Shown piece after piece: positions 1-64,000 of a stretch of 64,000 nt of DNA (position 1 is the stretch's first letter; the number at the start of each line of letters is the position of its first letter). Source of the DNA: Bosea sp. BIWAKO-01 (GTDB taxonomy: Bacteria > Pseudomonadota > Alphaproteobacteria > Rhizobiales > Beijerinckiaceae); contig NZ_BCQA01000001.1 of NCBI RefSeq assembly GCF_001748145.1, forward strand, positions 4,614,501-4,678,500, written 5' to 3'. Below the pieces are notes generated by a model. It had not been told where the DNA came from and ran no database searches. It saw only the letters and a program-made list of their open reading frames with translations. Both the position numbers and the translations under genes were made by a program.

Positions 1-450
1 GTGCACCATCAGGGCCGAGCCTGTATAGCCTTGCGCTTGCTCGACAGCGTTGGGGTAGCCGAGATTGAAGGACAGGTAGAACTGCGAGCGCGGATTCATA
101 AGGTCCGCGGTCACGGTGTAGAACCCCTCCGGAGCCTGCCGGTCGCCCTCGCGCTTCTTGGGGCCGAGTTGCCCTGACCAGCGGCACATTGGATAGGTCT
201 TGAGCAGAGCGTATTGCCCGCTGCGATCCCGCTTCCAGACTTCGAGTTCGCTTTCTTGCTTGAAGAGGCGCACCAGGATCGGATCGGCCTGCGTCATGCC
301 CTTGCCGGACATCTCGGCCACGAGACGGGCCGGCAGAGGCTGCAGATGGCGCGTGTCGCCTTCTCCGCTGACACAGCCGCTCAGCGCAACGGCACCGAGC
401 GCCAATGCGAGGGCGAGACCGAGGAAGGGGCGAGGTTGACGTGCGGACAT
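1..450 (-). CDS. L,D-transpeptidase family (YafK-like) lipoprotein, 3' end outside window
   Basis: The minus-strand frame is open from an ATG at 450 to the window edge, giving 150 codons without a stop. The N-terminus is a lipoprotein signal: basic residues, a hydrophobic stretch and a lipobox L-S-G-C with Cys26. The body resembles the YkuD/YafK murein L,D-transpeptidase family (KTYPMCRWSGQLGPKKREGD, then GFYTVTADLMNPRSQFYLSF). The frame leaves the window at A-L-M-V-H, exactly where the family's HG...S.GC catalytic region should follow, so the catalytic Cys cannot be seen. If this is right, it is an envelope protein acting on peptidoglycan cross-links. No strong ribosome binding site precedes the ATG. 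Confidence 0.7.
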   Translation of the reverse strand, partial: MSARQPRPFLGLALALALGAVALSGCVSGEGDTRHLQPLPARLVAEMSGKGMTQADPILVRLFKQESELEVWKRDRSGQYALLKTYPMCRWSGQLGPKKREGDRQAPEGFYTVTADLMNPRSQFYLSFNLGYPNAVEQAQGYTGSALMVH

Positions 451-550
451 GCGGGGAAGCGTGGATGATCAAGGCTGACAGGAGGTGAAGAAGCGAGGTT
501 AACGCTTTCCTACAGGCTGACCCCGGAGCAGGATCAAGCCCAGATCACGC

Positions 551-1042
551 TTACGTGCGCGGTTTCGGCGCAGGCTGGGCGCTCGGAAGGGCGGCGAGCA
601 GCATCAGTCCGACGCCTGCCGAAATGGCGATGTCGGCCCCGTTGAAGGTCGGCCAGTGCCAGCCCTGGTAATGCAGGTCGATGAAATCCGTGACGGCGCC
701 CTGCCGCCAGCGATCGAGAGCATTGCCGAGTGCGCCTCCGGCGATCAGGCCAAGGCCGATCCGCTCCCGCCCATCGTCGCAGCGTGCGGCCCAGAGAAGA
801 AGCCCCATCGCGACGATGAGCTTGAATGCCGCCAGCAATTCCGGCCAGGCCTCGAGCGTATCGCGGAACAGCCCGAAACTGACGCCGTAATTGAAGCCGA
901 GGCGCAGATTCAGAAAGGGGGTGATCTCGATCGGGCGTGGCGGCGCCATGACGAAATCGAGGATCAGCCATTTCGTGACCTGATCGAGAGCGAAGGCCAG
1001 GGCCGCCCACAGCAAGGCTCGGCCGAGCTGACGACGCATCAC
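551..1042 (-). CDS. lspA: Lipoprotein signal peptidase (signal peptidase II)
   Basis: Inner-membrane aspartyl protease that cleaves prolipoprotein signal peptides after lipidation of the lipobox Cys. The 163-residue length is normal for LspA. Visible family motifs are DQVTKW (D20), the N-Y-G-V-S-F segment near residue 51, GGALGNALDRWRQGAVTDFI with catalytic Asp119, and FNGADIAI with the second catalytic Asp137. Four hydrophobic membrane segments are apparent. The gene lies just upstream of a lipoprotein gene on the same strand, whose product would be a substrate. The C-terminal tail is short and proline-rich. Confidence 0.95.
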   Translation of the reverse strand: MMRRQLGRALLWAALAFALDQVTKWLILDFVMAPPRPIEITPFLNLRLGFNYGVSFGLFRDTLEAWPELLAAFKLIVAMGLLLWAARCDDGRERIGLGLIAGGALGNALDRWRQGAVTDFIDLHYQGWHWPTFNGADIAISAGVGLMLLAALPSAQPAPKPRT

Positions 1043-1308
1043 CGCTGCCCCCTCGTCGCGAGGCGGATTTGTCTGGATGGGATCACCTTCGTCTCCGGCC
1101 GGTTACATCAGAGACAGGGCTTGTAGGACCTGCAGTGGCTTTAGGTTCAAGCGGATAATTCCAATCGGCATGGGAATCCGCCTCGCGTCAGGACACCCAT
1201 GCAGCGCATTCATCGGCTCGGCTGCATCCGCGAAGACGCGAGCCTGGCTCAGGGTGCAACCTGAACCAGGCTCACAAGTGCTCCCGAAGCTCGGCGCCGA
1301 AACGACGC
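1043..1308. other. Intergenic region between lspA and the tct operon
   Basis: A 266-base gap with no convincing gene. It must hold the lspA promoter and the end of the tctCBA transcript. The only structure I see is the stem-loop at 1240-1273, listed separately. Confidence 0.5.
1240..1273 (-). terminator. Stem-loop downstream of tctA
   Basis: Arms GAGCCTGG (1240-1247) and CCAGGCTC (1266-1273) pair perfectly. After one mismatch an inner stem TCAGG/CCTGA closes a six-base loop. It starts 36 bases after the tctA stop codon on the minus strand. There is no T-tract, so it may be a processing or stability structure rather than a classical intrinsic terminator. Confidence 0.45.
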
Positions 1309-2826
1309 CTAACGGCTTTCCGCTCCCTCGATGGCGGGCGTCTTGCCGCGCTCGCGCCACATCCGCCAGGCCGGAGTCAGCAGGATGGCGGCGCTCAGCA
1401 GGGCAAGCGTCACCGCGATCGGGGTCGAGAGCAGCGCCGACGTCTTGCCGCCGGAGATGGTTAGGGCGAGCCGGAGCTGGCTTTCGACCATCGGGCCGAG
1501 CAGCAGTCCGAGCACGATCGGGGCGCTGGGATAATCGAGCCGCTCCATCACGTAGCCGATCAGCCCGACGCCCAGCAGCACCCAGAGATCGAACAGCGAA
1601 TTGTTGACCGAATAGACACCGACGGTGACGAAAAGCAGGATCACCGGCGCGAGCACGATGCGCGGCAGCCGCAGCACCTGGCCGAAGATCCGCGTTGCCG
1701 CCAGGCCGCCGACGATGGCGAGCAGGAACGACGTGACAAGGAATTGCAGCATAAAGCCGTAGACGATGTCCGGATGCTCGCGGAAGAGCTGCGGGCCCGG
1801 CCTGAGGCCGTGCACGAGCAGCCCGCCGAGGATGACGGCGGCGACGCCGGAGCCCGGAATGCCGAGTGCCAGCGCCGGGATCAGCGAGGCGGCATTGTCA
1901 GCACCGTTGCCGCATTCGGAGGCTGCGACGCCTTCCGGATTGCCGTGGCCAAAGGTCTCCGGATTGCGGGCGACACGCTTGGCCTCGTTATAGGCGAGGA
2001 AGGACGACATGCTGCCGCCCGCGCCCGGCAGGATGCCGATGATGATGCCGATGATCGAGCTGCGGATCCAGACCGGCGTGAAGAAGCGCCACTGGCTGAG
2101 CGCCGAGCCCTGGCGGTGCAGCTTGAGCTTGTCGCCGCTCATGCCGGTCTTCACCGCCTCCTCGATGATCTGCAGCACGGGCGGGACGGCGAATAGCCCC
2201 GTCAGCAGCACGATGGCGCTGAACCCGTCGAGCAGGTCGAGTTGGCCGAAGGTGAAACGCTCGGTTCCGTTCGAGATATCCTGGCCGACGGCGCCGATCA
2301 GCAGGCCGATGCCGCATGCGATCAGCCCCTTGGGCAAATCGTCGCCGAGCAGCGAGGAGACCGTCGCAAGGCCAAGGATGCCGAGCCAGAAATATTCGAT
2401 CGGCCCGAACATCAGGCTGAAGGAGACCAGCGGCGGCGAGAGCAGGATGAGCGAGATCGAGGACAGGACGCTGCCGATGACGCCGGACAGAAGCGCCACC
2501 TGAAGCGCATAGGCTGCCTGACCCTTCTGGGTCATCTTGTAGCCGTCCAGCACGGTCGCGACCGAAGCCGGCGTGCCCGGCACCCGCATCAGGATGGCCG
2601 GAATCGCCCCGCCATAGGAGCCGCCATTATACATGCCGGCCATCATGCCGAGTGCGAACATCGGATCGAGCCCGAAGGTGAGCGGGATCAGCACGGCAAG
2701 GCCGGTGACCACGGTCAGCCCCGGCAGGCAGCCGACGATCAGACCGGCGATCAACCCGATGAACATCGCAAGAATGTTCATCGGTGCGAAGACAAGGGGA
2801 ACGGCGTGGAGGAGGGCGTCGATCAT
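1309..2826 (-). CDS. tctA: Tripartite tricarboxylate transporter large permease (TctA family)
   Basis: A 505-residue polytopic inner-membrane protein, normal length for TctA/DUF112 permeases. It shows the family's glycine-rich segments, including GLIAGLIVGCLPGLTVVTGL near the N-terminus, then GILPGAGGSMSSF, an E-G-V-A-A-S-E-C-G-N-G segment and PALALGIPGSG. It should form the transport channel of a secondary solute uptake system with TctB and the periplasmic TctC. The ATG overlaps the tctB stop codon (ATGA), so the two are translationally coupled. The substrate cannot be read from the permease. The upstream monooxygenase and isomerase genes suggest an aromatic or carboxylate compound, which is inference. 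Confidence 0.93.
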   Translation of the reverse strand: MIDALLHAVPLVFAPMNILAMFIGLIAGLIVGCLPGLTVVTGLAVLIPLTFGLDPMFALGMMAGMYNGGSYGGAIPAILMRVPGTPASVATVLDGYKMTQKGQAAYALQVALLSGVIGSVLSSISLILLSPPLVSFSLMFGPIEYFWLGILGLATVSSLLGDDLPKGLIACGIGLLIGAVGQDISNGTERFTFGQLDLLDGFSAIVLLTGLFAVPPVLQIIEEAVKTGMSGDKLKLHRQGSALSQWRFFTPVWIRSSIIGIIIGILPGAGGSMSSFLAYNEAKRVARNPETFGHGNPEGVAASECGNGADNAASLIPALALGIPGSGVAAVILGGLLVHGLRPGPQLFREHPDIVYGFMLQFLVTSFLLAIVGGLAATRIFGQVLRLPRIVLAPVILLFVTVGVYSVNNSLFDLWVLLGVGLIGYVMERLDYPSAPIVLGLLLGPMVESQLRLALTISGGKTSALLSTPIAVTLALLSAAILLTPAWRMWRERGKTPAIEGAESR

Positions 2827-3320
2827 CTCAGCCGTCCCAGAAGCGGGGAAAGGACATCCGACGGGATCGGGCGTTCAAGCGCATAGACGAAGATTGCCAG
2901 GATCGAGGTCACGCAGACCACCGCGACGACGGCCGAGAGGCGCCAGCGCTGGAAGCCGACGGCGGCGGGCAGCAGCACGCAGAGCGCGAGGCTCGGCAGG
3001 ATGAAGCCGATGACGCTGACCGCCGCGAAATAGGCGATGAGCGCCGCGACACCGACGGCAAGACGCGGAGTGTGCGCCGCGAAACTGCCTGGCGTCGGGT
3101 TGCCTCGCTGCCGCCGCAGGATTTCGCGCAGGGCGATCCAGCAGCCGATCGCGGCCATGCCGATGCCGATCGCGACCGGGTAGGCGGCGCTCTCGGCAGG
3201 GTAGGTCGAGGCCGTCGCGATGACCGCGACGGAGGTCGCCACCAGAATGGTGGCGAAGCCGATTTCCGCGAGGCTTCGCGACCGACCCCGCGGGGCGGAC
3301 GCCTCGGACGTCACTTCCAT
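2823..3320 (-). CDS. tctB: Tripartite tricarboxylate transporter small membrane subunit (TctB family)
   Basis: A 165-residue protein with four hydrophobic segments, the usual layout of the small TctB subunit. These subunits are poorly conserved in sequence, so the call rests on topology and on position between tctC and tctA. The start overlaps the tctC stop by 10 bases and the stop overlaps the tctA start. The cytoplasmic N-terminus is rich in Ser, Arg and Pro. Confidence 0.85.
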   Translation of the reverse strand: MEVTSEASAPRGRSRSLAEIGFATILVATSVAVIATASTYPAESAAYPVAIGIGMAAIGCWIALREILRRQRGNPTPGSFAAHTPRLAVGVAALIAYFAAVSVIGFILPSLALCVLLPAAVGFQRWRLSAVVAVVCVTSILAIFVYALERPIPSDVLSPLLGRLR

Positions 3321-4279
3321 GGGGTTGCCTTCCAGGTGGCCTCAAGATCGGTCGAGGCGCGGTCGAGGAAGGTCTTGAAGTCGGCCGAGGCCAGATACTG
3401 CAGCGGAATTTCGGCCTTCCTGGCGGCGTCGAGATATTCGGGGTCCTTCAACGCCTGGTCGATCGCCTTTTCCAGCTTGGCGATGACATCGGCCGGGATG
3501 CCCTTCGGGGCGGCGATGCCGCGCGAGGCGCCGACGACGACGTCATAGCCGCCTTCGCGGAAGGTTGGTGCATCAGGCAAATAGGACGAGCGCTCGGCGC
3601 TCATCACGCCGATGACCTTGATGGTGCCTTCGCGGGCGATCTGGAGCGCTTCGCTGAGATTCATCGTCGCGGCGGGAACGTGGCCGCCGAGAACGGCCTG
3701 ACGTACTGGCGCCGTGCCGCCGAAGAAGGCGGGGGTGAATTTGGTATCGGCGAGGCGCTGGAAGTTCAGGAGCGCGATATGCTCCGAGGAGCCGCTGGCG
3801 CCTGAGGTGCCGATGACGACGGCGCCCGAGGCCTTCTTGGCTGCGTCGACGAGGTCTTTCAGCGAGGAATAGGGGCTGTTCTTCGGAACGACCAGGACAC
3901 CGGGATCGTAGACGAGATTGGCGACGGGCTGGAAGTCGCTCATCTTGAACTTCGACTTGCCCTCGACCACCAGCGCGTTGATCGCCGGCGCGTTGATGAA
4001 GCCGATTGTGTAGCCGTCCGCCTTGCCCTGAGCGACTGAGGTCCAGCCAATCTCACCGCCGGCACCGGGCTTGTTGACGACGCCGATACGGGCGCCCGGG
4101 CCGAGATATTTCTCCATGTAACGGGCAATCGAGCGGGCAGCGACGTCTGTCCCGCCGCCCGGTGCGAAGGCAACGATCATCTCGATCGGCTTGTCCGGAT
4201 AGTCGGCACGGGCCGGGGCGCCCGCTGCGGTGAAGAGGAGCGCGGTTCCTAGGGCGGCAACGATCGACAACGGCTTCAT
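3311..4279 (-). CDS. tctC: Tripartite tricarboxylate transporter substrate-binding protein (TctC/Bug family)
   Basis: Periplasmic solute receptor of the Bug family, 322 residues from the chosen start. The N-terminus is a Sec signal ending near A-R-A before DYPDKP. The mature protein shows the Bug motif IVAFAPGGGTDVAARSIARY and the expected downstream pattern (VVNKPGAGGEIGW). I chose ATG 4279 because GGAG lies seven bases upstream; a TTG at 4294 would add five residues without improving the signal peptide. It delivers ligand to TctA/TctB. The upstream isomerase-like gene ends at 4291, so the two may be co-transcribed. Confidence 0.92.
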   Translation of the reverse strand: MKPLSIVAALGTALLFTAAGAPARADYPDKPIEMIVAFAPGGGTDVAARSIARYMEKYLGPGARIGVVNKPGAGGEIGWTSVAQGKADGYTIGFINAPAINALVVEGKSKFKMSDFQPVANLVYDPGVLVVPKNSPYSSLKDLVDAAKKASGAVVIGTSGASGSSEHIALLNFQRLADTKFTPAFFGGTAPVRQAVLGGHVPAATMNLSEALQIAREGTIKVIGVMSAERSSYLPDAPTFREGGYDVVVGASRGIAAPKGIPADVIAKLEKAIDQALKDPEYLDAARKAEIPLQYLASADFKTFLDRASTDLEATWKATPWK

Positions 4280-4290
4280 GGTCGACTCCT

Positions 4291-4923
4291 TCAAGGGGCT
4301 GGGGCAGGCGTTGGAGAGGTGGTCAGCAAGGCGCGTTCGACGAACCCGAGCCTGTCCTGGCCCCAGAACAGTTCGTTGTTCACGACGTAGGTGGGAGTGC
4401 CGAAGATGCCGAGACGCTCGGCTTCAGCGAGATTGTCGTTCCAGGCCGAGATAATCGCCGGCTGCTTGGGATTGGTGACGAACGGTACCGCGACTTCGCC
4501 AAGCGTTTCGCGGGCGATTGCCTTCAGCGTATCGAGATCGGCAATATCCTGGTCTTCCGCCCAGAGCGCGCGCTGGATGGCAAAGGAGAAGCCGCGCGCA
4601 TCGAGGCCGGCACGATCGATGGCGATCACGGCCTGTGCCGCCGGTTCGATCGTCCGGCATGGGTAGAAGCGCGGCTTCAGGTTGAGTTCCATGCCGAGGT
4701 GGCGGCGCCAGCGGTCGAGTTCAACCGCATGATAGGCCTGACGCGGATCGGGACGGGTCCTCAGCGGAATACCGCCATTCGCTTCGATGATCCGGATCGG
4801 CCGTAGCCGGAGATGCGCGCCTGTGCGTTCGACGATGTCGTAAAGCCTGGGCGCGCCGAAATAGGCCCAGGGCGAGGAGATACCGTAGAAGGCCTCGACC
4901 ACCGGGCGCTCATGTCCCGGCAT
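4291..4923 (-). CDS. 2-hydroxychromene-2-carboxylate isomerase-like (DsbA-fold) protein
   Basis: A thioredoxin-fold protein of the kappa-class GST / HCCA isomerase family, about 210 residues. The N-terminal strand and first helix read VVEAFYGISSPWAYFG; in this family a Ser at this place replaces the redox Cys and activates glutathione. The C-terminal G-I-F-G-T-P-T-Y-V with E-L-F-W-G-Q-D-R is also typical. NahD-type members isomerise ring-cleavage products of fused aromatics. ATG 4923 is preferred because GGAGG lies six bases upstream inside the end of the monooxygenase gene, giving a 14-base overlap. An aromatic catabolic role is inferred from the neighbours. Confidence 0.85.
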   Translation of the reverse strand: MPGHERPVVEAFYGISSPWAYFGAPRLYDIVERTGAHLRLRPIRIIEANGGIPLRTRPDPRQAYHAVELDRWRRHLGMELNLKPRFYPCRTIEPAAQAVIAIDRAGLDARGFSFAIQRALWAEDQDIADLDTLKAIARETLGEVAVPFVTNPKQPAIISAWNDNLAEAERLGIFGTPTYVVNNELFWGQDRLGFVERALLTTSPTPAPAP

Positions 4924-6379
4924 GGCTGGCCTCCAGCTCGGCGTCTGCATCCTGCCATTCGTCGCCAAGCAGCTCGGGCGTATCGTAGGCCATCAAGGCC
5001 CGGTAATGCGTCTCGCGATCGGCGACGAAGAGTGCGCGGGCGATGCCGCGGGCCAACCGCTCGGCGCCGTCGCTGACCGCCGGAATGTCGCCCGAGAGCT
5101 TTCCGTGGCTCAGCATCGCGGGATAGTTGAAGCAGTGTATGTGCGAGAGGGCCAGGCAGGTGCCCGGTGCTTTCTCCTGGAATTCGAAGGCGGGGCCGAG
5201 ATCGGGGACGTGCAGCAACTCGGCGCTGTCGTTCCCCGGCGGCGGCGTATAGCGGTCGTTCCAGAAGCGGATGAAGGGCGCGATCGCTGCGAGTTCCGGA
5301 CGCTGCCCGGGATCGACCGAGAAGCCGGTTGCGAAAATCAGGAAGTCGAGATGATGCACGCCCTTCGGCGTGGTCAACACGAGATGGCCATCCCGTTCCG
5401 CGAGATCGAGCAGCGGGCTGCCGAGATGGAACCGGGAATTGGCATGGCGCGAGACCCGCAAGGTGCTGTCGCGCGGCGGCGGGGTCTGCGCCTTCAGCGC
5501 GTAGTCGAGGAAGCGCCATTTCCAGTCGTCCGGCAGCCCCGCGAAGCCATGCACCACGCCCTGGCTGCCGATGCCGGTGAACTTGTTGATCCGCGGCAGA
5601 TCCTTGCGACGCACAATGAGATCGAGACTGGCAACGCCATGCTCCAGTGCGGTCGCCGCATTGTCCATCGCCGAGGCGCCGGCGCCGATCACGCCGACCC
5701 GCAGGCCCTTCAATGCCGCAAAGTCGATATCGTCCGCGCTATGGGCCCAGAATTTGCGGTCGATGCCATGCGCGATCGGTGGCACCCAGGGGCCGCCCAG
5801 CCCGTCGCGGCCGGTGGCAAGCACCAGATGCCGCGTGAAGATGGTGCGTGATCCCTCCGCATCCGAGATGTCGAGGGCCAGGATGTCGTCGGCCTGCGGC
5901 GTCACCGCGTCGAGCGAGGTTCCGTTCGCGATCGGGAGGCTCAGCACGCGCCGGTACCAGACAAGGTAGTCCATCCACATGCCGCGCGGGATCTTGCCGA
6001 GGGCGTCCCAGGCCGTGCGGCCGAACTGCGCCTCATACCAGGCGCGGAAGGTCAATGCGGGCAGGCCGAGCGCGGGGCCGGTGAGCTGCTTGGGCGAACG
6101 CAGGGTTTCCATGCGCGCATAGGTCGCCCAGGGGCCTTCCTGGCCGGCGGGGGCGCGGTCGAGTACGGTCATGTTGGAGAGGCCGAGCCCCTTGAGCGCG
6201 GCCGAGGCTGCCAGACCGCACATGCCGGCTCGGATCACGACGACGTCGCGAACACGCTGACCGTTGAACTCGCGCCGCGGCACCCAGTCCTTCGCCGGCC
6301 ATTCCAGCCAATCAAGGTCCTGTCGGAGGCGTCGCTCCAATGCGGGGAGGCCCATCGGGGCCGGCAATCCGGCATTCAT
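4910..6379 (-). CDS. Flavin-containing monooxygenase-like NAD(P)-dependent oxidoreductase
   Basis: A 489-residue protein with the two-Rossmann layout of class B flavoprotein monooxygenases (FMO/BVMO). The NADPH motif VGVIGAGASAMDNAA lies near residues 228-242 and an LATG hinge is near 187-190, followed by an LIFATGF segment. The N-terminal FAD motif reads VVVIRAGMCG: the first glycine of GxGxxG is Arg50 (codon CGA where GGA would give Gly). That change should hamper FAD binding, so the protein may be impaired or specialised. It overlaps the LysR stop at its start (ATGA) and the isomerase gene at its end. A ring- or heteroatom-oxygenating step in the operon is inference. Confidence 0.85.
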   Translation of the reverse strand: MNAGLPAPMGLPALERRLRQDLDWLEWPAKDWVPRREFNGQRVRDVVVIRAGMCGLAASAALKGLGLSNMTVLDRAPAGQEGPWATYARMETLRSPKQLTGPALGLPALTFRAWYEAQFGRTAWDALGKIPRGMWMDYLVWYRRVLSLPIANGTSLDAVTPQADDILALDISDAEGSRTIFTRHLVLATGRDGLGGPWVPPIAHGIDRKFWAHSADDIDFAALKGLRVGVIGAGASAMDNAATALEHGVASLDLIVRRKDLPRINKFTGIGSQGVVHGFAGLPDDWKWRFLDYALKAQTPPPRDSTLRVSRHANSRFHLGSPLLDLAERDGHLVLTTPKGVHHLDFLIFATGFSVDPGQRPELAAIAPFIRFWNDRYTPPPGNDSAELLHVPDLGPAFEFQEKAPGTCLALSHIHCFNYPAMLSHGKLSGDIPAVSDGAERLARGIARALFVADRETHYRALMAYDTPELLGDEWQDADAELEASHAGT

Positions 6380-7362
6380 GCCGTTCTTCCGATCGTTCTG
6401 GCGGCGACGGGGGCCGGGCCGAAGATATCGGCCAGCAGGCGATCACGTGCCGTGGGAGGGTGTTTGACGAAGCCGGGCAGCGTCTCGCGGGCAAGGGCCT
6501 CCAGCGCGCCGACGAGCCCTTCGACGAGGGGCGTCAACGGACGGCCATAAGGCGTGACCACGCCCCAGAAGAAGGAGATGGGCACGTCGAGCTTACGGAT
6601 CGCGACGCCCTCGAGCGGCATGCCATAGGCGATCACCGGCTCGAGGATCGCGATGCCGAGGCCGGCGCGCGCGGCCATCAGAGCCGTGTTGGAGGTATTG
6701 GCATCGAGGACCGAGGCCGGCCTGACGCCAACTTGCTCGAGGGCGACGTCGACACGCCTGCGCCAGCGGAATGGGTTGGCCATCGTGATCAGGCGCCGCC
6801 CCTCGATCGAGGCCAGCGGAATCGTGTCGGACGCAGCTAGAGGGTCATCGGCGCGGATAGCGGCCACGCAAGGTGCTTCGCCGATCCAGTGGATTTCGAG
6901 GGCGGGGTGATCGACCGGCAGGCTGGTCACGCCGATCTCGGCGACATGGGTCGCGACCGACTGGACGACCTGCTCGGCCAGCGCCGCACGGATATGGACC
7001 TGTTCCGGCAAGGCATCCTGGCCGAGCCGCGCCAGGGCTGCGGGCAACATGCCGGCGGCGAAGGAGGCGATCGCTGCGATCTCGAGCGAGCGCGGCTTGT
7101 CGGCGGCGATGGCCTCCGCACGTTCGCGCAACTGCCGAAGCCAGGTGATGACGGGCTCGACTTCCTGGTGAAAGCGCAGTCCGCGCTCGGTGGGGGTGAC
7201 GCGCGGGCCGCTGCGATGAAGCACGCTGAAACCCAGCGTCTCCTCGAGCTCCTGGATCAGTCGGGTCAGGGCTGGCTGCGAGCGGCCGAGCAGCCGCGCA
7301 GCGCCGGTGATGCTTCCGGCGGATATGACGGCGGCGAACGCTTCAAGCTGGCGCAGATCCAT
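6376..7362 (-). CDS. LysR-family transcriptional regulator
   Basis: A 328-residue LTTR. The N-terminal winged helix-turn-helix begins MDLRQLEAFAAVISAGSIT and continues AARLLGRSQPALTRLIQELE. The C-terminal two-lobed effector domain follows from about residue 90. It is the first gene of the minus-strand operon, overlapping the monooxygenase gene by four bases, so it probably autoregulates together with the catabolic and tct genes. LTTRs are more often divergent from their targets, so co-transcription is slightly unusual. The effector is likely the transported compound or a breakdown product, which is inference. Confidence 0.9.
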   Translation of the reverse strand: MDLRQLEAFAAVISAGSITGAARLLGRSQPALTRLIQELEETLGFSVLHRSGPRVTPTERGLRFHQEVEPVITWLRQLRERAEAIAADKPRSLEIAAIASFAAGMLPAALARLGQDALPEQVHIRAALAEQVVQSVATHVAEIGVTSLPVDHPALEIHWIGEAPCVAAIRADDPLAASDTIPLASIEGRRLITMANPFRWRRRVDVALEQVGVRPASVLDANTSNTALMAARAGLGIAILEPVIAYGMPLEGVAIRKLDVPISFFWGVVTPYGRPLTPLVEGLVGALEALARETLPGFVKHPPTARDRLLADIFGPAPVAARTIGRTA

Positions 7363-7481
7363 CGGACGGTACCATTCCCATTTTGAATGCTAACTATGTC
7401 ATGATGCGCGTCAAGCATGAAAGCACGCATGAGAATGCGATCCCCAGCTTGAGCGAGCCGGGGGTTTCGTCCGGCGGAGCT

Positions 7482-8198
7482 TCAGAAATGGATGCCGTCG
7501 AAGACCCGTTCCTGGGCATTGCGGATATGGGCCTGCATCGCCTCGCGCGCCCTGACGCCATCGCCGTCGCGGATGGCCTCGAAGACGGCCGCATGCTCGC
7601 GCTGAACCATGGCGAGGTGCTCAGCCGATTGCAGGACGGAGAAGCTGCGCGCGAGGTCGATGACGAAATCGACCTGAGGCCTCACCGTGGCGAGGGCTGC
7701 CTCGAAATAGGGGTTCTGGGTTGCCCGTGCGATCGCTGCGTGGAAATCGCTGTCCTGCTGGACGCCGATCCTGCCCGTCTTGATCGCGAGGTGGATCGCG
7801 TCGAGTTCCTTCTGGATCGCGGTGATATCGGCCTCGCTGCGATGCAGCGCGGCCGCATAGGCAACTTCGCCTTCGAGCGCGATCCGGAACTGATAGACGC
7901 GCCTGACATCAGAGATCGTGCGAATGCCTTCCGTCCTGCTCGCGGGGGGGCGGGGCGGCGGTGGGGGCTGCTGCGGCTGCACTGCTGCGACGAAGCTGCC
8001 GGCGCCTTGCCGGGAATGGATCAGGCCGTCATCGCGCAGGCGCCGTAATGCCTCGCGCACGGTCGGGCGCGAGACGCCAAACTCATGGCTCAGTTCGTTC
8101 TCCGAGGGCAGCTTGCCATCGGAGAAGGCGTCGCCGCGCCGAAGGCGCTCCAGCATGTCCGCATAGAGTACGTCGCTCAGCTTCGGGCGGTGAGACAC
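7482..8198 (-). CDS. GntR-family regulator, FCD (FadR) subfamily
   Basis: A 238-residue regulator. The N-terminal GntR winged helix spans about residues 7-70 (LPSENELSHEFGVSRPTVRE, then GLIHSRQGAGSFV). A proline-rich linker (QQPPPPPRPP) follows, then a helical FCD ligand domain with the expected metal-type pattern D-F-H-A-A-I. It is divergent from the oligopeptide-type ABC operon at 8429, and the region between them carries inverted repeats that could be its operators. FCD regulators usually respond to small organic acids. The poly-Pro linker is unusually long but in frame. Confidence 0.9.
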   Translation of the reverse strand: MSHRPKLSDVLYADMLERLRRGDAFSDGKLPSENELSHEFGVSRPTVREALRRLRDDGLIHSRQGAGSFVAAVQPQQPPPPPRPPASRTEGIRTISDVRRVYQFRIALEGEVAYAAALHRSEADITAIQKELDAIHLAIKTGRIGVQQDSDFHAAIARATQNPYFEAALATVRPQVDFVIDLARSFSVLQSAEHLAMVQREHAAVFEAIRDGDGVRAREAMQAHIRNAQERVFDGIHF

Positions 8199-8225
8199 GG
8201 GCGCCTTCTGTTCCTGGTCATCACG

Positions 8226-8258
8226 AACTTGGCAAGTTCACTTGTAAACAGATTTACA
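8226..8258. promoter_or_regulatory. Two inverted repeats, candidate GntR operators
   Basis: AACTTG-G-CAAGTT at 8226-8238 is a perfect 6-base inverted repeat with a one-base centre. TGTAAA-caga-TTTACA at 8243-8258 is a perfect 6-base inverted repeat with a 4-base centre. They lie 28-60 bases upstream of the regulator start and in an AT-rich patch between divergent units. The fit to FadR/GntR-type operators (TTGT...ACAA style) is suggestive only. Confidence 0.5.
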
Positions 8259-8352
8259 TACTTTGCTGCACCTGCAAAGCGAGCTGGCTCTACGACTATC
8301 GGATCGCGCTATTTTTGGGCGTGCAGGGGCGCATAATCACGCAGGGCGTGCG

Positions 8353-8386
8353 TTGACAGACAAGTTTTCAACTCGCTACTTGTAAA
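8353..8386 (+). promoter_or_regulatory. Candidate promoter and operator of the peptide-type ABC operon
   Basis: TTGACA at 8353-8358 is a good -35 element, but no strong -10 follows. Overlapping it, ACAAGT (8360-8365) and ACTTGT (8378-8383) form a spaced inverted repeat. ACTTGTAAA repeats the sequence seen at 8240-8248, so the same regulator could bind both places. Confidence 0.4.
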
Positions 8387-8428
8387 GGGGCCGGCGACCT
8401 TCGAGGCCCGGTGCGGGGAGATCATTTC

Positions 8429-9946
8429 ATGACCACGACGCGTCGTGCCATCCTCCAGGCCGGGCTTGCCCTGCCGTTCATGTCAATGCCGGGGCGCGCG
8501 CAGCGTGCGAGCGGCGTCCTGCGCTACGGGCTTTCCGCCTTTCCGCCCAATCTTCAGCCCTGGGTCAGCACCGGAGCCTCGGCCGGCACGGTGAAGATGC
8601 TCACGCATCGCAGCCTCGTTTCCTATGACAGCAAGGGCGAGTTGCGAGGCGAGCTGGCCGAGTCCTGGTCGCGCGACAGCGACGGCGCCTGGGTCTTCAA
8701 GCTGCGGCAGGGCTGCGTGTTCCATAATGGCGAACCGGTCACGGCCGAGGACGTGAAGTGGTCGATCGAGCAGATCGCCGGCGAGAAGTCGACCGCCTAT
8801 ATGCGCACCCAGTTCCAGGGGATCGAGCGTGTCGAAATCCCCGACCCGAAGACCATCCGGCTCGTCACCACGCTGCCGCAGGCGACGTTGCCGAGCTGGT
8901 TCGGCAACTACAACACTTTCGTGATCTGGCGGAAATCGGCGCCTAACGAGCCGATCGGAGCCGGCCCGTTCAGGCTGGTCGCGCAGGAGCGCGGGACCTC
9001 GCTCGACCTCGTCGCTTTCGACAAGTTCTACAAGCCGGGTTTTCCGAAGGTGAAGGGCATCAAGTTCGTCGTCTATGCCGACGAGAACCTGCGCTTCGCC
9101 GCGCTGCAGTCCGGCGATGTCGACATGATCGAATATGTCCCGTGGCAGTCGATGTCCGCGGTCGAGGCCGACCCCAAGCTGAAGCTCGATTCGGTCGAGG
9201 GGCCATTCATGGACATCCTCTTCAACGGCACCAAGCCGCCCTTCAACGATGCGCGGGTGCGCCGGGCCATCGCCCATGCCGTCAAGCGCGACGATATCGT
9301 CAAGGCCGCCTTCTTCGGACGTGGCAAGCCGCTCGAGGGCCTGCCGATCGTCGAAGGCACGCCCTGGTATGACAAGGAACTGGCGCATGGCTGGAATTAC
9401 GATCCGGCTCGGGCCAAGGCGCTGCTCGCCGAGGCCGGATTCGCCAACGGCTTCCAGTCGACGCTGCTCGCGACCTCGCAGTTCGGCATGCACAAGGATA
9501 CGGCCGAGGTGGTGCAGCAGCATCTCGCCGCCGTCGGCATCCAGTGCGAGCTGCAGCTTCCGGATTGGTCGACCCGGGTGAGCCGCGGCACGCGCGGCCA
9601 GTACGACATGGCGATCCACGGCGTCTCGTCGGACAACAACGACCCCGATGGCCTGACCGTGGTACTCGACACTTCGTTGTCTCCGACCCATGGCCGCTCC
9701 TTCAAGGTCGATGCTCCGCGCACGATTGCGGCACTCGCCAAGGGGCGTTCCGAGTTCGATCAGGCCAAACGGGTCGAGATCTACAAGGAGATGCAGCGCG
9801 CGGCGCTCGAGGAGGTGCCCCTGGTCGGCCTCGCCTGGCGCTCGCAAGGCTACGGCATGGACAAGAGCGTGATGGGCTTCACCAACCTGCCCGGCGCGCT
9901 CACCACCTCATCGGGCGCGACGCTTGAAGAGACCTATTTCGGATGA
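8429..9946 (+). CDS. ABC transporter substrate-binding protein, family 5 (peptide/opine type)
   Basis: A 505-residue periplasmic binding protein of the DppA/OppA family. The N-terminus MTTTRRAILQAGLALPF is a twin-arginine-like leader ending after G-R-A-Q. Family features include ESWSRDSDGAWVFKLRQGCV, FHNGEPVTAEDV and FNDARVRRAIAHAVKRDDIV. ATG 8429 is chosen because GGGGAG lies eight bases upstream; a GTG at 8411 would add residues ahead of the twin arginines. The stop overlaps the permease start. It captures the ligand for the two following permeases. Peptides, opines or other amino compounds are possible ligands. Confidence 0.93.
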   Translation: MTTTRRAILQAGLALPFMSMPGRAQRASGVLRYGLSAFPPNLQPWVSTGASAGTVKMLTHRSLVSYDSKGELRGELAESWSRDSDGAWVFKLRQGCVFHNGEPVTAEDVKWSIEQIAGEKSTAYMRTQFQGIERVEIPDPKTIRLVTTLPQATLPSWFGNYNTFVIWRKSAPNEPIGAGPFRLVAQERGTSLDLVAFDKFYKPGFPKVKGIKFVVYADENLRFAALQSGDVDMIEYVPWQSMSAVEADPKLKLDSVEGPFMDILFNGTKPPFNDARVRRAIAHAVKRDDIVKAAFFGRGKPLEGLPIVEGTPWYDKELAHGWNYDPARAKALLAEAGFANGFQSTLLATSQFGMHKDTAEVVQQHLAAVGIQCELQLPDWSTRVSRGTRGQYDMAIHGVSSDNNDPDGLTVVLDTSLSPTHGRSFKVDAPRTIAALAKGRSEFDQAKRVEIYKEMQRAALEEVPLVGLAWRSQGYGMDKSVMGFTNLPGALTTSSGATLEETYFG

Positions 9947-10899
9947 GCGCGACCTGGTTCGCGCGCCGCCTCGCGGTTTCGCTCGGCCTCGCCTGGGTCG
10001 TTGCAACGATCGTCTTTCTCGCCCTGCACATGGTGCCGGGCGACCCTGCCGAATTGCTGCTTTCTACGGGAGGGATCTCACCCGACCCGGCGGCTGTCGC
10101 GGAGTTGCGTGAAAAGCTTGGGCTCGAGCGGCCGTTGCTCGCGCAGTACGGCGCGTTCCTCGCCGGCCTCATGCAAGGCAATCTCGGGCATTCCCTGGTC
10201 GATGATTATCCGGTGCTGAGCGAGATCGCGCTACGCCTGCCGCGCACGCTGGAGCTCATTCTCGCCGGCACCTTGATCGGTATCGCGGTCGGCGTGCCCT
10301 CCGGCGTCTATGCGGCCCTCCATCGGGGCGGGCGCTTCGATCGCATCGCCTCTGGCGTCACGGCGCTCCTGCTGGCCATACCGGTTTTCGTGGTGGGCAC
10401 ATTGCTCGTGCTGTTGATGGCGCAGACCCTGCGGCTGATGCCGGCCGGCGGGTTCGTGCCCTTCACTCAGGATCCGGTCCAGCATTTCAAGTTGCTGACG
10501 CTGCCGGCCATCGCGGTCGGAAAGGGGCTGGCCGCCATCCTGTTCCGGATGACGCGCGCCTCGACGCTGGATGCGCTGGCCAATGACTATGTCCGCACCG
10601 CCCGCGCAAAGGGCCTGTCGCAGCCGCGCATCCTGGTCGTCCATGTGCTGCGCAATGCGCTCAATCCGGTCCTGACCGTGCTCGGCCTGCAAATGGGAAC
10701 CCTGCTGGGCGGCACCGTGCTCGTCGAATACGTCTTCAACTGGCCGGGCCTGTCGACGCCGCTGCTGCGGGCCGTCGAGGCGCGCGACTATCCGATGGTG
10801 GTCGGAATCATTCTCACCATTTCGGTGTTGTTCCTGTTGATCAACCTAGTGGTCGAGATTCTTCACGCGGTCGTTGATCCGAGGGTGCAGGCGGGATGA
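9943..10899 (+). CDS. ABC transporter permease (DppB/OppB family)
   Basis: A 318-residue inner-membrane permease with six predicted membrane helices and the DppB N-terminus (FLALHMVPGDPAELLL). The EAA loop reads DYVRTARAKGLSQPRILVVH, the site that contacts the ATPase. The ATG overlaps the binding-protein stop by four bases and the stop overlaps the next permease start. It pairs with the 10896 gene to form the channel. Confidence 0.93.
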   Translation: MSATWFARRLAVSLGLAWVVATIVFLALHMVPGDPAELLLSTGGISPDPAAVAELREKLGLERPLLAQYGAFLAGLMQGNLGHSLVDDYPVLSEIALRLPRTLELILAGTLIGIAVGVPSGVYAALHRGGRFDRIASGVTALLLAIPVFVVGTLLVLLMAQTLRLMPAGGFVPFTQDPVQHFKLLTLPAIAVGKGLAAILFRMTRASTLDALANDYVRTARAKGLSQPRILVVHVLRNALNPVLTVLGLQMGTLLGGTVLVEYVFNWPGLSTPLLRAVEARDYPMVVGIILTISVLFLLINLVVEILHAVVDPRVQAG

Positions 10900-11699
10900 A
10901 ACGGCTCTGGCTTCCCGGCGCCTTTGTCGCGCTGATCATCCTCGTCGCTCTCGCCGCTCCGTTTCTCGGCCTGCCGGATCCGGTCAGGCAGGACATTGCC
11001 CGGCGGCTCGCTGCGCCGAGCGCGGGGTCGTGGCTCGGCCGCGACGAGTTCGGCCGGGATGTGCTGTCGCGTTTGATCTGGGGCGCGCGCACAAGTCTGG
11101 GCGTCGCCTTCGTCGCTGCCTTGGTTGCGGGAACAATCGGCACCGCGATCGGCCTGATCGGGGGCTGGGGCAAGGGGCTCGGTGCGTTCCTGACGGTGCG
11201 CAGCGTCGAGATCATCATGTGCTTTCCGCCGGTGCTGCTCGCCCTGCTGGTCGTCACCTTGCTCGGGCCGGGTGCAGCGACGCTGGTCCTCGTCCTGTCG
11301 GTTCTCTATCTGCCGGGCTTCGCACGCGTGGCCTATGCGGAAGTACTCGCAGTGCGGGCGCGCGAATATGTCGAGGCGGCGCGTGCGTTCGGCGCCACGC
11401 CCCGCCGCATTCTGCTCCGCACCGTGCTTCCCAATATTGCCGGTCCGCTTCTGGTGCAGCTGTCCCTGACGGTGGCGGCCGCTGTCGTCATCGAAAGCGG
11501 CCTGTCCTTTCTCGGGCTTGGCGTCGTTCCGCCGGCGCCCTCCTGGGGACTGATGATCAGGGGCGCGCGCGCCACGATGGAGCAGGCGCCGCTGCTGCTG
11601 CTCTGGCCCTGCGCGGCGCTGACGCTGACCATCCTCGCCATCAACCTGCTCTGCGATGCCCTGCGCGACGCGGTCGATCCCCGAACCGCCGACCGCTGA
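10896..11699 (+). CDS. ABC transporter permease (DppC/OppC family)
   Basis: A 267-residue permease with the DppC hallmark WLGRDEFGRDVLSRLIWGAR and the EAA loop REYVEAARAFGATPRRILLR. It is slightly short for the family because the N-terminal cytoplasmic extension is minimal. It completes the channel with the upstream DppB-type protein. No DppD/DppF ATPase gene follows; the next gene is a creatininase-family enzyme. The importer therefore needs an ATPase encoded elsewhere or shared. Confidence 0.93.
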   Translation: MKRLWLPGAFVALIILVALAAPFLGLPDPVRQDIARRLAAPSAGSWLGRDEFGRDVLSRLIWGARTSLGVAFVAALVAGTIGTAIGLIGGWGKGLGAFLTVRSVEIIMCFPPVLLALLVVTLLGPGAATLVLVLSVLYLPGFARVAYAEVLAVRAREYVEAARAFGATPRRILLRTVLPNIAGPLLVQLSLTVAAAVVIESGLSFLGLGVVPPAPSWGLMIRGARATMEQAPLLLLWPCAALTLTILAINLLCDALRDAVDPRTADR

Positions 11700-11762
11700 G
11701 GGGCGAAGCCTCCCCATGACGATCCTCACCGCGAACTTCCTCGCATATCCAGGATGAAGCCA

Positions 11763-12587
11763 ATGGCCACCAAGACTACTCCTCTCGTTCACATGGGCAC
11801 GATCACCGGCGGAGAGGCACGGGAGATCCTCGAAGAGAACCCCGTCATCCTGCTGCCGATGGGCAGCCACGAGGATCAGGGCCCGCACGCACCGATGGGC
11901 GACTATCTTCTCGCCGAGAAGATCGCCGAGCTCGCGGCCATTCGCGCCTCGGAGCGCGGTGTGCGCACGCTGGTTGCTCCCGTCCTGCCCTTCGGCGGCG
12001 CCGACTGGTTCGGTCCGATGGTTGGCGGCATTGCCATATCGCAGTCGACCTTGACGGCGGTGATCGCCGAGATGGTGGATTCGCTGCATCGCAATGGCCT
12101 GACCCGCATCATCGTGATCAACGGCCATGGCGGCAATGTCGGCCCGATCTCCGATGTGGCGCGCGAGCTTTACCAGCGCGAGCAGATCGTCCTGCCGAGC
12201 CTGTATCTCTGGCGCATCGCCTACGGGCTGCTGCCGGGCATTCTCGGCGCGGAGAAGGCGGCTGCGGTCGCTGGGCATGGTGCCGATCCGCTGACCAGCC
12301 TCGGGCTGCACCTGTTCCCGGAGCTGATGCGCAAGGACCTGATCCCGGCCGGCCAGCCGCTGAAGCGCGATCCCGTGCTCGACCTGCAGTTCACAGGGCT
12401 TGGCACGGCGAGCTTCGAGGGCGCCGAGGTGGCGATGCCCAACGAGTATGACGAGGTCTACAATCTCGGCGTAGCCAAGGGGGATCCGAAGCTGTGCTCG
12501 GCCGAAACGGGGGCTGCGCTCTCCGAGAGGCTCACCGAGATCTGCGCCCGTTTCGTGGCCCATTTCGCCAGCAAGGTCGACGGCTGA
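11763..12587 (+). CDS. Creatininase-family amidohydrolase with atypical metal-site motif
   Basis: A protein of about 274 residues in the creatininase / FAPy-deformylase superfamily, whose members hydrolyse cyclic or linear amides with two metals. The N-terminal motif reads LLPMGSHEDQGPHAPMGDY, where classic members have E-Q-H-G-P-H; the ligand His is Gln39 here. NGHGGN is intact. The later H-A-G-x-x-E-T-S motif reads GHGADPLTS, losing its Glu. ATG 11763 is preferred over 11754 because AGGA sits eight bases upstream. It follows the peptide-type ABC genes and probably acts on the imported compound. Confidence 0.8.
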   Translation: MATKTTPLVHMGTITGGEAREILEENPVILLPMGSHEDQGPHAPMGDYLLAEKIAELAAIRASERGVRTLVAPVLPFGGADWFGPMVGGIAISQSTLTAVIAEMVDSLHRNGLTRIIVINGHGGNVGPISDVARELYQREQIVLPSLYLWRIAYGLLPGILGAEKAAAVAGHGADPLTSLGLHLFPELMRKDLIPAGQPLKRDPVLDLQFTGLGTASFEGAEVAMPNEYDEVYNLGVAKGDPKLCSAETGAALSERLTEICARFVAHFASKVDG

Positions 12588-12609
12588 GCCTGACTCGCTG
12601 ATATCCCTA

Positions 12610-12638
12610 CGGCGGCGCATGGGTCTCCAGCGCCGCCG
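12610..12638 (+). terminator. GC-rich hairpin after the creatininase-family gene
   Basis: CGGCGGCGC (12610-12618) pairs perfectly with GCGCCGCCG (12630-12638) around an 11-base loop, 22 bases after the stop codon. No T-tract follows, so termination efficiency is uncertain. It separates the peptide-type and polyamine-type operons. Confidence 0.5.
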
Positions 12639-12716
12639 CGCCATGACAAGCCAGTGGGCGCTGGCTACGACATTGCGGCCGCCTCGCACGTGGCCACGAC
12701 AAGAGGGGAAGCTTCC

Positions 12717-13778
12717 ATGCCGACACGTCGTCTTGTTCTTCAGACCGGGCTTGCGACGATCGCCGCTCCGGCTCTCGTCAGGGCCCAGGGGCTCAGCGGC
12801 TCGATCACGCTGATGTCCTATTCCGGGATCTTCCAGGACAATTACGTGAAGGCGGTGGTCGAACCGTTCCAGCAGGCCTTTCCCGGCGTGAAGGTGAACT
12901 ATGTGCCGGGCGGCACCTCGGCCCAGATGGTGGGCAGTGTCCGAGCCCAGAAGGCTGATCCGCAGGTCGATGTGGCGATCATGGATGTCACCACCTCCAG
13001 CATCGGCAATATCGAGGGGCTGTTCGAGAAGCTGACGCCTGCCGAGGTTCCGTCGCTGAACGAGCTCCACCCGGAGGCCCGCGCGGCCGGAGGCGATTAC
13101 GGGCCGGCCGTGACCTTCGACCATCTCGTGCTCGTTTATGACACGCAGAATCTGAAGCCGCCGATCGAGAAGCTCGCCGATCTCTGGCGACCCGACCTCA
13201 AGGGGCAGGTCGCTCTTGCGGCGCCGCCGAACATCCAGGGTCTTGCACTCACTGCAATGGTTGAGAAGATGGAGGGCGGCGATTACCGCAAGTCGATCGA
13301 TGCTGCGATCAAGAAGCTGCGCGCTCTGGCCCCTTCGGTGAATACCTTCGAGCCCAATCCGGATGGCTATTCGCTGATCCTGAACGGAGTGGTGAAAGTC
13401 GCGACCGGCTGGAACGCCCGTGCGCAGCTCTATGGCGACCAGACCGGCGGCAAGATCGCCGCGCTGCTGCCACCCGAAGGATCGGTCTTCCAGATCAACA
13501 CCATCAACCTGACTGCCGGCTCGAAGAACCGGGCCGCTGCGATCGCCTTCGTCAATTTTGCGCTGGCGCAAGCAGCGCAGAAGGCATTCACCGAGCGGAT
13601 GTTCTATGCGCCGACAAACGCCAAGGCAGCGATCGACGCCAAGGCGCTGGCACGTACCGCGGCAGCCCCGGAAAGCCGGGGCCGGATGATCGGCGTCGAC
13701 TGGAACGAGGTCCTGAAGATGCGCGATCAGTGGAACAATCGCTGGCGGCGCGAAGTCATCGCTGCGGCAGGTCGCTGA
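12717..13778 (+). CDS. ABC transporter substrate-binding protein, family 1 (PotD-like)
   Basis: A periplasmic binding protein of about 353 residues. The leader MPTRRLVLQTGLATIAAPAL has a twin-arginine look and probably ends at V-R-A-Q. The mature start GSITLMSYSGIFQDNYVKAV and the VNYVPGGTSAQMVG segment fit spermidine/putrescine-type receptors. GAGGGG lies just upstream of ATG 12717; an in-frame ATG at 12654 would bury the signal peptide. It heads a coupled cluster with PotA-, PotB- and PotC-like genes and four metabolic enzymes. The ligand need not be a polyamine, because this family also binds opines and amino acid derivatives. Confidence 0.9.
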   Translation: MPTRRLVLQTGLATIAAPALVRAQGLSGSITLMSYSGIFQDNYVKAVVEPFQQAFPGVKVNYVPGGTSAQMVGSVRAQKADPQVDVAIMDVTTSSIGNIEGLFEKLTPAEVPSLNELHPEARAAGGDYGPAVTFDHLVLVYDTQNLKPPIEKLADLWRPDLKGQVALAAPPNIQGLALTAMVEKMEGGDYRKSIDAAIKKLRALAPSVNTFEPNPDGYSLILNGVVKVATGWNARAQLYGDQTGGKIAALLPPEGSVFQINTINLTAGSKNRAAAIAFVNFALAQAAQKAFTERMFYAPTNAKAAIDAKALARTAAAPESRGRMIGVDWNEVLKMRDQWNNRWRREVIAAAGR

Positions 13779-13797
13779 GCCGGGATCGCAGCCTGCC

Positions 13798-14853
13798 ATG
13801 AGCTATCTCGAACTCGCCGGCCTGCAGAAGCGCTACCGCGATTCCGTCGCCGTCGATGACGTCGCGCTTTCGGTCGAGAAGGGCGAGGCCGTCGCTCTCC
13901 TCGGCCCCTCCGGCTGCGGCAAGACCACGACGCTGCGCATGCTTGCCGGCCTGATCGATCCCGACGCGGGCTCGATCCGCCTCGACGGTGCCCAGATCAC
14001 GCGCCAGCCGGCTCACAAGCGCAATATGGGCTATGTCTTCCAGTCCTATGCGCTGTTTCCGCATCTGAGCGTTGCCCGCAACGTGGGCTTCGGCCTCGAG
14101 GAAAGGCGGGTGCCGCGCCCTGAGACGTCGCGGCGCGTCGAAGAGGCGCTCGGCATGGTGCGCCTTGCCGGCCTCGAGGGCAGGCGCCCCCGCGAATTGT
14201 CAGGCGGTCAACAGCAACGCGTGGCGCTGGCGCGGGCGCTGGTCATTCGCCCGTCCGTGCTGCTGCTCGACGAATCCCTGTCCAATCTCGACGCCAAGCT
14301 GCGTGACGCAATGCGCCACGAGATTCGCGACATTCAACGTTCGCTCGGCATCACCACGCTCTTCGTCACGCACGATCAGGTCGAGGCGCTGACGATGTGC
14401 GATCGGATAGCGGTGATGAAGCGCGGGCGGATCGAACAGATCGGCACGCCGGAGGATATCTACGAGCGGCCCGCGACCCGTTTCGTCGCCGACTTCGTCG
14501 GGCGTGCCAATGCGCTGCCGGCCCTGCGAAATGGGGCAGGCGCCATCAGCGTCTGGGGAGTGACCTTGCCGGCCACCGCTCCGGCCGACGGCGAGGTCGA
14601 CGTCTTCGTGCGGCCGCAGCGCATCCGGCTCGCCGCAATCGGTGAGCCGTCCGGGGAGGGCATGGTCCGGCTGACCGGGCGGGTTCTGCGCAGCGTCTTC
14701 GTCGGAGACCATGTCGAGGTCATCGTCGAGGGGGCAGGGGGGCAGCTCAGCGTCGAGATGCAATCCGGCACGAAGCCGCCAGCGGTCGGGACCGAGGTCG
14801 CCGTACTTTGGCAGGCCGGGGACACGCTGCTCTTCCCGCGCGAGGCGACATGA
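13798..14853 (+). CDS. ABC transporter ATP-binding protein (PotA family)
   Basis: A 351-residue importer ATPase. Walker A is GPSGCGKT (36-43), the Q-loop is Q82, the signature LSGGQ is at 134-138, and the switch His is H192. Walker B reads VLLLDESLSNLD, with Ser160 replacing the usual Pro after the catalytic Glu159. A C-terminal TOBE-type domain follows from about residue 235. The stop overlaps the following permease start. It energises the importer formed by the two permeases downstream. Confidence 0.95.
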   Translation: MSYLELAGLQKRYRDSVAVDDVALSVEKGEAVALLGPSGCGKTTTLRMLAGLIDPDAGSIRLDGAQITRQPAHKRNMGYVFQSYALFPHLSVARNVGFGLEERRVPRPETSRRVEEALGMVRLAGLEGRRPRELSGGQQQRVALARALVIRPSVLLLDESLSNLDAKLRDAMRHEIRDIQRSLGITTLFVTHDQVEALTMCDRIAVMKRGRIEQIGTPEDIYERPATRFVADFVGRANALPALRNGAGAISVWGVTLPATAPADGEVDVFVRPQRIRLAAIGEPSGEGMVRLTGRVLRSVFVGDHVEVIVEGAGGQLSVEMQSGTKPPAVGTEVAVLWQAGDTLLFPREAT

Positions 14854-15692
14854 CCGCCGGCTCACGCCTGCCTTGGCTGGTCGTCCCGGCGGCGCTCCTT
14901 GTTCTCGCCGTCTATGTTTGGCCGACGCTCGGCCTGTTTCGCACCGCCTTCAACGAGGTCGGGCCGACAGGGGCGATGATCGAGGCCTGGTCGCTCAAGA
15001 CGACCAGCGAAGTCCTCGCTGATTCCTTCACGATCGAGCTCACGCTCAACTCGCTCTGGCTCTCGCTGAGCGCGACACTGATCGCGCTGTGCATGGCCTA
15101 TCCGGTCTCGCTGTTCCTGTTCCGGACGCAGTCACGCTTTCGTGGCTTGCTGGCCGTGATCGCGATCATGCCGATGCTGGTCTCCGGCGTGGTGCGCGTC
15201 TTCGGCTGGCTCGCCATCCTGGGGGATCGCGGGCTCGTCAACTCCCTTGCTCAGTGGCTGGGGCTGATCTCGACGCCGATGCGTCTGGTCTTCAACTGGA
15301 CGGGCGTCACTATCGGTCTCGCCGAGAGCATCATGCCTTATATGATCCTCGCGCTGCTCGCCGGTTTCGGCCGGCTCGACCGCACGCTGGAGGAGGCTGC
15401 GCGCAGCCTGGGCTGCACGCCGCTGCGCACCTTCCTGCGGGTGACCTTGCCGCTGAGCCTGCCGGCGCTCGCGCTCGCGGCGGGCCTGGGCTTCGTGCTT
15501 TCGATGTCGGCCTATATCACGCCCAAGTTGCTCGGCGGCGGTCGGGTCTTCGTGCTGGCGACGGAGATCTTCGAGCAGGCGACGACGAACACCAACTGGC
15601 CGGTGGCCGCCGTTCTGGCGATCTACACGCTGGTGCTGCTGCTGGCGCTGCTGGTGCTCTCCAATGTCGCGGCGCGGAGGCTACAGCGATGA
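14850..15692 (+). CDS. ABC transporter permease (PotB-like)
   Basis: A 280-residue inner-membrane permease with about six helices. The EAA loop reads RTLEEAARSLGCTPLRTFLR, followed by VTLPLSLPAL. ATG 14850 overlaps the ATPase stop (ATGA) and is preferred to an upstream GTG inside the ATPase gene. The stop overlaps the next permease start in the same way. It is one half of the polyamine-type channel. Confidence 0.92.
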   Translation: MTAGSRLPWLVVPAALLVLAVYVWPTLGLFRTAFNEVGPTGAMIEAWSLKTTSEVLADSFTIELTLNSLWLSLSATLIALCMAYPVSLFLFRTQSRFRGLLAVIAIMPMLVSGVVRVFGWLAILGDRGLVNSLAQWLGLISTPMRLVFNWTGVTIGLAESIMPYMILALLAGFGRLDRTLEEAARSLGCTPLRTFLRVTLPLSLPALALAAGLGFVLSMSAYITPKLLGGGRVFVLATEIFEQATTNTNWPVAAVLAIYTLVLLLALLVLSNVAARRLQR

Positions 15693-16477
15693 ATGGCGCC
15701 GGACCCGTCCTCTCGACGCTCGCAGGTATCGTCTACGCCCTGATCCTGGCGCCGATCGTCGTCGTCGTGGCACTCGCCTTCTCGGCGGACAATTTCATCC
15801 TGTTCCCGCCGTCCGGCTATTCGTTGCGCTGGTTCCGGCAACTCGCAGCCAACACACCGCTGCTGAACGCCGTCGTCCTCAGCGCTCAGATCGCCTGTGT
15901 GGTCACGGCGCTGTCGCTGCTGCTTGGCGTGCCGGCGGCGCTGGCGCTGGACAAAGGCCGGTTTCGCGGCCAGGAGGCGCTGAAGAACTTCTTCCTCGCG
16001 CCGTTGCTGCTGCCCACCTTGATTGTCGGCCTCGCGCTTCTGCTGTTCTTCACCCCGCTCAGGCTGACTGCGACCTTGCCCGGGCTTGTGCTCGGCCACA
16101 TGACCGTGACCCTTCCTTTCGTGATCCGGATGATGACGACGGCATTCTCGACGCTGCCGGATGATATCGAGGCGGCTGCAGCGACGCTGGGGGCAAAGCC
16201 CTGGCGGGTGATCTGGCGCGTGACGCTGCCGCTTGCCACGCCCGGCCTGATTGCCTGCGGCGCGCTGTCCTTCCTGCTGTCTTTCGACGAGACCGTGATC
16301 TCGCTCTTCCTTTCCGGTCCGCGTGCTTCGACGCTGCCGGTCGAGATGGTGCGCTATGTCGAAGGACGCACCGATCCGCTCGTCGCGGCCCTGTCGGTGA
16401 TCCTGATCGTCGCGACCCTCATCATTGTCGTTCTGGTCGAACGTCTCGTCGGCGTCGCGCGCGCCGTCGGCCAATAG
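15689..16477 (+). CDS. ABC transporter permease (PotC-like)
   Basis: A 262-residue permease with the PotC-type opening (ILAPIVVVVALAFSADNFIL, then SLRWFRQL) and the EAA loop DIEAAAATLGAKPWRVIWRV. ATG 15689 overlaps the PotB-like stop. The same frame is open far upstream, but that extension lies inside the preceding gene and has no membrane character. It completes the importer of this cluster. Confidence 0.92.
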   Translation: MNGAGPVLSTLAGIVYALILAPIVVVVALAFSADNFILFPPSGYSLRWFRQLAANTPLLNAVVLSAQIACVVTALSLLLGVPAALALDKGRFRGQEALKNFFLAPLLLPTLIVGLALLLFFTPLRLTATLPGLVLGHMTVTLPFVIRMMTTAFSTLPDDIEAAAATLGAKPWRVIWRVTLPLATPGLIACGALSFLLSFDETVISLFLSGPRASTLPVEMVRYVEGRTDPLVAALSVILIVATLIIVVLVERLVGVARAVGQ

Positions 16478-16486
16478 GAGAGAACC

Positions 16487-17164
16487 ATGCCCGACTACCG
16501 CATCGAAGCCATGCCGCAGCAGATCTCGCCGGCCCTAGCCGAGAAGCTCAGCCGAGTCGAAACCGCCACCATCGGCCATTCCCAGCACTGGGGGTTCATG
16601 GACCGGGGCATCCAGCCCTTGCTGCGCAACAAGCGTATCGCCGGCGCCGCGGTGACGCTCGCCATTCCCGGGCAGGATTCGACGCTGCTGCACCACGCGC
16701 TCGGGCTTCTGCGCCCCGGCGACATCCTCGTGGTCGATCGGCTCGGCGATGACAAACATGCCTGCTGGGGCGGTGGCGTCACCGTGGCGGCCAAGGCGGC
16801 CGGCGCAATCGGGGGCATCGTCGACGGGCCCTGCACGGATCTGACCGAGATCGAAGACAGCGATTTCCCGATGTGGTGCCGCGGCATGTCGCCGATCACG
16901 ACTCGACTCTACAATCTCGGTGGCACGCTGAACCTGCCGATCTCCTGCGGCAATGTCGCGGTGAGGGCCGGGGACATCATCCTCGCGGACGAGTCCGGCG
17001 TGCTAGTGCTTCCGGCAGGAGAGGCCGAGGCGATTGCCGATGCGGCGCTGTCCCGGCAGGAGCGTGGCGAGCGCACTCAGGCGCGCGTCAAGGCCGGCGA
17101 GAAGCTTGGCGACATCTCCGGCGCCACCAAGATGGTGCTCGAGGCGTTGAAGCAGAACGGCTGA
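16487..17164 (+). CDS. RraA-family protein (aldolase/decarboxylase-like fold)
   Basis: A 225-residue protein of the RraA / 4-hydroxy-4-methyl-2-oxoglutarate aldolase family, usually homotrimeric or hexameric. The conserved core is visible: LRPGDILVVDRLGDDKHACW, GGVTVAAKAAGAIGGIVDG and a C-terminal V-R-A-G-D-I-I-L-A-D-E-S-G-V. The active-site motif normally D-G-x-x-R-D is DGPCTD here, so the substrate-binding Arg is Thr117. That argues against the classical aldolase reaction. It lies nine bases after the permease gene with an AGGAGAG ribosome binding site and belongs to the same operon. Confidence 0.88.
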   Translation: MPDYRIEAMPQQISPALAEKLSRVETATIGHSQHWGFMDRGIQPLLRNKRIAGAAVTLAIPGQDSTLLHHALGLLRPGDILVVDRLGDDKHACWGGGVTVAAKAAGAIGGIVDGPCTDLTEIEDSDFPMWCRGMSPITTRLYNLGGTLNLPISCGNVAVRAGDIILADESGVLVLPAGEAEAIADAALSRQERGERTQARVKAGEKLGDISGATKMVLEALKQNG

Positions 17165-17175
17165 GGACAGGCACG

Positions 17176-18855
17176 ATGAACGCCCAGCTGCGCGGCCCGC
17201 GCGTCGCCAATTTCACCTGCGAGAAGCTGTCGGCCACCGGCTCGCGCGGCATGGTCGTCACCAATCATCCGCTCGCCTCGGCCGCGGGATCGCACATGCT
17301 GCTCGCGGGCGGCAATGCCATCGATGCGGCCGTCGCCTCGCTGTTCGCGCTCACCGTCGTCGAACCGATGATGGTCGGCGTTCTCGGCGGCGGCGTTGCC
17401 CATATCCGGCTGGCTGACGGTCGTCATCTCGTGCTTGACGGTTTGTCGACCGCGCCGGGCAAGGCCAGTGCCGACATGTATGAGGCGCTGTCTCACGAGG
17501 TCGGCAAGGCGCGCGATACGCGTGACCGCGAGAATCTCGTCGGCCCCAAGGCCGTCGCGGTTCCCGGAGCGCTCGCCGGCTGGTGCGAGGCGCTGGCGCG
17601 CTTCGGCACGCTGCCGCTCGCCGATGTGCTCCAACCCGCGATCCGGCTGGCCGAACGCGGGTTCGTGGTCAGCCCTTATCTCTCCGATTGCATCGCGGAT
17701 TGCGCGCCGGAACTCGCGCGCGATCCGGGACTCGCAAAACTGTTCCTACCGGGCGGGAAGGCCCTTCCGGCGGGTGAGCGGCTGGTTCAGGGGGATTATG
17801 CCGCAAGCCTGCGGCTGATCGCCGAGACCGGCCCCTCCGCGCTCTATGACGGACCGCTCGGCGCGGCGCTAACCTCCTTCATGGCGGCCAATGGCGGGCT
17901 GATCGACCAGGCAGATCTCGCCGCCTTCAAGGTGATCGAGCGCGAACCGGTGCGCGGTCGCTATCGCGGTTTCGAGATCCTCGGTCCGCCGCCGCCATCC
18001 TCCTCCGGCGTCCATATCGTGCAGATGCTGAACATCCTCGAGGGCTACGATATCGGTGCGCTCGGCTTCGGCTCGAGCGATGCCGTGCATCTCGTTGCCG
18101 AGGCCCTGAAGATCGCCTTCGCCGATCGGGCGGTGGCGACTGCGGACCCGGCCTTCGTCAGGGTGCCGATCGAGCGTCTGACGGCCAAGGCCTACGCCGA
18201 TGAGCGCCGCGCCGATATCGACATGACCCATACCAAGGCCTGGGCGGCCGGTCTCAGCGCTGGGGAATCCGCGAACACCACCCATGTCACTGTAGCGGAT
18301 GCGGCTGGCAATGTGGTTGCGACCACCCAGACGATCAACGGCCTGTTCGGCGCCTGCACTCAGATCCCCGGCACCGGGATGCTGACCAACAACTATATGT
18401 ATAATTTCGACCCGCATCCCGGCCGCGCGCTCTCGATCGCGCCAGGCAAGCGGGTCTTCACCTCGATGGCGCCGATGATGGTCCTGCGCGATGGCAAGCT
18501 TGCCTTCGCGCTCGGCCTGCCCGGCGGCCTGCGCATCTTCCCCTCGGCACTGCAGGCGATCGTCAACCTGATCGATCACGGCATGAGCCTGCAGGAGGCC
18601 GTCGAGGCGCCGCGTGTCTGGACGGAGGGTGGAGCCCTCGAACTCGAGAGCGGGATCCCGGATTCGGTCGCCAGCGAACTGACTGCGCGCGGCCATCAGA
18701 TTGCACGCGTGCAGCGTGTCGCCGGCGGCATGAATGCCATCGGCTTCAATTCCGACGGAACGCTCACCGGCGCAGCCTGCTGGCGCGCCGATGGCACGCC
18801 CGTCGCGATCTCCGGCGGGCTGGCGCGCGCCGGCGTCCGTTTCACCATTGCCTGA
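17176..18855 (+). CDS. Gamma-glutamyltransferase-family Ntn hydrolase
   Basis: A 559-residue precursor expected to self-cleave before Thr368 (NTTHVTVAD), giving about 40 and 20 kDa chains. Asn388 (TQTIN) and the oxyanion-type segment F-T-S-M-A-P are present. The large-chain Arg that holds the glutamyl alpha-carboxylate in GGT (R-E-M-A-P in E. coli) is replaced: the sequence reads L-S-T-A-P with Leu90. The Asp that binds the alpha-amino group is Asn410 (NNYMYNF). No signal peptide is visible. It probably hydrolyses another amide. ATG 17176 lies 12 bases after the RraA-like stop; longer reading inside that gene is not credible. Confidence 0.88.
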   Translation: MNAQLRGPRVANFTCEKLSATGSRGMVVTNHPLASAAGSHMLLAGGNAIDAAVASLFALTVVEPMMVGVLGGGVAHIRLADGRHLVLDGLSTAPGKASADMYEALSHEVGKARDTRDRENLVGPKAVAVPGALAGWCEALARFGTLPLADVLQPAIRLAERGFVVSPYLSDCIADCAPELARDPGLAKLFLPGGKALPAGERLVQGDYAASLRLIAETGPSALYDGPLGAALTSFMAANGGLIDQADLAAFKVIEREPVRGRYRGFEILGPPPPSSSGVHIVQMLNILEGYDIGALGFGSSDAVHLVAEALKIAFADRAVATADPAFVRVPIERLTAKAYADERRADIDMTHTKAWAAGLSAGESANTTHVTVADAAGNVVATTQTINGLFGACTQIPGTGMLTNNYMYNFDPHPGRALSIAPGKRVFTSMAPMMVLRDGKLAFALGLPGGLRIFPSALQAIVNLIDHGMSLQEAVEAPRVWTEGGALELESGIPDSVASELTARGHQIARVQRVAGGMNAIGFNSDGTLTGAACWRADGTPVAISGGLARAGVRFTIA

Positions 18856-18883
18856 TTTCGTTCAAGCCAATCGGACCATCATC

Positions 18884-19849
18884 ATGTCAGAAACCATCGT
18901 CGTCCTCGATCCCATGGCGCCTGAACGCGCCGACAAGCTCAGGGCGCTCCTGCCGCCGGGTTTCGTCCTCACGCATGGTACGGCGCGCGGCGACGATCAC
19001 ATGAAGGAGATCATCGCGGAGGCCGAATACGCGATCGCGGGACAGGTCGGCGTCAATGCCGAGGTGCTGAAGGCGGCGAAGAAGCTCAAGCTGCTGCACA
19101 AATGGGGCGTCGGGGTCGATAATCTCGACACCCAGACCGCCAAGCAGCTTGGCATCAAGGTTGCCCGCACCACGGGCAGCAATGCCGTGCCGGTCGCCGA
19201 GTTCACGCTCGGGCTGATGCTCTCGGCCCTGCGTCACATTTCCTTCGGCCATGCCGAGCTGAAGAAGGGTGACTGGCGTGGCGGGCGCCTGCCGGGCGAC
19301 ACCTTCACCCTGTCCGGCAAGACGGTCGGGATCGTAGGCTTCGGCGCCATCGGCCAGAATGTCGCGAAACTGCTGAAGGGCTTTGGCTGCACGATCCTGT
19401 ATTCGAAGCGCCAGCCGCTCTCCGCCGCAGAGGAAGCCGAGCTTGGCGTGAAGCACGCTTCGCTGGCAGAACTGCTGGCGAAGTCCGACGTCGTCTCGCT
19501 GCATTGCCCCCTGACGCCGGAGACGGCGAACATGATCGACAGGTCTGCCTTCGCTGCGATGAAGAAGACGGCGGTGCTTATCAATGTGGCGCGCGGCGGC
19601 GTCGTCGCCGAGAACGACTTGATCGAGGCTCTCCGCGCCAAGGAGATTGCCGGCGCCGCGATGGACGTGTTCGAGATCGAGCCGCTGCCGGCTGACAGCC
19701 CGCTGCTCGGGCTCGACAATCTGGTGGTGACGCCGCATCTGGCGGCGATCGCATCCGACAATTTCGCCCCGACGGTCAAGCGGATGTTCGACAACATCGC
19801 TCGTGTCTCGCGCGGCGAGCCGGTGCCCGAGCGCGACAGCGTCGTCTGA
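18884..19849 (+). CDS. D-isomer-specific 2-hydroxyacid dehydrogenase
   Basis: A 321-residue NAD-dependent dehydrogenase of the phosphoglycerate/glyoxylate reductase family. The Rossmann motif VGIVGFGAIG holds G152, G154 and G157. The catalytic set is Arg237 (INVARGGVV), Glu266 (EIEP) and His285 (TPHLAA). It interconverts a 2-keto acid and a D-2-hydroxy acid. It sits between the GGT-family and mgsA genes. It could reduce a ketoacid produced by the cluster. The exact substrate is unknown. Confidence 0.93.
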   Translation: MSETIVVLDPMAPERADKLRALLPPGFVLTHGTARGDDHMKEIIAEAEYAIAGQVGVNAEVLKAAKKLKLLHKWGVGVDNLDTQTAKQLGIKVARTTGSNAVPVAEFTLGLMLSALRHISFGHAELKKGDWRGGRLPGDTFTLSGKTVGIVGFGAIGQNVAKLLKGFGCTILYSKRQPLSAAEEAELGVKHASLAELLAKSDVVSLHCPLTPETANMIDRSAFAAMKKTAVLINVARGGVVAENDLIEALRAKEIAGAAMDVFEIEPLPADSPLLGLDNLVVTPHLAAIASDNFAPTVKRMFDNIARVSRGEPVPERDSVV

Positions 19850-19880
19850 GCCTGCGCGGGCTGGAACAGGGAAGGCGGAC

Positions 19881-20279
19881 ATGACGAAACGGCTCGGCAT
19901 CGGCTTGATCGCCCATGACCGCAAGAAGCCCGATCTTGCGGCCTGGGTGACGCGCAACATCCAGGTGCTGAGCGCGCATCGCCTGGTCGCCACGGCGACG
20001 ACCGGCTCCGTGCTGAAGCAGAGCCACCCGGATGTCAGCGTCGAGACCGTGAAGAGCGGCCCGCTTGGCGGCGATCAGCAGATCGGAGCGATGATCGCCG
20101 AGGGCAAGATCGACGTGCTGATCTTCTTTCCCGATCCGCTTGCCGCCATGCCCCATGACGTCGATGTCAAGGCGCTGCTTCGCCTCGTCCTTGTCTATGA
20201 TATCCCCGCGGCCTTCAGCCCGAGCACCGCCGACGCATTGATCATGTCGGACGTGTTCTCTCCGGCACGGAAGCGCTAG
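19881..20279 (+). CDS. mgsA: Methylglyoxal synthase
   Basis: A 132-residue enzyme converting dihydroxyacetone phosphate to methylglyoxal and phosphate. Conserved residues are in place: H12-D13 (IAHDRKK), catalytic Asp65 (GPLGGDQQ), Asp85 (F-P-D-P-L), His92 and Asp95 (PHDVDVKALLRL). It is shorter than the E. coli enzyme because the N- and C-termini are trimmed. GGAAGGCGG precedes ATG 19881. Its last 38 bases overlap the end of the convergent RND pump gene. Its place after a D-hydroxyacid dehydrogenase could link it to lactate or detoxification chemistry, which is inference. Confidence 0.93.
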   Translation: MTKRLGIGLIAHDRKKPDLAAWVTRNIQVLSAHRLVATATTGSVLKQSHPDVSVETVKSGPLGGDQQIGAMIAEGKIDVLIFFPDPLAAMPHDVDVKALLRLVLVYDIPAAFSPSTADALIMSDVFSPARKR

Positions 20280-23200
20280 TGGGCTTGGGATTGGCCCATT
20301 TCGCGATGGTCAGGGCCTTCGACAGCCGCTCCATGTAGAGAAACAGCACCGGCGTGATGAAGAGCGTCAGCACCTGCGAGATCAGCAGGCCGCCGACGAC
20401 CGCGATGCCGAGCGGCTGACGCAGCTCGGCGCTGGCGCCGGCACCGAGCGCGATCGGCAAGGTGCCCATCAGCGCCGCCAGCGTCGTCATCAGGATCGGG
20501 CGGAAACGCATCAGGCAGGCGCGGTGGATCGCATCCTGAGAAGCTACGCCCTCGCGTTGCAGCACGAGCGCGACATCGATCATCATGATCGCGTTCTTTT
20601 TGACGATGCCGATCAGCATCAGCATGCCGATGATGGCGATCACCGACAGATCGAGGCCGAAGAGGCGCAGCGCGGCCAGGGCGCCGATGGCCGCCGATGG
20701 CAGGCCGGTCAGGATCGTCAGGGGATGGATGAAGCTCTCATAGAGGATGCCGAGCACGATATAGATCGTGAGGATCGCGCCGGCGATCAGCAGGCCCTGG
20801 TTGGCGAGCGAATCCTGGAAGGTCTTGGCGGTGCCGGCAAGCGTCGTCGAGAGCGTCGTCGGTAACCCAAGCTCCGTCTTGATGGTGTTGATCCTGGTCA
20901 CACTGTCGCCGAGCGCGACGCCCGCAGGGAGGTTGTAGGAAATGGTCACCGCCGGAAGCTGGCCGAGCTGGTTCACCGTCAGCTGCCCCGCCGTGCGCTC
21001 GACGTGGGCGAAGGAGCCGAGCGGGACGAGCAGGCCGTTGCTGGCGCGCACGCGGATCGCGTCGAGCTTGTCGGCCGTCCAGCCCAGGGCGGGGTCGAAC
21101 TCGACAACCACCTCGTAGCTGTCTCCGGTGGTGAAGATCGTCGAGACCTGACGGACGCCGAAGCCGGAATAGAGCGTCGAGCGCAATGTGTCGGCGGCGA
21201 TCTGCAGTGAGTTTGCCTTGTCGCGGTCGATGACCAGGGTCGCTTGCAGGGCGTTGTTCTGGAGATCGGTGGTGACGTCGGCGAAGGTCGCGCGATCCTG
21301 GCTCATCGCATCGGCGAGCTTCAGCGCCCAATCGTTCATCTGCGCCTGGTCGAGCCCCTGCACCACGAGCTGATATTGGCTCTTGGAGGCGCGCGCACCG
21401 ATATTGAGGTTCTGGACCGGTGTCATGAAGGCGTTGATGCCGGCGACCTGAGCGAGCTGCCTGCGCAGGTCGGAGAGTACGGTCTGCAGAGCAGGACGTT
21501 CGGTTCTCGGCTTCAACTCGACGAAGAGGCGCCCGGCATTGAGCGCGCCGCTGCCGCCACCTCCGCCTCCGCCTCCGACGGAGGACGCGACATGGCTGAC
21601 ATAGGGCGAGTTGCGGAAGACGTCGGCAACCTCCTTCTGCAGCCCTTGCATCGCGGCGAATGAGATATCTCGCCTCGCTTCCGTCGCGACCTGGAGCTGG
21701 CCGATATCCTCTTGCGGGAAGAAGCCCTTGGGCGTGGTCTGGAAGAGCCAGACCGTGCCGATCACAGTTGCGAAGAAGGCGGCCAGCATCAGCGGCTGCA
21801 CGCGCAGGCAGAGCGTCAGCGCGCGGTCATAGCCGCGCAGGATGCCCTCAAAGCCGCGTTCGAGAATATGGCCGAGGCCCCGCTTGGGACCGTGCTGGTC
21901 GGCGCTGGTCAAGAGCCGCGAGCAGAGCATCGGCGTCAGTGTCAGGGACACGAAGGCCGAGGCGAGGATCGCAACGGTGACGACCACCGCGAATTCGTTG
22001 AAGATCCGCCCGATGACGCCGCCCATCAACAGCACGGGGATGAAGACCGCGACAAGCGAGAGCGAGATCGAGATGATGGTGAAGCCGATTTCGCGCGAGC
22101 CCTTGAGAGCTGCGTCAAAGGCTGAGAGCCCATCCTCTTCCATGTGCCGGACGATGTTCTCGAGCATGACGATGGCGTCGTCGACGACCAGCCCGACCGA
22201 GAGCGTCAGGCCGAGCAGCGAGATGTTGTCGATGGAGAAGCCGAGCACATACATCGCCGCGAGCGTTGAGATGATCGAGATCGGTACGGCAACGGCCGGG
22301 ATCAGGGTCGCGGTGAGCCTTCTCAGGAAGACGAAGATTACCATGATGACCAGAACGATGGTCAGCCCCAGCGTGAACTGGACATCCTCGACCGCGGCGC
22401 GGATCGAGGTCGAACGGTCATTGAGCTGCGCCAGTTGCGCTGCTGCCGGCAACTGCTCGCGGAACGCAGGCAGCATGGCCTTGACCCTGTCGACGACGTC
22501 GACGGTGTTGGCATCGGGCTGGCGCTGCACCGCGAGCACGACGGCCGGCATGCCGTCATAGGTGCTGGCTGTCTGCGTATTCTCGACCGAGTCGATCACC
22601 TTCGCGACATCGCCGAGGCGGACGGGCTTGCCGTTGCGCGTGGCGATGATGACATCGGCGAACTGCGCTGCATTTGCGAGCTGTGTGCTGGCCTGGATCG
22701 TCAGCTGCTGCCGGTCGTTCTGCACCGTGCCGACCGGAGAATTGTCGTTGGCGGAGGTGATCGCATTCTGCAAGGTGTCGACGCCGATGCCGCGAGCCGC
22801 CAGAGCGGTCGGGTCGATGCGGATGCGCACCGCGTATTTCTGGCTGCCGAAGATCAGGACCTGCGCAACCCCGTCGACAGTCGACAGGGCAGGCGAGATC
22901 ACCTGCTGTGCGAAGGCATCGAGCTGCGAGAGCGGGATGATGTCGCTCTTCAGCGCGAGAAGGATGATCGGCGCGTCGGCCGGGTTCACCTTGCGATAGC
23001 TGGGCGGCGCGGTCATCTCGATCGGCAGCTGCTTCTGGGCGCGCGCAATCGCGGCCTGCACATCGGCCGCAGCGGCGTCAATGTTGCGATTGAGCACGAA
23101 CTGGATGGCAATCGAGGTCGCACCCTGGGAATTCGTCGTCGCGATGCTGTCGATGCCGGCGATCGTGGCGAATTGCTTGATCAAGGGTGTCGCGACCGAG

Positions 23201-23382
23201 GTCGCCATGGTGTCGGGAGAGGCGCCGGGCAGTTGCGCCGAGACGTTCACAACCGGGAATTCGGCGCGGGGCAGGGCCGCGACCGGCAGGAAACGATAGG
23301 CGAAGAGCCCCGCCAGGACCAGCGAGACCGACATCAGGATGGTCGCCACGGGGTGGCGGATGCAGAATCCAGAGATGCTCAT
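20242..23382 (-). CDS. RND-family multidrug efflux permease (AcrB/MdtB-like)
   Basis: A 1,046-residue inner-membrane proton/drug antiporter of full family length. TM1 begins MSISGFCIRHPVATILM. TM4 carries the proton-relay pair in GLVVDDAIVMLENI. The two large periplasmic loops and the duplicated half (MMIDVALVLQREG region) are recognisable. A run of eight to nine glycines lies in the second periplasmic loop (SSVGGGGGGGG), possibly a flexible length-variable tract. It is coupled to the adaptor gene (ATGA overlap at 23379-23382). The outer-membrane partner could be the TolC at 60389. Confidence 0.95.
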   Translation of the reverse strand: MSISGFCIRHPVATILMSVSLVLAGLFAYRFLPVAALPRAEFPVVNVSAQLPGASPDTMATSVATPLIKQFATIAGIDSIATTNSQGATSIAIQFVLNRNIDAAAADVQAAIARAQKQLPIEMTAPPSYRKVNPADAPIILLALKSDIIPLSQLDAFAQQVISPALSTVDGVAQVLIFGSQKYAVRIRIDPTALAARGIGVDTLQNAITSANDNSPVGTVQNDRQQLTIQASTQLANAAQFADVIIATRNGKPVRLGDVAKVIDSVENTQTASTYDGMPAVVLAVQRQPDANTVDVVDRVKAMLPAFREQLPAAAQLAQLNDRSTSIRAAVEDVQFTLGLTIVLVIMVIFVFLRRLTATLIPAVAVPISIISTLAAMYVLGFSIDNISLLGLTLSVGLVVDDAIVMLENIVRHMEEDGLSAFDAALKGSREIGFTIISISLSLVAVFIPVLLMGGVIGRIFNEFAVVVTVAILASAFVSLTLTPMLCSRLLTSADQHGPKRGLGHILERGFEGILRGYDRALTLCLRVQPLMLAAFFATVIGTVWLFQTTPKGFFPQEDIGQLQVATEARRDISFAAMQGLQKEVADVFRNSPYVSHVASSVGGGGGGGGSGALNAGRLFVELKPRTERPALQTVLSDLRRQLAQVAGINAFMTPVQNLNIGARASKSQYQLVVQGLDQAQMNDWALKLADAMSQDRATFADVTTDLQNNALQATLVIDRDKANSLQIAADTLRSTLYSGFGVRQVSTIFTTGDSYEVVVEFDPALGWTADKLDAIRVRASNGLLVPLGSFAHVERTAGQLTVNQLGQLPAVTISYNLPAGVALGDSVTRINTIKTELGLPTTLSTTLAGTAKTFQDSLANQGLLIAGAILTIYIVLGILYESFIHPLTILTGLPSAAIGALAALRLFGLDLSVIAIIGMLMLIGIVKKNAIMMIDVALVLQREGVASQDAIHRACLMRFRPILMTTLAALMGTLPIALGAGASAELRQPLGIAVVGGLLISQVLTLFITPVLFLYMERLSKALTIAKWANPKPTSASVPERTRPT

Positions 23383-24587
23383 GACCGGCCTCCGTCGGCG
23401 ATGGTCTCCTTGCCTGCCGCGGGCTTGGTATCCGCTCCGGGAGGGGTGCGCTCGCGGACGCGGGCTCCCGGCTTGAGCCGCATCTGGCCGTCGACGACCA
23501 CGCGCTCGCCTGCCGCAACACCGTCTGAGATGACAGTCCTGTCGCCATCGACGAGGGCGATGCTGACCTGTCTCAGGTCGGTCGTGTCGTCAGGTTTGAT
23601 GACATAGACATAGGAGCCCTTCTGCCCGACCTGCACGGCGACCGTCGGGATGATCGTGGCGTTGTCCAGCCTGTCGGCCTCGACCGCGACGTCGACATAC
23701 TGGCCCGGCCAGAGCGAGAGGTCGGCATTGGCGAAAGCAGCCTTGGCCGCGATGGTGCCGGAAGCGATGTCCACGCTGGAATCGACGAAGGTGAGGGTTC
23801 CTTCTGCCGGCGGGTGCGGCGAGTCGGCGGGTTTTGCGGTGACCTTGAGAACCTTGCCGGCCGTGAGCGCCGCTTGCAGCATCGGTACTTCGCGTTCCGG
23901 CAAGGTGAAGGCGACGCGGATCGGCTTGACCTGCGTGATCGTGACGAGACCCGGGCCAGCGCTGTTGGCGCTGACGAGATTGCCCGGCGTGACCAGCACG
24001 GCGCCCGCTCGTCCATCGATCGGTGAGGTGATCTTGGTATAGCTCAGCTTGAGCATGTCTGACTCAAGCGCTGCCTTGTCCGCCAGGATCGTCGCGGCTG
24101 CCGTCTTCTCATCGGCAATACCCTGGTCCACGGATTGCTGCGTGCCGGCGTTCTTCGCCAGCAATTGCTGGAAGCGGGCGAGGTCGGCCTGGGCACGGTC
24201 ATGGGTCGCCTGGTCGCGGGCGAGAGCGGCCTGATCCCTCGCAACTTGCGTGCGCAGATCGCGGTCGTCGAGTGTGAAGAGCAGGTCGCCGGCCTTGACG
24301 AATTGTCCATCCTTGACGTGCTGCTCGGTGATCTGGCTATCGAGGCGTGATTTGACGGTGACGATCGCCGGGGATTCGACGAAGCCGATAGCCCGCTTAT
24401 GCACGGGGACATCGTCCGTGGTCGCCTTGGCGGTTACGACCGAGACAGGTGCTTCGCCGCGCGTTGTGGTGGTGCGGGAGGCGCTGTCCTTGCCCTGGTT
24501 TGGGTTCGGGAGCTTCAGCCACAAGCCGGCGCCAACGGCGCCCACGGCGAGAATGGCGATCAACCAGAGTGATTTTGAGCCTTTCAT
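23379..24587 (-). CDS. RND efflux periplasmic adaptor (membrane fusion protein)
   Basis: A 402-residue HlyD/AcrA-type adaptor with an N-terminal membrane anchor (LWLIAILAVGAVGAGLWL), a lipoyl half-motif (GQFVKAGDLLFTLDDRDL) and a coiled-coil hairpin rich in Ala, Gln and Asp. Beta-barrel and membrane-proximal domains follow (VTPGNLVSANS). ATG 24587 has GGAG eight bases upstream; a start at 24605 would add six residues. It links the RND pump to an outer-membrane channel. Confidence 0.93.
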   Translation of the reverse strand: MKGSKSLWLIAILAVGAVGAGLWLKLPNPNQGKDSASRTTTTRGEAPVSVVTAKATTDDVPVHKRAIGFVESPAIVTVKSRLDSQITEQHVKDGQFVKAGDLLFTLDDRDLRTQVARDQAALARDQATHDRAQADLARFQQLLAKNAGTQQSVDQGIADEKTAAATILADKAALESDMLKLSYTKITSPIDGRAGAVLVTPGNLVSANSAGPGLVTITQVKPIRVAFTLPEREVPMLQAALTAGKVLKVTAKPADSPHPPAEGTLTFVDSSVDIASGTIAAKAAFANADLSLWPGQYVDVAVEADRLDNATIIPTVAVQVGQKGSYVYVIKPDDTTDLRQVSIALVDGDRTVISDGVAAGERVVVDGQMRLKPGARVRERTPPGADTKPAAGKETIADGGRS

Positions 24588-24606
24588 CGAGCCTACTCCG
24601 CGCAAC

Positions 24607-25098
24607 TCAAACGGCGCCGCCAGCAGGCACGCGACGCGCGGCCAGCTTGTCCTCGGCGCGCTCCGGGAGACCGAGCCTCAGTTTATTCCGGACAGATCCA
24701 AGCGTCGCCAAGGTGGTTGCGAGAGCCGTTTCGTCGACACCATCGAAGATCTCGCCGGCAATTTCCGCTCGCAATCCATCGAGATCATCAACCAGCTTTC
24801 GGCCGGCCGAAGTCAGATGCAGGAGCCGCGCGCGCCGGTCCTGGAGATCAAGGCGGCGCTCGACGAGTTCCTGGCCTTCCAGCCGGTCAATCAGGCGTGT
24901 CAATGAGATCGGTTGCAGCTCGAGCATCTCGGCGAGCGTGGCCTGATTGAGACCTTCCGCGCGGCGGAGACGAGCCAGCACGCTCCATTGCGCGCGGGTC
25001 GTGCCATTTTCCCGTGCGCGCTGATCGACGTAGCTGCGCAGTTGCCGGGAGGTCTCGAGAAGCTGGAAAACGAGTTCGCGCTTGAGTGGGCGCCGCAT
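24607..25098 (-). CDS. MarR-family transcriptional regulator
   Basis: A 163-residue MarR protein with the winged-helix core (TRAQWSVLARLRRAEGLNQA, then LAEMLELQPISLTRLIDRLE) and the beta-wing containing D-L-Q-D-R-R-A-R. It is the first gene of a three-gene efflux operon, 19 bases before the adaptor start. A 36-base palindrome overlaps its own Shine-Dalgarno, so it very probably represses the operon and itself until a phenolic or drug-like ligand binds. Ligand identity is unknown. Confidence 0.92.
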   Translation of the reverse strand: MRRPLKRELVFQLLETSRQLRSYVDQRARENGTTRAQWSVLARLRRAEGLNQATLAEMLELQPISLTRLIDRLEGQELVERRLDLQDRRARLLHLTSAGRKLVDDLDGLRAEIAGEIFDGVDETALATTLATLGSVRNKLRLGLPERAEDKLAARRVPAGGAV

Positions 25099-25104
25099 GT
25101 TCAG

Positions 25105-25140
25105 GCCTCCATATCATAAGCTAGCTCATGATATGGAGGC
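25105..25140 (-). promoter_or_regulatory. 36-base palindrome over the marR ribosome binding site
   Basis: Arms GCCTCCATATCAT (25105-25117) and ATGATATGGAGGC (25128-25140) are perfect reverse complements. The centre contains AGCTAGCT, so only one base pair of the 36-base palindrome is mismatched. On the minus strand the GGAGG in the arm is the marR Shine-Dalgarno, seven bases from the ATG, and TATGAT could be a -10. It is the obvious candidate operator for MarR autorepression. Confidence 0.8.
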
Positions 25141-25193
25141 GATTGCGGCATTTCGGCGTTGCGGTGGCGGAGATTTGAAGTCGGGGGCGATTG

Positions 25194-25514
25194 TCAGGAT
25201 GCGGGGTGAGGAGGCTGCGGCACCCGGGCGGGCTTCGACTGCCCGACATGACACGCCAGTTCGGAGAAGGAGAGCGGGGCGTCCCCGGTATTCCTCAAGG
25301 CGGCGCTCAGAAAGCGCACGGGGAATGTGACGGCGTCAGCATTGCTCTCCCGGAGTTGGCCCATGCGTCGGTGGTCGGAGCGGAGGCTCGTTTCCGCACG
25401 GTCCAGGGCCCACTCGACCTCGGCTTCCTCGACAAGTCCCTTGCGAACCAGCAGGCGCGTGAGTTCGGCTACGGCGACGAGCAGGCCTTCTAGCTGCAGG
25501 TTGGCTGTATTCAT
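25194..25514 (-). CDS. Small conserved-type hypothetical protein, 106 aa
   Basis: I do not recognise the family. The frame starts at an ATG preceded by GGGAG six bases upstream. The first 45 residues form an amphipathic helical region (LLVAVAELTRLLVRKGLVEE), followed by a charged helix and a less ordered C-terminus ending in Pro and His. No signal peptide or membrane segment is seen. It is monocistronic on the minus strand upstream of the marR operon. The good ribosome binding site and normal composition support a real gene. Confidence 0.6.
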   Translation of the reverse strand: MNTANLQLEGLLVAVAELTRLLVRKGLVEEAEVEWALDRAETSLRSDHRRMGQLRESNADAVTFPVRFLSAALRNTGDAPLSFSELACHVGQSKPARVPQPPHPAS

Positions 25515-25717
25515 CGCGAACTCCCATCTCGACAGTGGGCGGCGGGCCGGCGTCGGCCGGCCACTTCAAGTCTGGTCAGAATCCGCCGTTTGCCTGCCGG
25601 CAAGACTCGGACAGCGCAGACGACCCTACGCTCAACTCAGGCCCGTGCGAAGCAGCAAGCAGCATGCGGTCCCGCCGTCGCACCGGAGGGCTCTCTCACG
25701 CAGGGGCAAGCGAGGAA
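25515..25717. other. Intergenic gap
   Basis: A 203-base stretch upstream of the 106-aa gene. I see no convincing gene or strong structure. It probably holds that gene's promoter. Confidence 0.4.
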
Positions 25718-25879
25718 TCAGCTGGAGGCTTCGATGCCGGCGATCGTGATCAGCCCAGCCAGAGCGAGCCCTGACCAGACAAGCTCCGCGATGAAGCCAT
25801 GGGTGGGAATACTGCCGGTGAGGACTGAGACCATTCCTCCGCAAAGGACCACTGCCGAGGCGAACACCACGCCATTCAT
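25718..25879 (-). CDS. Small membrane protein, 53 aa
   Basis: The product is a short hydrophobic protein beginning MNGVVFASAVVLCGGMVSV and continuing with a second hydrophobic stretch (LVWSGLALAGLITIAGIEA), so two membrane helices are likely. The ATG at 25879 has GGGAGG eight bases upstream, which decides the start over a much longer 141-codon reading of the same frame with poor upstream character. The family is unknown to me and the function cannot be stated. Confidence 0.6.
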   Translation of the reverse strand: MNGVVFASAVVLCGGMVSVLTGSIPTHGFIAELVWSGLALAGLITIAGIEASS

Positions 25880-25927
25880 GACCGCAACCTCCCGCATTTC
25901 GCCGCTAACGCCGCAGCGACGCAAAGG

Positions 25928-25951
25928 TTCCGACTGCCGTCGGAATTTTTT
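25928..25951 (+). terminator. Hairpin plus T-run resembling an intrinsic terminator
   Basis: TTCCGAC (25928-25934) pairs perfectly with GTCGGAA (25939-25945) around TGCC, followed by six T residues on the plus strand. No plus-strand gene lies immediately upstream, so it would end an antisense or unannotated transcript; chance or an operator role is possible. Confidence 0.35.
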
Positions 25952-26358
25952 GCAGGTCGGCGGGAGAAGAACCCGGGCGGAATGTCGGAGGAGGGAAGGG
26001 TTGGTTCGCGTTTGTTCGGCATGGCGGATTCTTGTGCGGAGATCGTGCGGTTGATTTGAATTTTTGACCGTATTCCCCAACGGCAGTCGGCGATTGGGAA
26101 TTGGTTGCTCGTATTTAGAGGCAGTTCGTAAAGAATCTTCCAAATCGATCGTTCGTTTAAACAGACAATTCTATTGACCGGAACCGGTGCAAATCCGATG
26201 ATTTCTGCGCGATCTCAGGCGGTCTTCGTATGTGGCGAAGGCTCGCTCGACCAGTCGTGAGAGCGTTCCCGCGGCAGTGCCCTGCCGAACGGTCGCAATT
26301 CTGCGGCGCGCCTGCCGCAGAACCTCGGCGCCATACTTCTCAATACTGTCTCACGGAC
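25952..26358. other. AT-richer intergenic region before the nitroreductase gene
   Basis: About 400 bases without a credible gene. It is visibly AT-richer than its neighbours, as expected for a promoter region. CGGCAGTCGG at 26081-26090 is the exact reverse complement of CCGACTGCCG inside the hairpin at 25930-25939. No promoter can be assigned with confidence. Confidence 0.4.
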
Positions 26359-26970
26359 ATGCGGACCATGCTGACGACTGCCAATGACCGCGCCGCGGAC
26401 CATGCGATCGACCCGCTCTTTCTCGAGCGCTGGTCGCCTCGTGCATTCAGTGACGAGCAGATCGGCGAAGCAGAGTTGCTCTCTTTGTTTGAAGCCGCGC
26501 GCTGGGCGCCATCCTCGTACAATTCCCAGCCCTGGCGCTTCATCTATGCCCGGCGTGGCACTGCTCATTGGGCGCGGCTTCTAGGCCTGCTGAATGCGTT
26601 CAACGCATCATGGGCCAAGGACTCGGCGGCGCTCGTCGTGATCGTCTCGAAATCGACACTTGTTGTTCCCGGCAAGTCCCAGGAAATCGCATCCCACACT
26701 CATTCCTTCGACGCCGGCGCGGCCTGGGCCTATCTCGCATTGCAGGCGACCCGCTCGGGTTGGCAGGCGCATGGCATGGCGGGGCTCGATTTCGAGCGGG
26801 CTGCGCAACAGTTGAATGTTCCCGGCGGCTATCGGGTCGAGGCGGCCGTTGCCATCGGCAAGGTCGGCGACAAGGCGCAATTGCCTGAGGCGCTGCAGGC
26901 CCGCGAGGTTCCAAGCCAGCGCAATCCGCTTGCGGCAAGTGTCTTCGAAGGCGCCTTCCCGGCAGGCTGA
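26359..26970 (+). CDS. Nitroreductase-family flavoprotein
   Basis: A protein of about 203 residues. The FMN-binding opening of the family is clear: FLERWSPRAFSDEQI, then LFEAARWAPSSYNSQPWRFI. A C-terminal G-K-V-G-D-K segment follows. Such enzymes use NAD(P)H to reduce FMN or small organic acceptors. Here it could supply reduced flavin to the SsuD-like monooxygenase two genes downstream, which is inference. Starts at 26359 and 26368 are both possible; neither has a strong ribosome binding site. The stop is nine bases before the next gene. Confidence 0.88.
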   Translation: MRTMLTTANDRAADHAIDPLFLERWSPRAFSDEQIGEAELLSLFEAARWAPSSYNSQPWRFIYARRGTAHWARLLGLLNAFNASWAKDSAALVVIVSKSTLVVPGKSQEIASHTHSFDAGAAWAYLALQATRSGWQAHGMAGLDFERAAQQLNVPGGYRVEAAVAIGKVGDKAQLPEALQAREVPSQRNPLAASVFEGAFPAG

Positions 26971-26979
26971 GGGGGCGAG

Positions 26980-27855
26980 ATGAGTGGTCTTCATTCGCCG
27001 GACCGGCTTCGTGTCGGGATTCATGCCAACAACCTGCATCTGCGCCTCGCGCGTCTGCTCGCGGATCACGAGGGCGACCAGCGCTGGGCTTTCGTCGACT
27101 ATGCCGATGGCCGCGCGACCGGGGAACTGCTCGCCGGCGGTGAGATCGAACTCGGCGGCACCGGCTCGACGCCTCCGCTGACCGCGCAGGATCTGGGGCT
27201 CGATGTGATCTATCTAGCGGCCTCTCAACCGCGCCCGGCCAATGGTGCCATTCTGAGGCGAAAGGACGAGGCTGAAGTCTGCTTGGCAGGCCTCAGGGGC
27301 TGCCGGATCGCGCTCGTGGAGGGCTCGTTCCATACCTATCTGCTGGCGCATCTCGCGGAACAGGCTGGCCTGGGCCTTGCGGATTTCGACCGTATCGATC
27401 TTTCGCCTGCAGCTTCGGCCAAGGCTCTGCGGCAGGGCGAGGTCGCGGCCTGGATCGCGATGGATCCTCATCTGCCTGTGGAGCTGGGTCGAGGCGGGCT
27501 TGTCGCCATGGCGGATACGCAAGGCGTCATCCCCAATCGCTCTCTGTTCTGGACGCGTCGTCCGGTCCTCGATCGGCGGGCGAACCAGATCGCCGGCTTC
27601 CACAGGCTCCTCGCGCGCATCGCGAGCTTCGTCGAGGACCATGCAGAAGAGGTCGCTCGCCAACTCTCGGCATCGGGGGATGTCGGTGAAGCGCAATGGC
27701 TCGCGGTTCTGCGCTCGCGCGATTGGCGCCTCGCCGCGATCGACGCGGCCGTTCTGGCCGAACAGGAGCAGGAGGCCGCCTGCCTCGTCCGTCATGGCAT
27801 TCTTCGGCGAGCGCTCGGCCTCTCCCAGTTCGAAGGCGCCGCCGCTTCGGCTTAG
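26980..27855 (+). CDS. SsuA/NMT1-fold protein without a signal peptide
   Basis: A 291-residue protein resembling sulfonate/nitrate-type periplasmic receptors (IELGGTGSTPPLTAQDLGLD, LRGCRIALVEGSFHTYLLAH, VAAWIAMDPHLP), but the N-terminus MSGLHSPDRLRVGIHANNLH has no leader. It should therefore be cytoplasmic. The cytoplasmic desulfinase DszB is a known enzyme with this fold, so an enzymatic role is possible. However, no Cys is seen at the place of its catalytic Cys. A GGGGGCGAG ribosome binding site precedes the ATG. It sits between a nitroreductase and an SsuD-like monooxygenase. Confidence 0.75.
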   Translation: MSGLHSPDRLRVGIHANNLHLRLARLLADHEGDQRWAFVDYADGRATGELLAGGEIELGGTGSTPPLTAQDLGLDVIYLAASQPRPANGAILRRKDEAEVCLAGLRGCRIALVEGSFHTYLLAHLAEQAGLGLADFDRIDLSPAASAKALRQGEVAAWIAMDPHLPVELGRGGLVAMADTQGVIPNRSLFWTRRPVLDRRANQIAGFHRLLARIASFVEDHAEEVARQLSASGDVGEAQWLAVLRSRDWRLAAIDAAVLAEQEQEAACLVRHGILRRALGLSQFEGAAASA

Positions 27856-27884
27856 GCATCACTGCAAATCATGAGACAAAGCCT

Positions 27885-29015
27885 ATGAATGTGCTCTGGT
27901 ACCTGACCGCCCCTGACGGCCGCTATCCCTGGAAGAAGGACGGCGCCCGCAAGATGGATCATGCCTATCTGCAGCAATTGGCGCGAGCCTATGATCATCT
28001 CGGCTTCACAGGCGCGCTGCTGGCAACCGGGGCGCATGACGTCTGGGTTCTCGGCGCATCGCTGCTGCCCTTCACCGAGCGAATGCGCTTCCTGACGGCG
28101 ATCCATCCCGGGCTGATCCCGCCGGTGCTGCTGGCCAAGATGGCCGCGACCTTCCAGGATTTCTCCCAGGGAAGGTTGCTGCTCAACATTGTCTCGGGTG
28201 ACGCCAAGATGCTCGGCGCCTATGGCATGACGCTGCCCCATGACGAACGCTACGTGATGGCCGACGAGTATCTCACTGTTTTCCGGCGCATCCTTGCCGG
28301 CGAGACGGTGACCTTCAAGGGACGCCATGTCGAGACAACCGAGGCCAAGCTCGCCCTCTCGGGCGCTGATCCGATCGTGCAGCCCGACCTCTGGTTCGGG
28401 GGCTCTTCCGAGGCTGCGATCGAGGTCGCTGCCAAGCATGTCGATACCTATCTGTCCTGGGGGGAAACGCCGGACGAGATGGCCGCGAAGGTCGAGCGCG
28501 TGCGGGCGCGCGCTACCGCGCATGGCCGTGTGCTCGGTTACGGCATCCGGCTCTATGTGGTCGTCCGCGAGACCGACGAGGAGGCCTGGGCGGCAGCCCA
28601 GGATCTTCACGATCACATGGACGATGCCGCCATCGCCGCCAATGCCCGCTTCGTTGCCGGCACGGATTCCGTCGGGCAGCAGAAGATGACAGCGCTGCAT
28701 GGCGGGTTGAAGCCCAAATTCGCGCGTGACCTGGAGATTGCGCCAGGACTTTGGGCTGGGTTGGGGCTCGTGCGTCCGGGGCCCGGCACTGCAATCGTCG
28801 GCTCGCCCGAGACCGTGATCGCGACGTTGCGCGCCTATCAGGCGGCGGGCATCGAGACCTTCATTCTGTCCGGCATGCCGCTGCTCGAGGAGGCATACCG
28901 CTTCGCCGAACTGGTCTTGCCGCATCTCGACGTGGCAAGAACCCCACGGGCGGGCTCGGCCTTCACCTGGTCCAACCTGTTCGACCGCGACCTCTCAGCG
29001 AAAGCCGCAGGCTAA
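27885..29015 (+). CDS. SsuD-like FMNH2-dependent monooxygenase (LLM family)
   Basis: A 376-residue TIM-barrel flavin monooxygenase, closely similar along its length to alkanesulfonate monooxygenase SsuD (381 residues). Matching segments include WFGGSSEAAIEVAAKHVDTY, TDSVGQQKMTALH and LWAGLGLVRPGPGTA. By comparison with E. coli SsuD from memory, Arg226 and Arg297 are kept, but the Cys54 region is two residues shorter and lacks Cys. His228 is Tyr (GIRLYVVVRET) and Tyr331 is Met (LSGMPLLEEAYR). A different sulfur substrate is likely. ATG 27885 is 29 bases after the previous stop. Confidence 0.88.
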   Translation: MNVLWYLTAPDGRYPWKKDGARKMDHAYLQQLARAYDHLGFTGALLATGAHDVWVLGASLLPFTERMRFLTAIHPGLIPPVLLAKMAATFQDFSQGRLLLNIVSGDAKMLGAYGMTLPHDERYVMADEYLTVFRRILAGETVTFKGRHVETTEAKLALSGADPIVQPDLWFGGSSEAAIEVAAKHVDTYLSWGETPDEMAAKVERVRARATAHGRVLGYGIRLYVVVRETDEEAWAAAQDLHDHMDDAAIAANARFVAGTDSVGQQKMTALHGGLKPKFARDLEIAPGLWAGLGLVRPGPGTAIVGSPETVIATLRAYQAAGIETFILSGMPLLEEAYRFAELVLPHLDVARTPRAGSAFTWSNLFDRDLSAKAAG

Positions 29016-29018
29016 GTC

Positions 29019-29333
29019 ATGATCCTCGACGAACGCACCTATGCCATCAAGCCCGCCCATGTGCGCGATTATCTCGACCTCTATGTCCGCGAAGGCATGG
29101 AACTGCAGGTCTCGCATCTCGGCCATCTGATCGGCTGGTTCACCACCGATACCGGCGTGGTCAACGAGGTCGTGCATATGTGGCGCTTCGAGGATGCCGG
29201 CGACCGCGAACGTCGGCGTGCCGCAATGGAAGCCGACCCTGCCTGGCAGGCCTTTCGCGCCAAGGCTGCGCCCTATGTTCTCGAGATGCGAAGCCGTATC
29301 CTGCGGCCGACCGCCTTTTCGCCCCTGCGCTAG
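29019..29333 (+). CDS. NIPSNAP-family protein
   Basis: A 104-residue ferredoxin-like alpha/beta-barrel protein with the NIPSNAP opening (MILDERTYAIKPAHVRDYLD) and the H-M-W-R-F-E-D segment. It has the single-domain bacterial length. Members occur beside catabolic enzymes, but their biochemical role is not well defined. It starts three bases after the monooxygenase stop and is followed 18 bases later by the TRAP permease gene, so it is within the operon. Confidence 0.88.
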   Translation: MILDERTYAIKPAHVRDYLDLYVREGMELQVSHLGHLIGWFTTDTGVVNEVVHMWRFEDAGDRERRRAAMEADPAWQAFRAKAAPYVLEMRSRILRPTAFSPLR

Positions 29334-29351
29334 GCTCTTGGCGAACGCGTG

Positions 29352-31220
29352 ATGACAACCTTGGCTGATGTGAGGGCGGAAACGCCCGGGCTTTTGCGTC
29401 GCCCTGCCGCGCGCGCACTGTCGCGCCTCGTCTCGGCCCTCGAGATTGCGGGGGCGGCGTTGCTCGCGATCCTGTTCAGTGTGGTCATCGCGGCTGTCAT
29501 TCGTCGGTATGTCTTCGGCGGCGGCTTCGTCTGGTCGGACGAGTTGGCGATCTGGCTTCATGCCGCGCTGATCGCCATCGGGGCGCCGCTTGCCGCGACC
29601 AGCGCGCTTGCCATGCGGCTCGATGTCATCGTCAGGCTGTTGCCGGCCTCGGGGCAGCGGGTGTCGACGATCCTAGCCGATGGTTTTGCCGTGCATGGCT
29701 CACTCGTGCTCGCGCTTGGCGGCGCCGGGGTCGCGGCCCAGGTCGGCGGCGTCTCGACCGTGCTGGGCTTGCCGGAGTCACTGCGCTTCGGCGTCTTCGC
29801 GATCGGGGGCGGACTGACGCTGCTGGTGGTTCTGGCGCGCGCTGCTTTGGACCGCTCCTGGCTCTCGGCGGCGCTTTCGCTTGCGGTCGGGACCGGCTCC
29901 TATCTGCTGGCGCAGCAGGTCACCGGCCTCTTCGTCGAGCCGCCGAGCCTCATCGCTGCCGGATTTGCCGGGCTTGGCCTGATCCTTGGCGCGCCGCTGC
30001 CATTCGCGCTACTGGCCGGGGTCTCGCTGACAGGGGCTTTTGGCGGGCTGCTTCCCGAGCCGGCGATCGTGCAGAACACGGTCTCCGGGATCAGCAAGTT
30101 CCTGCTGCTCGCGGTCCCCTTTTTCCTGCTGGCTGGCGAGTTGCTGACCGAAGGCGGCCTCGCGGAACGGCTCGTGCGCTTTGCCGGGGCGCTCGTCGGG
30201 CACCTGCGGGCGGGCCTCGCCCAGACGGCGCTCGTCGCGAGCGTCCTGTTCTCAGGGGCGTCGGGTTCTTCGGTGGCGAATGCCGCTTTCGGGGCCAAGG
30301 TGATGGCGCCGACGCTGATCGCCCGTGGTTATCCGCCGGCGCAGGCGGGCGCAATCGTCGCCGGCGTCTCGATGCTGGACAACATCATCCCGCCCTCGAT
30401 CGCCTTCCTGCTGCTGGCGACCGCGACAAATCTCTCGGTCGGCTCGCTCCTGGTCGGCGGATTTATCGCCGGTGGGGTGTTGGCGCTGGCTCTCGCCATC
30501 GGCATCCATCTCAGCGTGCGCAATGTCGTCGACGCTGCGCCGAAGGCGACCGGTGTCGAGCGCGCGCGGAGCTTTGTCGGGGCGTTGCCCGCGATCGGAC
30601 TCGGGATCGTCGTTGTGGTCGGCATCCGCTTCGGCGTGGTGACCGTAACGGAAGCATCTGCGCTCGCGGTGGCCTACTCGCTGGTGACCTGCCTCGCACT
30701 ACGCAGCTTGAATGGTCGCACCGTCTTCGCCGCCTTGCGGAAATCGGCGACGGAGGCAGCCGCCGTCGGCCTGCTCATCGGAGCCTCCGCGCCGTTTGCC
30801 TTCATGCTCGCGGTCGACCGGGTCTCGGACAAGATGGCAGCACTGGTGACGGCTTTCGGCGCCGGTCCCTATGCGGTGATCCTGCTCGCCAATCTCGTGC
30901 TGCTGGTGGCAGGGCTCTTCCTCGATATCGGCGCTGCGATCCTGCTGCTCGGTCCGCTGCTGTTGCCGGTCGCCGTCGCGGCCGGGCTGGACCCGATCCA
31001 GTTCGGCGTCATCCTCGTCGTCAACCTGATGATCCACGGGCTGACGCCGCCGCTCGGTATCCTCGTCTATGTCGTCAGCGGCATCTTGCGCATTCCCGCG
31101 GGCTCGGTCTTCCGCGCCGTACTGCCTTTGCTCGGCTCGCTGCTGGTGGCGCTCGCCGTTCTCTCGCTCGGTGCAGCCGTCTGGCCGTCGCTCCCGCTTT
31201 CCATCAAGGAGTTCTTCTGA
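29352..31220 (+). CDS. TRAP transporter fused small and large permease (DctQM)
   Basis: About 622 residues. The first 170 form the four-helix DctQ domain (FVWSDELAIWLHAALIAIGA). The remainder is the DctM domain, with VPFFLLAGELLTEGGLAERL, SVLFSGASGSSVANAAFGAK and GVSMLDNIIPPSIAFLLLAT. Natural fusions of this kind are known. It is a sodium-driven inner-membrane importer that needs the DctP protein encoded next. ATG 29352 is used; a GTG three bases earlier is equally possible. Confidence 0.94.
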   Translation: MTTLADVRAETPGLLRRPAARALSRLVSALEIAGAALLAILFSVVIAAVIRRYVFGGGFVWSDELAIWLHAALIAIGAPLAATSALAMRLDVIVRLLPASGQRVSTILADGFAVHGSLVLALGGAGVAAQVGGVSTVLGLPESLRFGVFAIGGGLTLLVVLARAALDRSWLSAALSLAVGTGSYLLAQQVTGLFVEPPSLIAAGFAGLGLILGAPLPFALLAGVSLTGAFGGLLPEPAIVQNTVSGISKFLLLAVPFFLLAGELLTEGGLAERLVRFAGALVGHLRAGLAQTALVASVLFSGASGSSVANAAFGAKVMAPTLIARGYPPAQAGAIVAGVSMLDNIIPPSIAFLLLATATNLSVGSLLVGGFIAGGVLALALAIGIHLSVRNVVDAAPKATGVERARSFVGALPAIGLGIVVVVGIRFGVVTVTEASALAVAYSLVTCLALRSLNGRTVFAALRKSATEAAAVGLLIGASAPFAFMLAVDRVSDKMAALVTAFGAGPYAVILLANLVLLVAGLFLDIGAAILLLGPLLLPVAVAAGLDPIQFGVILVVNLMIHGLTPPLGILVYVVSGILRIPAGSVFRAVLPLLGSLLVALAVLSLGAAVWPSLPLSIKEFF

Positions 31221-32206
31221 TGTCGTTGACCCGCCGCCAAGTCGCCGCAGGCCTGCTTGCCGCGCCGGCGCTCCTCTCAGCTCGTGCGGTCCATGCCGCC
31301 GGCCGGCCGGTGACCGTCGCCTCGCTCTTCGGCGAGGACAAGCCAGAGACGAAGATCTGGCGCAGGATCGCGGAGACGCTGAACAGGACAGCGCCTGGCC
31401 GCTTCGATCTGCGCATCGTCGGCAATGCGGCACTCGGCGGCGAGAAGGAGGTCGCGGAAGGGATCAGGCTCGGTTCGGTCCAGGCCTCGCTCTCGACGAT
31501 CTCGGCGCTCTCCTCCTGGGTGCCTGACGGCCAGATCCTCGATCTGCCCTTCCTGTTCCGCGATCGTGGCCATCTCAAGCGCGTGCTTGATGGTGCGCTT
31601 GGCACCGAACTCAAGGCGAAATACGAGGCGCAGGGTTTTGTCGTGCTCGGCTTCATCAATTACGGCGCGCGCCACCTGTTGGCGAAGGAGCCGTTGACCA
31701 CGCCTGAATCGGTCAAGGGCAAGCGCATCCGCGTAATCCAGAGCCCGCTTCATACCGAGCTCTGGTCGGGACTCGGCGCCTACCCGACGCCCATTCCGAT
31801 CCCCGAAACCTATAACGCCCTGAAAACCGGCGTCGTCGATGCCATGGACCTCACCAAATCGGCCTATGTCGGCTTCAAGCTGCATGAGGTCGTGCCGTAT
31901 CTGATCGAGACCGGGCATATCTGGGCGAGCGGCGTCGTCTATGTTTCGGCGTCCTTCTGGAAGGGTCTTACGGCGGATGATCGCAAGGCCCTGTCCGAGG
32001 CGGCAGCCGAAGGGACGTCCTATTTCGATGACCTCATTCTCGCCGACGAGGAGGCATCGATGGCCAAGGCGCAATCCGAGGGGGGTAAGCTCGTCCAGCC
32101 GGAGGATCGTCCAGGCTGGGAGGCCGGCGCCCGCAAGGTGTGGATCTCATTCGCCCCGAAGCTCGGCGGCATCGAGAAGATCGAAGCGATCGCCAAGGTG
32201 GAGTGA
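31220..32206 (+). CDS. TRAP transporter substrate-binding protein (DctP family)
   Basis: A 328-residue periplasmic receptor. The leader MSLTRRQVAAGLLAAPALL carries twin arginines and ends near A-V-H-A-A. The family signature is seen in G-K-R-I-R-V-I-Q-S and in PETYNALKTGVVDAMD, where the helix-backbone Arg clamps a ligand carboxylate or, in some members, a sulfonate. The ATG overlaps the last base of the permease stop codon. The ligand is probably the substrate of the upstream monooxygenase module, which is inference. Confidence 0.92.
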   Translation: MSLTRRQVAAGLLAAPALLSARAVHAAGRPVTVASLFGEDKPETKIWRRIAETLNRTAPGRFDLRIVGNAALGGEKEVAEGIRLGSVQASLSTISALSSWVPDGQILDLPFLFRDRGHLKRVLDGALGTELKAKYEAQGFVVLGFINYGARHLLAKEPLTTPESVKGKRIRVIQSPLHTELWSGLGAYPTPIPIPETYNALKTGVVDAMDLTKSAYVGFKLHEVVPYLIETGHIWASGVVYVSASFWKGLTADDRKALSEAAAEGTSYFDDLILADEEASMAKAQSEGGKLVQPEDRPGWEAGARKVWISFAPKLGGIEKIEAIAKVE

Positions 32207-32225
32207 TCGCGCCCGCATCGCTTTC

Positions 32226-33053
32226 TCAGGGATACTGGCGCGCCGTGCTGCTGAGGCTGCGTGAGGGATAGCGCAGCGAGATATCGAACGGATTGAGGCT
32301 CGCGCCGAGCGTCGCCGCCTCCCGCTGCAGAATCCGCGCGACATTCGGGCCCCGCTCGTCGCCGAGGCGCTCCGCCAGAGTGCCGATGCTGAGCGCTGCG
32401 ACGGCGCGGCCTTCTGCATCGAAGACCGGCACGCCGAGACCGGCCATGCCCGGGATCAGCCCGGTATTGAGGCTGACCCAGCCCAGTTCGCGTGCCTCGG
32501 CCAGCGCGATGCGCAGGCCGGCCTCGTCAAGAAAACCGCGATCGAGCAGGCGCGGGATATTGAAGCGGATCACGGCCTCGCGTTCGTCCTCGGGAAGATG
32601 CGCGAGAATGGCGAGGCTGCCTTGTCCAATGCCGAGCGGCACCTTGCCGCCGATATCGCCCGTGAAGGAGCGGATCGGGAAGGGGCCCTCGACCCGATCG
32701 AGGCAGACAGCATCATAGCCGTTGCGGACCAGCAGGAAGATGGTGTCGTGCAGCGTCGCCGACAGGCGCAGCAGCACCGGCCGTGCAAGATCGCGCAATC
32801 CGCTGGCCTGGCCGGCGCGGGCCGCCAGCACGAAGAAGTCCAGGGCCAGACGGTAGCGCTTCCCTCCGGTGACCTGCTCGGCGAAACCTTCCGCAATCAG
32901 GTCCTGCAAGGCGCGATGCGCCGTCGGCTGGCTGCAGCCTGCCGCCTCCGAGAGGTCCTTCAGGCGTATGCCGGCCGGATCGGCTGCCGCGAGGATACGC
33001 AGGAGACTGAGCGCACGACGCAGGCTTGATGTCGCTTCGGCTGAATCGTTCAT
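32226..33053 (-). CDS. IclR-family transcriptional regulator
   Basis: A 275-residue regulator from ATG 33053. It shows the N-terminal winged helix (SLRRALSLLRILAAADPAGI, then LKDLSEAAGCSQPTAHRALQ) and the C-terminal effector domain. A start at 33098 would add 15 polar residues. It lies 19 bases from the convergent TRAP receptor gene and is divergent from the ABC/flavoenzyme operon at 33236, which it most likely controls. The intervening AT-rich DNA carries three evenly spaced TGAAATT repeats. Confidence 0.9.
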   Translation of the reverse strand: MNDSAEATSSLRRALSLLRILAAADPAGIRLKDLSEAAGCSQPTAHRALQDLIAEGFAEQVTGGKRYRLALDFFVLAARAGQASGLRDLARPVLLRLSATLHDTIFLLVRNGYDAVCLDRVEGPFPIRSFTGDIGGKVPLGIGQGSLAILAHLPEDEREAVIRFNIPRLLDRGFLDEAGLRIALAEARELGWVSLNTGLIPGMAGLGVPVFDAEGRAVAALSIGTLAERLGDERGPNVARILQREAATLGASLNPFDISLRYPSRSLSSTARQYP

Positions 33054-33102
33054 TCGGTTGTCCGAATTTGCATTTCGATGTCCCTTAGAAAATTCCATAT
33101 GT

Positions 33103-33139
33103 TGAAATTAAGTCAAATGAAATTCTCTTCTATGAAATT
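33103..33139. promoter_or_regulatory. Three TGAAATT repeats at 15-base spacing
   Basis: TGAAATT occurs at 33103-33109, 33118-33124 and 33133-33139, exactly 15 bases apart, in a strikingly AT-rich stretch between divergent iclR and the ABC operon. Spacing of 15 bases is about one and a half helical turns, so alternate copies face opposite sides. They are candidate binding sites for the IclR protein or another regulator. Confidence 0.55.
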
Positions 33140-33235
33140 TTAAATTGACGAATTCATGCACCTGCCGCCTCCTTGCGCCGTTGCAGATCGGCGCCCCGTT
33201 CGATGCTCGTGGGGTGTCTACCAGGCGAGGTGGAG

Positions 33236-34309
33236 ATGGGCTTCCTGACGCTGGCGTCGCTGAGCAAGGTCTATGGCGATCACGCCGCGGTGCGCGATGT
33301 CGACCTCAGCGTCGCCAAGGGCGAGTTCGTTTCGCTGCTCGGTCCGTCCGGCTGCGGCAAGACCACGACGCTTCAGATGATCGCCGGCCTCGTCGAACCG
33401 ACAAGCGGAAAGATCGCGCTCGACGGGCGTGACATCACGCGTGAGAAGCCGAACACGCGCGGTCTCGGCATCGTCTTCCAGAGCTATGCACTGTTTCCGC
33501 ACATGACCGTGGCGCAGAACGTCGCCTTCGGCCTGGAGATGCGCAAGGTCGCCCGCGCCGAGCGCGACGAGCGCGTCAAGACAATGCTCGGGCTGGTGCA
33601 TCTGGCCCAGCTTGCCGACCGATATCCGCGCCAGCTTTCGGGCGGCCAGCGCCAGCGTGTCGCGATCGCGCGTGCGTTGGTGATCGTGCCGCCGGTGCTG
33701 CTGCTCGACGAACCGCTTTCCAATCTCGACGCCAAGTTGCGCGAGGAAATGCAGTTCGAACTGCGCCGGATCCAGCAGAGCGTCGGCACGACGACGATCA
33801 TGGTCACGCATGACCAGGCCGAAGCCTTGTCGATCAGCGATCGGGTGGTCGTGATGGAGCAGGGTCGGATGACCCAGATCGATGCGCCCTACCGGCTCTA
33901 TGAGCGCCCGGCTACGGCTTTCATCTCCTCCTTCGTCGGAAAGATGAACCGGCTGGATGGCGTCTGGCGCGGACACGGCCCTTCGGGAACACCGCAGATC
34001 AACGGCGTGTCCCTGCCTTGCGAGCAGGCGAGCTTTCCGGACGGCCAGGCGGTCGCGCTCTCGCTGCGTCCTGAGAAGATCCTGCTGCGGTCGCAGGGCC
34101 AGGGCCGGCTCGACGGTACCATCGTCAATCGCTTCTTCCTCGGAAGCTACTGGCTCTTCACCGTCGAGACGCCGGTTGGAGCGCTCTCTGTCTCGGTTCC
34201 CAACCATGGCGAGGAGCCGGCCGGCGAGGGCGATTCCGTTGCACTGGACTGGGCGCCCGCGAGCCTCAGGGTCGAGGCGGTAGCGGCTACGGCCGGAGCC
34301 GCGGCATGA
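33236..34309 (+). CDS. ABC transporter ATP-binding protein (PotA family)
   Basis: A 357-residue importer ATPase starting MGFLTLASLSKVYGDHAAVR. Walker A is GPSGCGKTT, the signature is LSGGQRQRVAIARAL and Walker B is VLLLDEPLSNLD, all canonical. A C-terminal TOBE-like domain follows. A GAGG lies five bases before ATG 33236; a longer start at 33173 would add 21 unmatched residues. The stop overlaps the permease start. It drives the importer of the opine-oxidase-type cluster. Confidence 0.95.
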   Translation: MGFLTLASLSKVYGDHAAVRDVDLSVAKGEFVSLLGPSGCGKTTTLQMIAGLVEPTSGKIALDGRDITREKPNTRGLGIVFQSYALFPHMTVAQNVAFGLEMRKVARAERDERVKTMLGLVHLAQLADRYPRQLSGGQRQRVAIARALVIVPPVLLLDEPLSNLDAKLREEMQFELRRIQQSVGTTTIMVTHDQAEALSISDRVVVMEQGRMTQIDAPYRLYERPATAFISSFVGKMNRLDGVWRGHGPSGTPQINGVSLPCEQASFPDGQAVALSLRPEKILLRSQGQGRLDGTIVNRFFLGSYWLFTVETPVGALSVSVPNHGEEPAGEGDSVALDWAPASLRVEAVAATAGAAA

Positions 34310-35163
34310 GCCGGGCCCGCTCGGCGCTGACGCCCTGGCTGCTGGTCTCGCCCGGCGCCCTGCTATTCCTGGCTCTGGTCATTGTCCCGCTCGTGCTGAC
34401 GGTGATCCTGTCATTCCACGTTTATGACCACGGCACGGGCATCAAGAACGAATTCACGTTCGCCCACTACCTCGCGGTGGTCACGGACGATTATTATCTC
34501 GGCATCTTCTTGCGGACGCTGCGCGTGGCTGCGCTGACGACACTGCTCTGCGCGCTGATCGGTGTGCCCGAGGCCTATATCCTGGCGCGGATGCGCGATC
34601 CCTGGCGCTCCGTCTTCCTGCTGGTGATCATCGGACCGCTGCTCGTCTCGGTGGTGGTGCGGGCCTTTGGCTGGAGCATGCTGCTTGGCTCGACCGGACT
34701 GGTGAACCAGGCACTCCAGGCGCTTGGGCTTGGCACCGTGAAGCTGCTCTACACCGAGACGGCGATCGTGATCGCGCTTGTCCACGTCATGCTGCCCTTC
34801 ATGGTCATTCCGGTCTGGACCTCGCTGCAGAAGCTCGACCCTTCCGTCGAGGCCGCCGCCTGGACGCTTGGCGCCTCGCGTTTCACCGCGCTGCGCCGGG
34901 TGGTGATGCCGCAGGTCAGCATGGGCATGCTGTCCGGCAGCCTGATCGTCTTCGGGCTCTCGGCCAGCGCCTTCGCCATCCCTGGCCTGCTTGGCGGCCG
35001 CCGGCTCAAGATGGCGGCGACGCTCGTCTATGACGAGTTCATGCATGAGCTGAACTGGCCGCTCGGCGCCACGATCGCGATCATCGTGCTCGTCGCGAAC
35101 CTCATCATCATGCTGGCCTATAACCGCATGGTCGAAGCCCGCGCCCGCCGGACCCTGGGATAA
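34306..35163 (+). CDS. ABC transporter permease (PotB-like)
   Basis: A 285-residue inner-membrane permease with about six helices. The EAA loop reads PSVEAAAWTLGASRFTALRR, followed by V-V-M-P-Q-V-S-M-G. The ATG overlaps the ATPase stop (ATGA). The next permease follows after five bases. It forms half of the channel for the binding protein encoded at 38839. Confidence 0.93.
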   Translation: MSRARSALTPWLLVSPGALLFLALVIVPLVLTVILSFHVYDHGTGIKNEFTFAHYLAVVTDDYYLGIFLRTLRVAALTTLLCALIGVPEAYILARMRDPWRSVFLLVIIGPLLVSVVVRAFGWSMLLGSTGLVNQALQALGLGTVKLLYTETAIVIALVHVMLPFMVIPVWTSLQKLDPSVEAAAWTLGASRFTALRRVVMPQVSMGMLSGSLIVFGLSASAFAIPGLLGGRRLKMAATLVYDEFMHELNWPLGATIAIIVLVANLIIMLAYNRMVEARARRTLG

Positions 35164-35168
35164 GCGCC

Positions 35169-35963
35169 ATGCAGAAGAATGGTCCGATCGCGCTCGCCTT
35201 CCACACGCTCGTCGTCGCCTTCGTGCTGGCGCCGCTGCTGGTCATCTGCCTCGTCGCTTTCACGCCCGAGAACACGCTCTCGATCCCGACCACCAGCTTT
35301 TCGTTGCGCTGGTTCCGCGAGATCTTCGTCCACCCGGATTTCGTCGCCTCCTTCGTCAACAGCCTGTGGCTGGCGACACTGTCGGCGACGATCGCGATCG
35401 CACTGGCGGTGCCGGCGGGGCTCGCCATCGACCGCTACGACTTCCCCGGCCGTGATGGGCTAAACGCGCTCTTCCTGTCGCCGCTGATCATCCCGCATCT
35501 CGTGCTGGGCGTGGCCTTCCTGCGGCTCTTCGCCCTGATCGGCGCGACCGGAAGCTTCACCTGGCTGGTGGTCAGCCATGTCATCATCGTCACGCCCTAT
35601 GTGTTGCGGCTGGTCCTTGCGGCACTATCGGGCATGGATCGCAGCGCCGAGCAGGCGGCGATGACGCTTGGTGCCTCGCACTGGACGGTGTTTCGCCGCG
35701 TCACCGCGCCGATGATCCTGCCGGGCATCACCGGCGGCTGGCTGCTCGCCTTCATCAACAGCTTCGACGAGCTGACCATGTCGATCTTCGTCACTGCGCC
35801 GGCGACCGTGACCTTGCCGGTCCGGATGTACATGTACGCGACCGAATCCATCGACCCGATGATGGCGGCGGTCTCGGCGCTGATGATCGCGCTGACGGCC
35901 GGCGCGATGCTGGTGCTCGACCGCGCGTTCGGGCTCGACAAGATCCTCGTCGGACAGAAGTGA
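35169..35963 (+). CDS. ABC transporter permease (PotC-like)
   Basis: A 264-residue permease with the PotC pattern (TSFSLRWFREIFVHPDF) and the EAA loop RSAEQAAMTLGASHWTVFRR, then a strongly conserved S-F-D-E-L-T. It is followed within 11 bases by the small ferredoxin-like subunit gene. Transport and oxidation genes therefore appear to be one transcription unit. Confidence 0.93.
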   Translation: MQKNGPIALAFHTLVVAFVLAPLLVICLVAFTPENTLSIPTTSFSLRWFREIFVHPDFVASFVNSLWLATLSATIAIALAVPAGLAIDRYDFPGRDGLNALFLSPLIIPHLVLGVAFLRLFALIGATGSFTWLVVSHVIIVTPYVLRLVLAALSGMDRSAEQAAMTLGASHWTVFRRVTAPMILPGITGGWLLAFINSFDELTMSIFVTAPATVTLPVRMYMYATESIDPMMAAVSALMIALTAGAMLVLDRAFGLDKILVGQK

Positions 35964-35973
35964 GCACGGACCG

Positions 35974-36264
35974 ATGCCACTGCTTCACCGCATCGCACGC
36001 AAGAGTCACCCGGTCATCGCCTTCATTCTCGACGGTGAGCCTTGCGAAGGGCGGGCCGGAGACACCGTGCTGACCGCCATCCTCAATCGCAGCGAGGCGC
36101 TGCGGGTGAGCGAGTTCTCGGCTTCGCCGCGCGCCGGCTTCTGCCAGATGGGCGCCTGCCAGGATTGCTGGGTCCGTCTCGAAGGCGGGGAACGCCTGCG
36201 CGCCTGCACCACGGCGCTCACCGCCGGCATGCGGATCGTGACCGCCACAGGGAGGGCGGCGTGA
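35974..36264 (+). CDS. [2Fe-2S] small subunit of an opine-oxidase / HcnA-like dehydrogenase
   Basis: A 96-residue ferredoxin-fold protein. Cys57, Cys62, Cys65 and Cys78 give the C-x4-C-x2-C...C pattern (GFCQMGACQDCW, then RACTT) of the small subunit found in HcnA, opine oxidases and related amine dehydrogenases. It should pass electrons from the flavin subunits. Its stop overlaps the start of the next subunit gene (GTGA). Confidence 0.9.
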   Translation: MPLLHRIARKSHPVIAFILDGEPCEGRAGDTVLTAILNRSEALRVSEFSASPRAGFCQMGACQDCWVRLEGGERLRACTTALTAGMRIVTATGRAA

Positions 36265-37649
36265 CCGCGCGTGCGCAACCGTTGATCGTTGGCGCCGGGC
36301 CCGCCGGCGTCCGGGCCGCCGAGACTTTGGTCAAGGCCGGCCTGCGTCCGCTCGTGGTCGACGAGGCCCCCGCCTGCGGCGGCCAGATCTATCGCCAGAG
36401 GCTGGTTGCGGATGAACGCAGCAGCACGGCGCTCTATGGCTCGGAAGCGTCGAAGGCCGAAAGGCTGCACAGCAATTTCGCTGCCCTTGCCGGACGGCTC
36501 GACTACTGGCCACAGGCTCTGCTCTGGAACTTGCGGGACGGCAGGGCCGACATCGCGGTGGCAGGAACCAACCGGCAAATCGCCTATGACGGATTGATCC
36601 TGGCAACCGGCGCTACCGATCGCATCCTGCCGATTCCGGGCTGGACCCTGCCGGGCGTCTTCACCCTCGGTGGTGCCCAGATCGCGCTGAAGGCGCAAGG
36701 CTGCGCCATTGGCTCGCGCGTCGTCTTCCTCGGCTCCGGGCCGCTGCTCTATCTCGTCGCCTGGCAGTATCTGAAAGCTGGCGTCGACGTCGCCGCGGTG
36801 CTGGATACCGCTCCCTTCAACGCGAAGCTCAACCTGCTGCGCGGCCTTGCGCTCGAACCTGCGGTCATCTTGCGCGGCATGCGGATGACGGCCGAACTCA
36901 GGCTGCGCGGTGTCGCGCTGCATTATGGCGTGGAGGACGTCCGCGTCGAAGGGGGCAGGCGCGTCGAGGCGATCATGTGGCGCCAGGGCACGCGCTCCCG
37001 GAAGCTCTCCTGCGATGGCATCGGCTACGGCCTTGCGCTGCGCTCGGAAACCCAGCTCGCCGATCTCGCCGGTTGCCACTTCCGGTTCGACCAGCGTGAC
37101 CGTGCCTGGCTCCCCGAGCGCGACGCGGGCGGTCGCGGCAGCGTGCCAGGCGTCTATCTCGCGGGTGACGGAGCCGCCATTGCAGGGGGGGATGCAGCGG
37201 AGCTCGCGGGCGAGCGCGCCGGGCTGGCCCTGCTCGAGGATCGCGGCTTGCCGCATGACCCGGAGCGCGCCGAGGTCATTGGGCGCGCGCTGTCCCGCAT
37301 CGGCCGCTTCCGCGATATCCTCGAAGCCGCGTTCCCGTTCCCCGCGCATTGGGCGAAGGACATTGCCGACGAGACCCCCGTCTGCCGCTGCGAAGAGATC
37401 AGCGCTGGCGAGGTTCGCGGCGCCGTCGGTCATTTCGAGATCAGCGAACTCAACCGGCTGAAGGCCGTCAGTCGGATTGGCATGGGCCGTTGCCAGGGAC
37501 GGATCTGCGGCAGTGCTGCGGCCGAGATTCTCGCCGGAGAGACCGGCCGGGGAATCGACGCCGTCGGCCGGCTGCGGAGCCAGGCGCCGGTCAAGCCGAT
37601 CCCCCTCGCGCTGACGATGGCCGAGACCGGTGTGAAGGCCGCGGAATGA
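36261..37649 (+). CDS. NAD(P)/FAD-binding oxidoreductase subunit (OoxA/HcnB-like)
   Basis: A 462-residue pyridine-nucleotide-disulfide-oxidoreductase-type flavoprotein. The N-terminus reads LIVGAGPAGVRAAETL (FAD), with ACGGQIYRQ, a mid A-T-G-A-T-D segment and V-Y-L-A-G-D-G-A near the end of the Rossmann part. The C-terminus has a BFD-like [2Fe-2S] domain with C-R-C-E-E and C-Q-G-R-I-C. GTG 36261 overlaps the previous stop; a longer reading from 36042 lies in the small-subunit gene. It is the middle subunit of a three-part dehydrogenase that oxidises an imine-forming amino compound. Confidence 0.92.
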   Translation: MTARAQPLIVGAGPAGVRAAETLVKAGLRPLVVDEAPACGGQIYRQRLVADERSSTALYGSEASKAERLHSNFAALAGRLDYWPQALLWNLRDGRADIAVAGTNRQIAYDGLILATGATDRILPIPGWTLPGVFTLGGAQIALKAQGCAIGSRVVFLGSGPLLYLVAWQYLKAGVDVAAVLDTAPFNAKLNLLRGLALEPAVILRGMRMTAELRLRGVALHYGVEDVRVEGGRRVEAIMWRQGTRSRKLSCDGIGYGLALRSETQLADLAGCHFRFDQRDRAWLPERDAGGRGSVPGVYLAGDGAAIAGGDAAELAGERAGLALLEDRGLPHDPERAEVIGRALSRIGRFRDILEAAFPFPAHWAKDIADETPVCRCEEISAGEVRGAVGHFEISELNRLKAVSRIGMGRCQGRICGSAAAEILAGETGRGIDAVGRLRSQAPVKPIPLALTMAETGVKAAE

Positions 37650-38842
37650 GCCGGCGTCTTGATGTCGATGTCGCCATCATCGGCGGCGGACTGGTCGGCA
37701 GTTCGGCGGCTCTCGCGCTGCGCGGCATGGGCATGTCGGTGGCGCTGCTCGACAAGGGCTTTTGTGGCGCGCAGGCGAGCGGCGTAAACTATGGCGGCGT
37801 GCGTCGCCAGGGACGGCCGCTCGAGCAATTGCCGCTGTCTCAGCGCGCGCATGGCATCTGGCCGCGGCTGCAGGCGTTGATCGGTATCGATGGCGAGTTC
37901 CTGCGCTCCGGCCACCTCAAGCTCGCGCGCGACGAGGCCGACATGGCTGCACTCGAAGCCTATGCCGAGGCGGTTGCCGGACAGGGGCTCGGCCTTGAGC
38001 TGATTGGCCATAACGGGCTGCGCGAGCGCTTCGGCTGGGTCGGCGGCGACGTCTTCGGCGCCTCCTTCTGCGCCGGTGACGGCCATGCCAATCCGCGACT
38101 GGTCTCGACCGGCTTTGCCAGCGCAGCGCGCCGTGCCGGTGTCCATGTGCTGGAGAACACGCCGGTGAAGGGCGTAACGCGCAACGGTGCGGGCTTCGCG
38201 CTGGAAGCGGGCGATGATCTCTCGCTGAGCGCGCGCTTCGTCATCAACAGCGCGGGCGCCTGGGCGGACAGCTTCGCTGCGGCCTTTGGCGAGAGCGTGC
38301 CGCTTGCGCGCATCTATCCCTCGATGGTGGTGACCGAGCCGCTCGAGGCGATCATGACCGCCAATATCGGCATGGAGGGCGGCGGTATCTATGCTCGGCA
38401 GGTCGAGCGCGGCAATTGCGTCGTCGGCGGCGAACGCGCCTTGCCCCTGGACGATCCCGATTTCTCGCGCCCACGCGGCGAGGGAGCGCTTGCCATTATG
38501 AACCGGGCGGCCGAACTCTTCCCGGGCCTGCGCCACGCCCATGCCATCCGCTTCTGGAGCGGCACCGAGGGCGCGATACCCGACCGCAATCCGGTGATCG
38601 GGCCGAGCCTGACGACACCTGGCCTGATCCACGCCTTCGGCTTCACCGGGGCCGGCTTTCAGATCGCACCCGGCGTCGGCGAGGTCCTCGCCGAACTCGT
38701 TCGCGACGGGCGCAGCACGACGCCCATCGACGCCTTCACGATCGGACGCTTCGCGCCCGTTCCGATTTCGACCCGCACAGACCGCGGCTCGGGTGCGGGA
38801 GAAGCATCAGAGCCACAACACCCAAGGGAGACACGTTCATGA
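37646..38842 (+). CDS. FAD-dependent amine/opine oxidase subunit (DadA/HcnC-like)
   Basis: A 398-residue DAO-family flavoprotein. The FAD site is VDVAIIGGGLVGSSAALAL, the middle has a V-I-N-S-A-G-A-W-A-D segment, and the C-terminus reads HAFGFTGAGFQIAPGVG. It is the catalytic subunit that would oxidise the C-N bond of an amino acid or opine. ATG 37646 overlaps the OoxA-like stop. The stop overlaps the start of the receptor gene, so uptake and oxidation are tightly coupled. Confidence 0.92.
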   Translation: MSRRLDVDVAIIGGGLVGSSAALALRGMGMSVALLDKGFCGAQASGVNYGGVRRQGRPLEQLPLSQRAHGIWPRLQALIGIDGEFLRSGHLKLARDEADMAALEAYAEAVAGQGLGLELIGHNGLRERFGWVGGDVFGASFCAGDGHANPRLVSTGFASAARRAGVHVLENTPVKGVTRNGAGFALEAGDDLSLSARFVINSAGAWADSFAAAFGESVPLARIYPSMVVTEPLEAIMTANIGMEGGGIYARQVERGNCVVGGERALPLDDPDFSRPRGEGALAIMNRAAELFPGLRHAHAIRFWSGTEGAIPDRNPVIGPSLTTPGLIHAFGFTGAGFQIAPGVGEVLAELVRDGRSTTPIDAFTIGRFAPVPISTRTDRGSGAGEASEPQHPRETRS

Positions 38843-39891
38843 TCAACCGCCGCACCGCTCTGGCGAGCACTGTCGCCGCATTTGCCGTCGTCGCCTCCGG
38901 TGCCGCCATGGCGCAGTCCAAGACGCTCTATGTCGGCATGAATGGCGGCAATTTCGAGCGCACCTTCACGCAGGCTGTCTTCCCCGAGTTCGAGAAGGCC
39001 AATGACGTCAAGATCGTCGTCGTGCCCGGCACCTCCTCGGACATCCTGGCCAAGGCGACTGCGGCTAAGGACAAGCCGCAGATGCATGTGATGTTCCTCG
39101 ATGACGGCGTCATGGTGCGCGCGATCGGCGCCGGCCTCTGCGAAAAGCTGAAGCCCGGTCCGGAGCTGGCCGAGCTTGCTCAGGGTACCCGAATGAAGGA
39201 CGACATGGCGGTCGGCATCGACCTCGGCATGACCGGGCTCGCCTATAACAAGAAGATGTTCGACGAGAAGGGCTGGGCTGCGCCGACCTCGTGGATGGAT
39301 CTCGCCGACCCGAAGTTCAAGGGCAAGGTCGTGTTCCAGTCTGCCTCGGCGTCCTCCTTCGGTCTGCACGCCTTCCTGATGTTCAACCGGATCCAGGGCG
39401 GCAACGAGACCAATGTCGAGCCGGGCTTCAGCAAGTTCCGCGATCTGATCGGCAAGAACGTGCTCGAGTTCATCCCGAGTTCGGCGAAGATCTCGGAAAT
39501 GGTCCAGACCGGCGAAGCTGCGATCTTCCCGCTGACGCCGACGGCGGTCGCGACCCTCAAGGAAAAGGGAATTGCGGCGGAATACGCCCAGCCGAAGGAA
39601 GGGTCCGTCGTGCTGATGGTGGCGCAATGCGTCATCGCCAACAACTCTGAGCCGGAGCTGGCACAGAAGCTGGCGGCCTATCTGCTTTCGGCCGATGCGC
39701 AGAGCAAGGCGCTGGCGGCCGGCAATGTCGTGCCGTCCAACACCAAGGCAAAGGCCACGACGCCGGAGGCCGAGGAGAAGCTCAAGGCCTTCCACGCCAA
39801 CATGAAGACCGCGGTGACGCTGGACTGGGATGCGATCAATGCCAAGCGCCCGGAATGGAACAGCCGCTGGAACAAGATGATCGAACGCTGA
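38839..39891 (+). CDS. ABC transporter substrate-binding protein (PotD-like)
   Basis: A 350-residue periplasmic receptor with a signal peptide (MINRRTALASTVAAFAVVAS, cut near A-M-A-Q). The mature protein starts SKTLYVGMNGGNFERTF and shows the family's GMTGLAYNKKMFDEKGWAAP segment. GGGAG precedes ATG 38839. It is encoded last, after the dehydrogenase genes, and belongs with the ATPase and permeases at 33236-35963. The ligand is probably the amine or opine oxidised by the three-subunit enzyme. Confidence 0.92.
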   Translation: MINRRTALASTVAAFAVVASGAAMAQSKTLYVGMNGGNFERTFTQAVFPEFEKANDVKIVVVPGTSSDILAKATAAKDKPQMHVMFLDDGVMVRAIGAGLCEKLKPGPELAELAQGTRMKDDMAVGIDLGMTGLAYNKKMFDEKGWAAPTSWMDLADPKFKGKVVFQSASASSFGLHAFLMFNRIQGGNETNVEPGFSKFRDLIGKNVLEFIPSSAKISEMVQTGEAAIFPLTPTAVATLKEKGIAAEYAQPKEGSVVLMVAQCVIANNSEPELAQKLAAYLLSADAQSKALAAGNVVPSNTKAKATTPEAEEKLKAFHANMKTAVTLDWDAINAKRPEWNSRWNKMIER

Positions 39892-39910
39892 GCCCTGAGG
39901 CCAGCTCTCC

Positions 39911-39941
39911 ACGGCGCGCGGTCAGTTCGACCGTGCGCCGT
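39911..39941 (+). terminator. Strong hairpin between convergent receptor and modE-like genes
   Basis: A 13-base stem pairs ACGGCGCGCGGTC (39911-39923) with GACCGTGCGCCGT (39929-39941), with one G-T pair, around the loop AGTTC. It lies 20 bases after the receptor stop. It is followed by only a weak T-rich stretch. It may serve both converging transcripts. Confidence 0.6.
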
Positions 39942-39953
39942 TCCCGTTTCAGG

Positions 39954-40005
39954 GCTTGCCGATCAGGATTTACCCGATCAGGACTTGCCCGATCAGGACT
40001 TGCCG
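39954..40005. repeat. 15-base tandem repeat duplicating the modE-like stop codon
   Basis: GATCAGGA recurs at 39961, 39976 and 39991 within a 15-base unit (CTTGCCCGATCAGGA with small variations). The copy nearest the gene contains the TGA of the ModE-like protein. Because the unit is five codons long, the extra copies place further in-frame TGA codons behind the true stop. Confidence 0.75.
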
Positions 40006-40370
40006 CCCCGCTCGTCGATGAGCCCGCGCAGGGCTTCGATATGAAGATTGCCCGCCTTTAGCGCCTTGCTCTCGACGGCGCGGTAATGCGCCACGACTTC
40101 GCGGCCTAGAGGCGTCAGATGCGCTCCGCCGCCCTTGCTGCCGCCGGGCTGGGCTTCCACAAGCGGTTGCCGGAACATTTTGTTGAGTTCGTCGACCAGC
40201 AGCCAGGCGCGGCGGTAGGACATGGTCATCGCCCGTCCCGCGGCAGAAATCGAGCCCGTCTGCTCGACTGCTTCCAGCAACTCGACCTTGCCCGGACCGA
40301 GCCGGCCTCCGGGCGAGAAGTCGAGCCTGAGGCTGAGTTCGACGGCGGGGGGCAGCGGCGTGTCGGGCAT
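39993..40370 (-). CDS. modE: Short ModE-family regulator (DNA-binding domain only)
   Basis: A 125-residue protein with the ModE N-terminal winged helix (LLEAVEQTGSISAAGRAMTM, then SYRRAWLLVDELNKMF, and the G-G-S-K-G-G-G-A-H-L-T-P-L-G segment). It lacks the C-terminal TOBE/Mop domains that bind molybdate in full-length ModE. Sensing may rely on the separate Mop protein at 43214 or on another mechanism. It is downstream of modABC on the same strand, 132 bases after modC. Confidence 0.88.
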   Translation of the reverse strand: MPDTPLPPAVELSLRLDFSPGGRLGPGKVELLEAVEQTGSISAAGRAMTMSYRRAWLLVDELNKMFRQPLVEAQPGGSKGGGAHLTPLGREVVAHYRAVESKALKAGNLHIEALRGLIDERGGKS

Positions 40371-40441
40371 TCAGGCGTCCTTGTTGCGCGGCCAGTCTAG
40401 CCGGCTTCGGTCAGGCCTGCATCGTCGTTTCCCGCCGCGCA

Positions 40442-40465
40442 GCCATATACGCCGAACTATAGCGC
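40442..40465 (-). promoter_or_regulatory. Weak ModE-box-like inverted repeat upstream of modE
   Basis: GCCATATA (40442-40449) and TATAGCGC (40458-40465) form an imperfect inverted repeat with the TATA-rich character of ModE boxes. It lies 72-95 bases upstream of the short modE gene. The match to the published consensus is partial. Confidence 0.35.
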
Positions 40466-40502
40466 AATGCACTGCCAGCCTCTGGCGTGCTGCTGGACAT
40501 TG

Positions 40503-41597
40503 TCAGGGGGCGTCGACCGAGACGCTCTTGATCACAGCATAGATCGGGCTGCCCGGTTTCAGGCCAAGCTGGGTCACCGATTTCGTGGTCAGCCGGGCAA
40601 CGAGCATGACGCCATTGCAATCGATGCGCAGATCGATGGCGGCTCCGTTCGTTCCGCGCTCCATGCCAATCTCGACAATGGTACCATGGAGCACATTGAG
40701 CGCACTGATGCCGTCAAGCGGCTTGAGGCTGAGCAGCACGTCGCTGGCGAGAATGCGGACACGCAGCCGCGCTCCCGCGCGCAGGCCGGGGCGCGAGACA
40801 AAGAGGCGGCCCGCCTGGGTCGACAGCGTTGCCAGGTGATGGACAGGGTCGAGAGCCGTGACCTCGGCGTCGAGAACGGCGCTCGCCTCCGGCGCTCCAG
40901 GCAACATCGCGACATCGAGCCGCGACATCACCTCTGCCGTTGGACCAGACGCCTTGACCAGACCCTGGTCGACGATGACCAGGTTCGTCGCGAGGCGCGC
41001 GACCTCGGTTGCCGAGTGCGAGACATAGACGATCGGCAGGCCCATCTCGTCGCGTAACCGCTCGATATAGGGCAGAATCTCGGCCTTGCGTGCTTCGTCC
41101 AGCGAAGCGAGCGGCTCGTCCATCAGGAGCAGGCGCGGCCTTGCCAGCAGGGCCCGGCCGATCGCCACGCGCTGCTTCTCGCCGCCCGACAGCCCCGCGG
41201 GGCGGCGCTCGAGCAAATGGCCGATGCCGAGCAGTTCGAGCACGTTCGCAATCTCGGTGCCGTCATGGCCGTGGTGCCGAGCGAACCAGCGTCCGAAGAG
41301 CAGGTTCTGGCGGACGGTGAGATGCGGGAACAGCCGCGCTTCCTGGAAGACATAGCCGATCCGGCGGCGATGTTTGGGGACGAAGATGCCGCGGTCGGTA
41401 TCGACCAGGGCTTCGCCGGCGACGACGACCCGGCCCCGTGTCGGGCGGATCAGGCCGCCGATGACATTGACCAGCGAAGTCTTGCCCGAGCCGGAGCGCC
41501 CGAACAGAGCCGTCAGCCCGCCATCGGCGGTGAAGCGGGCGTCGAGCAGGAAGTTGCCGAGCCGATGCTCGACCGCGATATCGAGAGCCGGGCTCAT
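40503..41597 (-). CDS. modC: Molybdate ABC transporter ATP-binding protein
   Basis: A 364-residue protein of ModC length. Walker A is FGRSGSGKTSLVN, typical of ModC. The signature is LSGGEKQRVAIGRALL and Walker B is LLLMDEPLASLD. A C-terminal Mop-like TOBE domain ends the protein (TNGAAIDLRIDCNGVMLVAR). ATG 41597 overlaps the modB stop (ATGA); the same frame is open further upstream inside modB but is not coding. It powers high-affinity molybdate uptake. Confidence 0.95.
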   Translation of the reverse strand: MSPALDIAVEHRLGNFLLDARFTADGGLTALFGRSGSGKTSLVNVIGGLIRPTRGRVVVAGEALVDTDRGIFVPKHRRRIGYVFQEARLFPHLTVRQNLLFGRWFARHHGHDGTEIANVLELLGIGHLLERRPAGLSGGEKQRVAIGRALLARPRLLLMDEPLASLDEARKAEILPYIERLRDEMGLPIVYVSHSATEVARLATNLVIVDQGLVKASGPTAEVMSRLDVAMLPGAPEASAVLDAEVTALDPVHHLATLSTQAGRLFVSRPGLRAGARLRVRILASDVLLSLKPLDGISALNVLHGTIVEIGMERGTNGAAIDLRIDCNGVMLVARLTTKSVTQLGLKPGSPIYAVIKSVSVDAP

Positions 41598-42292
41598 TCG
41601 ATCGCGATCCGGCGCCCGACAAACCGTGCCATCGCCTCGGAGGCGAAGAGTGCGATGACGGATATGGCAATCGAGATCAACGTCAGCCGCATGGCTCCTG
41701 CCTCGCCGCCCGGCACCTGCGTGAAGGTGTAGATCGCCGAGGGCAGGGTCTGGGTCTCGCCGGGAATGTTCGAGACGAAGGTGATGGTTGCGCCGAACTC
41801 GCCCATCGCCTTGGCGAAGCTCAGGATCATGCCGACGACGATGCCGGGCAGGCATAGCGGCAAGGTCACGGCGAGGAAGACCCAGAGCGGACTGGCGCCA
41901 AGGGTGCCGGCGGCATCCTCCAGCTTGCGGTCGACGGCCTCGATCGAGAGCCGGATCGCGCGCACCATCAGCGGAAAGCCCATTACGGCGGCGGCAAGCG
42001 CGGCACCGGTCCAGCGGAAGGAAAGGACGATGCCGAACCAGTCATAGAGGAACTGTCCGATCGGGCCGCGCCGCCCGAAGCCGATCAGCAGCAGATAGCC
42101 GGTCACGACCGGCGGCATGATCAGCGGCAGATGCACGAGGGCGTCCAGGAGCGACTTGCCCCAGAACCGGCCTCTCGCCAGCAGGAATGCGATCGCGATG
42201 CCGATCGGCAGGCTCGCGATCGTGGCCGTCGTTGCGACAAGCAGGCTGAGCCTGACCGCCGTCCATTCCTCGGGGGACAGCCAGTCGCTCAC
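41594..42292 (-). CDS. modB: Molybdate ABC transporter permease
   Basis: A 232-residue inner-membrane permease with about five to six helices. Diagnostic segments are LSLLVATTATIASLPIGIAI, H-L-P-L-I-M-P-P-V-V-T-G-Y, the EAA-type loop KLEDAAGTLGASPLWVFL and AKAMGEFGATITFVSNIPGE. It overlaps the modA stop at its start and modC at its end. Confidence 0.95.
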   Translation of the reverse strand: MSDWLSPEEWTAVRLSLLVATTATIASLPIGIAIAFLLARGRFWGKSLLDALVHLPLIMPPVVTGYLLLIGFGRRGPIGQFLYDWFGIVLSFRWTGAALAAAVMGFPLMVRAIRLSIEAVDRKLEDAAGTLGASPLWVFLAVTLPLCLPGIVVGMILSFAKAMGEFGATITFVSNIPGETQTLPSAIYTFTQVPGGEAGAMRLTLISIAISVIALFASEAMARFVGRRIAIE

Positions 42293-43092
42293 GAGGAGCT
42301 TGCAGCCTTGTTCAGCACGGTGAAGCCCTGCTTCTCGAAGGCGCCCTTTGCGGCCGGACCACGCAGATAGGTCAGGAAAGTCTGGGCGTCAGCGTTGCCT
42401 GAGTCCTTGGTCACCGCGACAGGGTAGATGATCGGCGGGTGCGAGTCCTCGGGGAAGGTGGCGACGACCTTGACCTGCGGATCGGCAGCGGCGTCCGTGG
42501 TGTAGACGATGCCGAGTGGCGCCTCTCCGCGCGAGACCAGAAGCAGGGCGGCGCGGACGTTGTCGGCCTGCGCCACCTTGTCCTTGATCTTGTCCCAGCC
42601 GCCGAGCTTCTCGAGCGCTGCCTTGCCGTATTTGCCGGCCGGCACGGAATCGACATTACCCATGGCGAGCCGGCCGGAGCCGAGCACGGTCGCCAGATCG
42701 ACGCCCGGCTTCAGCTCGACCTTGGCAGCCGAATCCTTGGTGGCGATGAGCGCGATCCGGTTGGCCAGCAGGCTGACGCGGGTGTCAGGCTTGATCAGGT
42801 TCTTCGAGGCCGCGTAATCCATCCAGTCGAGATCCGCCGACATGAAGATATCGGCCGGTGCACCCTGTTCGATCTGCTTGGCGAGCGCGTTGCTCGCGGC
42901 ATAGGAGATCTTTGGCGCCGGCTTTCCGCTCTCCTTGACCCAGTTGGCCGCGGCCTCGTCAAGAGCATTCTTGAGGCTCGCGGCCGCGAAAATGACGAGC
43001 TCCTTGCTCTGTGCCTGGGCCGGTCCGGAGACGGTGGCCATTCCCAACAGGAAGGCTGCGGCGAGGCCGAGTACGTTGCGGCGGGTTGTCAT
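42289..43092 (-). CDS. modA: Molybdate-binding periplasmic protein
   Basis: A 267-residue receptor with a Sec-type leader (LGLAAAFLLGMATVSGPAQA). The mature start K-E-L-V-I-F-A-A-A-S-L-K-N-A-L places the Ser residues that bind the oxyanion. ISYAASNALAKQIEQGAPAD and the A-D-L-D-W-M-D-Y segment are also typical of ModA. It is the first gene of modABC, and the upstream region carries an inverted repeat that may be a ModE site. Confidence 0.95.
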   Translation of the reverse strand: MTTRRNVLGLAAAFLLGMATVSGPAQAQSKELVIFAAASLKNALDEAAANWVKESGKPAPKISYAASNALAKQIEQGAPADIFMSADLDWMDYAASKNLIKPDTRVSLLANRIALIATKDSAAKVELKPGVDLATVLGSGRLAMGNVDSVPAGKYGKAALEKLGGWDKIKDKVAQADNVRAALLLVSRGEAPLGIVYTTDAAADPQVKVVATFPEDSHPPIIYPVAVTKDSGNADAQTFLTYLRGPAAKGAFEKQGFTVLNKAASSS

Positions 43093-43109
43093 GATCGCGT
43101 CCCCTCGAA

Positions 43110-43143
43110 ATCGCTATCGCTGTGCATCGTGGAATATAGCGAT
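43110..43143. promoter_or_regulatory. Inverted repeat between modA and mop, candidate ModE site
   Basis: ATCGCTAT (43110-43117) and ATAGCGAT (43136-43143) are perfect reverse complements 18 bases apart. ATATAGCGAT on one side matches the half-site style of the ModE box, but the total length of 34 bases is longer than the usual 28. It lies 18 bases upstream of modA and 71 upstream of mop. Confidence 0.45.
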
Positions 43144-43213
43144 CGTTGCGTGGCGTCGAGCGCCGTGTCAATCCTGAGGGGATAGCCCTTCGGACATGCT
43201 GAGGAGAAAGCTC

Positions 43214-43420
43214 GTGAAGATCAGCGCCCGCAATCAGCTCAAGGGAAAGATCGTCGAGATCACGAAGGGCGCGACGACCGCCCATGTGCGCATCGACATC
43301 GGCGGAGCGATCGTGACCTCGGCCATCACCAACGCAGCGGTCGACGAACTCAAGCTCACGGTCGGGCATCAGGCCTATGCCGTGGTGAAGGCCTCCGACG
43401 TGATGGTCGCGATCGACTGA
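43214..43420 (+). CDS. mop: Molbindin (Mop), molybdate-binding TOBE protein
   Basis: A 68-residue single TOBE-domain protein. The N-terminus [20 protein letters not shown] and the following A-H-V-R-I-D-I-G-G are typical of Mop, which forms hexamers that store or buffer molybdate. GTG 43214 has GAGGAG seven bases upstream, which decides it over the ATG at 43196 that would add six residues. It is divergent from modABC and could supply the sensing domain missing from the short ModE. Confidence 0.9.
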
Positions 43421-43425
43421 CGGCG

Positions 43426-43920
43426 ATGGTGCGAGAGAACGAGATCCGCGACCGCGAGGTCGCGGTCGCGCCGCCCGTGGCGAGCGATGCCGGGCTGGTC
43501 TTCATTGGCCGCATTCGGACGCCGTGGACGTCCCGGTTGACCTGCCCGCGCCAGGGGCGGGCCGATGGGCCGCTCTGCCGGATCGAGCTGTTCGAGCCCT
43601 GGGATGCGGCGCTTGCCGGAATCGAGCGCTTCGAGCGCCTGGAGGTGCTGTACTGGCTGCACCAGTCCCGGCGTGACCTCGTGCTCCAGAGCCCTGCAAG
43701 TGACGGGCAGACCCACGGCACCTTCGCATTGCGCTCGCCCGTCAGGCCCAATCCGATCGGCACCTCGATCGTCACGCTGGCCGCCCGGGAGGGGGCAGTG
43801 CTGCTGGTCCGTGGGCTCGATTGTCTCGACGAGACGCCGCTGCTCGACCTGAAGCCCGACCGCACGCTGTTCACGCCGATCGCGCCCGCTCAGCCGGGCG
43901 ATTTCGAGGTCGGCGGTTAG
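43426..43920 (+). CDS. trmO: tRNA (adenine37-N6)-methyltransferase TrmO-like (TsaA/YaeB family)
   Basis: A 164-residue protein of the TsaA-like beta-barrel family, which methylates t6A37 of tRNA using SAM. Conserved motifs are [26 protein letters not shown] and [12 protein letters not shown]. The length matches the short bacterial form. It starts five bases after mop and its stop overlaps the convergent cupin gene by three bases. Confidence 0.85.
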
Positions 43921-44435
43921 TCTCGGGAGCTACCGCCCGGTGGGTGCTTGTGGATCGGGTCGATCCAGTAGACTTCTTCCGGCGCCTCGACCGGGTCGAC
44001 ATCGGTGATGTTGACCACCACGGCCTCGTTGTCGGAACGCACCAGTACGCATTCGAGCGGCTCGTCCGGATTGGCGTTGATCTCCTGGTGCGGCACGAAG
44101 GGCGGCACATAGATGAAATCGCCCGGCCCGGCCTCCGCGACGAATTCGAGCCGCTCGCCCCAGCGCATGCGGGCCTTGCCGCGCACGACATAGATCACGC
44201 TTTCCAGTGCGCCATGATGATGCACGCCGGTCTTGGCATTGGGTTGGATCGAGACCGTGCCGGCCCAGATCTTCTGCGCGCCGACCCGGGCGTGGTTGAT
44301 CGCAGCCTGCCGGAACATGCCAGGCGTCTGGGCGGTGTTGGGATCGAGCTTGTCGCCGGTGATGACGCGCACGCCGTCATGTTTCCAGCGCGGCTCGTCA
44401 TGGTCGTGCGAATGCGGCTGATCGTGTTCGGCCAT
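43917..44435 (-). CDS. Cupin-domain protein
   Basis: A 172-residue single-cupin protein. The N-terminus is histidine-rich ([13 protein letters not shown]). Cupin motif 1 is visible as [17 protein letters not shown] and motif 2 near [14 protein letters not shown], giving a likely metal site. ATG 44435 follows GGAAGGAG; a longer start at 44492 is not needed. It lies 53 bases after the SsuB-like gene on the same strand and may be in that operon. The substrate is unknown. Confidence 0.85.
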
Positions 44436-44488
44436 CGGAAGGCTCCTTCCCTCCGGGAGGCTAGTCCGATGGGCGTCGCTGGCAAGCC

Positions 44489-45280
44489 TCAATACTTGAT
44501 CACGCCAAAACGCCTGAAGGCGTCGTGGATGCGGTCGGCATAGGCGTTGAAGCTCGGGTAGTCGCCGAGATGGGCGGGGCGTGGCCGCGGCAGCTCGATC
44601 GCGATTTCGTCGACGATGCGCCCGGGCGTCGGCGACATCACCAGTACGCGGTCGGAAAGGCCGATGGCCTCGTCGATGCTATGCGTGATGAACACGACCG
44701 TCTTGCCGGTTTCCAGCCAGAGCATTTCGAGGTCGTGCCGGATCTGCGTGCGGGTGATAGCGTCGAGCGCGCCAAAGGGCTCATCCATCATCAGCACCGA
44801 GGGATTGTGGATCAGCGCCCGGGCGATCGAGACGCGCTGCCGCATGCCGCCGGAGAGCTGTTTCGGATAGCGATCGACCGCATGCGAGATGCCGAGCTTG
44901 GCGAAGAGATCGAGTGCACGCTCGCGTGCCGGCGCCAGCGGCAGGCCGCGGATCTCGGCCTGGAGCATGACGTTCTCCAGAGCGGTCCGGAACTCCAGCA
45001 GCAGGTGGTCCTGGAAGACGATGCCGATATCGGTGAGCGGCTCGGTCAGTGTCCGACCGTCGACCAGCAATTCGCCTGCGCTGACCGGCATCAGGCCGGC
45101 CGCCATGAGCATGAAGGTGCTCTTGCCGCAGCCGGAAGGGCCGATCAGGCTGACGAATTCGCCGCTCCGGATATCGAGGGTGAGACCGTCGACGGCGGTG
45201 AAGCCGCCGAAGGCCTTGATGACGCCGCGCCCCTGGATGGAGGCGGCGCCGGAACCCGAGCTCTGGGTCGCGAGGCTCAT
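44489..45280 (-). CDS. ABC transporter ATP-binding protein (SsuB/TauB family)
   Basis: A 263-residue nitrate/sulfonate/taurine-type ATPase. Walker A is GPSGCGKST, the signature is LSGGMRQRVSIARALI and Walker B is VLMMDEPFGALD. The family-typical TGKTVVFITHSIDEAIGLSD follows. It is encoded seven bases after the receptor gene and completes an SsuABC-type importer. The substrate is unknown. Confidence 0.93.
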   Translation of the reverse strand: MSLATQSSGSGAASIQGRGVIKAFGGFTAVDGLTLDIRSGEFVSLIGPSGCGKSTFMLMAAGLMPVSAGELLVDGRTLTEPLTDIGIVFQDHLLLEFRTALENVMLQAEIRGLPLAPARERALDLFAKLGISHAVDRYPKQLSGGMRQRVSIARALIHNPSVLMMDEPFGALDAITRTQIRHDLEMLWLETGKTVVFITHSIDEAIGLSDRVLVMSPTPGRIVDEIAIELPRPRPAHLGDYPSFNAYADRIHDAFRRFGVIKY

Positions 45281-45287
45281 GGAGACC

Positions 45288-46280
45288 TCAGGAGCAGGCC
45301 GGTGCCGAGGCCGGCAGCAGCTCGGTCGAGTAATAGTCGGTGATCGGCTTGTCCTTGGGCAGGCCGAGATATTGCGTCAGCAGGTCGAAGCTGACGGTCC
45401 AGTTCTTCTCCGGCACCTTGCCGAGCGACGTCGCTCCCGGTGCGCATAACAGCTTGTTGACGACGTCGAACTGCGCGAGCACCTGCGCCTTCTTCACTGA
45501 TGGGAATTGCGCCACCACGGCATCGGCCGCAGCGTCGGGGTTCTTGCGGGCGGCGTCCCAGCCTTGAAGGCTCGCCTCGACGAACTTCTTGAACAGATCG
45601 GCATCGGCCTTGATCCGGTCGTCGCGCGCAATCATCGAGAGTCCGACGGTCGGGACGCCGACATCGCGATAGAAGATGTCGCGCACCTTGAAGCCGCGCT
45701 CGCGGATCTGGATCGAATGGAAATCGGCTCCACCAAGGATGGCGTCGACCTTCTTTTCCAGCAGCGCCCCGACAAAGGCGCCAGGATCGATATTGATGAT
45801 GTCGAGCTTGGTCTTGTCGATCTGGTTGCTGGCGAGGATCGCATCGAGCAGCGTCGTCTGGGCCGTGCCGGGCTGGACTGCGACCTTCTTGCCGATCAGG
45901 TCCTTGGGCGAGGCGATATTGCTCTCCTCGAGCGAGATGATGGCAAAGCCGTTGGTCTGCAGCACCGGGGCGATGATCTTCACCGGTGCGCCCTTGGTGC
46001 GCAGCTGCATCGCGGCCGGCGCGTCGGCGAAGCCGATATCGGTCTGGCCGGTCGCGACCATCTGCGCGGTGGTGCCCGAGCCCTTGCCTTCCTCGATGGT
46101 CAGATTGATGCCGGCCTTCTCGTAGAGACCGAGCTGCTTGGCCATCATGAAGCCGGCATTCGGCGCTGCGGCAAGGAAGTTGAGCGTGATCTTCATCGGC
46201 TTTCCCGCGCTCTGGGCGAAGGCCGTCGTTGTGCTGAGCGCGATCAGTGTTGCGGCGGCGATGAGACTGCGGCGGTTCAT
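45288..46280 (-). CDS. ABC transporter substrate-binding protein (SsuA/NMT1 family)
   Basis: A 330-residue receptor with a Sec leader (MNRRSLIAAATLIALSTTTA, ending near A-F-A-Q). The mature protein shows PMKITLNFLAAAPNAGFMMA, then GINLTIEEGKGSGTTAQMVA, the pattern of NMT1/sulfonate-type receptors. ATG 46280 has GGGAGG upstream; the frame extends 17 codons further without support. It belongs with the permease and ATPase on either side. Confidence 0.92.
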   Translation of the reverse strand: MNRRSLIAAATLIALSTTTAFAQSAGKPMKITLNFLAAAPNAGFMMAKQLGLYEKAGINLTIEEGKGSGTTAQMVATGQTDIGFADAPAAMQLRTKGAPVKIIAPVLQTNGFAIISLEESNIASPKDLIGKKVAVQPGTAQTTLLDAILASNQIDKTKLDIINIDPGAFVGALLEKKVDAILGGADFHSIQIRERGFKVRDIFYRDVGVPTVGLSMIARDDRIKADADLFKKFVEASLQGWDAARKNPDAAADAVVAQFPSVKKAQVLAQFDVVNKLLCAPGATSLGKVPEKNWTVSFDLLTQYLGLPKDKPITDYYSTELLPASAPACS

Positions 46281-46349
46281 GTTGGTTCCTCCCATGATCA
46301 TTGTCCGGTGCCCTGGTTCGAGCCGGGGCATTTCTTGGTCTTGGATAGG

Positions 46350-47174
46350 TCAGCCCTTTCGCTGCCAGGGCATCAGCAGCACTTCGAGTCCGTCGACGAG
46401 ATAGCTGAAGACAATGCCGACGAGGCTGAGCGCAACGAGGCAGGCGAAGATCAGCGGCATGTCGAGGAAACTGGTGCCGCGCAGCAGCAGATAGCCGAGG
46501 CCGGCATTGGCGCCGACGAACTCGCCGACGATGGCGCCGGTTGCGGCGAAGACGGCAGAGACCTTCAGGCCGGAGAAGATATAGGTCAGTGCTGCCGGCA
46601 CCCGGACATAGCGGAAGGTCTGCCAGGCCGAGGCGCCCATCGAGCGTGTCAGGTAGAGCACCCGCTCGTCGAGCGCCCTGAAGCCGGTCATGCTGGCGAC
46701 CAGTGTCGGGAAGAAGCAGAGCAGGAAGGTCAGCAGCACCTTCGGGAACAGGCCGAAGCCGAACCAGACGACGAAAAGCGGCGCGATCGCGATCTTCGGC
46801 ACAAGCTGGAAGAAGACGATGACCGGGTAGATCGCCTTCTCCAGGATCTTCACGGACACGATGATGTAGCCGAGCGGGATCGAGATCACCGCCGCCATCA
46901 GGAAGCCGAGCACGATCTCGTTGGCGGTCACCAGCGTGTGCTGGGCGATCAGGGCCCGGTCGATCCAGAGCCGCTCGAAGAAGGCGCTCGGCACCGGCAG
47001 GATGTATTCCGGGATGCCGGCCATCGGCACGAACCACTGCCAGGCGAGCAGCAGTACGGCAAAGCTGGCGAGGGGCCAGGCGATGGCGGAGACCCAGGCA
47101 CGCGCATGTCCGGTGGCCGGAACAGATGTCGCGGAGGACGCCGCGGCAGGCGCGATGGCGCCATCGTTGCTCAT
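46350..47174 (-). CDS. ABC transporter permease (SsuC/TauC family)
   Basis: A 274-residue permease with about six helices and an Ala-rich cytoplasmic N-terminus. The SsuC-type C-terminal half is recognisable (TRSMGASAWQTFRYVRVPAA, then GAIVGEFVGANAGLGYLLL). The ATG overlaps the iclR stop by four bases. It is the channel of the importer. Confidence 0.93.
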   Translation of the reverse strand: MSNDGAIAPAAASSATSVPATGHARAWVSAIAWPLASFAVLLLAWQWFVPMAGIPEYILPVPSAFFERLWIDRALIAQHTLVTANEIVLGFLMAAVISIPLGYIIVSVKILEKAIYPVIVFFQLVPKIAIAPLFVVWFGFGLFPKVLLTFLLCFFPTLVASMTGFRALDERVLYLTRSMGASAWQTFRYVRVPAALTYIFSGLKVSAVFAATGAIVGEFVGANAGLGYLLLRGTSFLDMPLIFACLVALSLVGIVFSYLVDGLEVLLMPWQRKG

Positions 47175-48022
47175 GCCAGGGTTCCTGTCTGGAGAAGGGG
47201 ATTGGGCCGCCCATTCAGCGAAGGGTTATGCAGTGACGAGCTCTGGCGACGGCGCAGCGGCCAGATCTCCGACATCTCGGCCGCGGCCCTCTGCAGGGCA
47301 TCGGCGATCGCACCATGGCGCTCGGCCTGCATCCGGGCTGCGGGCCCGGCGACGCTCAATGTGCCGGCGATCGGCGCCTCTGCGCCCAGCGCGGAGCGGA
47401 AGGTCGTCGCCATTGCCACCGTACCGATTTCGCCTTCCTCCACGGCGAGCGCAAAGCCGCGCCGGCGCGTCTCGGCGAGATGGCTGCGCAAGGCTTCGAC
47501 GCCGGTGACGGCGTTCGGGCCGGTGCGGCCCTCGGCTTGAAAGCCGCGAGCACACACGATGCGAAGCGCCTCGTCTTCGGGCAGGGAGGCAAGCCAGGCC
47601 TTGCCGGTGGCCGTGGCATGCAGGACGATTTCCGAGCCCATTGGCGGCTCGTAGCGAAGGCCAGCGGTCGCGCCCTGCGAACGGGCGATCCAGACCAGAT
47701 TCTCCCCTTCGACCACGGCCAGGCGGCAATACTCACCTGTCGCCTGGGCGAGCCGGTCGAGCACGATCTGACCGGCATCGGGCAGGTGGCGAAGGTCGAG
47801 ATTGCGGAAGGCGAGGAGCGAGAGCTTCAGGGTCAGCGCGTAGGCGCCACTTGCCGGATCCTGCGCGACAAAACCGCGCTCGGCGAAGGTCGTCAGCAAG
47901 CGGTGGGTTGCGCTCGCCGGCAGGTCGAGCCGCTCGGCAAGCGCGCCGAGATCGATGCCGGCAGGTTCTCCCGACAGCATTTCCAGCATCTTCAGCGCGC
48001 GGTCCACCGCTGCGATCGTCAC
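47171..48022 (-). CDS. IclR-family transcriptional regulator leading an SsuABC-type operon
   Basis: A 283-residue regulator from GTG 48022. It has the winged helix AAVDRALKMLEMLSGEPAGI, then LPASATHRLLTTFAERGFVA, and an IclR effector domain. An ATG at 48058 lies in frame but inside a perfect TGGAATAGCATTCCA palindrome, so the downstream GTG after a GGTGG-type site seems more likely. Its stop overlaps the permease start, so regulator and importer are co-transcribed. It likely also controls the divergent pair at 48140. Confidence 0.88.
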   Translation of the reverse strand: MTIAAVDRALKMLEMLSGEPAGIDLGALAERLDLPASATHRLLTTFAERGFVAQDPASGAYALTLKLSLLAFRNLDLRHLPDAGQIVLDRLAQATGEYCRLAVVEGENLVWIARSQGATAGLRYEPPMGSEIVLHATATGKAWLASLPEDEALRIVCARGFQAEGRTGPNAVTGVEALRSHLAETRRRGFALAVEEGEIGTVAMATTFRSALGAEAPIAGTLSVAGPAARMQAERHGAIADALQRAAAEMSEIWPLRRRQSSSLHNPSLNGRPNPLLQTGTLA

Positions 48023-48047
48023 CGTTCCACCCTTAGTTTCTTCTTTT

Positions 48048-48071
48048 TGGAATAGCATTCCATTTCGGAAT
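48048..48071. promoter_or_regulatory. IclR-type operator with overlapping inverted repeats
   Basis: TGGAATAGCATTCCA (48048-48062) is a perfect inverted repeat with a 3-base centre and has the T-G-G-A-A...T-T-C-C-A form known for IclR operators. ATTCC-N5-GGAAT (48057-48071) overlaps it, giving alternating half-sites. It lies between the divergent iclR and 48140 genes. Confidence 0.7.
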
Positions 48072-48139
48072 TTGATTTCGTATATGAGCCGGGACAGGCC
48101 GAGTCAACGGGCCCTGCGATGGCTGGTGAGGGAGCGATC

Positions 48140-48838
48140 ATGAGTTTGGCGGGAGAAGGGGCGGTCGCGATCTGGCACGACATCGCCCCGGAAGGGCGCG
48201 AGGTCTTCTATGCCTGGCATGGCCAGGAGCACATGCCGGAACGCGTCGGCATTCCCGGATTCCTGCGCGGCCGGCGCTATGCCGCGATCGAGGGCGGTCT
48301 CGAATTCTTCAATCTCTACGAGGCGCTCAGCGTCGAGGTCCTGAAGGGACAGGATTATACGGCACGCGTGAATGCGCCGACGCCCTGGACCCTTGCTGCG
48401 GTGAAGCATTTCCGCTCGGTCGCCCGCTCGATCTGCCGGGTGGCGCACAGCGCCGGGCCGGCGCAGGGTGGGCTGATCGCGACGCTGCGCTATGATGTGC
48501 CGGAAGCCCAGGCGGCGGAACACAAGTCCGCGCTGCTTCGGCAGCTCGTTCCCGATCTGCTGGCGCGACCAGGTGTCGCCGGCGTGCATGTGCTCACCGC
48601 CGATGCCGAGGCGAGCGGCGTCGCCACCGCCGAGCAGAAGGCGCGCGGCGTTGCCAATGCCGTCCCACGCTGGGTGCTGCTGCTCGAAGGCTGGGGAGAC
48701 GAGGCTGAATTCGTGAGCCTGGCCAAGGCGGAGCTGACGGCTGAAAAACTCACGGCGCTTGGCGGCGAGGGGCCATTCAATCTAGGTCTCTATCGTCACC
48801 AGATCACCCGAACCAAGACTGCCTGGAGTGCGGGCTAA
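48140..48838 (+). CDS. EthD/dimeric alpha-beta-barrel-like protein, unknown function
   Basis: A 232-residue protein resembling ferredoxin-like alpha/beta-barrel (EthD-type) proteins (AIWHDIAPEGREVFYAWHGQ, then EHMPERVGIPGFLRGRRY). The second half may be a degenerate repeat of the same fold. GAGGGAG precedes ATG 48140; an ATG at 48119 adds seven residues. It is translationally coupled to the following SDR gene (TAATG). Proteins like this often accompany catabolic oxidoreductases. I cannot name a reaction. Confidence 0.7.
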   Translation: MSLAGEGAVAIWHDIAPEGREVFYAWHGQEHMPERVGIPGFLRGRRYAAIEGGLEFFNLYEALSVEVLKGQDYTARVNAPTPWTLAAVKHFRSVARSICRVAHSAGPAQGGLIATLRYDVPEAQAAEHKSALLRQLVPDLLARPGVAGVHVLTADAEASGVATAEQKARGVANAVPRWVLLLEGWGDEAEFVSLAKAELTAEKLTALGGEGPFNLGLYRHQITRTKTAWSAG

Positions 48839-49617
48839 TGACTGCGACCTACGACTTCGGCGGGCGCCGCGCGATCATCACCGGTGGGGCTGGTGGGCTC
48901 GGGCGTGGCATGGCCAAGGCGCTGATGGATGCCGGCGCCGAGGTCGAACTCTGGGACATGAGCGCATCGGCGCTGGCGCAGGCGAGGTCGGAACTCGGCC
49001 CAACTGTCAGCGTCCGCGAGGTCGACATCACGAATGTGGCGGCGGTCGAACATGCTGCCGATACCGTCTTTGCCGGTGGCCGGGTCGATATCCTCGTCAA
49101 CAATGCCGGTGTGCTCGGCGAGGTCAAACCGGTCTGGGAAACCTCGCCGGAGAATTTTCAGCGCGTGCTGCAGGTGAACCTGTTCGGCGCCTATCTCGTG
49201 ACGCGCGCGGTCGTCGGGCGCATGCGGGCACAAGCAGCGCGCCACACCACAAAGAACCCGCACCCGTTGCGCGGCCATGTCGTCAACATCGCCTCGATCC
49301 AGGGCAAGGAAGGCATGGCGATGGCGGCTGCCTACAGCGCCTCCAAGGCGGGGTTGATCGCGCTGACCAAGAGCGTCGCGAAGGAAACCGCGCGCGACGG
49401 CATCATCGTGACGGCGATCACGCCGGCCGCTGCCGAAACCGCGATGGCCAAGGAAATCTCGGCTGAGCGCCGCGCCGACATCCTTGGCCGTATCCCGATG
49501 GGCCGCTTCGTCGAGATTGAGGAGGTGGCCAGAATGGTGCTCTGGCTCTCCTCCGACGAATGCTCCTTCTCGACCGGTGGGATTTTCGATCTGTCAGGCG
49601 GCAGAGCGACTTATTGA
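48838..49617 (+). CDS. Short-chain dehydrogenase/reductase
   Basis: A 259-residue classical SDR. The nucleotide motif is TGGAGGLG (15-22), NNAG is at about 88-91, and the catalytic set is Ser153, Tyr166 and Lys170 (YSASK). The C-terminus ends with F-D-L-S-G-G-R-A-T-Y, a cofactor/substrate-lobe pattern of the FabG-like group. It is coupled to the 48140 gene and probably regulated with the divergent IclR/SsuABC-type operon. The substrate is unknown. Confidence 0.92.
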   Translation: MTATYDFGGRRAIITGGAGGLGRGMAKALMDAGAEVELWDMSASALAQARSELGPTVSVREVDITNVAAVEHAADTVFAGGRVDILVNNAGVLGEVKPVWETSPENFQRVLQVNLFGAYLVTRAVVGRMRAQAARHTTKNPHPLRGHVVNIASIQGKEGMAMAAAYSASKAGLIALTKSVAKETARDGIIVTAITPAAAETAMAKEISAERRADILGRIPMGRFVEIEEVARMVLWLSSDECSFSTGGIFDLSGGRATY

Positions 49618-49639
49618 GCCAAACTCCAGCGCTTTCTCA

Positions 49640-49676
49640 GATCATCGGATCGGATCTCGTGTCCGGTCCGATGATC
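49640..49676. terminator. Long hairpin between convergent SDR and sseA genes
   Basis: GATCATCGGATCGGA (49640-49654) pairs with TCCGGTCCGATGATC (49662-49676) with one wobble around a 7-base loop. It sits 22 bases after the SDR stop and 63 before the sseA stop. The following bases (CCGCAATCCAGTTTTCCGGC region) resemble dispersed intergenic repeats of Hyphomicrobiales, so it may be a repeat element as well as a terminator. Confidence 0.6.
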
Positions 49677-49738
49677 CAGCCTTCCGCGTTTGCAACGGCT
49701 TTGCCAGAAAACCGCAATCCAGTTTTCCGGCCGATGCG

Positions 49739-50596
49739 TTAGCCCTTCCTGGCCGGCCCGGTTGCGATCGGCCGGTCGCTCGCACCCCATTCGGCCCAGG
49801 ACCCGTCATAGATGGCGCGCGCCGGCTTGCCGATGGTCTCGAGCGCGGTCGAGAGGATTGCGGCCGAGACGCCGGAGCCGCAGCTGGTGATCATCGGCTT
49901 GTCCAGATCGACGCCAGCCTCGGTGAAGGCGGCGGCGATGGCTTCCGGCGAACGGAGTCTGCCATCGGCGATGATTGCCGGGAAGGGCAGGTTGAGCGAA
50001 CCTGGCATATGGCCCGAGCGCACGCCGGCGCGCGGCTCCGGCGCCTCACCGCGGAAGCGGTCGGCCGGGCGGGCGTCGACGACCTGGATCGCAGCGCCAT
50101 TCAGTGCACGCTCGACATCGCCGGCATCGGCAACGGCTGAGTGGTCGAGACGGGCGGTGAAGGTGCGGGCGGCGCGGGCACGCGGCGGGCCTTCCTCGAT
50201 CGGGCGGCCTTCAGCCTGCCATTTCGGGAAGCCGCCTTCGAGGATGACGACGTCCTTTGCTCCGAAGGTCTTGAAGGTCCAGCGTACGCGCGCGGCCGAG
50301 AACAGGCCGAGCCCGTCATAGACGACAATGCGCATGCCGTCGCCGATGCCCATGGCGCCGACGGCGGCTGCGAAGGCATCCGGCCGCGGCAGCATATGCG
50401 GCAGATCGGACTTGGCGTCCTTCACCGTATCGATGTCGAAGCGCACTGCTCCCGGAATGCGCCGTGCGGCATATTCGGCGGCGGGATCGCGGGCATGCAC
50501 GGGAAGATACCAGGAACCGTCGACCACCACGATATCGGGCGCGTTCAGGCGCTCGGCGAGCCATTCGGTGGAGACGAAAACATCGTTGCTGGCCAT
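49739..50596 (-). CDS. sseA: 3-mercaptopyruvate sulfurtransferase (rhodanese family)
   Basis: A 285-residue two-domain rhodanese. The C-terminal domain has the active-site loop SCGSGVSA with Cys239, the SseA-type sequence that distinguishes mercaptopyruvate sulfurtransferases from thiosulfate sulfurtransferases. The N-terminal domain is inactive, with D-G-L-G at the loop position (VVYDGLGLFSAARV). It transfers sulfane sulfur to thiols or cyanide in the cytoplasm. The alaX gene lies 39 bases upstream on the same strand. Confidence 0.93.
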   Translation of the reverse strand: MASNDVFVSTEWLAERLNAPDIVVVDGSWYLPVHARDPAAEYAARRIPGAVRFDIDTVKDAKSDLPHMLPRPDAFAAAVGAMGIGDGMRIVVYDGLGLFSAARVRWTFKTFGAKDVVILEGGFPKWQAEGRPIEEGPPRARAARTFTARLDHSAVADAGDVERALNGAAIQVVDARPADRFRGEAPEPRAGVRSGHMPGSLNLPFPAIIADGRLRSPEAIAAAFTEAGVDLDKPMITSCGSGVSAAILSTALETIGKPARAIYDGSWAEWGASDRPIATGPARKG

Positions 50597-50635
50597 GGTC
50601 GGCGTTTCCTGCTGATGAGGCGAAGTCTGGCGGGC

Positions 50636-51352
50636 TCAGGCAAGCGCGATGCGCACGCGCCTGTTCTGCTTGCCCTTCTTCTCGATATCGGTGATCGCGA
50701 CAACACCAATCTCGGAGGTGTTGCGGACATGGGTTCCGCCGCAGCGCTGGAGGTCGATGCCCTCGATCGAAACCAGGCGCACACGCCCCGATCCCCGCGG
50801 CGGCTTCACCGACATGGTCTTCACCAGACCGGGATTGGCGTCGAGTTCCTCGTCGGTGATCCAGCGCTCGCTGACGGCGGCATTGCGGGCGATCAGCGCG
50901 TTCAGCTTCTCGCCGATCTCTGCCTTGTCGAGCCCGCCTTCGGGAATGTCGAAATCGAGACGGCCGTCGCCATCGCCGATCGAGCCGCCGGTGACGGGGA
51001 AGGGCAGCACCACGCTGAGCAAGTGCAGCGCGGTGTGGATGCGCATGCGCTTCAGGCGGCGCTCCCAGTCGAGAAACAGCGTGACCGTGTCGCCGGGCTG
51101 AGGCGCGGCCTGATTTTCGAGCGGCACATGGATGACACGGCTCTTGTCCTCGGGATCGTAGATCGTGGTGCCGATTGCGATCTCGCTGCCGTCGGCAAGG
51201 CGAAGCCGCCCGGCATCGCCCGGCTGGCCACCGCCGGTGGCGTAGAGCACCGTGCGATCGAGAATGATGCCGCCGCGCTCGTTCAGTGCTTCCACCTTGG
51301 CCGGGGTCTCGGTGAGGTAGGCATCCTGGCGGAAGAGCAATTCTGTCGGCAT
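50636..51352 (-). CDS. Alanyl-tRNA editing protein (AlaX-type trans-editing enzyme)
   Basis: A 238-residue protein matching the editing domain of AlaRS. The zinc-site motifs are H106-T-A-L-H110 and C-G-G-T-H near residue 210. It has the N-terminal domain (LLFRQDAYLTETPAKVEALN, then LYATGGGQPGD) of the longer AlaX form. It hydrolyses mischarged Ser- or Gly-tRNA(Ala). ATG 51352 is preferred over a frame that stays open to 51982, because that extension does not match the family. Confidence 0.9.
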   Translation of the reverse strand: MPTELLFRQDAYLTETPAKVEALNERGGIILDRTVLYATGGGQPGDAGRLRLADGSEIAIGTTIYDPEDKSRVIHVPLENQAAPQPGDTVTLFLDWERRLKRMRIHTALHLLSVVLPFPVTGGSIGDGDGRLDFDIPEGGLDKAEIGEKLNALIARNAAVSERWITDEELDANPGLVKTMSVKPPRGSGRVRLVSIEGIDLQRCGGTHVRNTSEIGVVAITDIEKKGKQNRRVRIALA

Positions 51353-51551
51353 CGGTCGTGGTCCTGATTCATCGGCGGCTGGCGCTGCGGCCGGCAGACT
51401 GCACCGATTGCGTGGCGTGCGCCACATGCCATGACGCCGTGTGGGGATTGCAGCGATCGAGGCGCTGCAGAAGCGGGACGGGCAGGGCGGCAAGGTTGCG
51501 CCGATCACTTGCGGGGCTGTATGTCCGGGGGGCCTCTCGTCTGGAGAATCC

Positions 51552-52349
51552 ATGTCATTGCCGCGCATGCAGCCGCAGGACGGCGTCGCCTGGGTCACCG
51601 GCGCGAGTTCCGGCATCGGCGAGGCCGTCGCACTTGAACTGGCCGCTCGCGGCTGGACGGTGGCGATCACGGCGCGACGGCTGGAACAACTCGAGGATCT
51701 CGCACGACGCGCGACCGGGTTGCCCGGCCGCATCGTTGCCCATGCGGGCGACGTGACGGATGCCGCCGCAATGCGCGTGGTGGTCGATGCCATTGAGAGC
51801 GTGCATGGGCCGATCGCGCTGGCCTTCCTGAATGCCGGTGTCGCGCCAGTCACCCTACCCGGCGCGTTTGACATCGCGGCTCTCGAGACTGCTTTGGCGG
51901 TCAACACCCTTGGAGCAGCCAAGGGGCTGGCCGCCGTGCTGGAACGGATGAAGCCGCGGGGGCGTGGCCATATTGCGGTCAACGCCTCGATCGCCGGTAT
52001 CGGCGGCCTGCCGAGAGCCGCCGCCTATGGCGCTTCCAAAGCGGCGACGATCTACATGTGCGAGGCGCTGAAATTCGATTGCGACAGGCTCGGCATTCGC
52101 CTTCAGGTCGTTAATCCGGGCTTCGTCGATACCCCCCTGACGCGCCGGCACGACTTCTCGATGCCGCTCCTGATGACCGAGGCCGTTGCAGCAAGACGCA
52201 TCGTCGACGGTTTCGCGCGCGGCGGCTTCGAGATCAGCTTTCCCCGGCGGCTGTCATGGGCGGTCAAGCTGATCAACCTGCTGCCCTACCCGGTCTATTT
52301 CCGGGCGATCGGGTGGTTTACCGGCCGGGCGAAGCGAGAGCAGGCCTGA
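51552..52349 (+). CDS. Short-chain dehydrogenase/reductase
   Basis: A 265-residue SDR with T16-G-A-S-S-G-I-G23, an L-N-A-G segment and YGASKAA as the catalytic region. The C-terminus is basic with a hydrophobic segment (VKLINLLPYPVYFRAIGWFT), suggesting membrane association. GGAGAA precedes ATG 51552. It is divergent from alaX and convergent with the acetyltransferase gene. The substrate is unknown. Confidence 0.9.
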   Translation: MSLPRMQPQDGVAWVTGASSGIGEAVALELAARGWTVAITARRLEQLEDLARRATGLPGRIVAHAGDVTDAAAMRVVVDAIESVHGPIALAFLNAGVAPVTLPGAFDIAALETALAVNTLGAAKGLAAVLERMKPRGRGHIAVNASIAGIGGLPRAAAYGASKAATIYMCEALKFDCDRLGIRLQVVNPGFVDTPLTRRHDFSMPLLMTEAVAARRIVDGFARGGFEISFPRRLSWAVKLINLLPYPVYFRAIGWFTGRAKREQA

Positions 52350-52353
52350 GCCG

Positions 52354-53166
52354 TCAGCCGAAGCGGCTTTCCAGCCAGGCGACGCCGAACCGTGTGATCG
52401 CGGCAGCATCGACGAGGATGCTTGCTGCCGCGCCGATCTGTCCCTGCCGGCCCTGTCCGGAGGCGAGGAATTCACCGACGATCCCGGCAAAGTAGTCTTC
52501 ATCAAGCCCGGCAACGATCGGATCGCCCGTGTCGAATTCCTCGATCATGCGCCACAGAGTGCCGGATGCGGTCGCGAACGGGACCTCGCGGCGCAGGATG
52601 CGCTTGCCCGGAATCTGCGCGAGGTGCTCGGCGTGATGCAGCAGGGTCAGCGTGTCGCGGGGCGCGCCGACCATGAGAACCTTGCCGCCGATGGCGACGA
52701 GCTTCGCCAGCGGAGAACCTTCGCCATAGCCATAGTCGAGCGGGTGATCCTGCGTGATCCAGTCCTCCCTGGCACCGAGTGCTGCAACCGAAGCGCCGGG
52801 ATTGCCACTGCGTTTGGCACCGGGGGTGGTGCGCAGGAATTCCGGCAGCACGCCATTGCCGCGAATGGCGCGTGACGACGCCGGATCGAAAGGCGGGAGA
52901 TGAGCGCGCCAGGTTTCGGGAACGCGGCCCTCATCGTCGAGCAGGTCGTCATAGGCGCCGTCCCAGTCGGTATAGGCCAGCAGCGTTCCCTGAGCGCCGA
53001 TTGTGTCGAGCAGGGCGCCGATCAAGGCATCGGGACCGTTCAGCAGCTGCCCGATGCGGCTCATCGCGGCATGGACCATCACGGTATCGCCGGGCTGCAG
53101 GCCGAGGCGCTGGAGGTCCGCACGCAGGGCCGCGCGGGTAAGGAAGGCGGGGAGTGTGTCCGACAT
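52354..53166 (-). CDS. Aminoglycoside N(3)-acetyltransferase family protein
   Basis: A 270-residue protein of the AAC(3)/FrbF family, which transfers acetyl groups from acetyl-CoA. Visible family segments are LGLQPGDTVMVHAAMSRIGQ near the start, DWITQDHPLDYGYGEGSPLAK, and TLLHHAEHLA. Chromosomal members are often not resistance enzymes, so natural aminoglycoside resistance cannot be claimed. Its stop lies five bases from the convergent SDR stop. No mobile-element context is seen. Confidence 0.85.
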   Translation of the reverse strand: MSDTLPAFLTRAALRADLQRLGLQPGDTVMVHAAMSRIGQLLNGPDALIGALLDTIGAQGTLLAYTDWDGAYDDLLDDEGRVPETWRAHLPPFDPASSRAIRGNGVLPEFLRTTPGAKRSGNPGASVAALGAREDWITQDHPLDYGYGEGSPLAKLVAIGGKVLMVGAPRDTLTLLHHAEHLAQIPGKRILRREVPFATASGTLWRMIEEFDTGDPIVAGLDEDYFAGIVGEFLASGQGRQGQIGAAASILVDAAAITRFGVAWLESRFG

Positions 53167-53225
53167 GCGAAATTGATCCGGCGCTGACTAAACGTCATGG
53201 CCGTGACGGACGATTGTGGCGCGTT

Positions 53226-54140
53226 TCAGATTGTCCGGCAGGTTTTGACGATGAGATCGACGAACCATTGCATCGCCGGGTTCGAAGTCGCGCGCAGTCC
53301 ATGCACGAGGTCGATCGCGAAAGCCGGAACCTCGTAGGGAAGGGGAAGGATCGCCACGCCCGCCACATCGGCAAAGCGCCGGGCGATTCGCTCCGCCATG
53401 GTCGCCACGAGATCAGTCCCTGCCAGTACAAAGGGCACCGCCACGACATGCGGAAGCGTGACCGCGACCCTGCGCTTGTGTCCGTGTTCCGACAGAATGG
53501 CATCGACGGCACTCGGTGAGCCATCGCCTCCCGCTGACGAGAACAGGACATGGGGCAGGCGCACGAAATCAGCACGGTCGAGCGAGATGCCCGGGGCGGC
53601 GTGGGATGCATCGCGAACGCAGGTGAAGCGCTCCATCAGCAGGGACTGCCGGGTTGTGCGGGAGGAGACGGGCAGATGGCCACCGATCAGGGCATCGACC
53701 TCGCCGCGTTCCAGCCGCGCCAGGCTCTCGACCGCATCGGTGATGGGACGCACGGTGAGATCGACCCCCGGCGCGTCGCGCCGCAGCGCTTCGACAAGGG
53801 CCGGCACGATGACGAGGTCGCCGTAATCCGTCACTGCGATGGTGAAATGCCTCCTCGCCGAGCGTGGATCGAAGCCCGGCCCGGAATCCAGCGTTCTGCG
53901 AATCTGTTCCAGCGCCTCGCTGACCGGCCTGGCCAAGGCAAGCGCCCTGGCGGTCGGCTGCATGCCCTCGGCCGTCCTGACGAGCAGGTCATCGCCGAAC
54001 AGGGCCCGCAGGCGGGCTAGCGCGCTGCTCATCGAGGGCTGCGCCAACCCGATGCGCTGCCCGGCACGGGTCACATGGCGCTCCTCCATCAGGGCCTCGA
54101 AGGCGACGAGGAGATTGAGATCGATCGCAGCTAAATTCAT
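53226..54140 (-). CDS. LysR-family regulator (NodD-like subgroup)
   Basis: A 304-residue LTTR starting MNLAAIDLNLLVAFEALMEE, with the helix-turn-helix AGQRIGLAQPSMSSALARLR, the pattern of the NodD/NahR-like subgroup. ATG 54140 is preferred; a frame extension to 54185 adds 15 residues without family support. It is divergent from the BASS-type transporter gene 89 bases away, and it probably regulates that unit. Confidence 0.9.
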   Translation of the reverse strand: MNLAAIDLNLLVAFEALMEERHVTRAGQRIGLAQPSMSSALARLRALFGDDLLVRTAEGMQPTARALALARPVSEALEQIRRTLDSGPGFDPRSARRHFTIAVTDYGDLVIVPALVEALRRDAPGVDLTVRPITDAVESLARLERGEVDALIGGHLPVSSRTTRQSLLMERFTCVRDASHAAPGISLDRADFVRLPHVLFSSAGGDGSPSAVDAILSEHGHKRRVAVTLPHVVAVPFVLAGTDLVATMAERIARRFADVAGVAILPLPYEVPAFAIDLVHGLRATSNPAMQWFVDLIVKTCRTI

Positions 54141-54157
54141 GGTGACGATTATGGTCA

Positions 54158-54184
54158 TGCCAATAATCGATTTCCAAGATGGCA
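54158..54184. promoter_or_regulatory. Candidate LysR binding site
   Basis: TGCCA (54158-54162) and TGGCA (54180-54184) form an inverted repeat in the 89-base region between the divergent LysR and BASS-type genes. The spacing is wider than the usual T-N11-A site, so this is tentative. Confidence 0.3.
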
Positions 54185-54229
54185 ATATGCCTGCGTATCG
54201 TCTGCGTCCAAAGCAAACGGGCGTGTCTC

Positions 54230-55207
54230 ATGCGATCCAATCTTCCGCGCCTGATCCCGCGCGGGCCGACATTGCTGGCGCTCGGCGTCATGCTCGGGCT
54301 GCTCTTTCCCGCGCTCGCCGAGCTGGCGCGCCCGCTGATGCCGGCGGCGATCTTCCTGATCGTGCTCGGGACGCTGCTGCGGATCGACATGATTGCAGTG
54401 GTCGCCGTGTTCCGACGTCCTTCGCTGTCGGTCTTCCTGCCCTGCGTCGCGATGATCGCATGTCCGATCCTCGCAGGCATCGCGGCGCATCTGATCGGCC
54501 TTGCCCCGGAGCTCGCATTGGCGCTGGTTCTGGCCATGTCGGCGCCACCGTCGAGCGGCACTGCGGCGGTCGCAAGAATGCTGGGGCTGGATGGGGCAGT
54601 GCCGTTGGTCGTCACGCTCCTGTCCATGGCCTTGGCGCCCGTCACCATACCATTGCTGGCAAGCTGGTCCGGCGGGCTCTCCGTCGCGCCTCTCGACCTC
54701 GCGCTGAGGCTTGCGCTGCTGATCGGAGGGGCTGAGGGCGTCGCACTCATCCTGAGGCGGTACGCGGCGGCCGCGCTGGCCGTCCATGGCGCCGTGGTCG
54801 ATGGCATCACCGTCGCAGCGTTGCTGGTTTTCGCTCTGGCGACCATGGCCGGCATGCGCAGCCAGATCGAGAATGATCCGCAGGCGGCCATCATCTGCCT
54901 GGCACTCGCCTTTGGCTGCAATCTCGGCATGCAGCTTGGCGGGGCTTTGATGCTGCGGGGGGCTCTGCGCGAACGCCTGGCCGTCGGCCTGATTCTCGGG
55001 AACCGCAACGTCGGTCTGGTCTGGTCGGCGCTTGGTGCCGCGGCAACACCGCGGATGGCCCTTTACTTCGCAGCGACTCAGCTGCCGATCTACATCATGC
55101 CGCGTCTGCTCGAGGCGCTGCTCGCACGGTCACGCAAGGATTGTCCGGTCACCGGAATCCCCAGTCATGCCATGTCAACCGAAGGGAACGCCGATGACAC
55201 GATCTGA
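54230..55207 (+). CDS. BASS-type (bile acid:sodium symporter family-like) membrane transporter
   Basis: A 325-residue membrane protein with about nine to ten hydrophobic helices. Segments such as LVLAMSAPPSSGTAAVARML and VGLILGNRNVGLVWSALGAA resemble the crossover helices of the BASS/SBF family, which use sodium to move organic anions. ATG 54230 is chosen; an ATG at 54179 would add 17 residues. Its end overlaps the DUF2891 gene by 14 bases, and the LysR gene is divergent. Confidence 0.75.
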   Translation: MRSNLPRLIPRGPTLLALGVMLGLLFPALAELARPLMPAAIFLIVLGTLLRIDMIAVVAVFRRPSLSVFLPCVAMIACPILAGIAAHLIGLAPELALALVLAMSAPPSSGTAAVARMLGLDGAVPLVVTLLSMALAPVTIPLLASWSGGLSVAPLDLALRLALLIGGAEGVALILRRYAAAALAVHGAVVDGITVAALLVFALATMAGMRSQIENDPQAAIICLALAFGCNLGMQLGGALMLRGALRERLAVGLILGNRNVGLVWSALGAAATPRMALYFAATQLPIYIMPRLLEALLARSRKDCPVTGIPSHAMSTEGNADDTI

Positions 55208-56201
55208 TCTTACGCCGGAACTGGCGGCTCGCTTTGCCGCCATCGCGCTGGGGCACGTCCGGCGTGAATACCCCAACAAGCCTGACCATGTCCTGGCCGG
55301 CCCCGAGGACGCCCGGACACCGAGAGATCTCCATCCGGTCTTCTATGGCAGCTATGACTGGCATTCCTGCGTTCACAGCTACTGGATGCTGGCGCGCCTG
55401 CTGCGGCGCTTCCCCAGCCTTCCGCATGCCGCGGATATTCGCGCGCTGTTCGACGAGCAGTTCGTCGCCGACAAGATCGCGGTCGAGTGCGCCTATCTTG
55501 CGTCACCGACGGCGCGCGGCTTCAAGCGGCCCTATGGCTGGGCATGGCTTCTGAAACTGGCCGAGGAACTGCACCTGCATGACGACCAGCGCTGGTCGCA
55601 GGTGCTCACGCCACTGGCGGACGCTTTCGCTCAGCGCTTCCGCGACTTCCTCCCGCTCGCGACCTATCCGGTCCGCGTGGGCACGCATTTCAATACGGCC
55701 TTCGGCCTCAGGATGGCGGCTGACTATGCTGCGGTGACGCGGGACGACGCCTTGGTGGCGCTGCTGCGCGACACCGGCAGGCGCTGGTACGGCGGGGATA
55801 CGGATTGCCCGGCCTGGGGCGAGCCGAGCGGCGACGACTTCCTGTCCTCCGCACTGATCGAGGCGGAATGCATGAGGCGCCTCCTGCCGGGGGATGAATT
55901 CCTGCCCTGGTTCGACCGCTTTCTGCCCAGGCTTGCCGACAGCGGACCGGAAACCCTGTTCCGGCCAGCGACAGTCAGCGATCGCACGGACGGCAAGATC
56001 GCCCATCTCGATGGTCTGAACCTCAGCCGGGCGTGGTGCTGGCGCTCGCTCTCCGCGGCGCTGCCGCCCGGCGATTCGCGTCGAGTCTTGGTCGAGGACG
56101 CCGCCGCACGGCATCTGACGGCCGGGCTTCCCCATATCGCCGGCGACTATATGGGCGAACACTGGCTCGCGAGTTTTGCTGTGCTCGCGCTCGAAGGGTG
56201 A
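55194..56201 (+). CDS. DUF2891-family protein
   Basis: A 335-residue protein with the DUF2891 pattern: HPVFYGSYDWHSCVHSYWML near residue 43, FKRPYGWAWLLKLAEEL, VRVGTHFNTAFGLRMAADY, and WGEPSGDDFLSSALIEAECM. The alternating helices suggest an alpha/alpha toroid like those of sugar-acting enzymes. No function is established that I know of. AAGGGA precedes ATG 55194. It is coupled to the transporter gene, so it may act on the transported compound. Confidence 0.85.
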   Translation: MTRSDLTPELAARFAAIALGHVRREYPNKPDHVLAGPEDARTPRDLHPVFYGSYDWHSCVHSYWMLARLLRRFPSLPHAADIRALFDEQFVADKIAVECAYLASPTARGFKRPYGWAWLLKLAEELHLHDDQRWSQVLTPLADAFAQRFRDFLPLATYPVRVGTHFNTAFGLRMAADYAAVTRDDALVALLRDTGRRWYGGDTDCPAWGEPSGDDFLSSALIEAECMRRLLPGDEFLPWFDRFLPRLADSGPETLFRPATVSDRTDGKIAHLDGLNLSRAWCWRSLSAALPPGDSRRVLVEDAAARHLTAGLPHIAGDYMGEHWLASFAVLALEG

Positions 56202-56222
56202 GGGCCCGCATCACTCAGGCTC

Positions 56223-56258
56223 GCGCCGGCTGCTTTCGCCGGCGCCGTCCGGTGGTTT
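56223..56258 (+). terminator. Probable terminator of the BASS-type/DUF2891 operon
   Basis: GCGCCGGC (56223-56230) and GCCGGCGC (56238-56245) form a perfect 8-base stem around a 7-base loop, 21 bases after the DUF2891 stop. A short TTTT follows about ten bases later. Otherwise the 56202-56424 gap shows no gene. Confidence 0.55.
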
Positions 56259-56424
56259 TCGCAAACGCGATCTGACACAACTCCATAGAATCGGTGCGGA
56301 AGTCGGGGCAGGCGCGGAAGCGAGCATCGACGCAGCGGGCGCAAGACTCGCATACAGGCGACGATCAGCTCCAGCCGCCACCCGGAAATGCGGTGGTCGC
56401 AAGGCCAGCGCTCATGCCGCACGT

Positions 56425-57879
56425 TTATTCGCGCCCGAGCGACGCAAGGGCGGCGAGCGCACGCTGCCGACCAAAACCGAGATCAACGATCGGGTGCGGA
56501 TAGGTTTCTCCGAGCCGGACGCCAGCGGCTGCGAGCTTGCCAGGCGGAACAGTCCAGGGGCTGTGGATCTCCGAGTCCTGAAGCTGACCGAGTTCCGGGA
56601 TCCAGCGTCGGACATAGCCGCCGCGGGGGTCGAATTTCTCGCCCTGCGTCACTGGGTTGAAGATGCGGAAATAGGGAGCGGCATCGGCGCCAGATCCCGC
56701 AACCCATTGCCAACTCGCTGGATTATTGGCGGGGTCGGCGTCGACCAGGGTGTCCCAGAACCAGCGCTCGCCCTCGCGCCAGTCGATGAGCAGGTGCTTG
56801 ATCAGGAAGGACGCGACGATCATCCGCACGCGGTTATGCATCCAACCGGTCGTCCAGAGTTCGCGCATGCCGGCATCGACAATCGGATAGCCCGTCAGCC
56901 CGCGTTGCCAGGCGCGCAGTGCGGCATCGTCCTGTCGCCAGGGAAAGGCGTCGAAACGGGCGTTGAAGTTCTGCTTTGCCAGGTCCGGATGATGGAAGAG
57001 CAAGTGGTAGGAGAATTCACGCCAGCCGATCTCCGAGAGGAACTTTTCCGCATCATCGGGGCTGCCCGGGATTTCCCCCGCATGCCGGGCGGCCAGCGTG
57101 GCGTGCCAGATCTGGCGCGGCCCGATTTCGCCGAAGCGCAGATGCGGAGAAAGACGCGAGGTCGAGACCTTGTCGGGACGGTTGCGCCCTTCGCTGTAGC
57201 CTGCGATCGCCTCGTCGAGGAACGAGGAGACAGCGCCCGTGGCGCCGGCTTCGCCCGGTATCCAGGCCTCGCGCATGCCTCCAGCCCAATCGGGCGCGGT
57301 CGGTTCCAGCATCAGCTTCCCATGATCGAGGGCAAGCGGCCTCAGCGAATCGGGGAGAGGCAGCGGCCTCAGCAGCGTAGGGGCTGGCGCAGGAGCTGCG
57401 GGTTCGCCTCGGGTCCTGACTGCGCGCCAGTAGGGTGTGAAGACCTTGAAGGGCGTGCCGGAACCCGTTGCGACCTGCCAGGGCTCGTTGAGTAGGCTGG
57501 CATTGTAGCTCGTGACGGTGGTGCCGGCCTGGATCAGTTCGCGCTTCATCTCCGAATCAAGCGCAATGGCGGCGGCCTCGTAGCGGCGATTCCAGGTGAC
57601 GAGGTCGACACCTGTCGCGGCCACGACCATGGGAATCAAAGTGGCAGGGTCTCCCCGCATCAGGACGAGTCTGCAGCCGCGCGCGCCCAGTTCTTCGGCA
57701 AGCGCGGCAAGAGAGCGCGACAACCACCAGCGCGCAGCTCCACCCAGCACACGCCGTTTCGGCGATTCGTCGAGGATGTAGAGGCAAAGGACGGGGCCAT
57801 GGGCCGCAGCTGCGCAAAGGGCAGGATTGTCGGCGAGGCGCAGATCGTCGCGGAACCAGAACAGGGAGGAGGCGCTCAT
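56425..57879 (-). CDS. phrB: Deoxyribodipyrimidine photolyase
   Basis: A 484-residue light-dependent CPD photolyase of the class I/cryptochrome family. The N-terminal antenna domain begins LFWFRDDLRLADNPALCAAA. The FAD domain contains FLDEAIAGYSEGRNRPDKVS, then WMHNRVRMIVASFLIKHLLI, and PANNPASWQWVAGSGADAAP, which are diagnostic. It repairs UV-induced pyrimidine dimers. Length is normal. It stands alone on the minus strand. Confidence 0.95.
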   Translation of the reverse strand: MSASSLFWFRDDLRLADNPALCAAAAHGPVLCLYILDESPKRRVLGGAARWWLSRSLAALAEELGARGCRLVLMRGDPATLIPMVVAATGVDLVTWNRRYEAAAIALDSEMKRELIQAGTTVTSYNASLLNEPWQVATGSGTPFKVFTPYWRAVRTRGEPAAPAPAPTLLRPLPLPDSLRPLALDHGKLMLEPTAPDWAGGMREAWIPGEAGATGAVSSFLDEAIAGYSEGRNRPDKVSTSRLSPHLRFGEIGPRQIWHATLAARHAGEIPGSPDDAEKFLSEIGWREFSYHLLFHHPDLAKQNFNARFDAFPWRQDDAALRAWQRGLTGYPIVDAGMRELWTTGWMHNRVRMIVASFLIKHLLIDWREGERWFWDTLVDADPANNPASWQWVAGSGADAAPYFRIFNPVTQGEKFDPRGGYVRRWIPELGQLQDSEIHSPWTVPPGKLAAAGVRLGETYPHPIVDLGFGRQRALAALASLGRE

Positions 57880-57982
57880 CCCTCCTGATAGCCTGCCTCC
57901 CGATAGCCTGCACCAGCGGCTCGCGCGAAATCGGCGCCGTCAAGGCGCCGATCCTGGGATTAGTGCAGGCCGGGATACGGCG

Positions 57983-58279
57983 CTACCAGCGGTAATGGGG
58001 GCGGCCGTAATACTGACGGTGGCGCCAGTGACCGCGTGCATAACCATAGGGCGGCGGGCCGTAATGGCGGCGGCCGTAATAGCCACGCGGAGGGCCGTAG
58101 CGATAACCGCGGGAATAGTGGCCCCGGCCATGGCGCCAGTCGCGATACTGGACCTGCTGAATGTCGGATGTCCCGCTCAGCAAGCCGGCAGCCGTGGTCG
58201 GCGGTGCTGCGAGTGCGACTGCGGGCAGGGCACCCGTCAGGCCCAGCATCACGGCCGAGGCGAGGAAAAGGCTTCGCAT
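57983..58279 (-). CDS. Small secreted Gly/Tyr/Arg/His-rich protein, 98 aa
   Basis: A 98-residue protein with a Sec signal (MRSLFLASAVMLGLTGALPA, likely cut after A-L-A). The mature part ends with a repetitive tail of G-Y, Y-G-R, R-H and P-P motifs (RGYYGRRHYGPPPYGYARG). Such tails are common in small exported proteins of Hyphomicrobiales, but their function is not known to me. GGAG lies eight bases before ATG 58279. A start at 58438 would bury the signal. Confidence 0.75.
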   Translation of the reverse strand: MRSLFLASAVMLGLTGALPAVALAAPPTTAAGLLSGTSDIQQVQYRDWRHGRGHYSRGYRYGPPRGYYGRRHYGPPPYGYARGHWRHRQYYGRPHYRW

Positions 58280-58377
58280 GATTCGTCTCCAGGTGAATCG
58301 GATCGACAGCATGGAAGCCGACCGGGCTCGAACCCATGATGAACGGGTTTGTCCGGAACCGTTCATGTCGTGCAAAG

Positions 58378-58590
58378 CGCTGTTCCAGCCACTGCCTGCG
58401 CAAGGCCGGCGTGGCCAGCGCGGCCGACAATGGCGCAAGCGAACACGAGCTGATGGCGACCTTCGGCTGGGAAACGGCGAAGCAGGCCCAGATCTACACG
58501 AAGAAGGCGAACCGCCGCCGCCTGGCGGGCTCAGGAGCCGCGAAAATCACTATCGGTCGGGCTGAAAACGGGAACGAAATTGTCCCGTCG
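58378..58590 (+). pseudogene. Remnant of a tyrosine recombinase (integrase) C-terminus
   Basis: The plus-strand frame holds about 70 residues matching the end of a phage/island integrase: SSHCLRKAG (the H-x-L-R box with a catalytic His and Arg), then NGASEHELMATFGWETAKQA, then the catalytic Tyr in IYTKKANRRRLAG. The rest of the enzyme is missing and the frame runs on into the tRNA-Cys region without a proper stop. It lies beside the 3' end of tRNA-Cys, a common integration site, and points to a lost genomic island. Confidence 0.75.
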
Positions 58591-58662
58591 GGGCAGGGAG
58601 TGGACCCTGCGCGGGGCATCAGCCGGAGAACGTCAACAGGACCAACGGCTGAAAAAGAGAGG

Positions 58663-58736
58663 TGGAGGCCTCGCCCGGAATCGAACCGGGGTGCAAGGAT
58701 TTGCAGTCCTCTGCGTAACCACTCCGCCACGAGGCC
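58663..58736 (-). tRNA. tRNA-Cys (GCA)
   Basis: The minus-strand sequence folds as a 74-base tRNA with a seven-pair acceptor stem GGCCTCG/CGAGGCC, discriminator T and encoded CCA. The anticodon loop reads CTGCAAA, giving anticodon GCA, and the T-loop is GGTTCGATTCC. An integrase remnant lies just beyond its 3' end. Confidence 0.95.
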
Positions 58737-58929
58737 ATCCAGGGACAGTCACGCTGCGGTGATGTCCTAGGGCCGCCTATAACCACATGGCGCGCCGGGC
58801 CGCAACCGGGAACAGCAGCAATCGTCATGATGACCTATGGTCATCTGTGGATGAGCGGAATTCCTGCCATCGAAGTGTCTTAAAGGGCTTGCGCCCGGAC
58901 AAAGGCGTCGCTATTACCCCGGCCATCGG

Positions 58930-59004
58930 TCCCGGATAGCTCAGCGGTAGAGCAATCGACTGTTAATCGATTGGTCGCAGGTTCGAATCCTGCTCCGGGA
59001 GCCA
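58930..59004 (+). tRNA. tRNA-Asn (GTT)
   Basis: A 75-base tRNA with acceptor stem TCCCGGA/TCCGGGA, discriminator G and encoded CCA. The anticodon loop CTGTTAA gives GTT. D-loop (AGCTCAGCGGTAGAGC) and T-loop (GGTTCGAATCC) are standard. Confidence 0.96.
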
Positions 59005-59586
59005 ACACTTCTTCCATTCATGAAATTGATGCCCATGTGCCATCCCCTCCACGAGGGGCGGCAGCGTGTTGGCTCGCGATTTCAGAATCTTATGCGCATT
59101 TGCTGATCCGAACTCCCGGCATGCTCGCGAGCAATGCGCGGGCACCCTTGCGCGATCATCTCACTGCATCCGCCGAGGTTTTCTGATCAGGGTGTGGCCG
59201 TCAGGCGCCGATCGGAGGTGCGGGGGGGGGCGGAGCAGCCTGGAGAGGATGGGCCGACCCGGCTGGATGTCGTGATCGGGAGTGGGGGGATCACTGAGCG
59301 TTCGCCATTGTGCGGAATGGCCGTATCCAAACCGGTCTGATTCAGAACGCAGCGATCGCAGATCGGTCGAGATGTCACCGGCGAAATCCGGCTGGTCGAA
59401 TCTTGGCCGGATTTCCTTGCGACGACGCCATTGGACCGTCTGTGGATCGGCGCGCATTTGCTCCTCAGATGTCAGAGCTCGCTGCAACCGAACCGGTGTC
59501 CCGTCGCGGCCATCTTGCCTTTTGCGACCGCCTCGAACAAAAGCTGAGGACGGCGAACACGCGCCGCGCAGACGGAGATTGAGGAT
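59005..59586. other. Long region without a convincing gene
   Basis: About 580 bases between tRNA-Asn and pcm. Open frames exist on both strands but none resembles a known protein or has good start signals. It includes a run of nine or ten G residues near 59221. It must contain the pcm promoter. Confidence 0.45.
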
Positions 59587-60228
59587 ATGGACAGCTTCAC
59601 CGAGCTGCGCCGGATGATGGTCGATTGCCAGTTGCGGACCTATGACGTGACGGACCGTGCGGTTCTCACGGCTGCCGACCGCGTTCCGCGCGAGGCTTTT
59701 CTTCCCGCCGAACTCTCCCACCTTGCCTATCTCGACCAGTCTGTTGCCCTGCCGGGCACGAGCCGGGCGCTGATGACGCCGATGGTGATCGCGCGGATGA
59801 TCCAGATGCTCGGCATTCAGCCTGGCGAGCGCGTGCTCGAATATGGCGGCGGCACGGGATATGGCGCTGCGTTGATGTCGGATATGGGCGCGGTTGCCAC
59901 GCTTTGGGAGCCTGATGCGGCTGCCCTGGATCAGGCTCGGGGTGCGCTTGTGCTGGCTGGAGCTGTTGGCGTCACGCTCAGCGCCACACGGCCTGCCGAA
60001 TCGCATTTTGATGCGGTTCTCGTCAGCGGCGCCTGCGAGATCATTCCGGAGAGCCTTTATGGTCTCGTTAACGATAATGGCCGTCTAATCCTGGTTGAGG
60101 GCCAAGGGCGAGCCGCGCGGGTGCAGCTTTATCAGAAGAGCGCGCAGTCCATGTCGGGAAGACCGGTTTTCGATGCTGCTGCACCTGTTTTGGAAGAATT
60201 TCGCCGCGTTCCGAGTTTCGTATTTTGA
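59587..60228 (+). CDS. pcm: Protein-L-isoaspartate O-methyltransferase family protein
   Basis: A 213-residue SAM-dependent methyltransferase. The SAM site is VLEYGGGTGYGAALM, and upstream MTPMVIARMIQMLGIQPGER is typical of the family. Compared with E. coli Pcm the glycine-rich loop is more glycine-heavy. It repairs isoaspartyl damage in proteins or a related substrate. The pcm-tolC neighbourhood is conserved in Hyphomicrobiales. A start at 59587 is supported by GAGG about six bases upstream. Confidence 0.88.
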   Translation: MDSFTELRRMMVDCQLRTYDVTDRAVLTAADRVPREAFLPAELSHLAYLDQSVALPGTSRALMTPMVIARMIQMLGIQPGERVLEYGGGTGYGAALMSDMGAVATLWEPDAAALDQARGALVLAGAVGVTLSATRPAESHFDAVLVSGACEIIPESLYGLVNDNGRLILVEGQGRAARVQLYQKSAQSMSGRPVFDAAAPVLEEFRRVPSFVF

Positions 60229-60388
60229 TTCGGCAGTGTCGCATTTATGCGGCACTGCGCCATGGAAACGTTCGTTCGCGCCTTGGTGCGATTGGCGCGG
60301 GCCGCGGCTCCGAGTATGAATCACTACAACTATGCCGAGGCTGGGGCGATGCCTGGGCGAGACTTGAGTCCGCACAAGAGGCGTCCAC

Positions 60389-61789
60389 GTGAACGAAAAA
60401 GAAATTAAGCGGAAGTCGGCCGGATACGGTCTCGCTGCGGTTCTGGCCACCGTTTTGGCCGCCAGCCAGATCACGACGGCTTCTGCGCAGACGATGGATG
60501 CATCGCTGGCGCGGGCTTACAATGGCAATCCGACGCTGAATTCGCAGCGCGCCGCGGTGCGCGCGACCAACGAAAACGTGCCCCAGGCACTGTCCGGCTA
60601 CCGGCCGCGCATCACCGCCTCGGCGGATATCGGGGCGAGCCTGACTGACGCAAATCAGCCCGGAGCCGGCAACAGCACGTCCCGCCTGGCACCGCGTGGC
60701 GCAGGCGTCCAGATCGACCAGAACATCTTCGATGGCGGCAGGACCCGCAGCTCCGTCAGCCAGGCGGAATCGCAGGTGCTGGGTGCGCGGGCGACGTTGC
60801 GCAATACCGAACAGAACGTGCTTCTCGATGCGGCTACGTCCTACATGAACGTGCTGCGCGACACGGCGATCCTCAATCTGAACCGCAACAACGTCGAGGT
60901 TCTCGAGGAGCAGTTGCGCCAGACGCGTGACCGATTTCAGGTCGGCGAAGTAACCCGGACCGACGTCGCGCAGGCGGAAGCCCGGCTGTCGCAGGCGCAA
61001 TCCGCGGAGATTCTGGCAGAATCGAACCTCAAGACCAGCATCGCGCGCTTTCGCCAGAATGTTGGCGTGGAACCAAAGCAGCTCGCGCCTGGACGGCCCA
61101 TCGAGAACCTGCTGCCGAAGTCGCTGCCGGCCGCGCTAGACATCGCGCTGATCGGGCATCCTGCGGTCATCGCGGCTCTGCACGGCGTCGATGCGGCGGA
61201 GTTGCAGGTGAAGGTCACGGAAGCGGATCTCTATCCGACCGTGGGTGTGCGCGGCTTGGTTGCGCAGCGCTATGACAGCCAGATCTTTGGCGACAATCGC
61301 TTCTCGGCAAGCGCCGTGGCGACGCTGACGATCCCAATCTACGAGGGCGGCCAGGTCTACTCACGGACCAGGCAGGCCAAGGAGACGGCCGGCCAGCGCC
61401 GGATCGACGTCGACACGTCGCGCGACACCGTGCGTGCTGCCGTCGTCTCGGCCTGGGGCGCTCTTGATGCCGCCAAGGCGCAGATCATTGCGGCTCAGGC
61501 GCAGGTGCAGGCGGCTGAGACCGCGCTTGCCGGCGTCCGCGAGGAGGCCAAGGTCGGTCAGCGTACCACGCTCGACGTGCTCAACGCGCAGCAGGAACTG
61601 GTGATTGCCCGGTCGACGCTGGTGACGGCGCAGCGCGATAGGGTCGTCGCATCCTATGCCGTGCTTTCGGCCGTCGGCCGACTTTCGGCTGAGACGCTGA
61701 AGCTCAAGACTGCGGTCTACGACTCCCGCAAGCATTACGATCAGGTCAAGGGTCTGCTCTGGGGTACCCAGGTTCCTGACGGCCGCTGA
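60389..61789 (+). CDS. tolC: TolC-family outer-membrane efflux channel
   Basis: A 466-residue outer-membrane factor with a signal peptide (VLATVLAASQITTASAQ). The two repeated halves contain typical TolC phrases: LARAYNGNPTLNSQRAAVRA, then DATSYMNVL-like helices and GEVTRTDVAQAEARLSQAQS, mirrored by GQRTTLDVLNAQQELVIARS in the second half. It starts with GTG, with AGAGG upstream. It would serve several exporters, possibly including the RND pump at 20242, which lacks its own channel gene. Confidence 0.94.
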   Translation: MNEKEIKRKSAGYGLAAVLATVLAASQITTASAQTMDASLARAYNGNPTLNSQRAAVRATNENVPQALSGYRPRITASADIGASLTDANQPGAGNSTSRLAPRGAGVQIDQNIFDGGRTRSSVSQAESQVLGARATLRNTEQNVLLDAATSYMNVLRDTAILNLNRNNVEVLEEQLRQTRDRFQVGEVTRTDVAQAEARLSQAQSAEILAESNLKTSIARFRQNVGVEPKQLAPGRPIENLLPKSLPAALDIALIGHPAVIAALHGVDAAELQVKVTEADLYPTVGVRGLVAQRYDSQIFGDNRFSASAVATLTIPIYEGGQVYSRTRQAKETAGQRRIDVDTSRDTVRAAVVSAWGALDAAKAQIIAAQAQVQAAETALAGVREEAKVGQRTTLDVLNAQQELVIARSTLVTAQRDRVVASYAVLSAVGRLSAETLKLKTAVYDSRKHYDQVKGLLWGTQVPDGR

Positions 61790-61809
61790 GACGGCCTTGA
61801 GGGTTGATG

Positions 61810-61837
61810 ACGGGGGCTGAGGCCCCCGTTTCTGTTT
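61810..61837 (+). terminator. Intrinsic terminator after tolC
   Basis: ACGGGGGC (61810-61817) pairs with GCCCCCGT (61822-61829) around TGAG, followed by TTTCTGTTT, 20 bases after the tolC stop codon. It is the best-formed intrinsic terminator in the window. Confidence 0.85.
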
Positions 61838-62016
61838 GGGCCGCCCGCTCTGCTGCACAGCCGGATGCACGGTGGGAGACATTCCGGCAACAGCCCCGAT
61901 TTCTCCTGTGGGCGGGCCGGAACCCGCCTTGCTTGGCGCTCTTTGCGTGGAATACTCAACGTTGGGGCTGCGTTTGATTCGATCCGCGCGCCCGGTGTCG
62001 AGTGGTCGGACCCAGC

Positions 62017-62637
62017 ATGAGCGCGCAACCCAAGCCCAACGAACCGTCGATGGAGGAGATTCTCGCCTCCATCCGCCGGATCATCGCGGATGACGAGGTC
62101 AAGCCCGCCGAGGCTAGCGCACCTGCGCCGGCGCCCGAGGCGCCACCCGTGCCGCCCCAGTTGCAACTCGTCGAGGAGATCGATGACGACGTGCTCGATC
62201 TCGGGGCCGAGGCGAGCCTGGTAGCATCACCGGCGATGGCTGAGCCCGAGCCTCCGGGCGTGGCGATCCAGCCCGGCCTGGATGTCGATTTCATCGAAGC
62301 GGCCGAGCCGGAGTTCAAACCGGAGTTCAAGCCGGAGCCGAAACCGGAGCCGCCGGCGCAGATGTTCGTGCCTCCAGCCTTTGTTCCGGCTCAGTCTGCG
62401 CCGCCATCTCTCGATATGGCCGCTCTGATTTCGGAGCAGGCCGGCTCTGCCGTGAACAACGCCTTCGGTGCGCTCGCCCACACAGTCCTGAGCAACAACG
62501 CGCGAACGCTCGAGGATCTGGTCAAGGATATGCTGAAGCCGATGCTCAAGACCTGGCTCGACGACAATCTGCCGACCATGGTGGAACGTCTGGTGCGCGC
62601 CGAGATCGAACGCGTCGCCCGCGGCAACCGGCACTGA
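62017..62637 (+). CDS. popZ: PopZ-family polar organising protein (DUF2497)
   Basis: A 206-residue acidic, proline-rich protein with the PopZ architecture. The N-terminal helix MEEILASIRRIIADDE binds partners. The middle is disordered and rich in Pro, Glu and Ala, including a small F-K-P-E repeat. The C-terminal oligomerisation helices read TLEDLVKDMLKPMLKTWLDD, then NLPTMVERLVRAEIERVA. It should form a polar microdomain that anchors the chromosome origin via ParB. ATG 62017 is used; five more codons are open upstream. Confidence 0.9.
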   Translation: MSAQPKPNEPSMEEILASIRRIIADDEVKPAEASAPAPAPEAPPVPPQLQLVEEIDDDVLDLGAEASLVASPAMAEPEPPGVAIQPGLDVDFIEAAEPEFKPEFKPEPKPEPPAQMFVPPAFVPAQSAPPSLDMAALISEQAGSAVNNAFGALAHTVLSNNARTLEDLVKDMLKPMLKTWLDDNLPTMVERLVRAEIERVARGNRH

Positions 62638-62758
62638 GGCATTTCCGGTTCACCAGGACGAGAATGGCCGGCTCAGGTATCGGCCCGACACGTGGATTGC
62701 AGTTGCGATGCAACCACAGAAGGGTCGTCCGCCCGGATACGATATCCAGTCCGATGAT

Positions 62759-62986
62759 CTAACGCCCGCGCAGCCGTCGGTGGGCCCGTTGTGGCATTCT
62801 GATGTCGTCAAAGGCGCCGGCATCGTGCAGCTGCTTGATGGCGAATCCGGCGACGGTCAACGCGGCGGTTGGCCCGCCAAGTCGTGAGACCAGCATCGCC
62901 AGGCCGACCGCGACAGGGCGTGAAAAACGTCCCGAAGCGGCTTCGACGGCGAGCCATGCTCCGAGACTGTGAACGAGGAGCTTCAT
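62759..62986 (-). CDS. Possible small membrane protein, 75 aa
   Basis: The frame encodes a short protein with two hydrophobic stretches (VHSLGAWLAVEAASGRFS and VGLAMLVSRLGGPTAALTVA) and a basic C-terminus. I do not recognise a family. A weak AGGATGACCGG precedes the ATG. It is divergent from the dps gene. It could be real, but the evidence is thin. Confidence 0.45.
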   Translation of the reverse strand: MKLLVHSLGAWLAVEAASGRFSRPVAVGLAMLVSRLGGPTAALTVAGFAIKQLHDAGAFDDIRMPQRAHRRLRGR

Positions 62987-63197
62987 CCGGTCATCCTGCT
63001 GAGCTTGAGGGGCGGGAACAATCTGATCGATGAAAGCCTAACCACCGAGACAGGGCGCGGTTCCGTATCTCCGTCGTTTGACGATTGCGTCGGGGCGTGC
63101 CTGATTCGGATCCGAAGGAGTGCGAAGCCGTCCTCGGAGGCAGACAGTTTCGCGAGCCCGACGCCACCTTCAGCGAGTCTCAACGCGAGGACTGATC

Positions 63198-63677
63198 ATG
63201 AAGAAGCCCACGTCACGCATCGATCTGAAGTCCAACACCAAAACTGCAATGATCACCTTGCTCAATGCCCGCCTGGCGGACGGCATCGATCTTGCGCTTG
63301 TCACCAAGCAGGCCCACTGGAATCTGAAGGGCCCTGGCTTCATCGCTATCCACGAGATGCTCGATGGCTTCCGCGCCGAGCTCGACACTCATGTCGATAC
63401 GGTCGCAGAGCGCGTGGCTCAGCTTGGCGGGATTGCGCTGGGCACAACGCAGAATGTCGCGTCGGGCACGACGCTGAAGCCCTATCCGACAGAGATCGTT
63501 GCGGTGAAGGATCACCTTGCCGAATTGATCGAGCGCTACGCCGAGACCGCCAAGACCGTCCGCACCGCGATCGACACTGCGGCTGAGGCTGGAGATGCGG
63601 ACACGGCCGATATCCTGACCGGCTATTCCCGGGCACTCGACAAGGCGCTCTGGTTCCTGGAGTCGAGCGCGGCCTGA
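63198..63677 (+). CDS. dps: Dps-family DNA-protection/ferritin-like protein
   Basis: A 159-residue protein that should form a 12-subunit shell oxidising iron with peroxide and protecting DNA. The intersubunit ferroxidase ligands align with E. coli Dps as H40 (K-Q-A-H-W-N), H52, D56, D67 and E71. ATG 63198 has GAGG about eight bases upstream; an earlier in-frame start at 63120 has no family support. It is followed by a strong terminator hairpin. Confidence 0.94.
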
Positions 63678-63754
63678 CATCCGCATTGTCGAAAGCGTTG
63701 ACGGGACGCCCACGCATGGGCTCTTAAGACCAACGACCTTTTGGCCTGACCTTC

Positions 63755-63779
63755 GGCCGGGGCTTTCCCCGGCCATTTT
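63755..63779 (+). terminator. Intrinsic terminator after dps
   Basis: GGCCGGGG (63755-63762) pairs perfectly with CCCCGGCC (63767-63774) around CTTT, followed by ATTTTG. It lies between dps and valS and is well formed. Confidence 0.8.
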
Positions 63780-63795
63780 GCGTTCGAGCGAAGCA

Positions 63796-64000
63796 ATGAT
63801 GGACAAGACATTCGAGCCCGCCACCGTCGAGGCGCGCATCAGCAAGGCCTGGGAAGAGGCCGAGGCCTTCCGGGCGGGGCGTGGCGCCGAGCCGGGCGCG
63901 GAGCCCTATTGCATCGTCATTCCGCCGCCGAACGTGACCGGCTCCCTGCATATGGGACATGCGCTCAACAACACGCTGCAGGATGTGCTCTGCCGCTTCG
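63796..64000 (+). CDS. valS: Valyl-tRNA synthetase, 5' part (continues past window)
   Basis: About 68 codons of a class I aminoacyl-tRNA synthetase. The N-terminus [12 protein letters not shown] leads to [20 protein letters not shown], which contains the HIGH-type ATP motif (H-M-G-H). It charges tRNA(Val). Either ATG 63796 or 63799 may be the start. Its position after popZ and dps fits the order of the Hyphomicrobiales core block. Confidence 0.93.

Follow-up and report, generated by a model that had tools for sequence, protein, structure and literature searches.

A T-type RraA-fold protein as the constant element of a recurring, putative amide-catabolic gene unit in Bosea sp. BIWAKO-01 and other bacteria

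An RraA-like protein is the constant element of a gene unit that we found conserved around the locus described here. We consider, with close to even confidence, that this protein, termed T-type, may be an undescribed metal-dependent enzyme with a residue set of its own (Arg85, His/Tyr91, Thr117, Asp118 and Thr138), whose substrate would be the oxo acid that the amidohydrolase recruited in each lineage releases. Tentatively, and with less than even confidence, we propose that the unit may take up and degrade a 2-oxo or 2-hydroxy acid in its amide or lactam form, with a T-type step in the pathway and the methylglyoxal synthase MgsA as a passenger. The window, that is the whole stretch of 64,000 nucleotides analysed, carries the following features at this locus:

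7482..8198, minus strand: divergent GntR-family regulator, assigned from its translation, 212 nt from the DppA gene
8411..9946, plus strand: DppA-type solute-binding protein (SBP_bac_5; PF00496, 286.7 bits)
9943..10899, plus strand: DppB-type permease (PF00528 and PF19300)
10896..11699, plus strand: DppC-type permease (PF00528)
11754..12587, plus strand: creatininase-family amidohydrolase (PF02633, 158.7 bits), signal peptide not evident
12717..13778, plus strand: Pot/PhnS-superfamily solute-binding protein (PF13416), N-terminal export signal read from the sequence
13798..14853, plus strand: PotA-type ATPase (PF00005 and TOBE_2; PhnT2 at 374.8 bits, under its cut-off)
14850..15692, plus strand: PotB-type permease (NCBIfam matches under cut-off)
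15689..16477, plus strand: PotC-type permease (NCBIfam matches under cut-off)
16487..17164, plus strand: RraA-fold T-type protein (PF03737; Gly96, Thr117, Asp118, Glu121)
17176..18855, plus strand: GGT-family Ntn hydrolase, nucleophile Thr368 kept, signal peptide not evident
18884..19849, plus strand: D-2-hydroxyacid dehydrogenase of the PGDH/glyoxylate-reductase type (PF02826, 221.3 bits)
19881..20279, plus strand: methylglyoxal synthase MgsA (NF003559, 174.2 bits against a cut-off of 84)

The first-pass annotation of this DNA had delimited an operon of eight plus-strand genes at 12717-20279, and all eight open reading frames are present in the families that it named. The genes were said to be coupled mostly by overlaps; only two of the seven junctions overlap, PotA/PotB and PotB/PotC, by 4 nt each, and the remaining five are gaps of 9-31 nt. 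The boundaries also had to be moved, as the conserved unit begins upstream at 8411 and does not include MgsA. Specifically, DppA, DppB, DppC and the creatininase-family gene run in the same direction as the eight genes, with spacings of -4 nt (DppA/DppB), -4 nt (DppB/DppC), 54 nt (DppC/creatininase) and 129 nt (creatininase/12717 gene). No DppD/F ATPase gene lies beside DppC in the window, while the Inquilinus and Terrarubrum clusters have such ATPases. The GntR-family gene at 7482..8198 probably regulates the unit; related loci carry a divergent GntR/FCD gene (cluster 14) at the equivalent site, which is not an obvious ortholog of it. A scan for promoters and terminators gave numbers close to chance (2 promoters against 1.2 expected, 6 terminators against 5.8 expected), and the single-operon reading rests on gene spacing and conservation.

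Conservation was assessed in 80 related loci (L045-L124, the best 80 of 381 relatives), scanned with peptide patterns from alignment A1. The set of seven genes encoding the Pot-type solute-binding protein, PotABC, the RraA-like protein, the GGT-family protein and the dehydrogenase, without MgsA, was found at 18 of these 80 loci when identity of at least 35% was required and at 17 when at least 60% was, counts in which PotA may take in generic ATPase matches. Among the same best 80 relatives, the 11-gene set that adds DppABC and the creatininase-family gene occurs at 15 loci, DppA (at least 40% identity) at 20, DppB at 21 and the creatininase-family gene at 24. The seven-gene set recurs more often than expected by chance. 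In addition, the genome carries six further RraA-family genes, and a solute-binding protein, PotB/C, creatininase, GGT or Nit-like partner lies within about 10 kb of none of them. The expected co-occurrence in other genomes was found for the seven genes, while in these loci the whole set including MgsA is confined to close kin of the window. L060, from Bosea thiooxidans DSM 9653, has the set but lacks MgsA.

The unit occurs on chromosomes and plasmids and in several bacterial families, and it is kept together despite rearrangement. At one locus (L117) the GGT/dehydrogenase and Dpp/creatininase genes lie on the opposite strand and the members are still together; at another (L056) the Pot genes are inverted and GGT is absent; a Terrarubrum plasmid stretch (L125) lacks the Pot importer and holds the other members together. 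Counting against the proposed reading, GGT is absent from L052, L054, L056 and L061, where creatininase and dehydrogenase are retained. Because co-occurrence is conserved through rearrangement and partner switching, these data support the core idea of one catabolic unit. The earlier model, in which an importer, amide hydrolysis and RraA-like and dehydrogenase steps belong to one such unit, therefore stands in outline; its inclusion of MgsA is not supported, and neither is a retro-aldol or decarboxylation reaction of the textbook kind.

The latter point concerns the RraA-like protein, in which Thr117 had been correctly read at the position of the catalytic Arg. One of the A1 peptide patterns contains 'TD', so that Thr117 conservation within L045-L124 is partly ascertainment; we therefore quote the 42 distinct T-type proteins from the 44 loci outside that range, 20 of which were recovered via a profile built on T-type sequences. 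Among these 42, taken with no motif filter, 41 have Thr and one has Ala at position 117, all share Arg85 and Thr138 (42/42), and the metal-ligand Asp118 is kept in 38 and Glu121 in 31. The loss of the metal Asp in four rows and the incomplete conservation of Glu121 count against a metal-enzyme role; in four tandem-copy loci, the metal Asp is changed to Gly and Glu121 to Arg. Asp88 and Trp130 were discarded as signature residues, the former being common to five canonical paralogs of the same genome and the latter to one. These patterns indicate that the T-type proteins are a coherent RraA subfamily, not a decayed aldolase. Since the enolate-stabilising Arg is replaced by Thr, and once by Ala, across the 121 sequences compared, the textbook RraA mechanism is not supported here for retro-aldol cleavage or decarboxylation. 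In the aldolase itself, the R123K change reduces kcat 181-fold (PMC5065237).

At the structural level, in comparisons that drew on the window together with 40 of the 80 loci (alignment A2), the AlphaFold model superposes on HMG/CHA aldolase 3NOJ with a TM of 0.90 and an rmsd of 1.6 (Foldseek). The T-type protein shares its fold and metal-binding Asp with this aldolase and with RraA-like oxaloacetate decarboxylases, but differs in Arg123 to Thr117, Asp102 to Gly96 and Lys147 to Leu141 (3NOJ to T-type) and in its own conserved Arg85 and Thr138. Gly96 and Glu121 presumably fit the G-X20-RD-X2-E/D motif of other RraA-like enzymes. The protein scores below the cut-offs of all nine NCBIfam models that it matched. 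It is rather unlikely that it is a non-enzyme regulator riding in catabolic operons, a role of the kind proposed for RraA as RNase E inhibitor. The RraA fold, the changed metal site of the four tandem-copy loci and the second-best solved-structure match (E 4.8e-19), to Streptomyces RraAS2, which is described as an unusual inhibitor of RNase ES, would agree with that role. However, HMG/CHA aldolase is the top match (E 1e-23), with classical RraA proteins well behind (E 2.6e-07 at best), 38 of 42 proteins retain the metal-ligand Asp, and the linkage to importers and hydrolases is steady.

That linkage was followed by tblastn on the fetched stretches of 124 loci, reduced to 120 after merging identical proteins, some contigs being duplicated under different ids. 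T-type genes adjoin importers (Pot, Dpp and TRAP) as well as amide hydrolases that belong to unrelated families, and these partners have changed repeatedly on the RraA tree. An importer lies in the fetched stretch at 101 of the 120 distinct loci, a GGT, creatininase, CN-hydrolase or HyuA at 80, and an importer together with an amide hydrolase at 72. The commonest hydrolase partner in this sample is Nit-like (40/120), a version of the cluster that rhizobial strains also carry, the creatininase family occurring at 28 and HyuA at 6 of the 120; plasmid annotations add N-formylglutamate amidohydrolase and a serine hydrolase as further partners. A creatininase was also present at a lower-GC locus (L130). 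On a midpoint-rooted RraA tree of 119 of the 121 sequences (two dropped by the length/stop filter; long branches unsurely placed), the label 'GGT or creatininase' requires 11 changes, at least 8 of them forced by starred branches, against a shuffled mean of 30.5, and the label 'Nit-like hydrolase' requires 10, at least 5 of them forced, against 33.3. GGT, creatininase and Nit-like genes are all absent, at the stretch thresholds and with some stretches ending at contig ends, from 40 of the 119 tree rows, which counts against the amide-catabolism reading; most of the Roseomonas group, for example, has the solute-binding protein, PotABC and RraA alone.

The Nit-like partners suggest a chemistry for the unit. 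The one CN-hydrolase partner that was searched has its best structure matches among Nit2/NIT-type enzymes, and two representatives score highest, below cut-off, with deaminated-glutathione amidase. Human Nit2 hydrolyses 2-oxoglutaramate, L-2-hydroxyglutaramate and L-2-hydroxysuccinamate, omega-amidase hydrolyses 2-oxosuccinamate, and the rat-liver omega-amidase did not accept glutamine or asparagine (PMC5485471). The Nit2/omega-amidase and NIT1 deaminated-glutathione amidase pathways, in which a 2-oxo-acid amide is hydrolysed and the oxo acid is then used, share the chemistry proposed here, but the unit of the window has no Nit-like gene and carries GGT- and creatininase-family enzymes instead.

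The GGT-family protein exceeds the TIGR00066 cut-off (456.2 against 357.85 bits) and Thr368 aligns to the start of the small chains of PDB structures. It has in common with E. coli GGT a full-length family match, the nucleophile Thr, the Gly-Gly and the Asn411 equivalent, but no export signal is evident, and Arg114, Gln430 and Asp433, which we take to bind the gamma-glutamyl group (Asp433 its alpha-amino group), correspond to Leu90, Tyr407 and Asn410; Leu90 and Asn410 had been rightly noted before. All three are replaced in the window protein and likewise in the 21 cluster members compared, a set without L045 and L046. A further 17 GGT relatives lack the Arg114 and Asp433 equivalents, and another GGT of the genome (L001) retains Arg and Asp. 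These replacements, together with the missing aldolase Arg in 42 of 42 T-type proteins, make it unlikely that the unit scavenges peptides, with GGT cutting gamma-glutamyl peptides and the RraA-like protein acting as a normal pyruvate aldolase/oxaloacetate decarboxylase, a reading that would suit the TIGR00066 score, the Dpp-type peptide importer within the unit and the aldolase name given to the RraA protein in several records. Loss of the Asp at the alpha-amino site favours our own proposal. Against it, an alpha-keto acid substrate would leave the loss of GGT's alpha-carboxylate-binding Arg unexplained. Close GGT relatives (E at most 1e-140) occur in 19 of 385 genomes of the class. Of their 22 places outside the window's own genome, 17 were fetched, and the dehydrogenase, solute-binding protein, PotABC and T-type RraA were found in just one (L151); in two others (L146, L147), the sole partner near GGT is a Dpp-type importer of weak similarity. 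GGT is thereby weakened as a candidate for the defining enzyme, and its occurrence apart from the other members counts against our proposal.

The creatininase-family protein fits the family-level model PF02633 but falls far short of the creatininase equivalog TIGR04448 (61 against 235 bits), and it stays under cut-off in all four NCBIfam models that it matched. Catabolism of cyclic ureido or guanidino rings of the imidazolone/hydantoin type, for instance methylglyoxal-arginine adducts, with creatininase and HyuAB opening the ring, is distinctly unlikely on this score and given the more widespread Nit-like partner; we know of no opening of such rings by Nit-like enzymes. It would account for the 28 creatininase-family and 6 HyuA loci among the 120, for the MgsA in the window's clade and for L044, which carries both a creatininase relative (57%) and an enzyme that exceeds the 5-guanidino-2-oxopentanoate decarboxylase cut-off (654.2 bits, with 500 required).

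The importer had been called polyamine-type; the transporter family is confirmed, a polyamine-like ligand is not. The window's genes share gene order and domain content with PotABCD/PhnSTUV, but all NCBIfam matches listed for the four proteins (best 25 per protein) are under their cut-offs, and the receptor lacks the acidic residue of PotD. The positions of PotD Asp257, which we take to be the acidic residue binding amines, and Trp255, to which we likewise assign a ligand-binding role, are Asn261 and Gln259 in the 12717 receptor, residues shared by 95% or more of the 69 receptors compared. With the amine-binding residue replaced by Asn261, a polyamine ligand was rejected; the likewise conserved Arg76 and Arg235 point to a probable anion ligand. 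Polyamine uptake and catabolism is thus very improbable despite the PotABCD-type architecture, the more so as the unit's genes include no polyamine-catabolism family.

MgsA was described as intact, and the enzyme indeed exceeds two curated equivalog cut-offs (TIGR00160, 151.6 against 146.9 bits, besides NF003559). Its membership in the pathway was rejected: in the best 80 of 381 relatives it occurs at two loci only, L045 and L046, which match the window's genes at 93-100% identity. MgsA is found in 21 of 385 genomes of the class, among which it adjoins a T-type gene only in the window's own genome; in G414 and G501 both genes are present on separate contigs. Judged from its distribution, MgsA appears to be a lineage-specific addition, a later passenger outside the conserved unit.

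The dehydrogenase, in agreement with the previous description, looks intact, with PF02826 and PF00389 domains and Arg237, Glu266 and His285, presumably the Arg-Glu-His triad of D-2-hydroxyacid dehydrogenases. In the pathway that we propose, the Dpp-type and Pot-type importers would take up a small 2-oxo or 2-hydroxy (di)carboxylic acid in the form of its amide or lactam, and a cytoplasmic hydrolase would cut the C-N bond, by creatininase-type ring opening and/or by the GGT-type Thr nucleophile; in other lineages, Nit2-like, HyuAB or N-formylglutamate-amidohydrolase enzymes may do so. The oxo acid set free would then be the substrate of the T-type protein, working as a divalent-metal enzyme via Asp118/Glu121 and not by pyruvate-enolate Arg chemistry, and the dehydrogenase would interconvert oxo and hydroxy acid, the carbon passing to central metabolism.

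A literature search, excluding subscription papers and preprints, gave no paper on the gene set or the T-type subfamily among the matches listed. The RraA-like protein has 2,684 similar protein clusters at E 1e-30 or better, counted by similarity and irrespective of the Thr signature, and aldolase is a frequent source name among the best 120 of them. In conclusion, the findings caution against giving MgsA or 'polyamine' a place in the pathway. With its residue signature and its unrelated amide-hydrolase partners, the T-type protein gives the loose label 'catabolic operon' a testable form: one defined, assayable protein, for which several natural partner swaps offer internal controls. If the proposal is true, the T-type protein would form the core shared by a large family of amide-catabolic operons, uncharacterised and often misnamed HMG aldolase.

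Gene calling from reading frames, combined with Pfam/NCBIfam scans, resolved the locus in its host genome (two contigs, 7.33-Mb) as follows:

7482-8198, divergent, GntR gene
8411-9946, + strand, DppA
9943-10899, + strand, DppB
10896-11699, + strand, DppC
11754-12587, + strand, creatininase-family protein
12717-13778, + strand, solute-binding protein (SBP)
13798-14853, + strand, PotA
14850-15692, + strand, PotB
15689-16477, + strand, PotC
16487-17164, + strand, RraA-like protein
17176-18855, + strand, GGT-family protein
18884-19849, + strand, D-2-hydroxyacid dehydrogenase (DH)
19881-20279, + strand, MgsA

By RraA protein identity, Rhizobiales AFS057535 (98%) and Bosea sp. LC85 (97%) come closest at this locus. 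Two of the seven junctions in 12717-20279 overlap, contrary to the first-pass annotation, which described most of these genes as coupled by overlaps. MgsA and a convergent RND pump gene share 38 nt at their 3' ends (window 20242-20279). Upstream, on the - strand (window 1309-6379), translations alone suggest TctABC-type (tripartite tricarboxylate) importer-like genes, a DsbA-like protein and a flavin-dependent oxidoreductase.

The constant, defining element of the gene set is the RraA-like protein. The second motif of RraA-like homologs is G-X20-RD-X2-E/D, and the window protein reads G-X20-TD-X2-E at this site. Specifically, in the alignment with HMG/CHA aldolase (3NOJ), Asp102, Arg123, Asp124 and Thr145 correspond to Gly96, Thr117, Asp118 and Thr139, so that the Thr117 noticed earlier is indeed present, at the Arg123 position. 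PMC5065237 reports that Arg123 of the aldolase is essential, with a 181-fold lower kcat in R123K, and that most RraA-like homologs carry one or other of two metal/catalysis motifs. Across 120 distinct relatives plus the window protein, position 117 is Thr in 120/121 and Ala in one. In the 42-protein subset found without the motif pattern, 41 carry Thr here and one carries Ala; Arg85, Asp88, Trp130 and Thr138 are each present in 42/42, Asp118 in 38/42 (Gly in four tandem-copy loci) and Glu121 in 31/42. Tandem pairs of RraA genes of this type (T-type, after Thr117) lie at loci L167, L168, L172 and L173, the aligned copy having Gly for the metal Asp and Arg for Glu121. RD is retained, but Arg85 and Thr138 are missing, in five RraA-like paralogs encoded by the window's genome; Asp88 is common to all five and Trp130 to one. 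Among PDB entries, the AlphaFold model of the T-type protein (mean pLDDT 95.9) matches HMG/CHA aldolase best; next comes RraAS2, an RNase ES inhibitor of an unusual kind. Residue conservation, paralog contrast and model match therefore identify the protein as a member of a coherent subfamily, rather than a decayed copy. In a Hyphomicrobiales MAG (L073:10001-12292), RraA-like and GGT-like sequences share a single 764-codon open frame, either a fusion or a sequencing frameshift.

With the RraA-like query, matches at E 1e-40 or better were found in 12 of 150 genomes of the order, its own included, and in several of these SBP, PotA, GGT or DH adjoins the gene. An alignment of 13 RraA-like proteins then retrieved 381 relatives from one-genome-per-species contigs. 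Around the best 80 of these 381, at 40% identity or more, the partners were PotA (67), PotB (67), PotC (68) and SBP (48), DppA/B/C (20/21/21), DH (28), creatininase (24), GGT (22) and MgsA (2). The proposed co-occurrence stands for SBP-PotABC-RraA-GGT-DH, complete in 18/80 of these best loci (15/80 with DppABC and creatininase in addition), and fails on adding MgsA (2/80). Linkage of unit members outlives rearrangement: at L117 both GGT/DH and Dpp/creatininase lie on the other strand, the Pot genes are inverted and GGT is absent at L056, and a Terrarubrum plasmid stretch lacks Pot but carries creatininase, RraA, GGT and DH along with Dpp and its ATPases. As a control, SBP, PotB/C, creatininase, GGT and Nit-like genes were all absent within ~10 kb of the six other RraA-family genes of the window's genome; one had a 43% DH relative and two had generic ABC ATPase matches only (31-37%).

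MgsA scores over NCBIfam cut-offs and is a proper MgsA; the two other PF02142 matches in the genome fall within much longer open frames, 588 and 1131 residues, whose length points to probable PurH and CarB. MgsA occurs in 21/385 genomes of the class, beside a T-type gene only in the window's genome. Given the 2/80 count among the best 80 of 381 relatives, its earlier placement in the pathway is not upheld; the best reading is that it was added recently.

A tblastn survey of 120 distinct T-type loci, including those shortened by contig ends, gave the following counts: importers, PotC 73, SBP 71, DppB 42 and TRAP DctM 14; hydrolases, Nit-like CN hydrolase 40, creatininase 28, GGT 26, distant GGT 6 and HyuA 6; other enzymes, DH 30, HpcH/HpaI aldolase 27 and MgsA 2. 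At least one listed amide hydrolase was present in 80/120 loci and an importer in 101/120. The second T-type gene of the window's genome (G000:C1:5385396) is flanked by a CN hydrolase and SBP-PotABC-HyuA-HyuB; another Dpp-type importer lies near this unit (L039, G000:C1:5376000-5395900). Brucellaceae, Rhizobiaceae and Halotalea loci carry SBP-PotABC, HpcH/HpaI, CN hydrolase and RraA, mostly with LysR, and a single locus (L116) has this arrangement plus GGT (79%) and DH (77%). One Shinella and one Agrobacterium plasmid combine RraA with Dpp, serine hydrolase, creatininase and N-formylglutamate amidohydrolase. In Ketogulonicigenium, RraA and a distant GGT accompany N-formylglutamate amidohydrolase and a Dpp-type importer, and Nitratireductor has RraA with an annotated TRAP transporter and CN hydrolase.

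On the RraA tree, partner labels are strongly clustered, yet change many times, as expected if hydrolase and importer are swapped by lineage around one fixed step; the absence of GGT, creatininase and Nit-like genes from the stretch in 40/119 tree rows counts against swapping. The cluster RraA of L049 (titled Mycobacterium sp. KBS0706) groups with Inquilinus, and that of L101 (titled Bacillus subtilis SK6B4) falls inside the Brucellaceae group; both are probably mislabelled or mixed assemblies. A thiamine-diphosphate enzyme adjoins T-type RraA at L044:10344-11960 and L043:10990-12591, the former exceeding the 5-guanidino-2-oxopentanoate decarboxylase cut-off, a hint that guanidino acids are involved in this branch. 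Roseomonas-type loci (L093, L100, L107, L108, L115, L120, L124) have H+-pumping and soluble inorganic pyrophosphatase genes near the T-type gene, at L107 without SBP-PotABC.

The GGT-like protein keeps the nucleophile Thr368 and Asn388, whereas Arg114, Gln430 and Asp433 of E. coli GGT, which bind the gamma-glutamyl group (the Arg its alpha-carboxylate), are replaced by Leu90, Tyr407 and Asn410; Leu90 and Asn410 had already been pointed out. Position 90 is Leu/Ile/Met, 407 Tyr and 410 Asn in the 21 displayed of 23 cluster members (near-identical L045 and L046 left out). None of 17 further relatives from elsewhere in the class has Arg at position 90 or Asp at 410, and therefore the substituted proteins form a subfamily wider than the cluster; partner genes do not adjoin most of the 17. 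Another GGT of the window's genome (L001) keeps both Arg and Asp. No export signal is evident in the GGT-like sequence, and hydrolysis is therefore likely cytoplasmic, after import.

Among solved structures, 4EDP matches the receptor (SBP) best by sequence (E 1.2e-29). Gln259 and Asn261 replace PotD Trp255 and Asp257 and, like Arg76 and Arg235, are kept by at least 95% of the 69 receptors compared, which argues for an anionic ligand.

Beyond the observed gene content, residue changes, conserved linkage and partner switching, we infer that the imported substrate would be an amide or lactam without a free alpha-amino group. According to PMC5485471, human Nit2 acts on 2-oxoglutaramate, L-2-hydroxyglutaramate and L-2-hydroxysuccinamate, omega-amidase converts 2-oxosuccinamate to oxaloacetate, neither glutamine nor asparagine is a substrate of the rat-liver omega-amidase, and 2-oxoglutaramate in solution is mostly lactam. 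The window creatininase- and GGT-family enzymes would make a C-N cleavage equivalent to that of Nit2/omega-amidase, the freed oxo acid would be handled by the T-type protein through its metal site, and the dehydrogenase would interconvert the oxo and hydroxy acid. The weakest points of this mechanism include the GGT-like loss of the carboxylate-binding Arg and the loci without any listed hydrolase.

Among the open-access literature matches listed, none concerned the gene set or the T-type subfamily; no NCBIfam model scored the T-type protein over its cut-off, and in public records its relatives mostly go by 'RraA family protein' or '4-hydroxy-4-methyl-2-oxoglutarate aldolase'. In conclusion, we therefore call the unit an ABC-importer catabolic operon, of a known sort, with an uncharacterised enzyme subfamily as its core.
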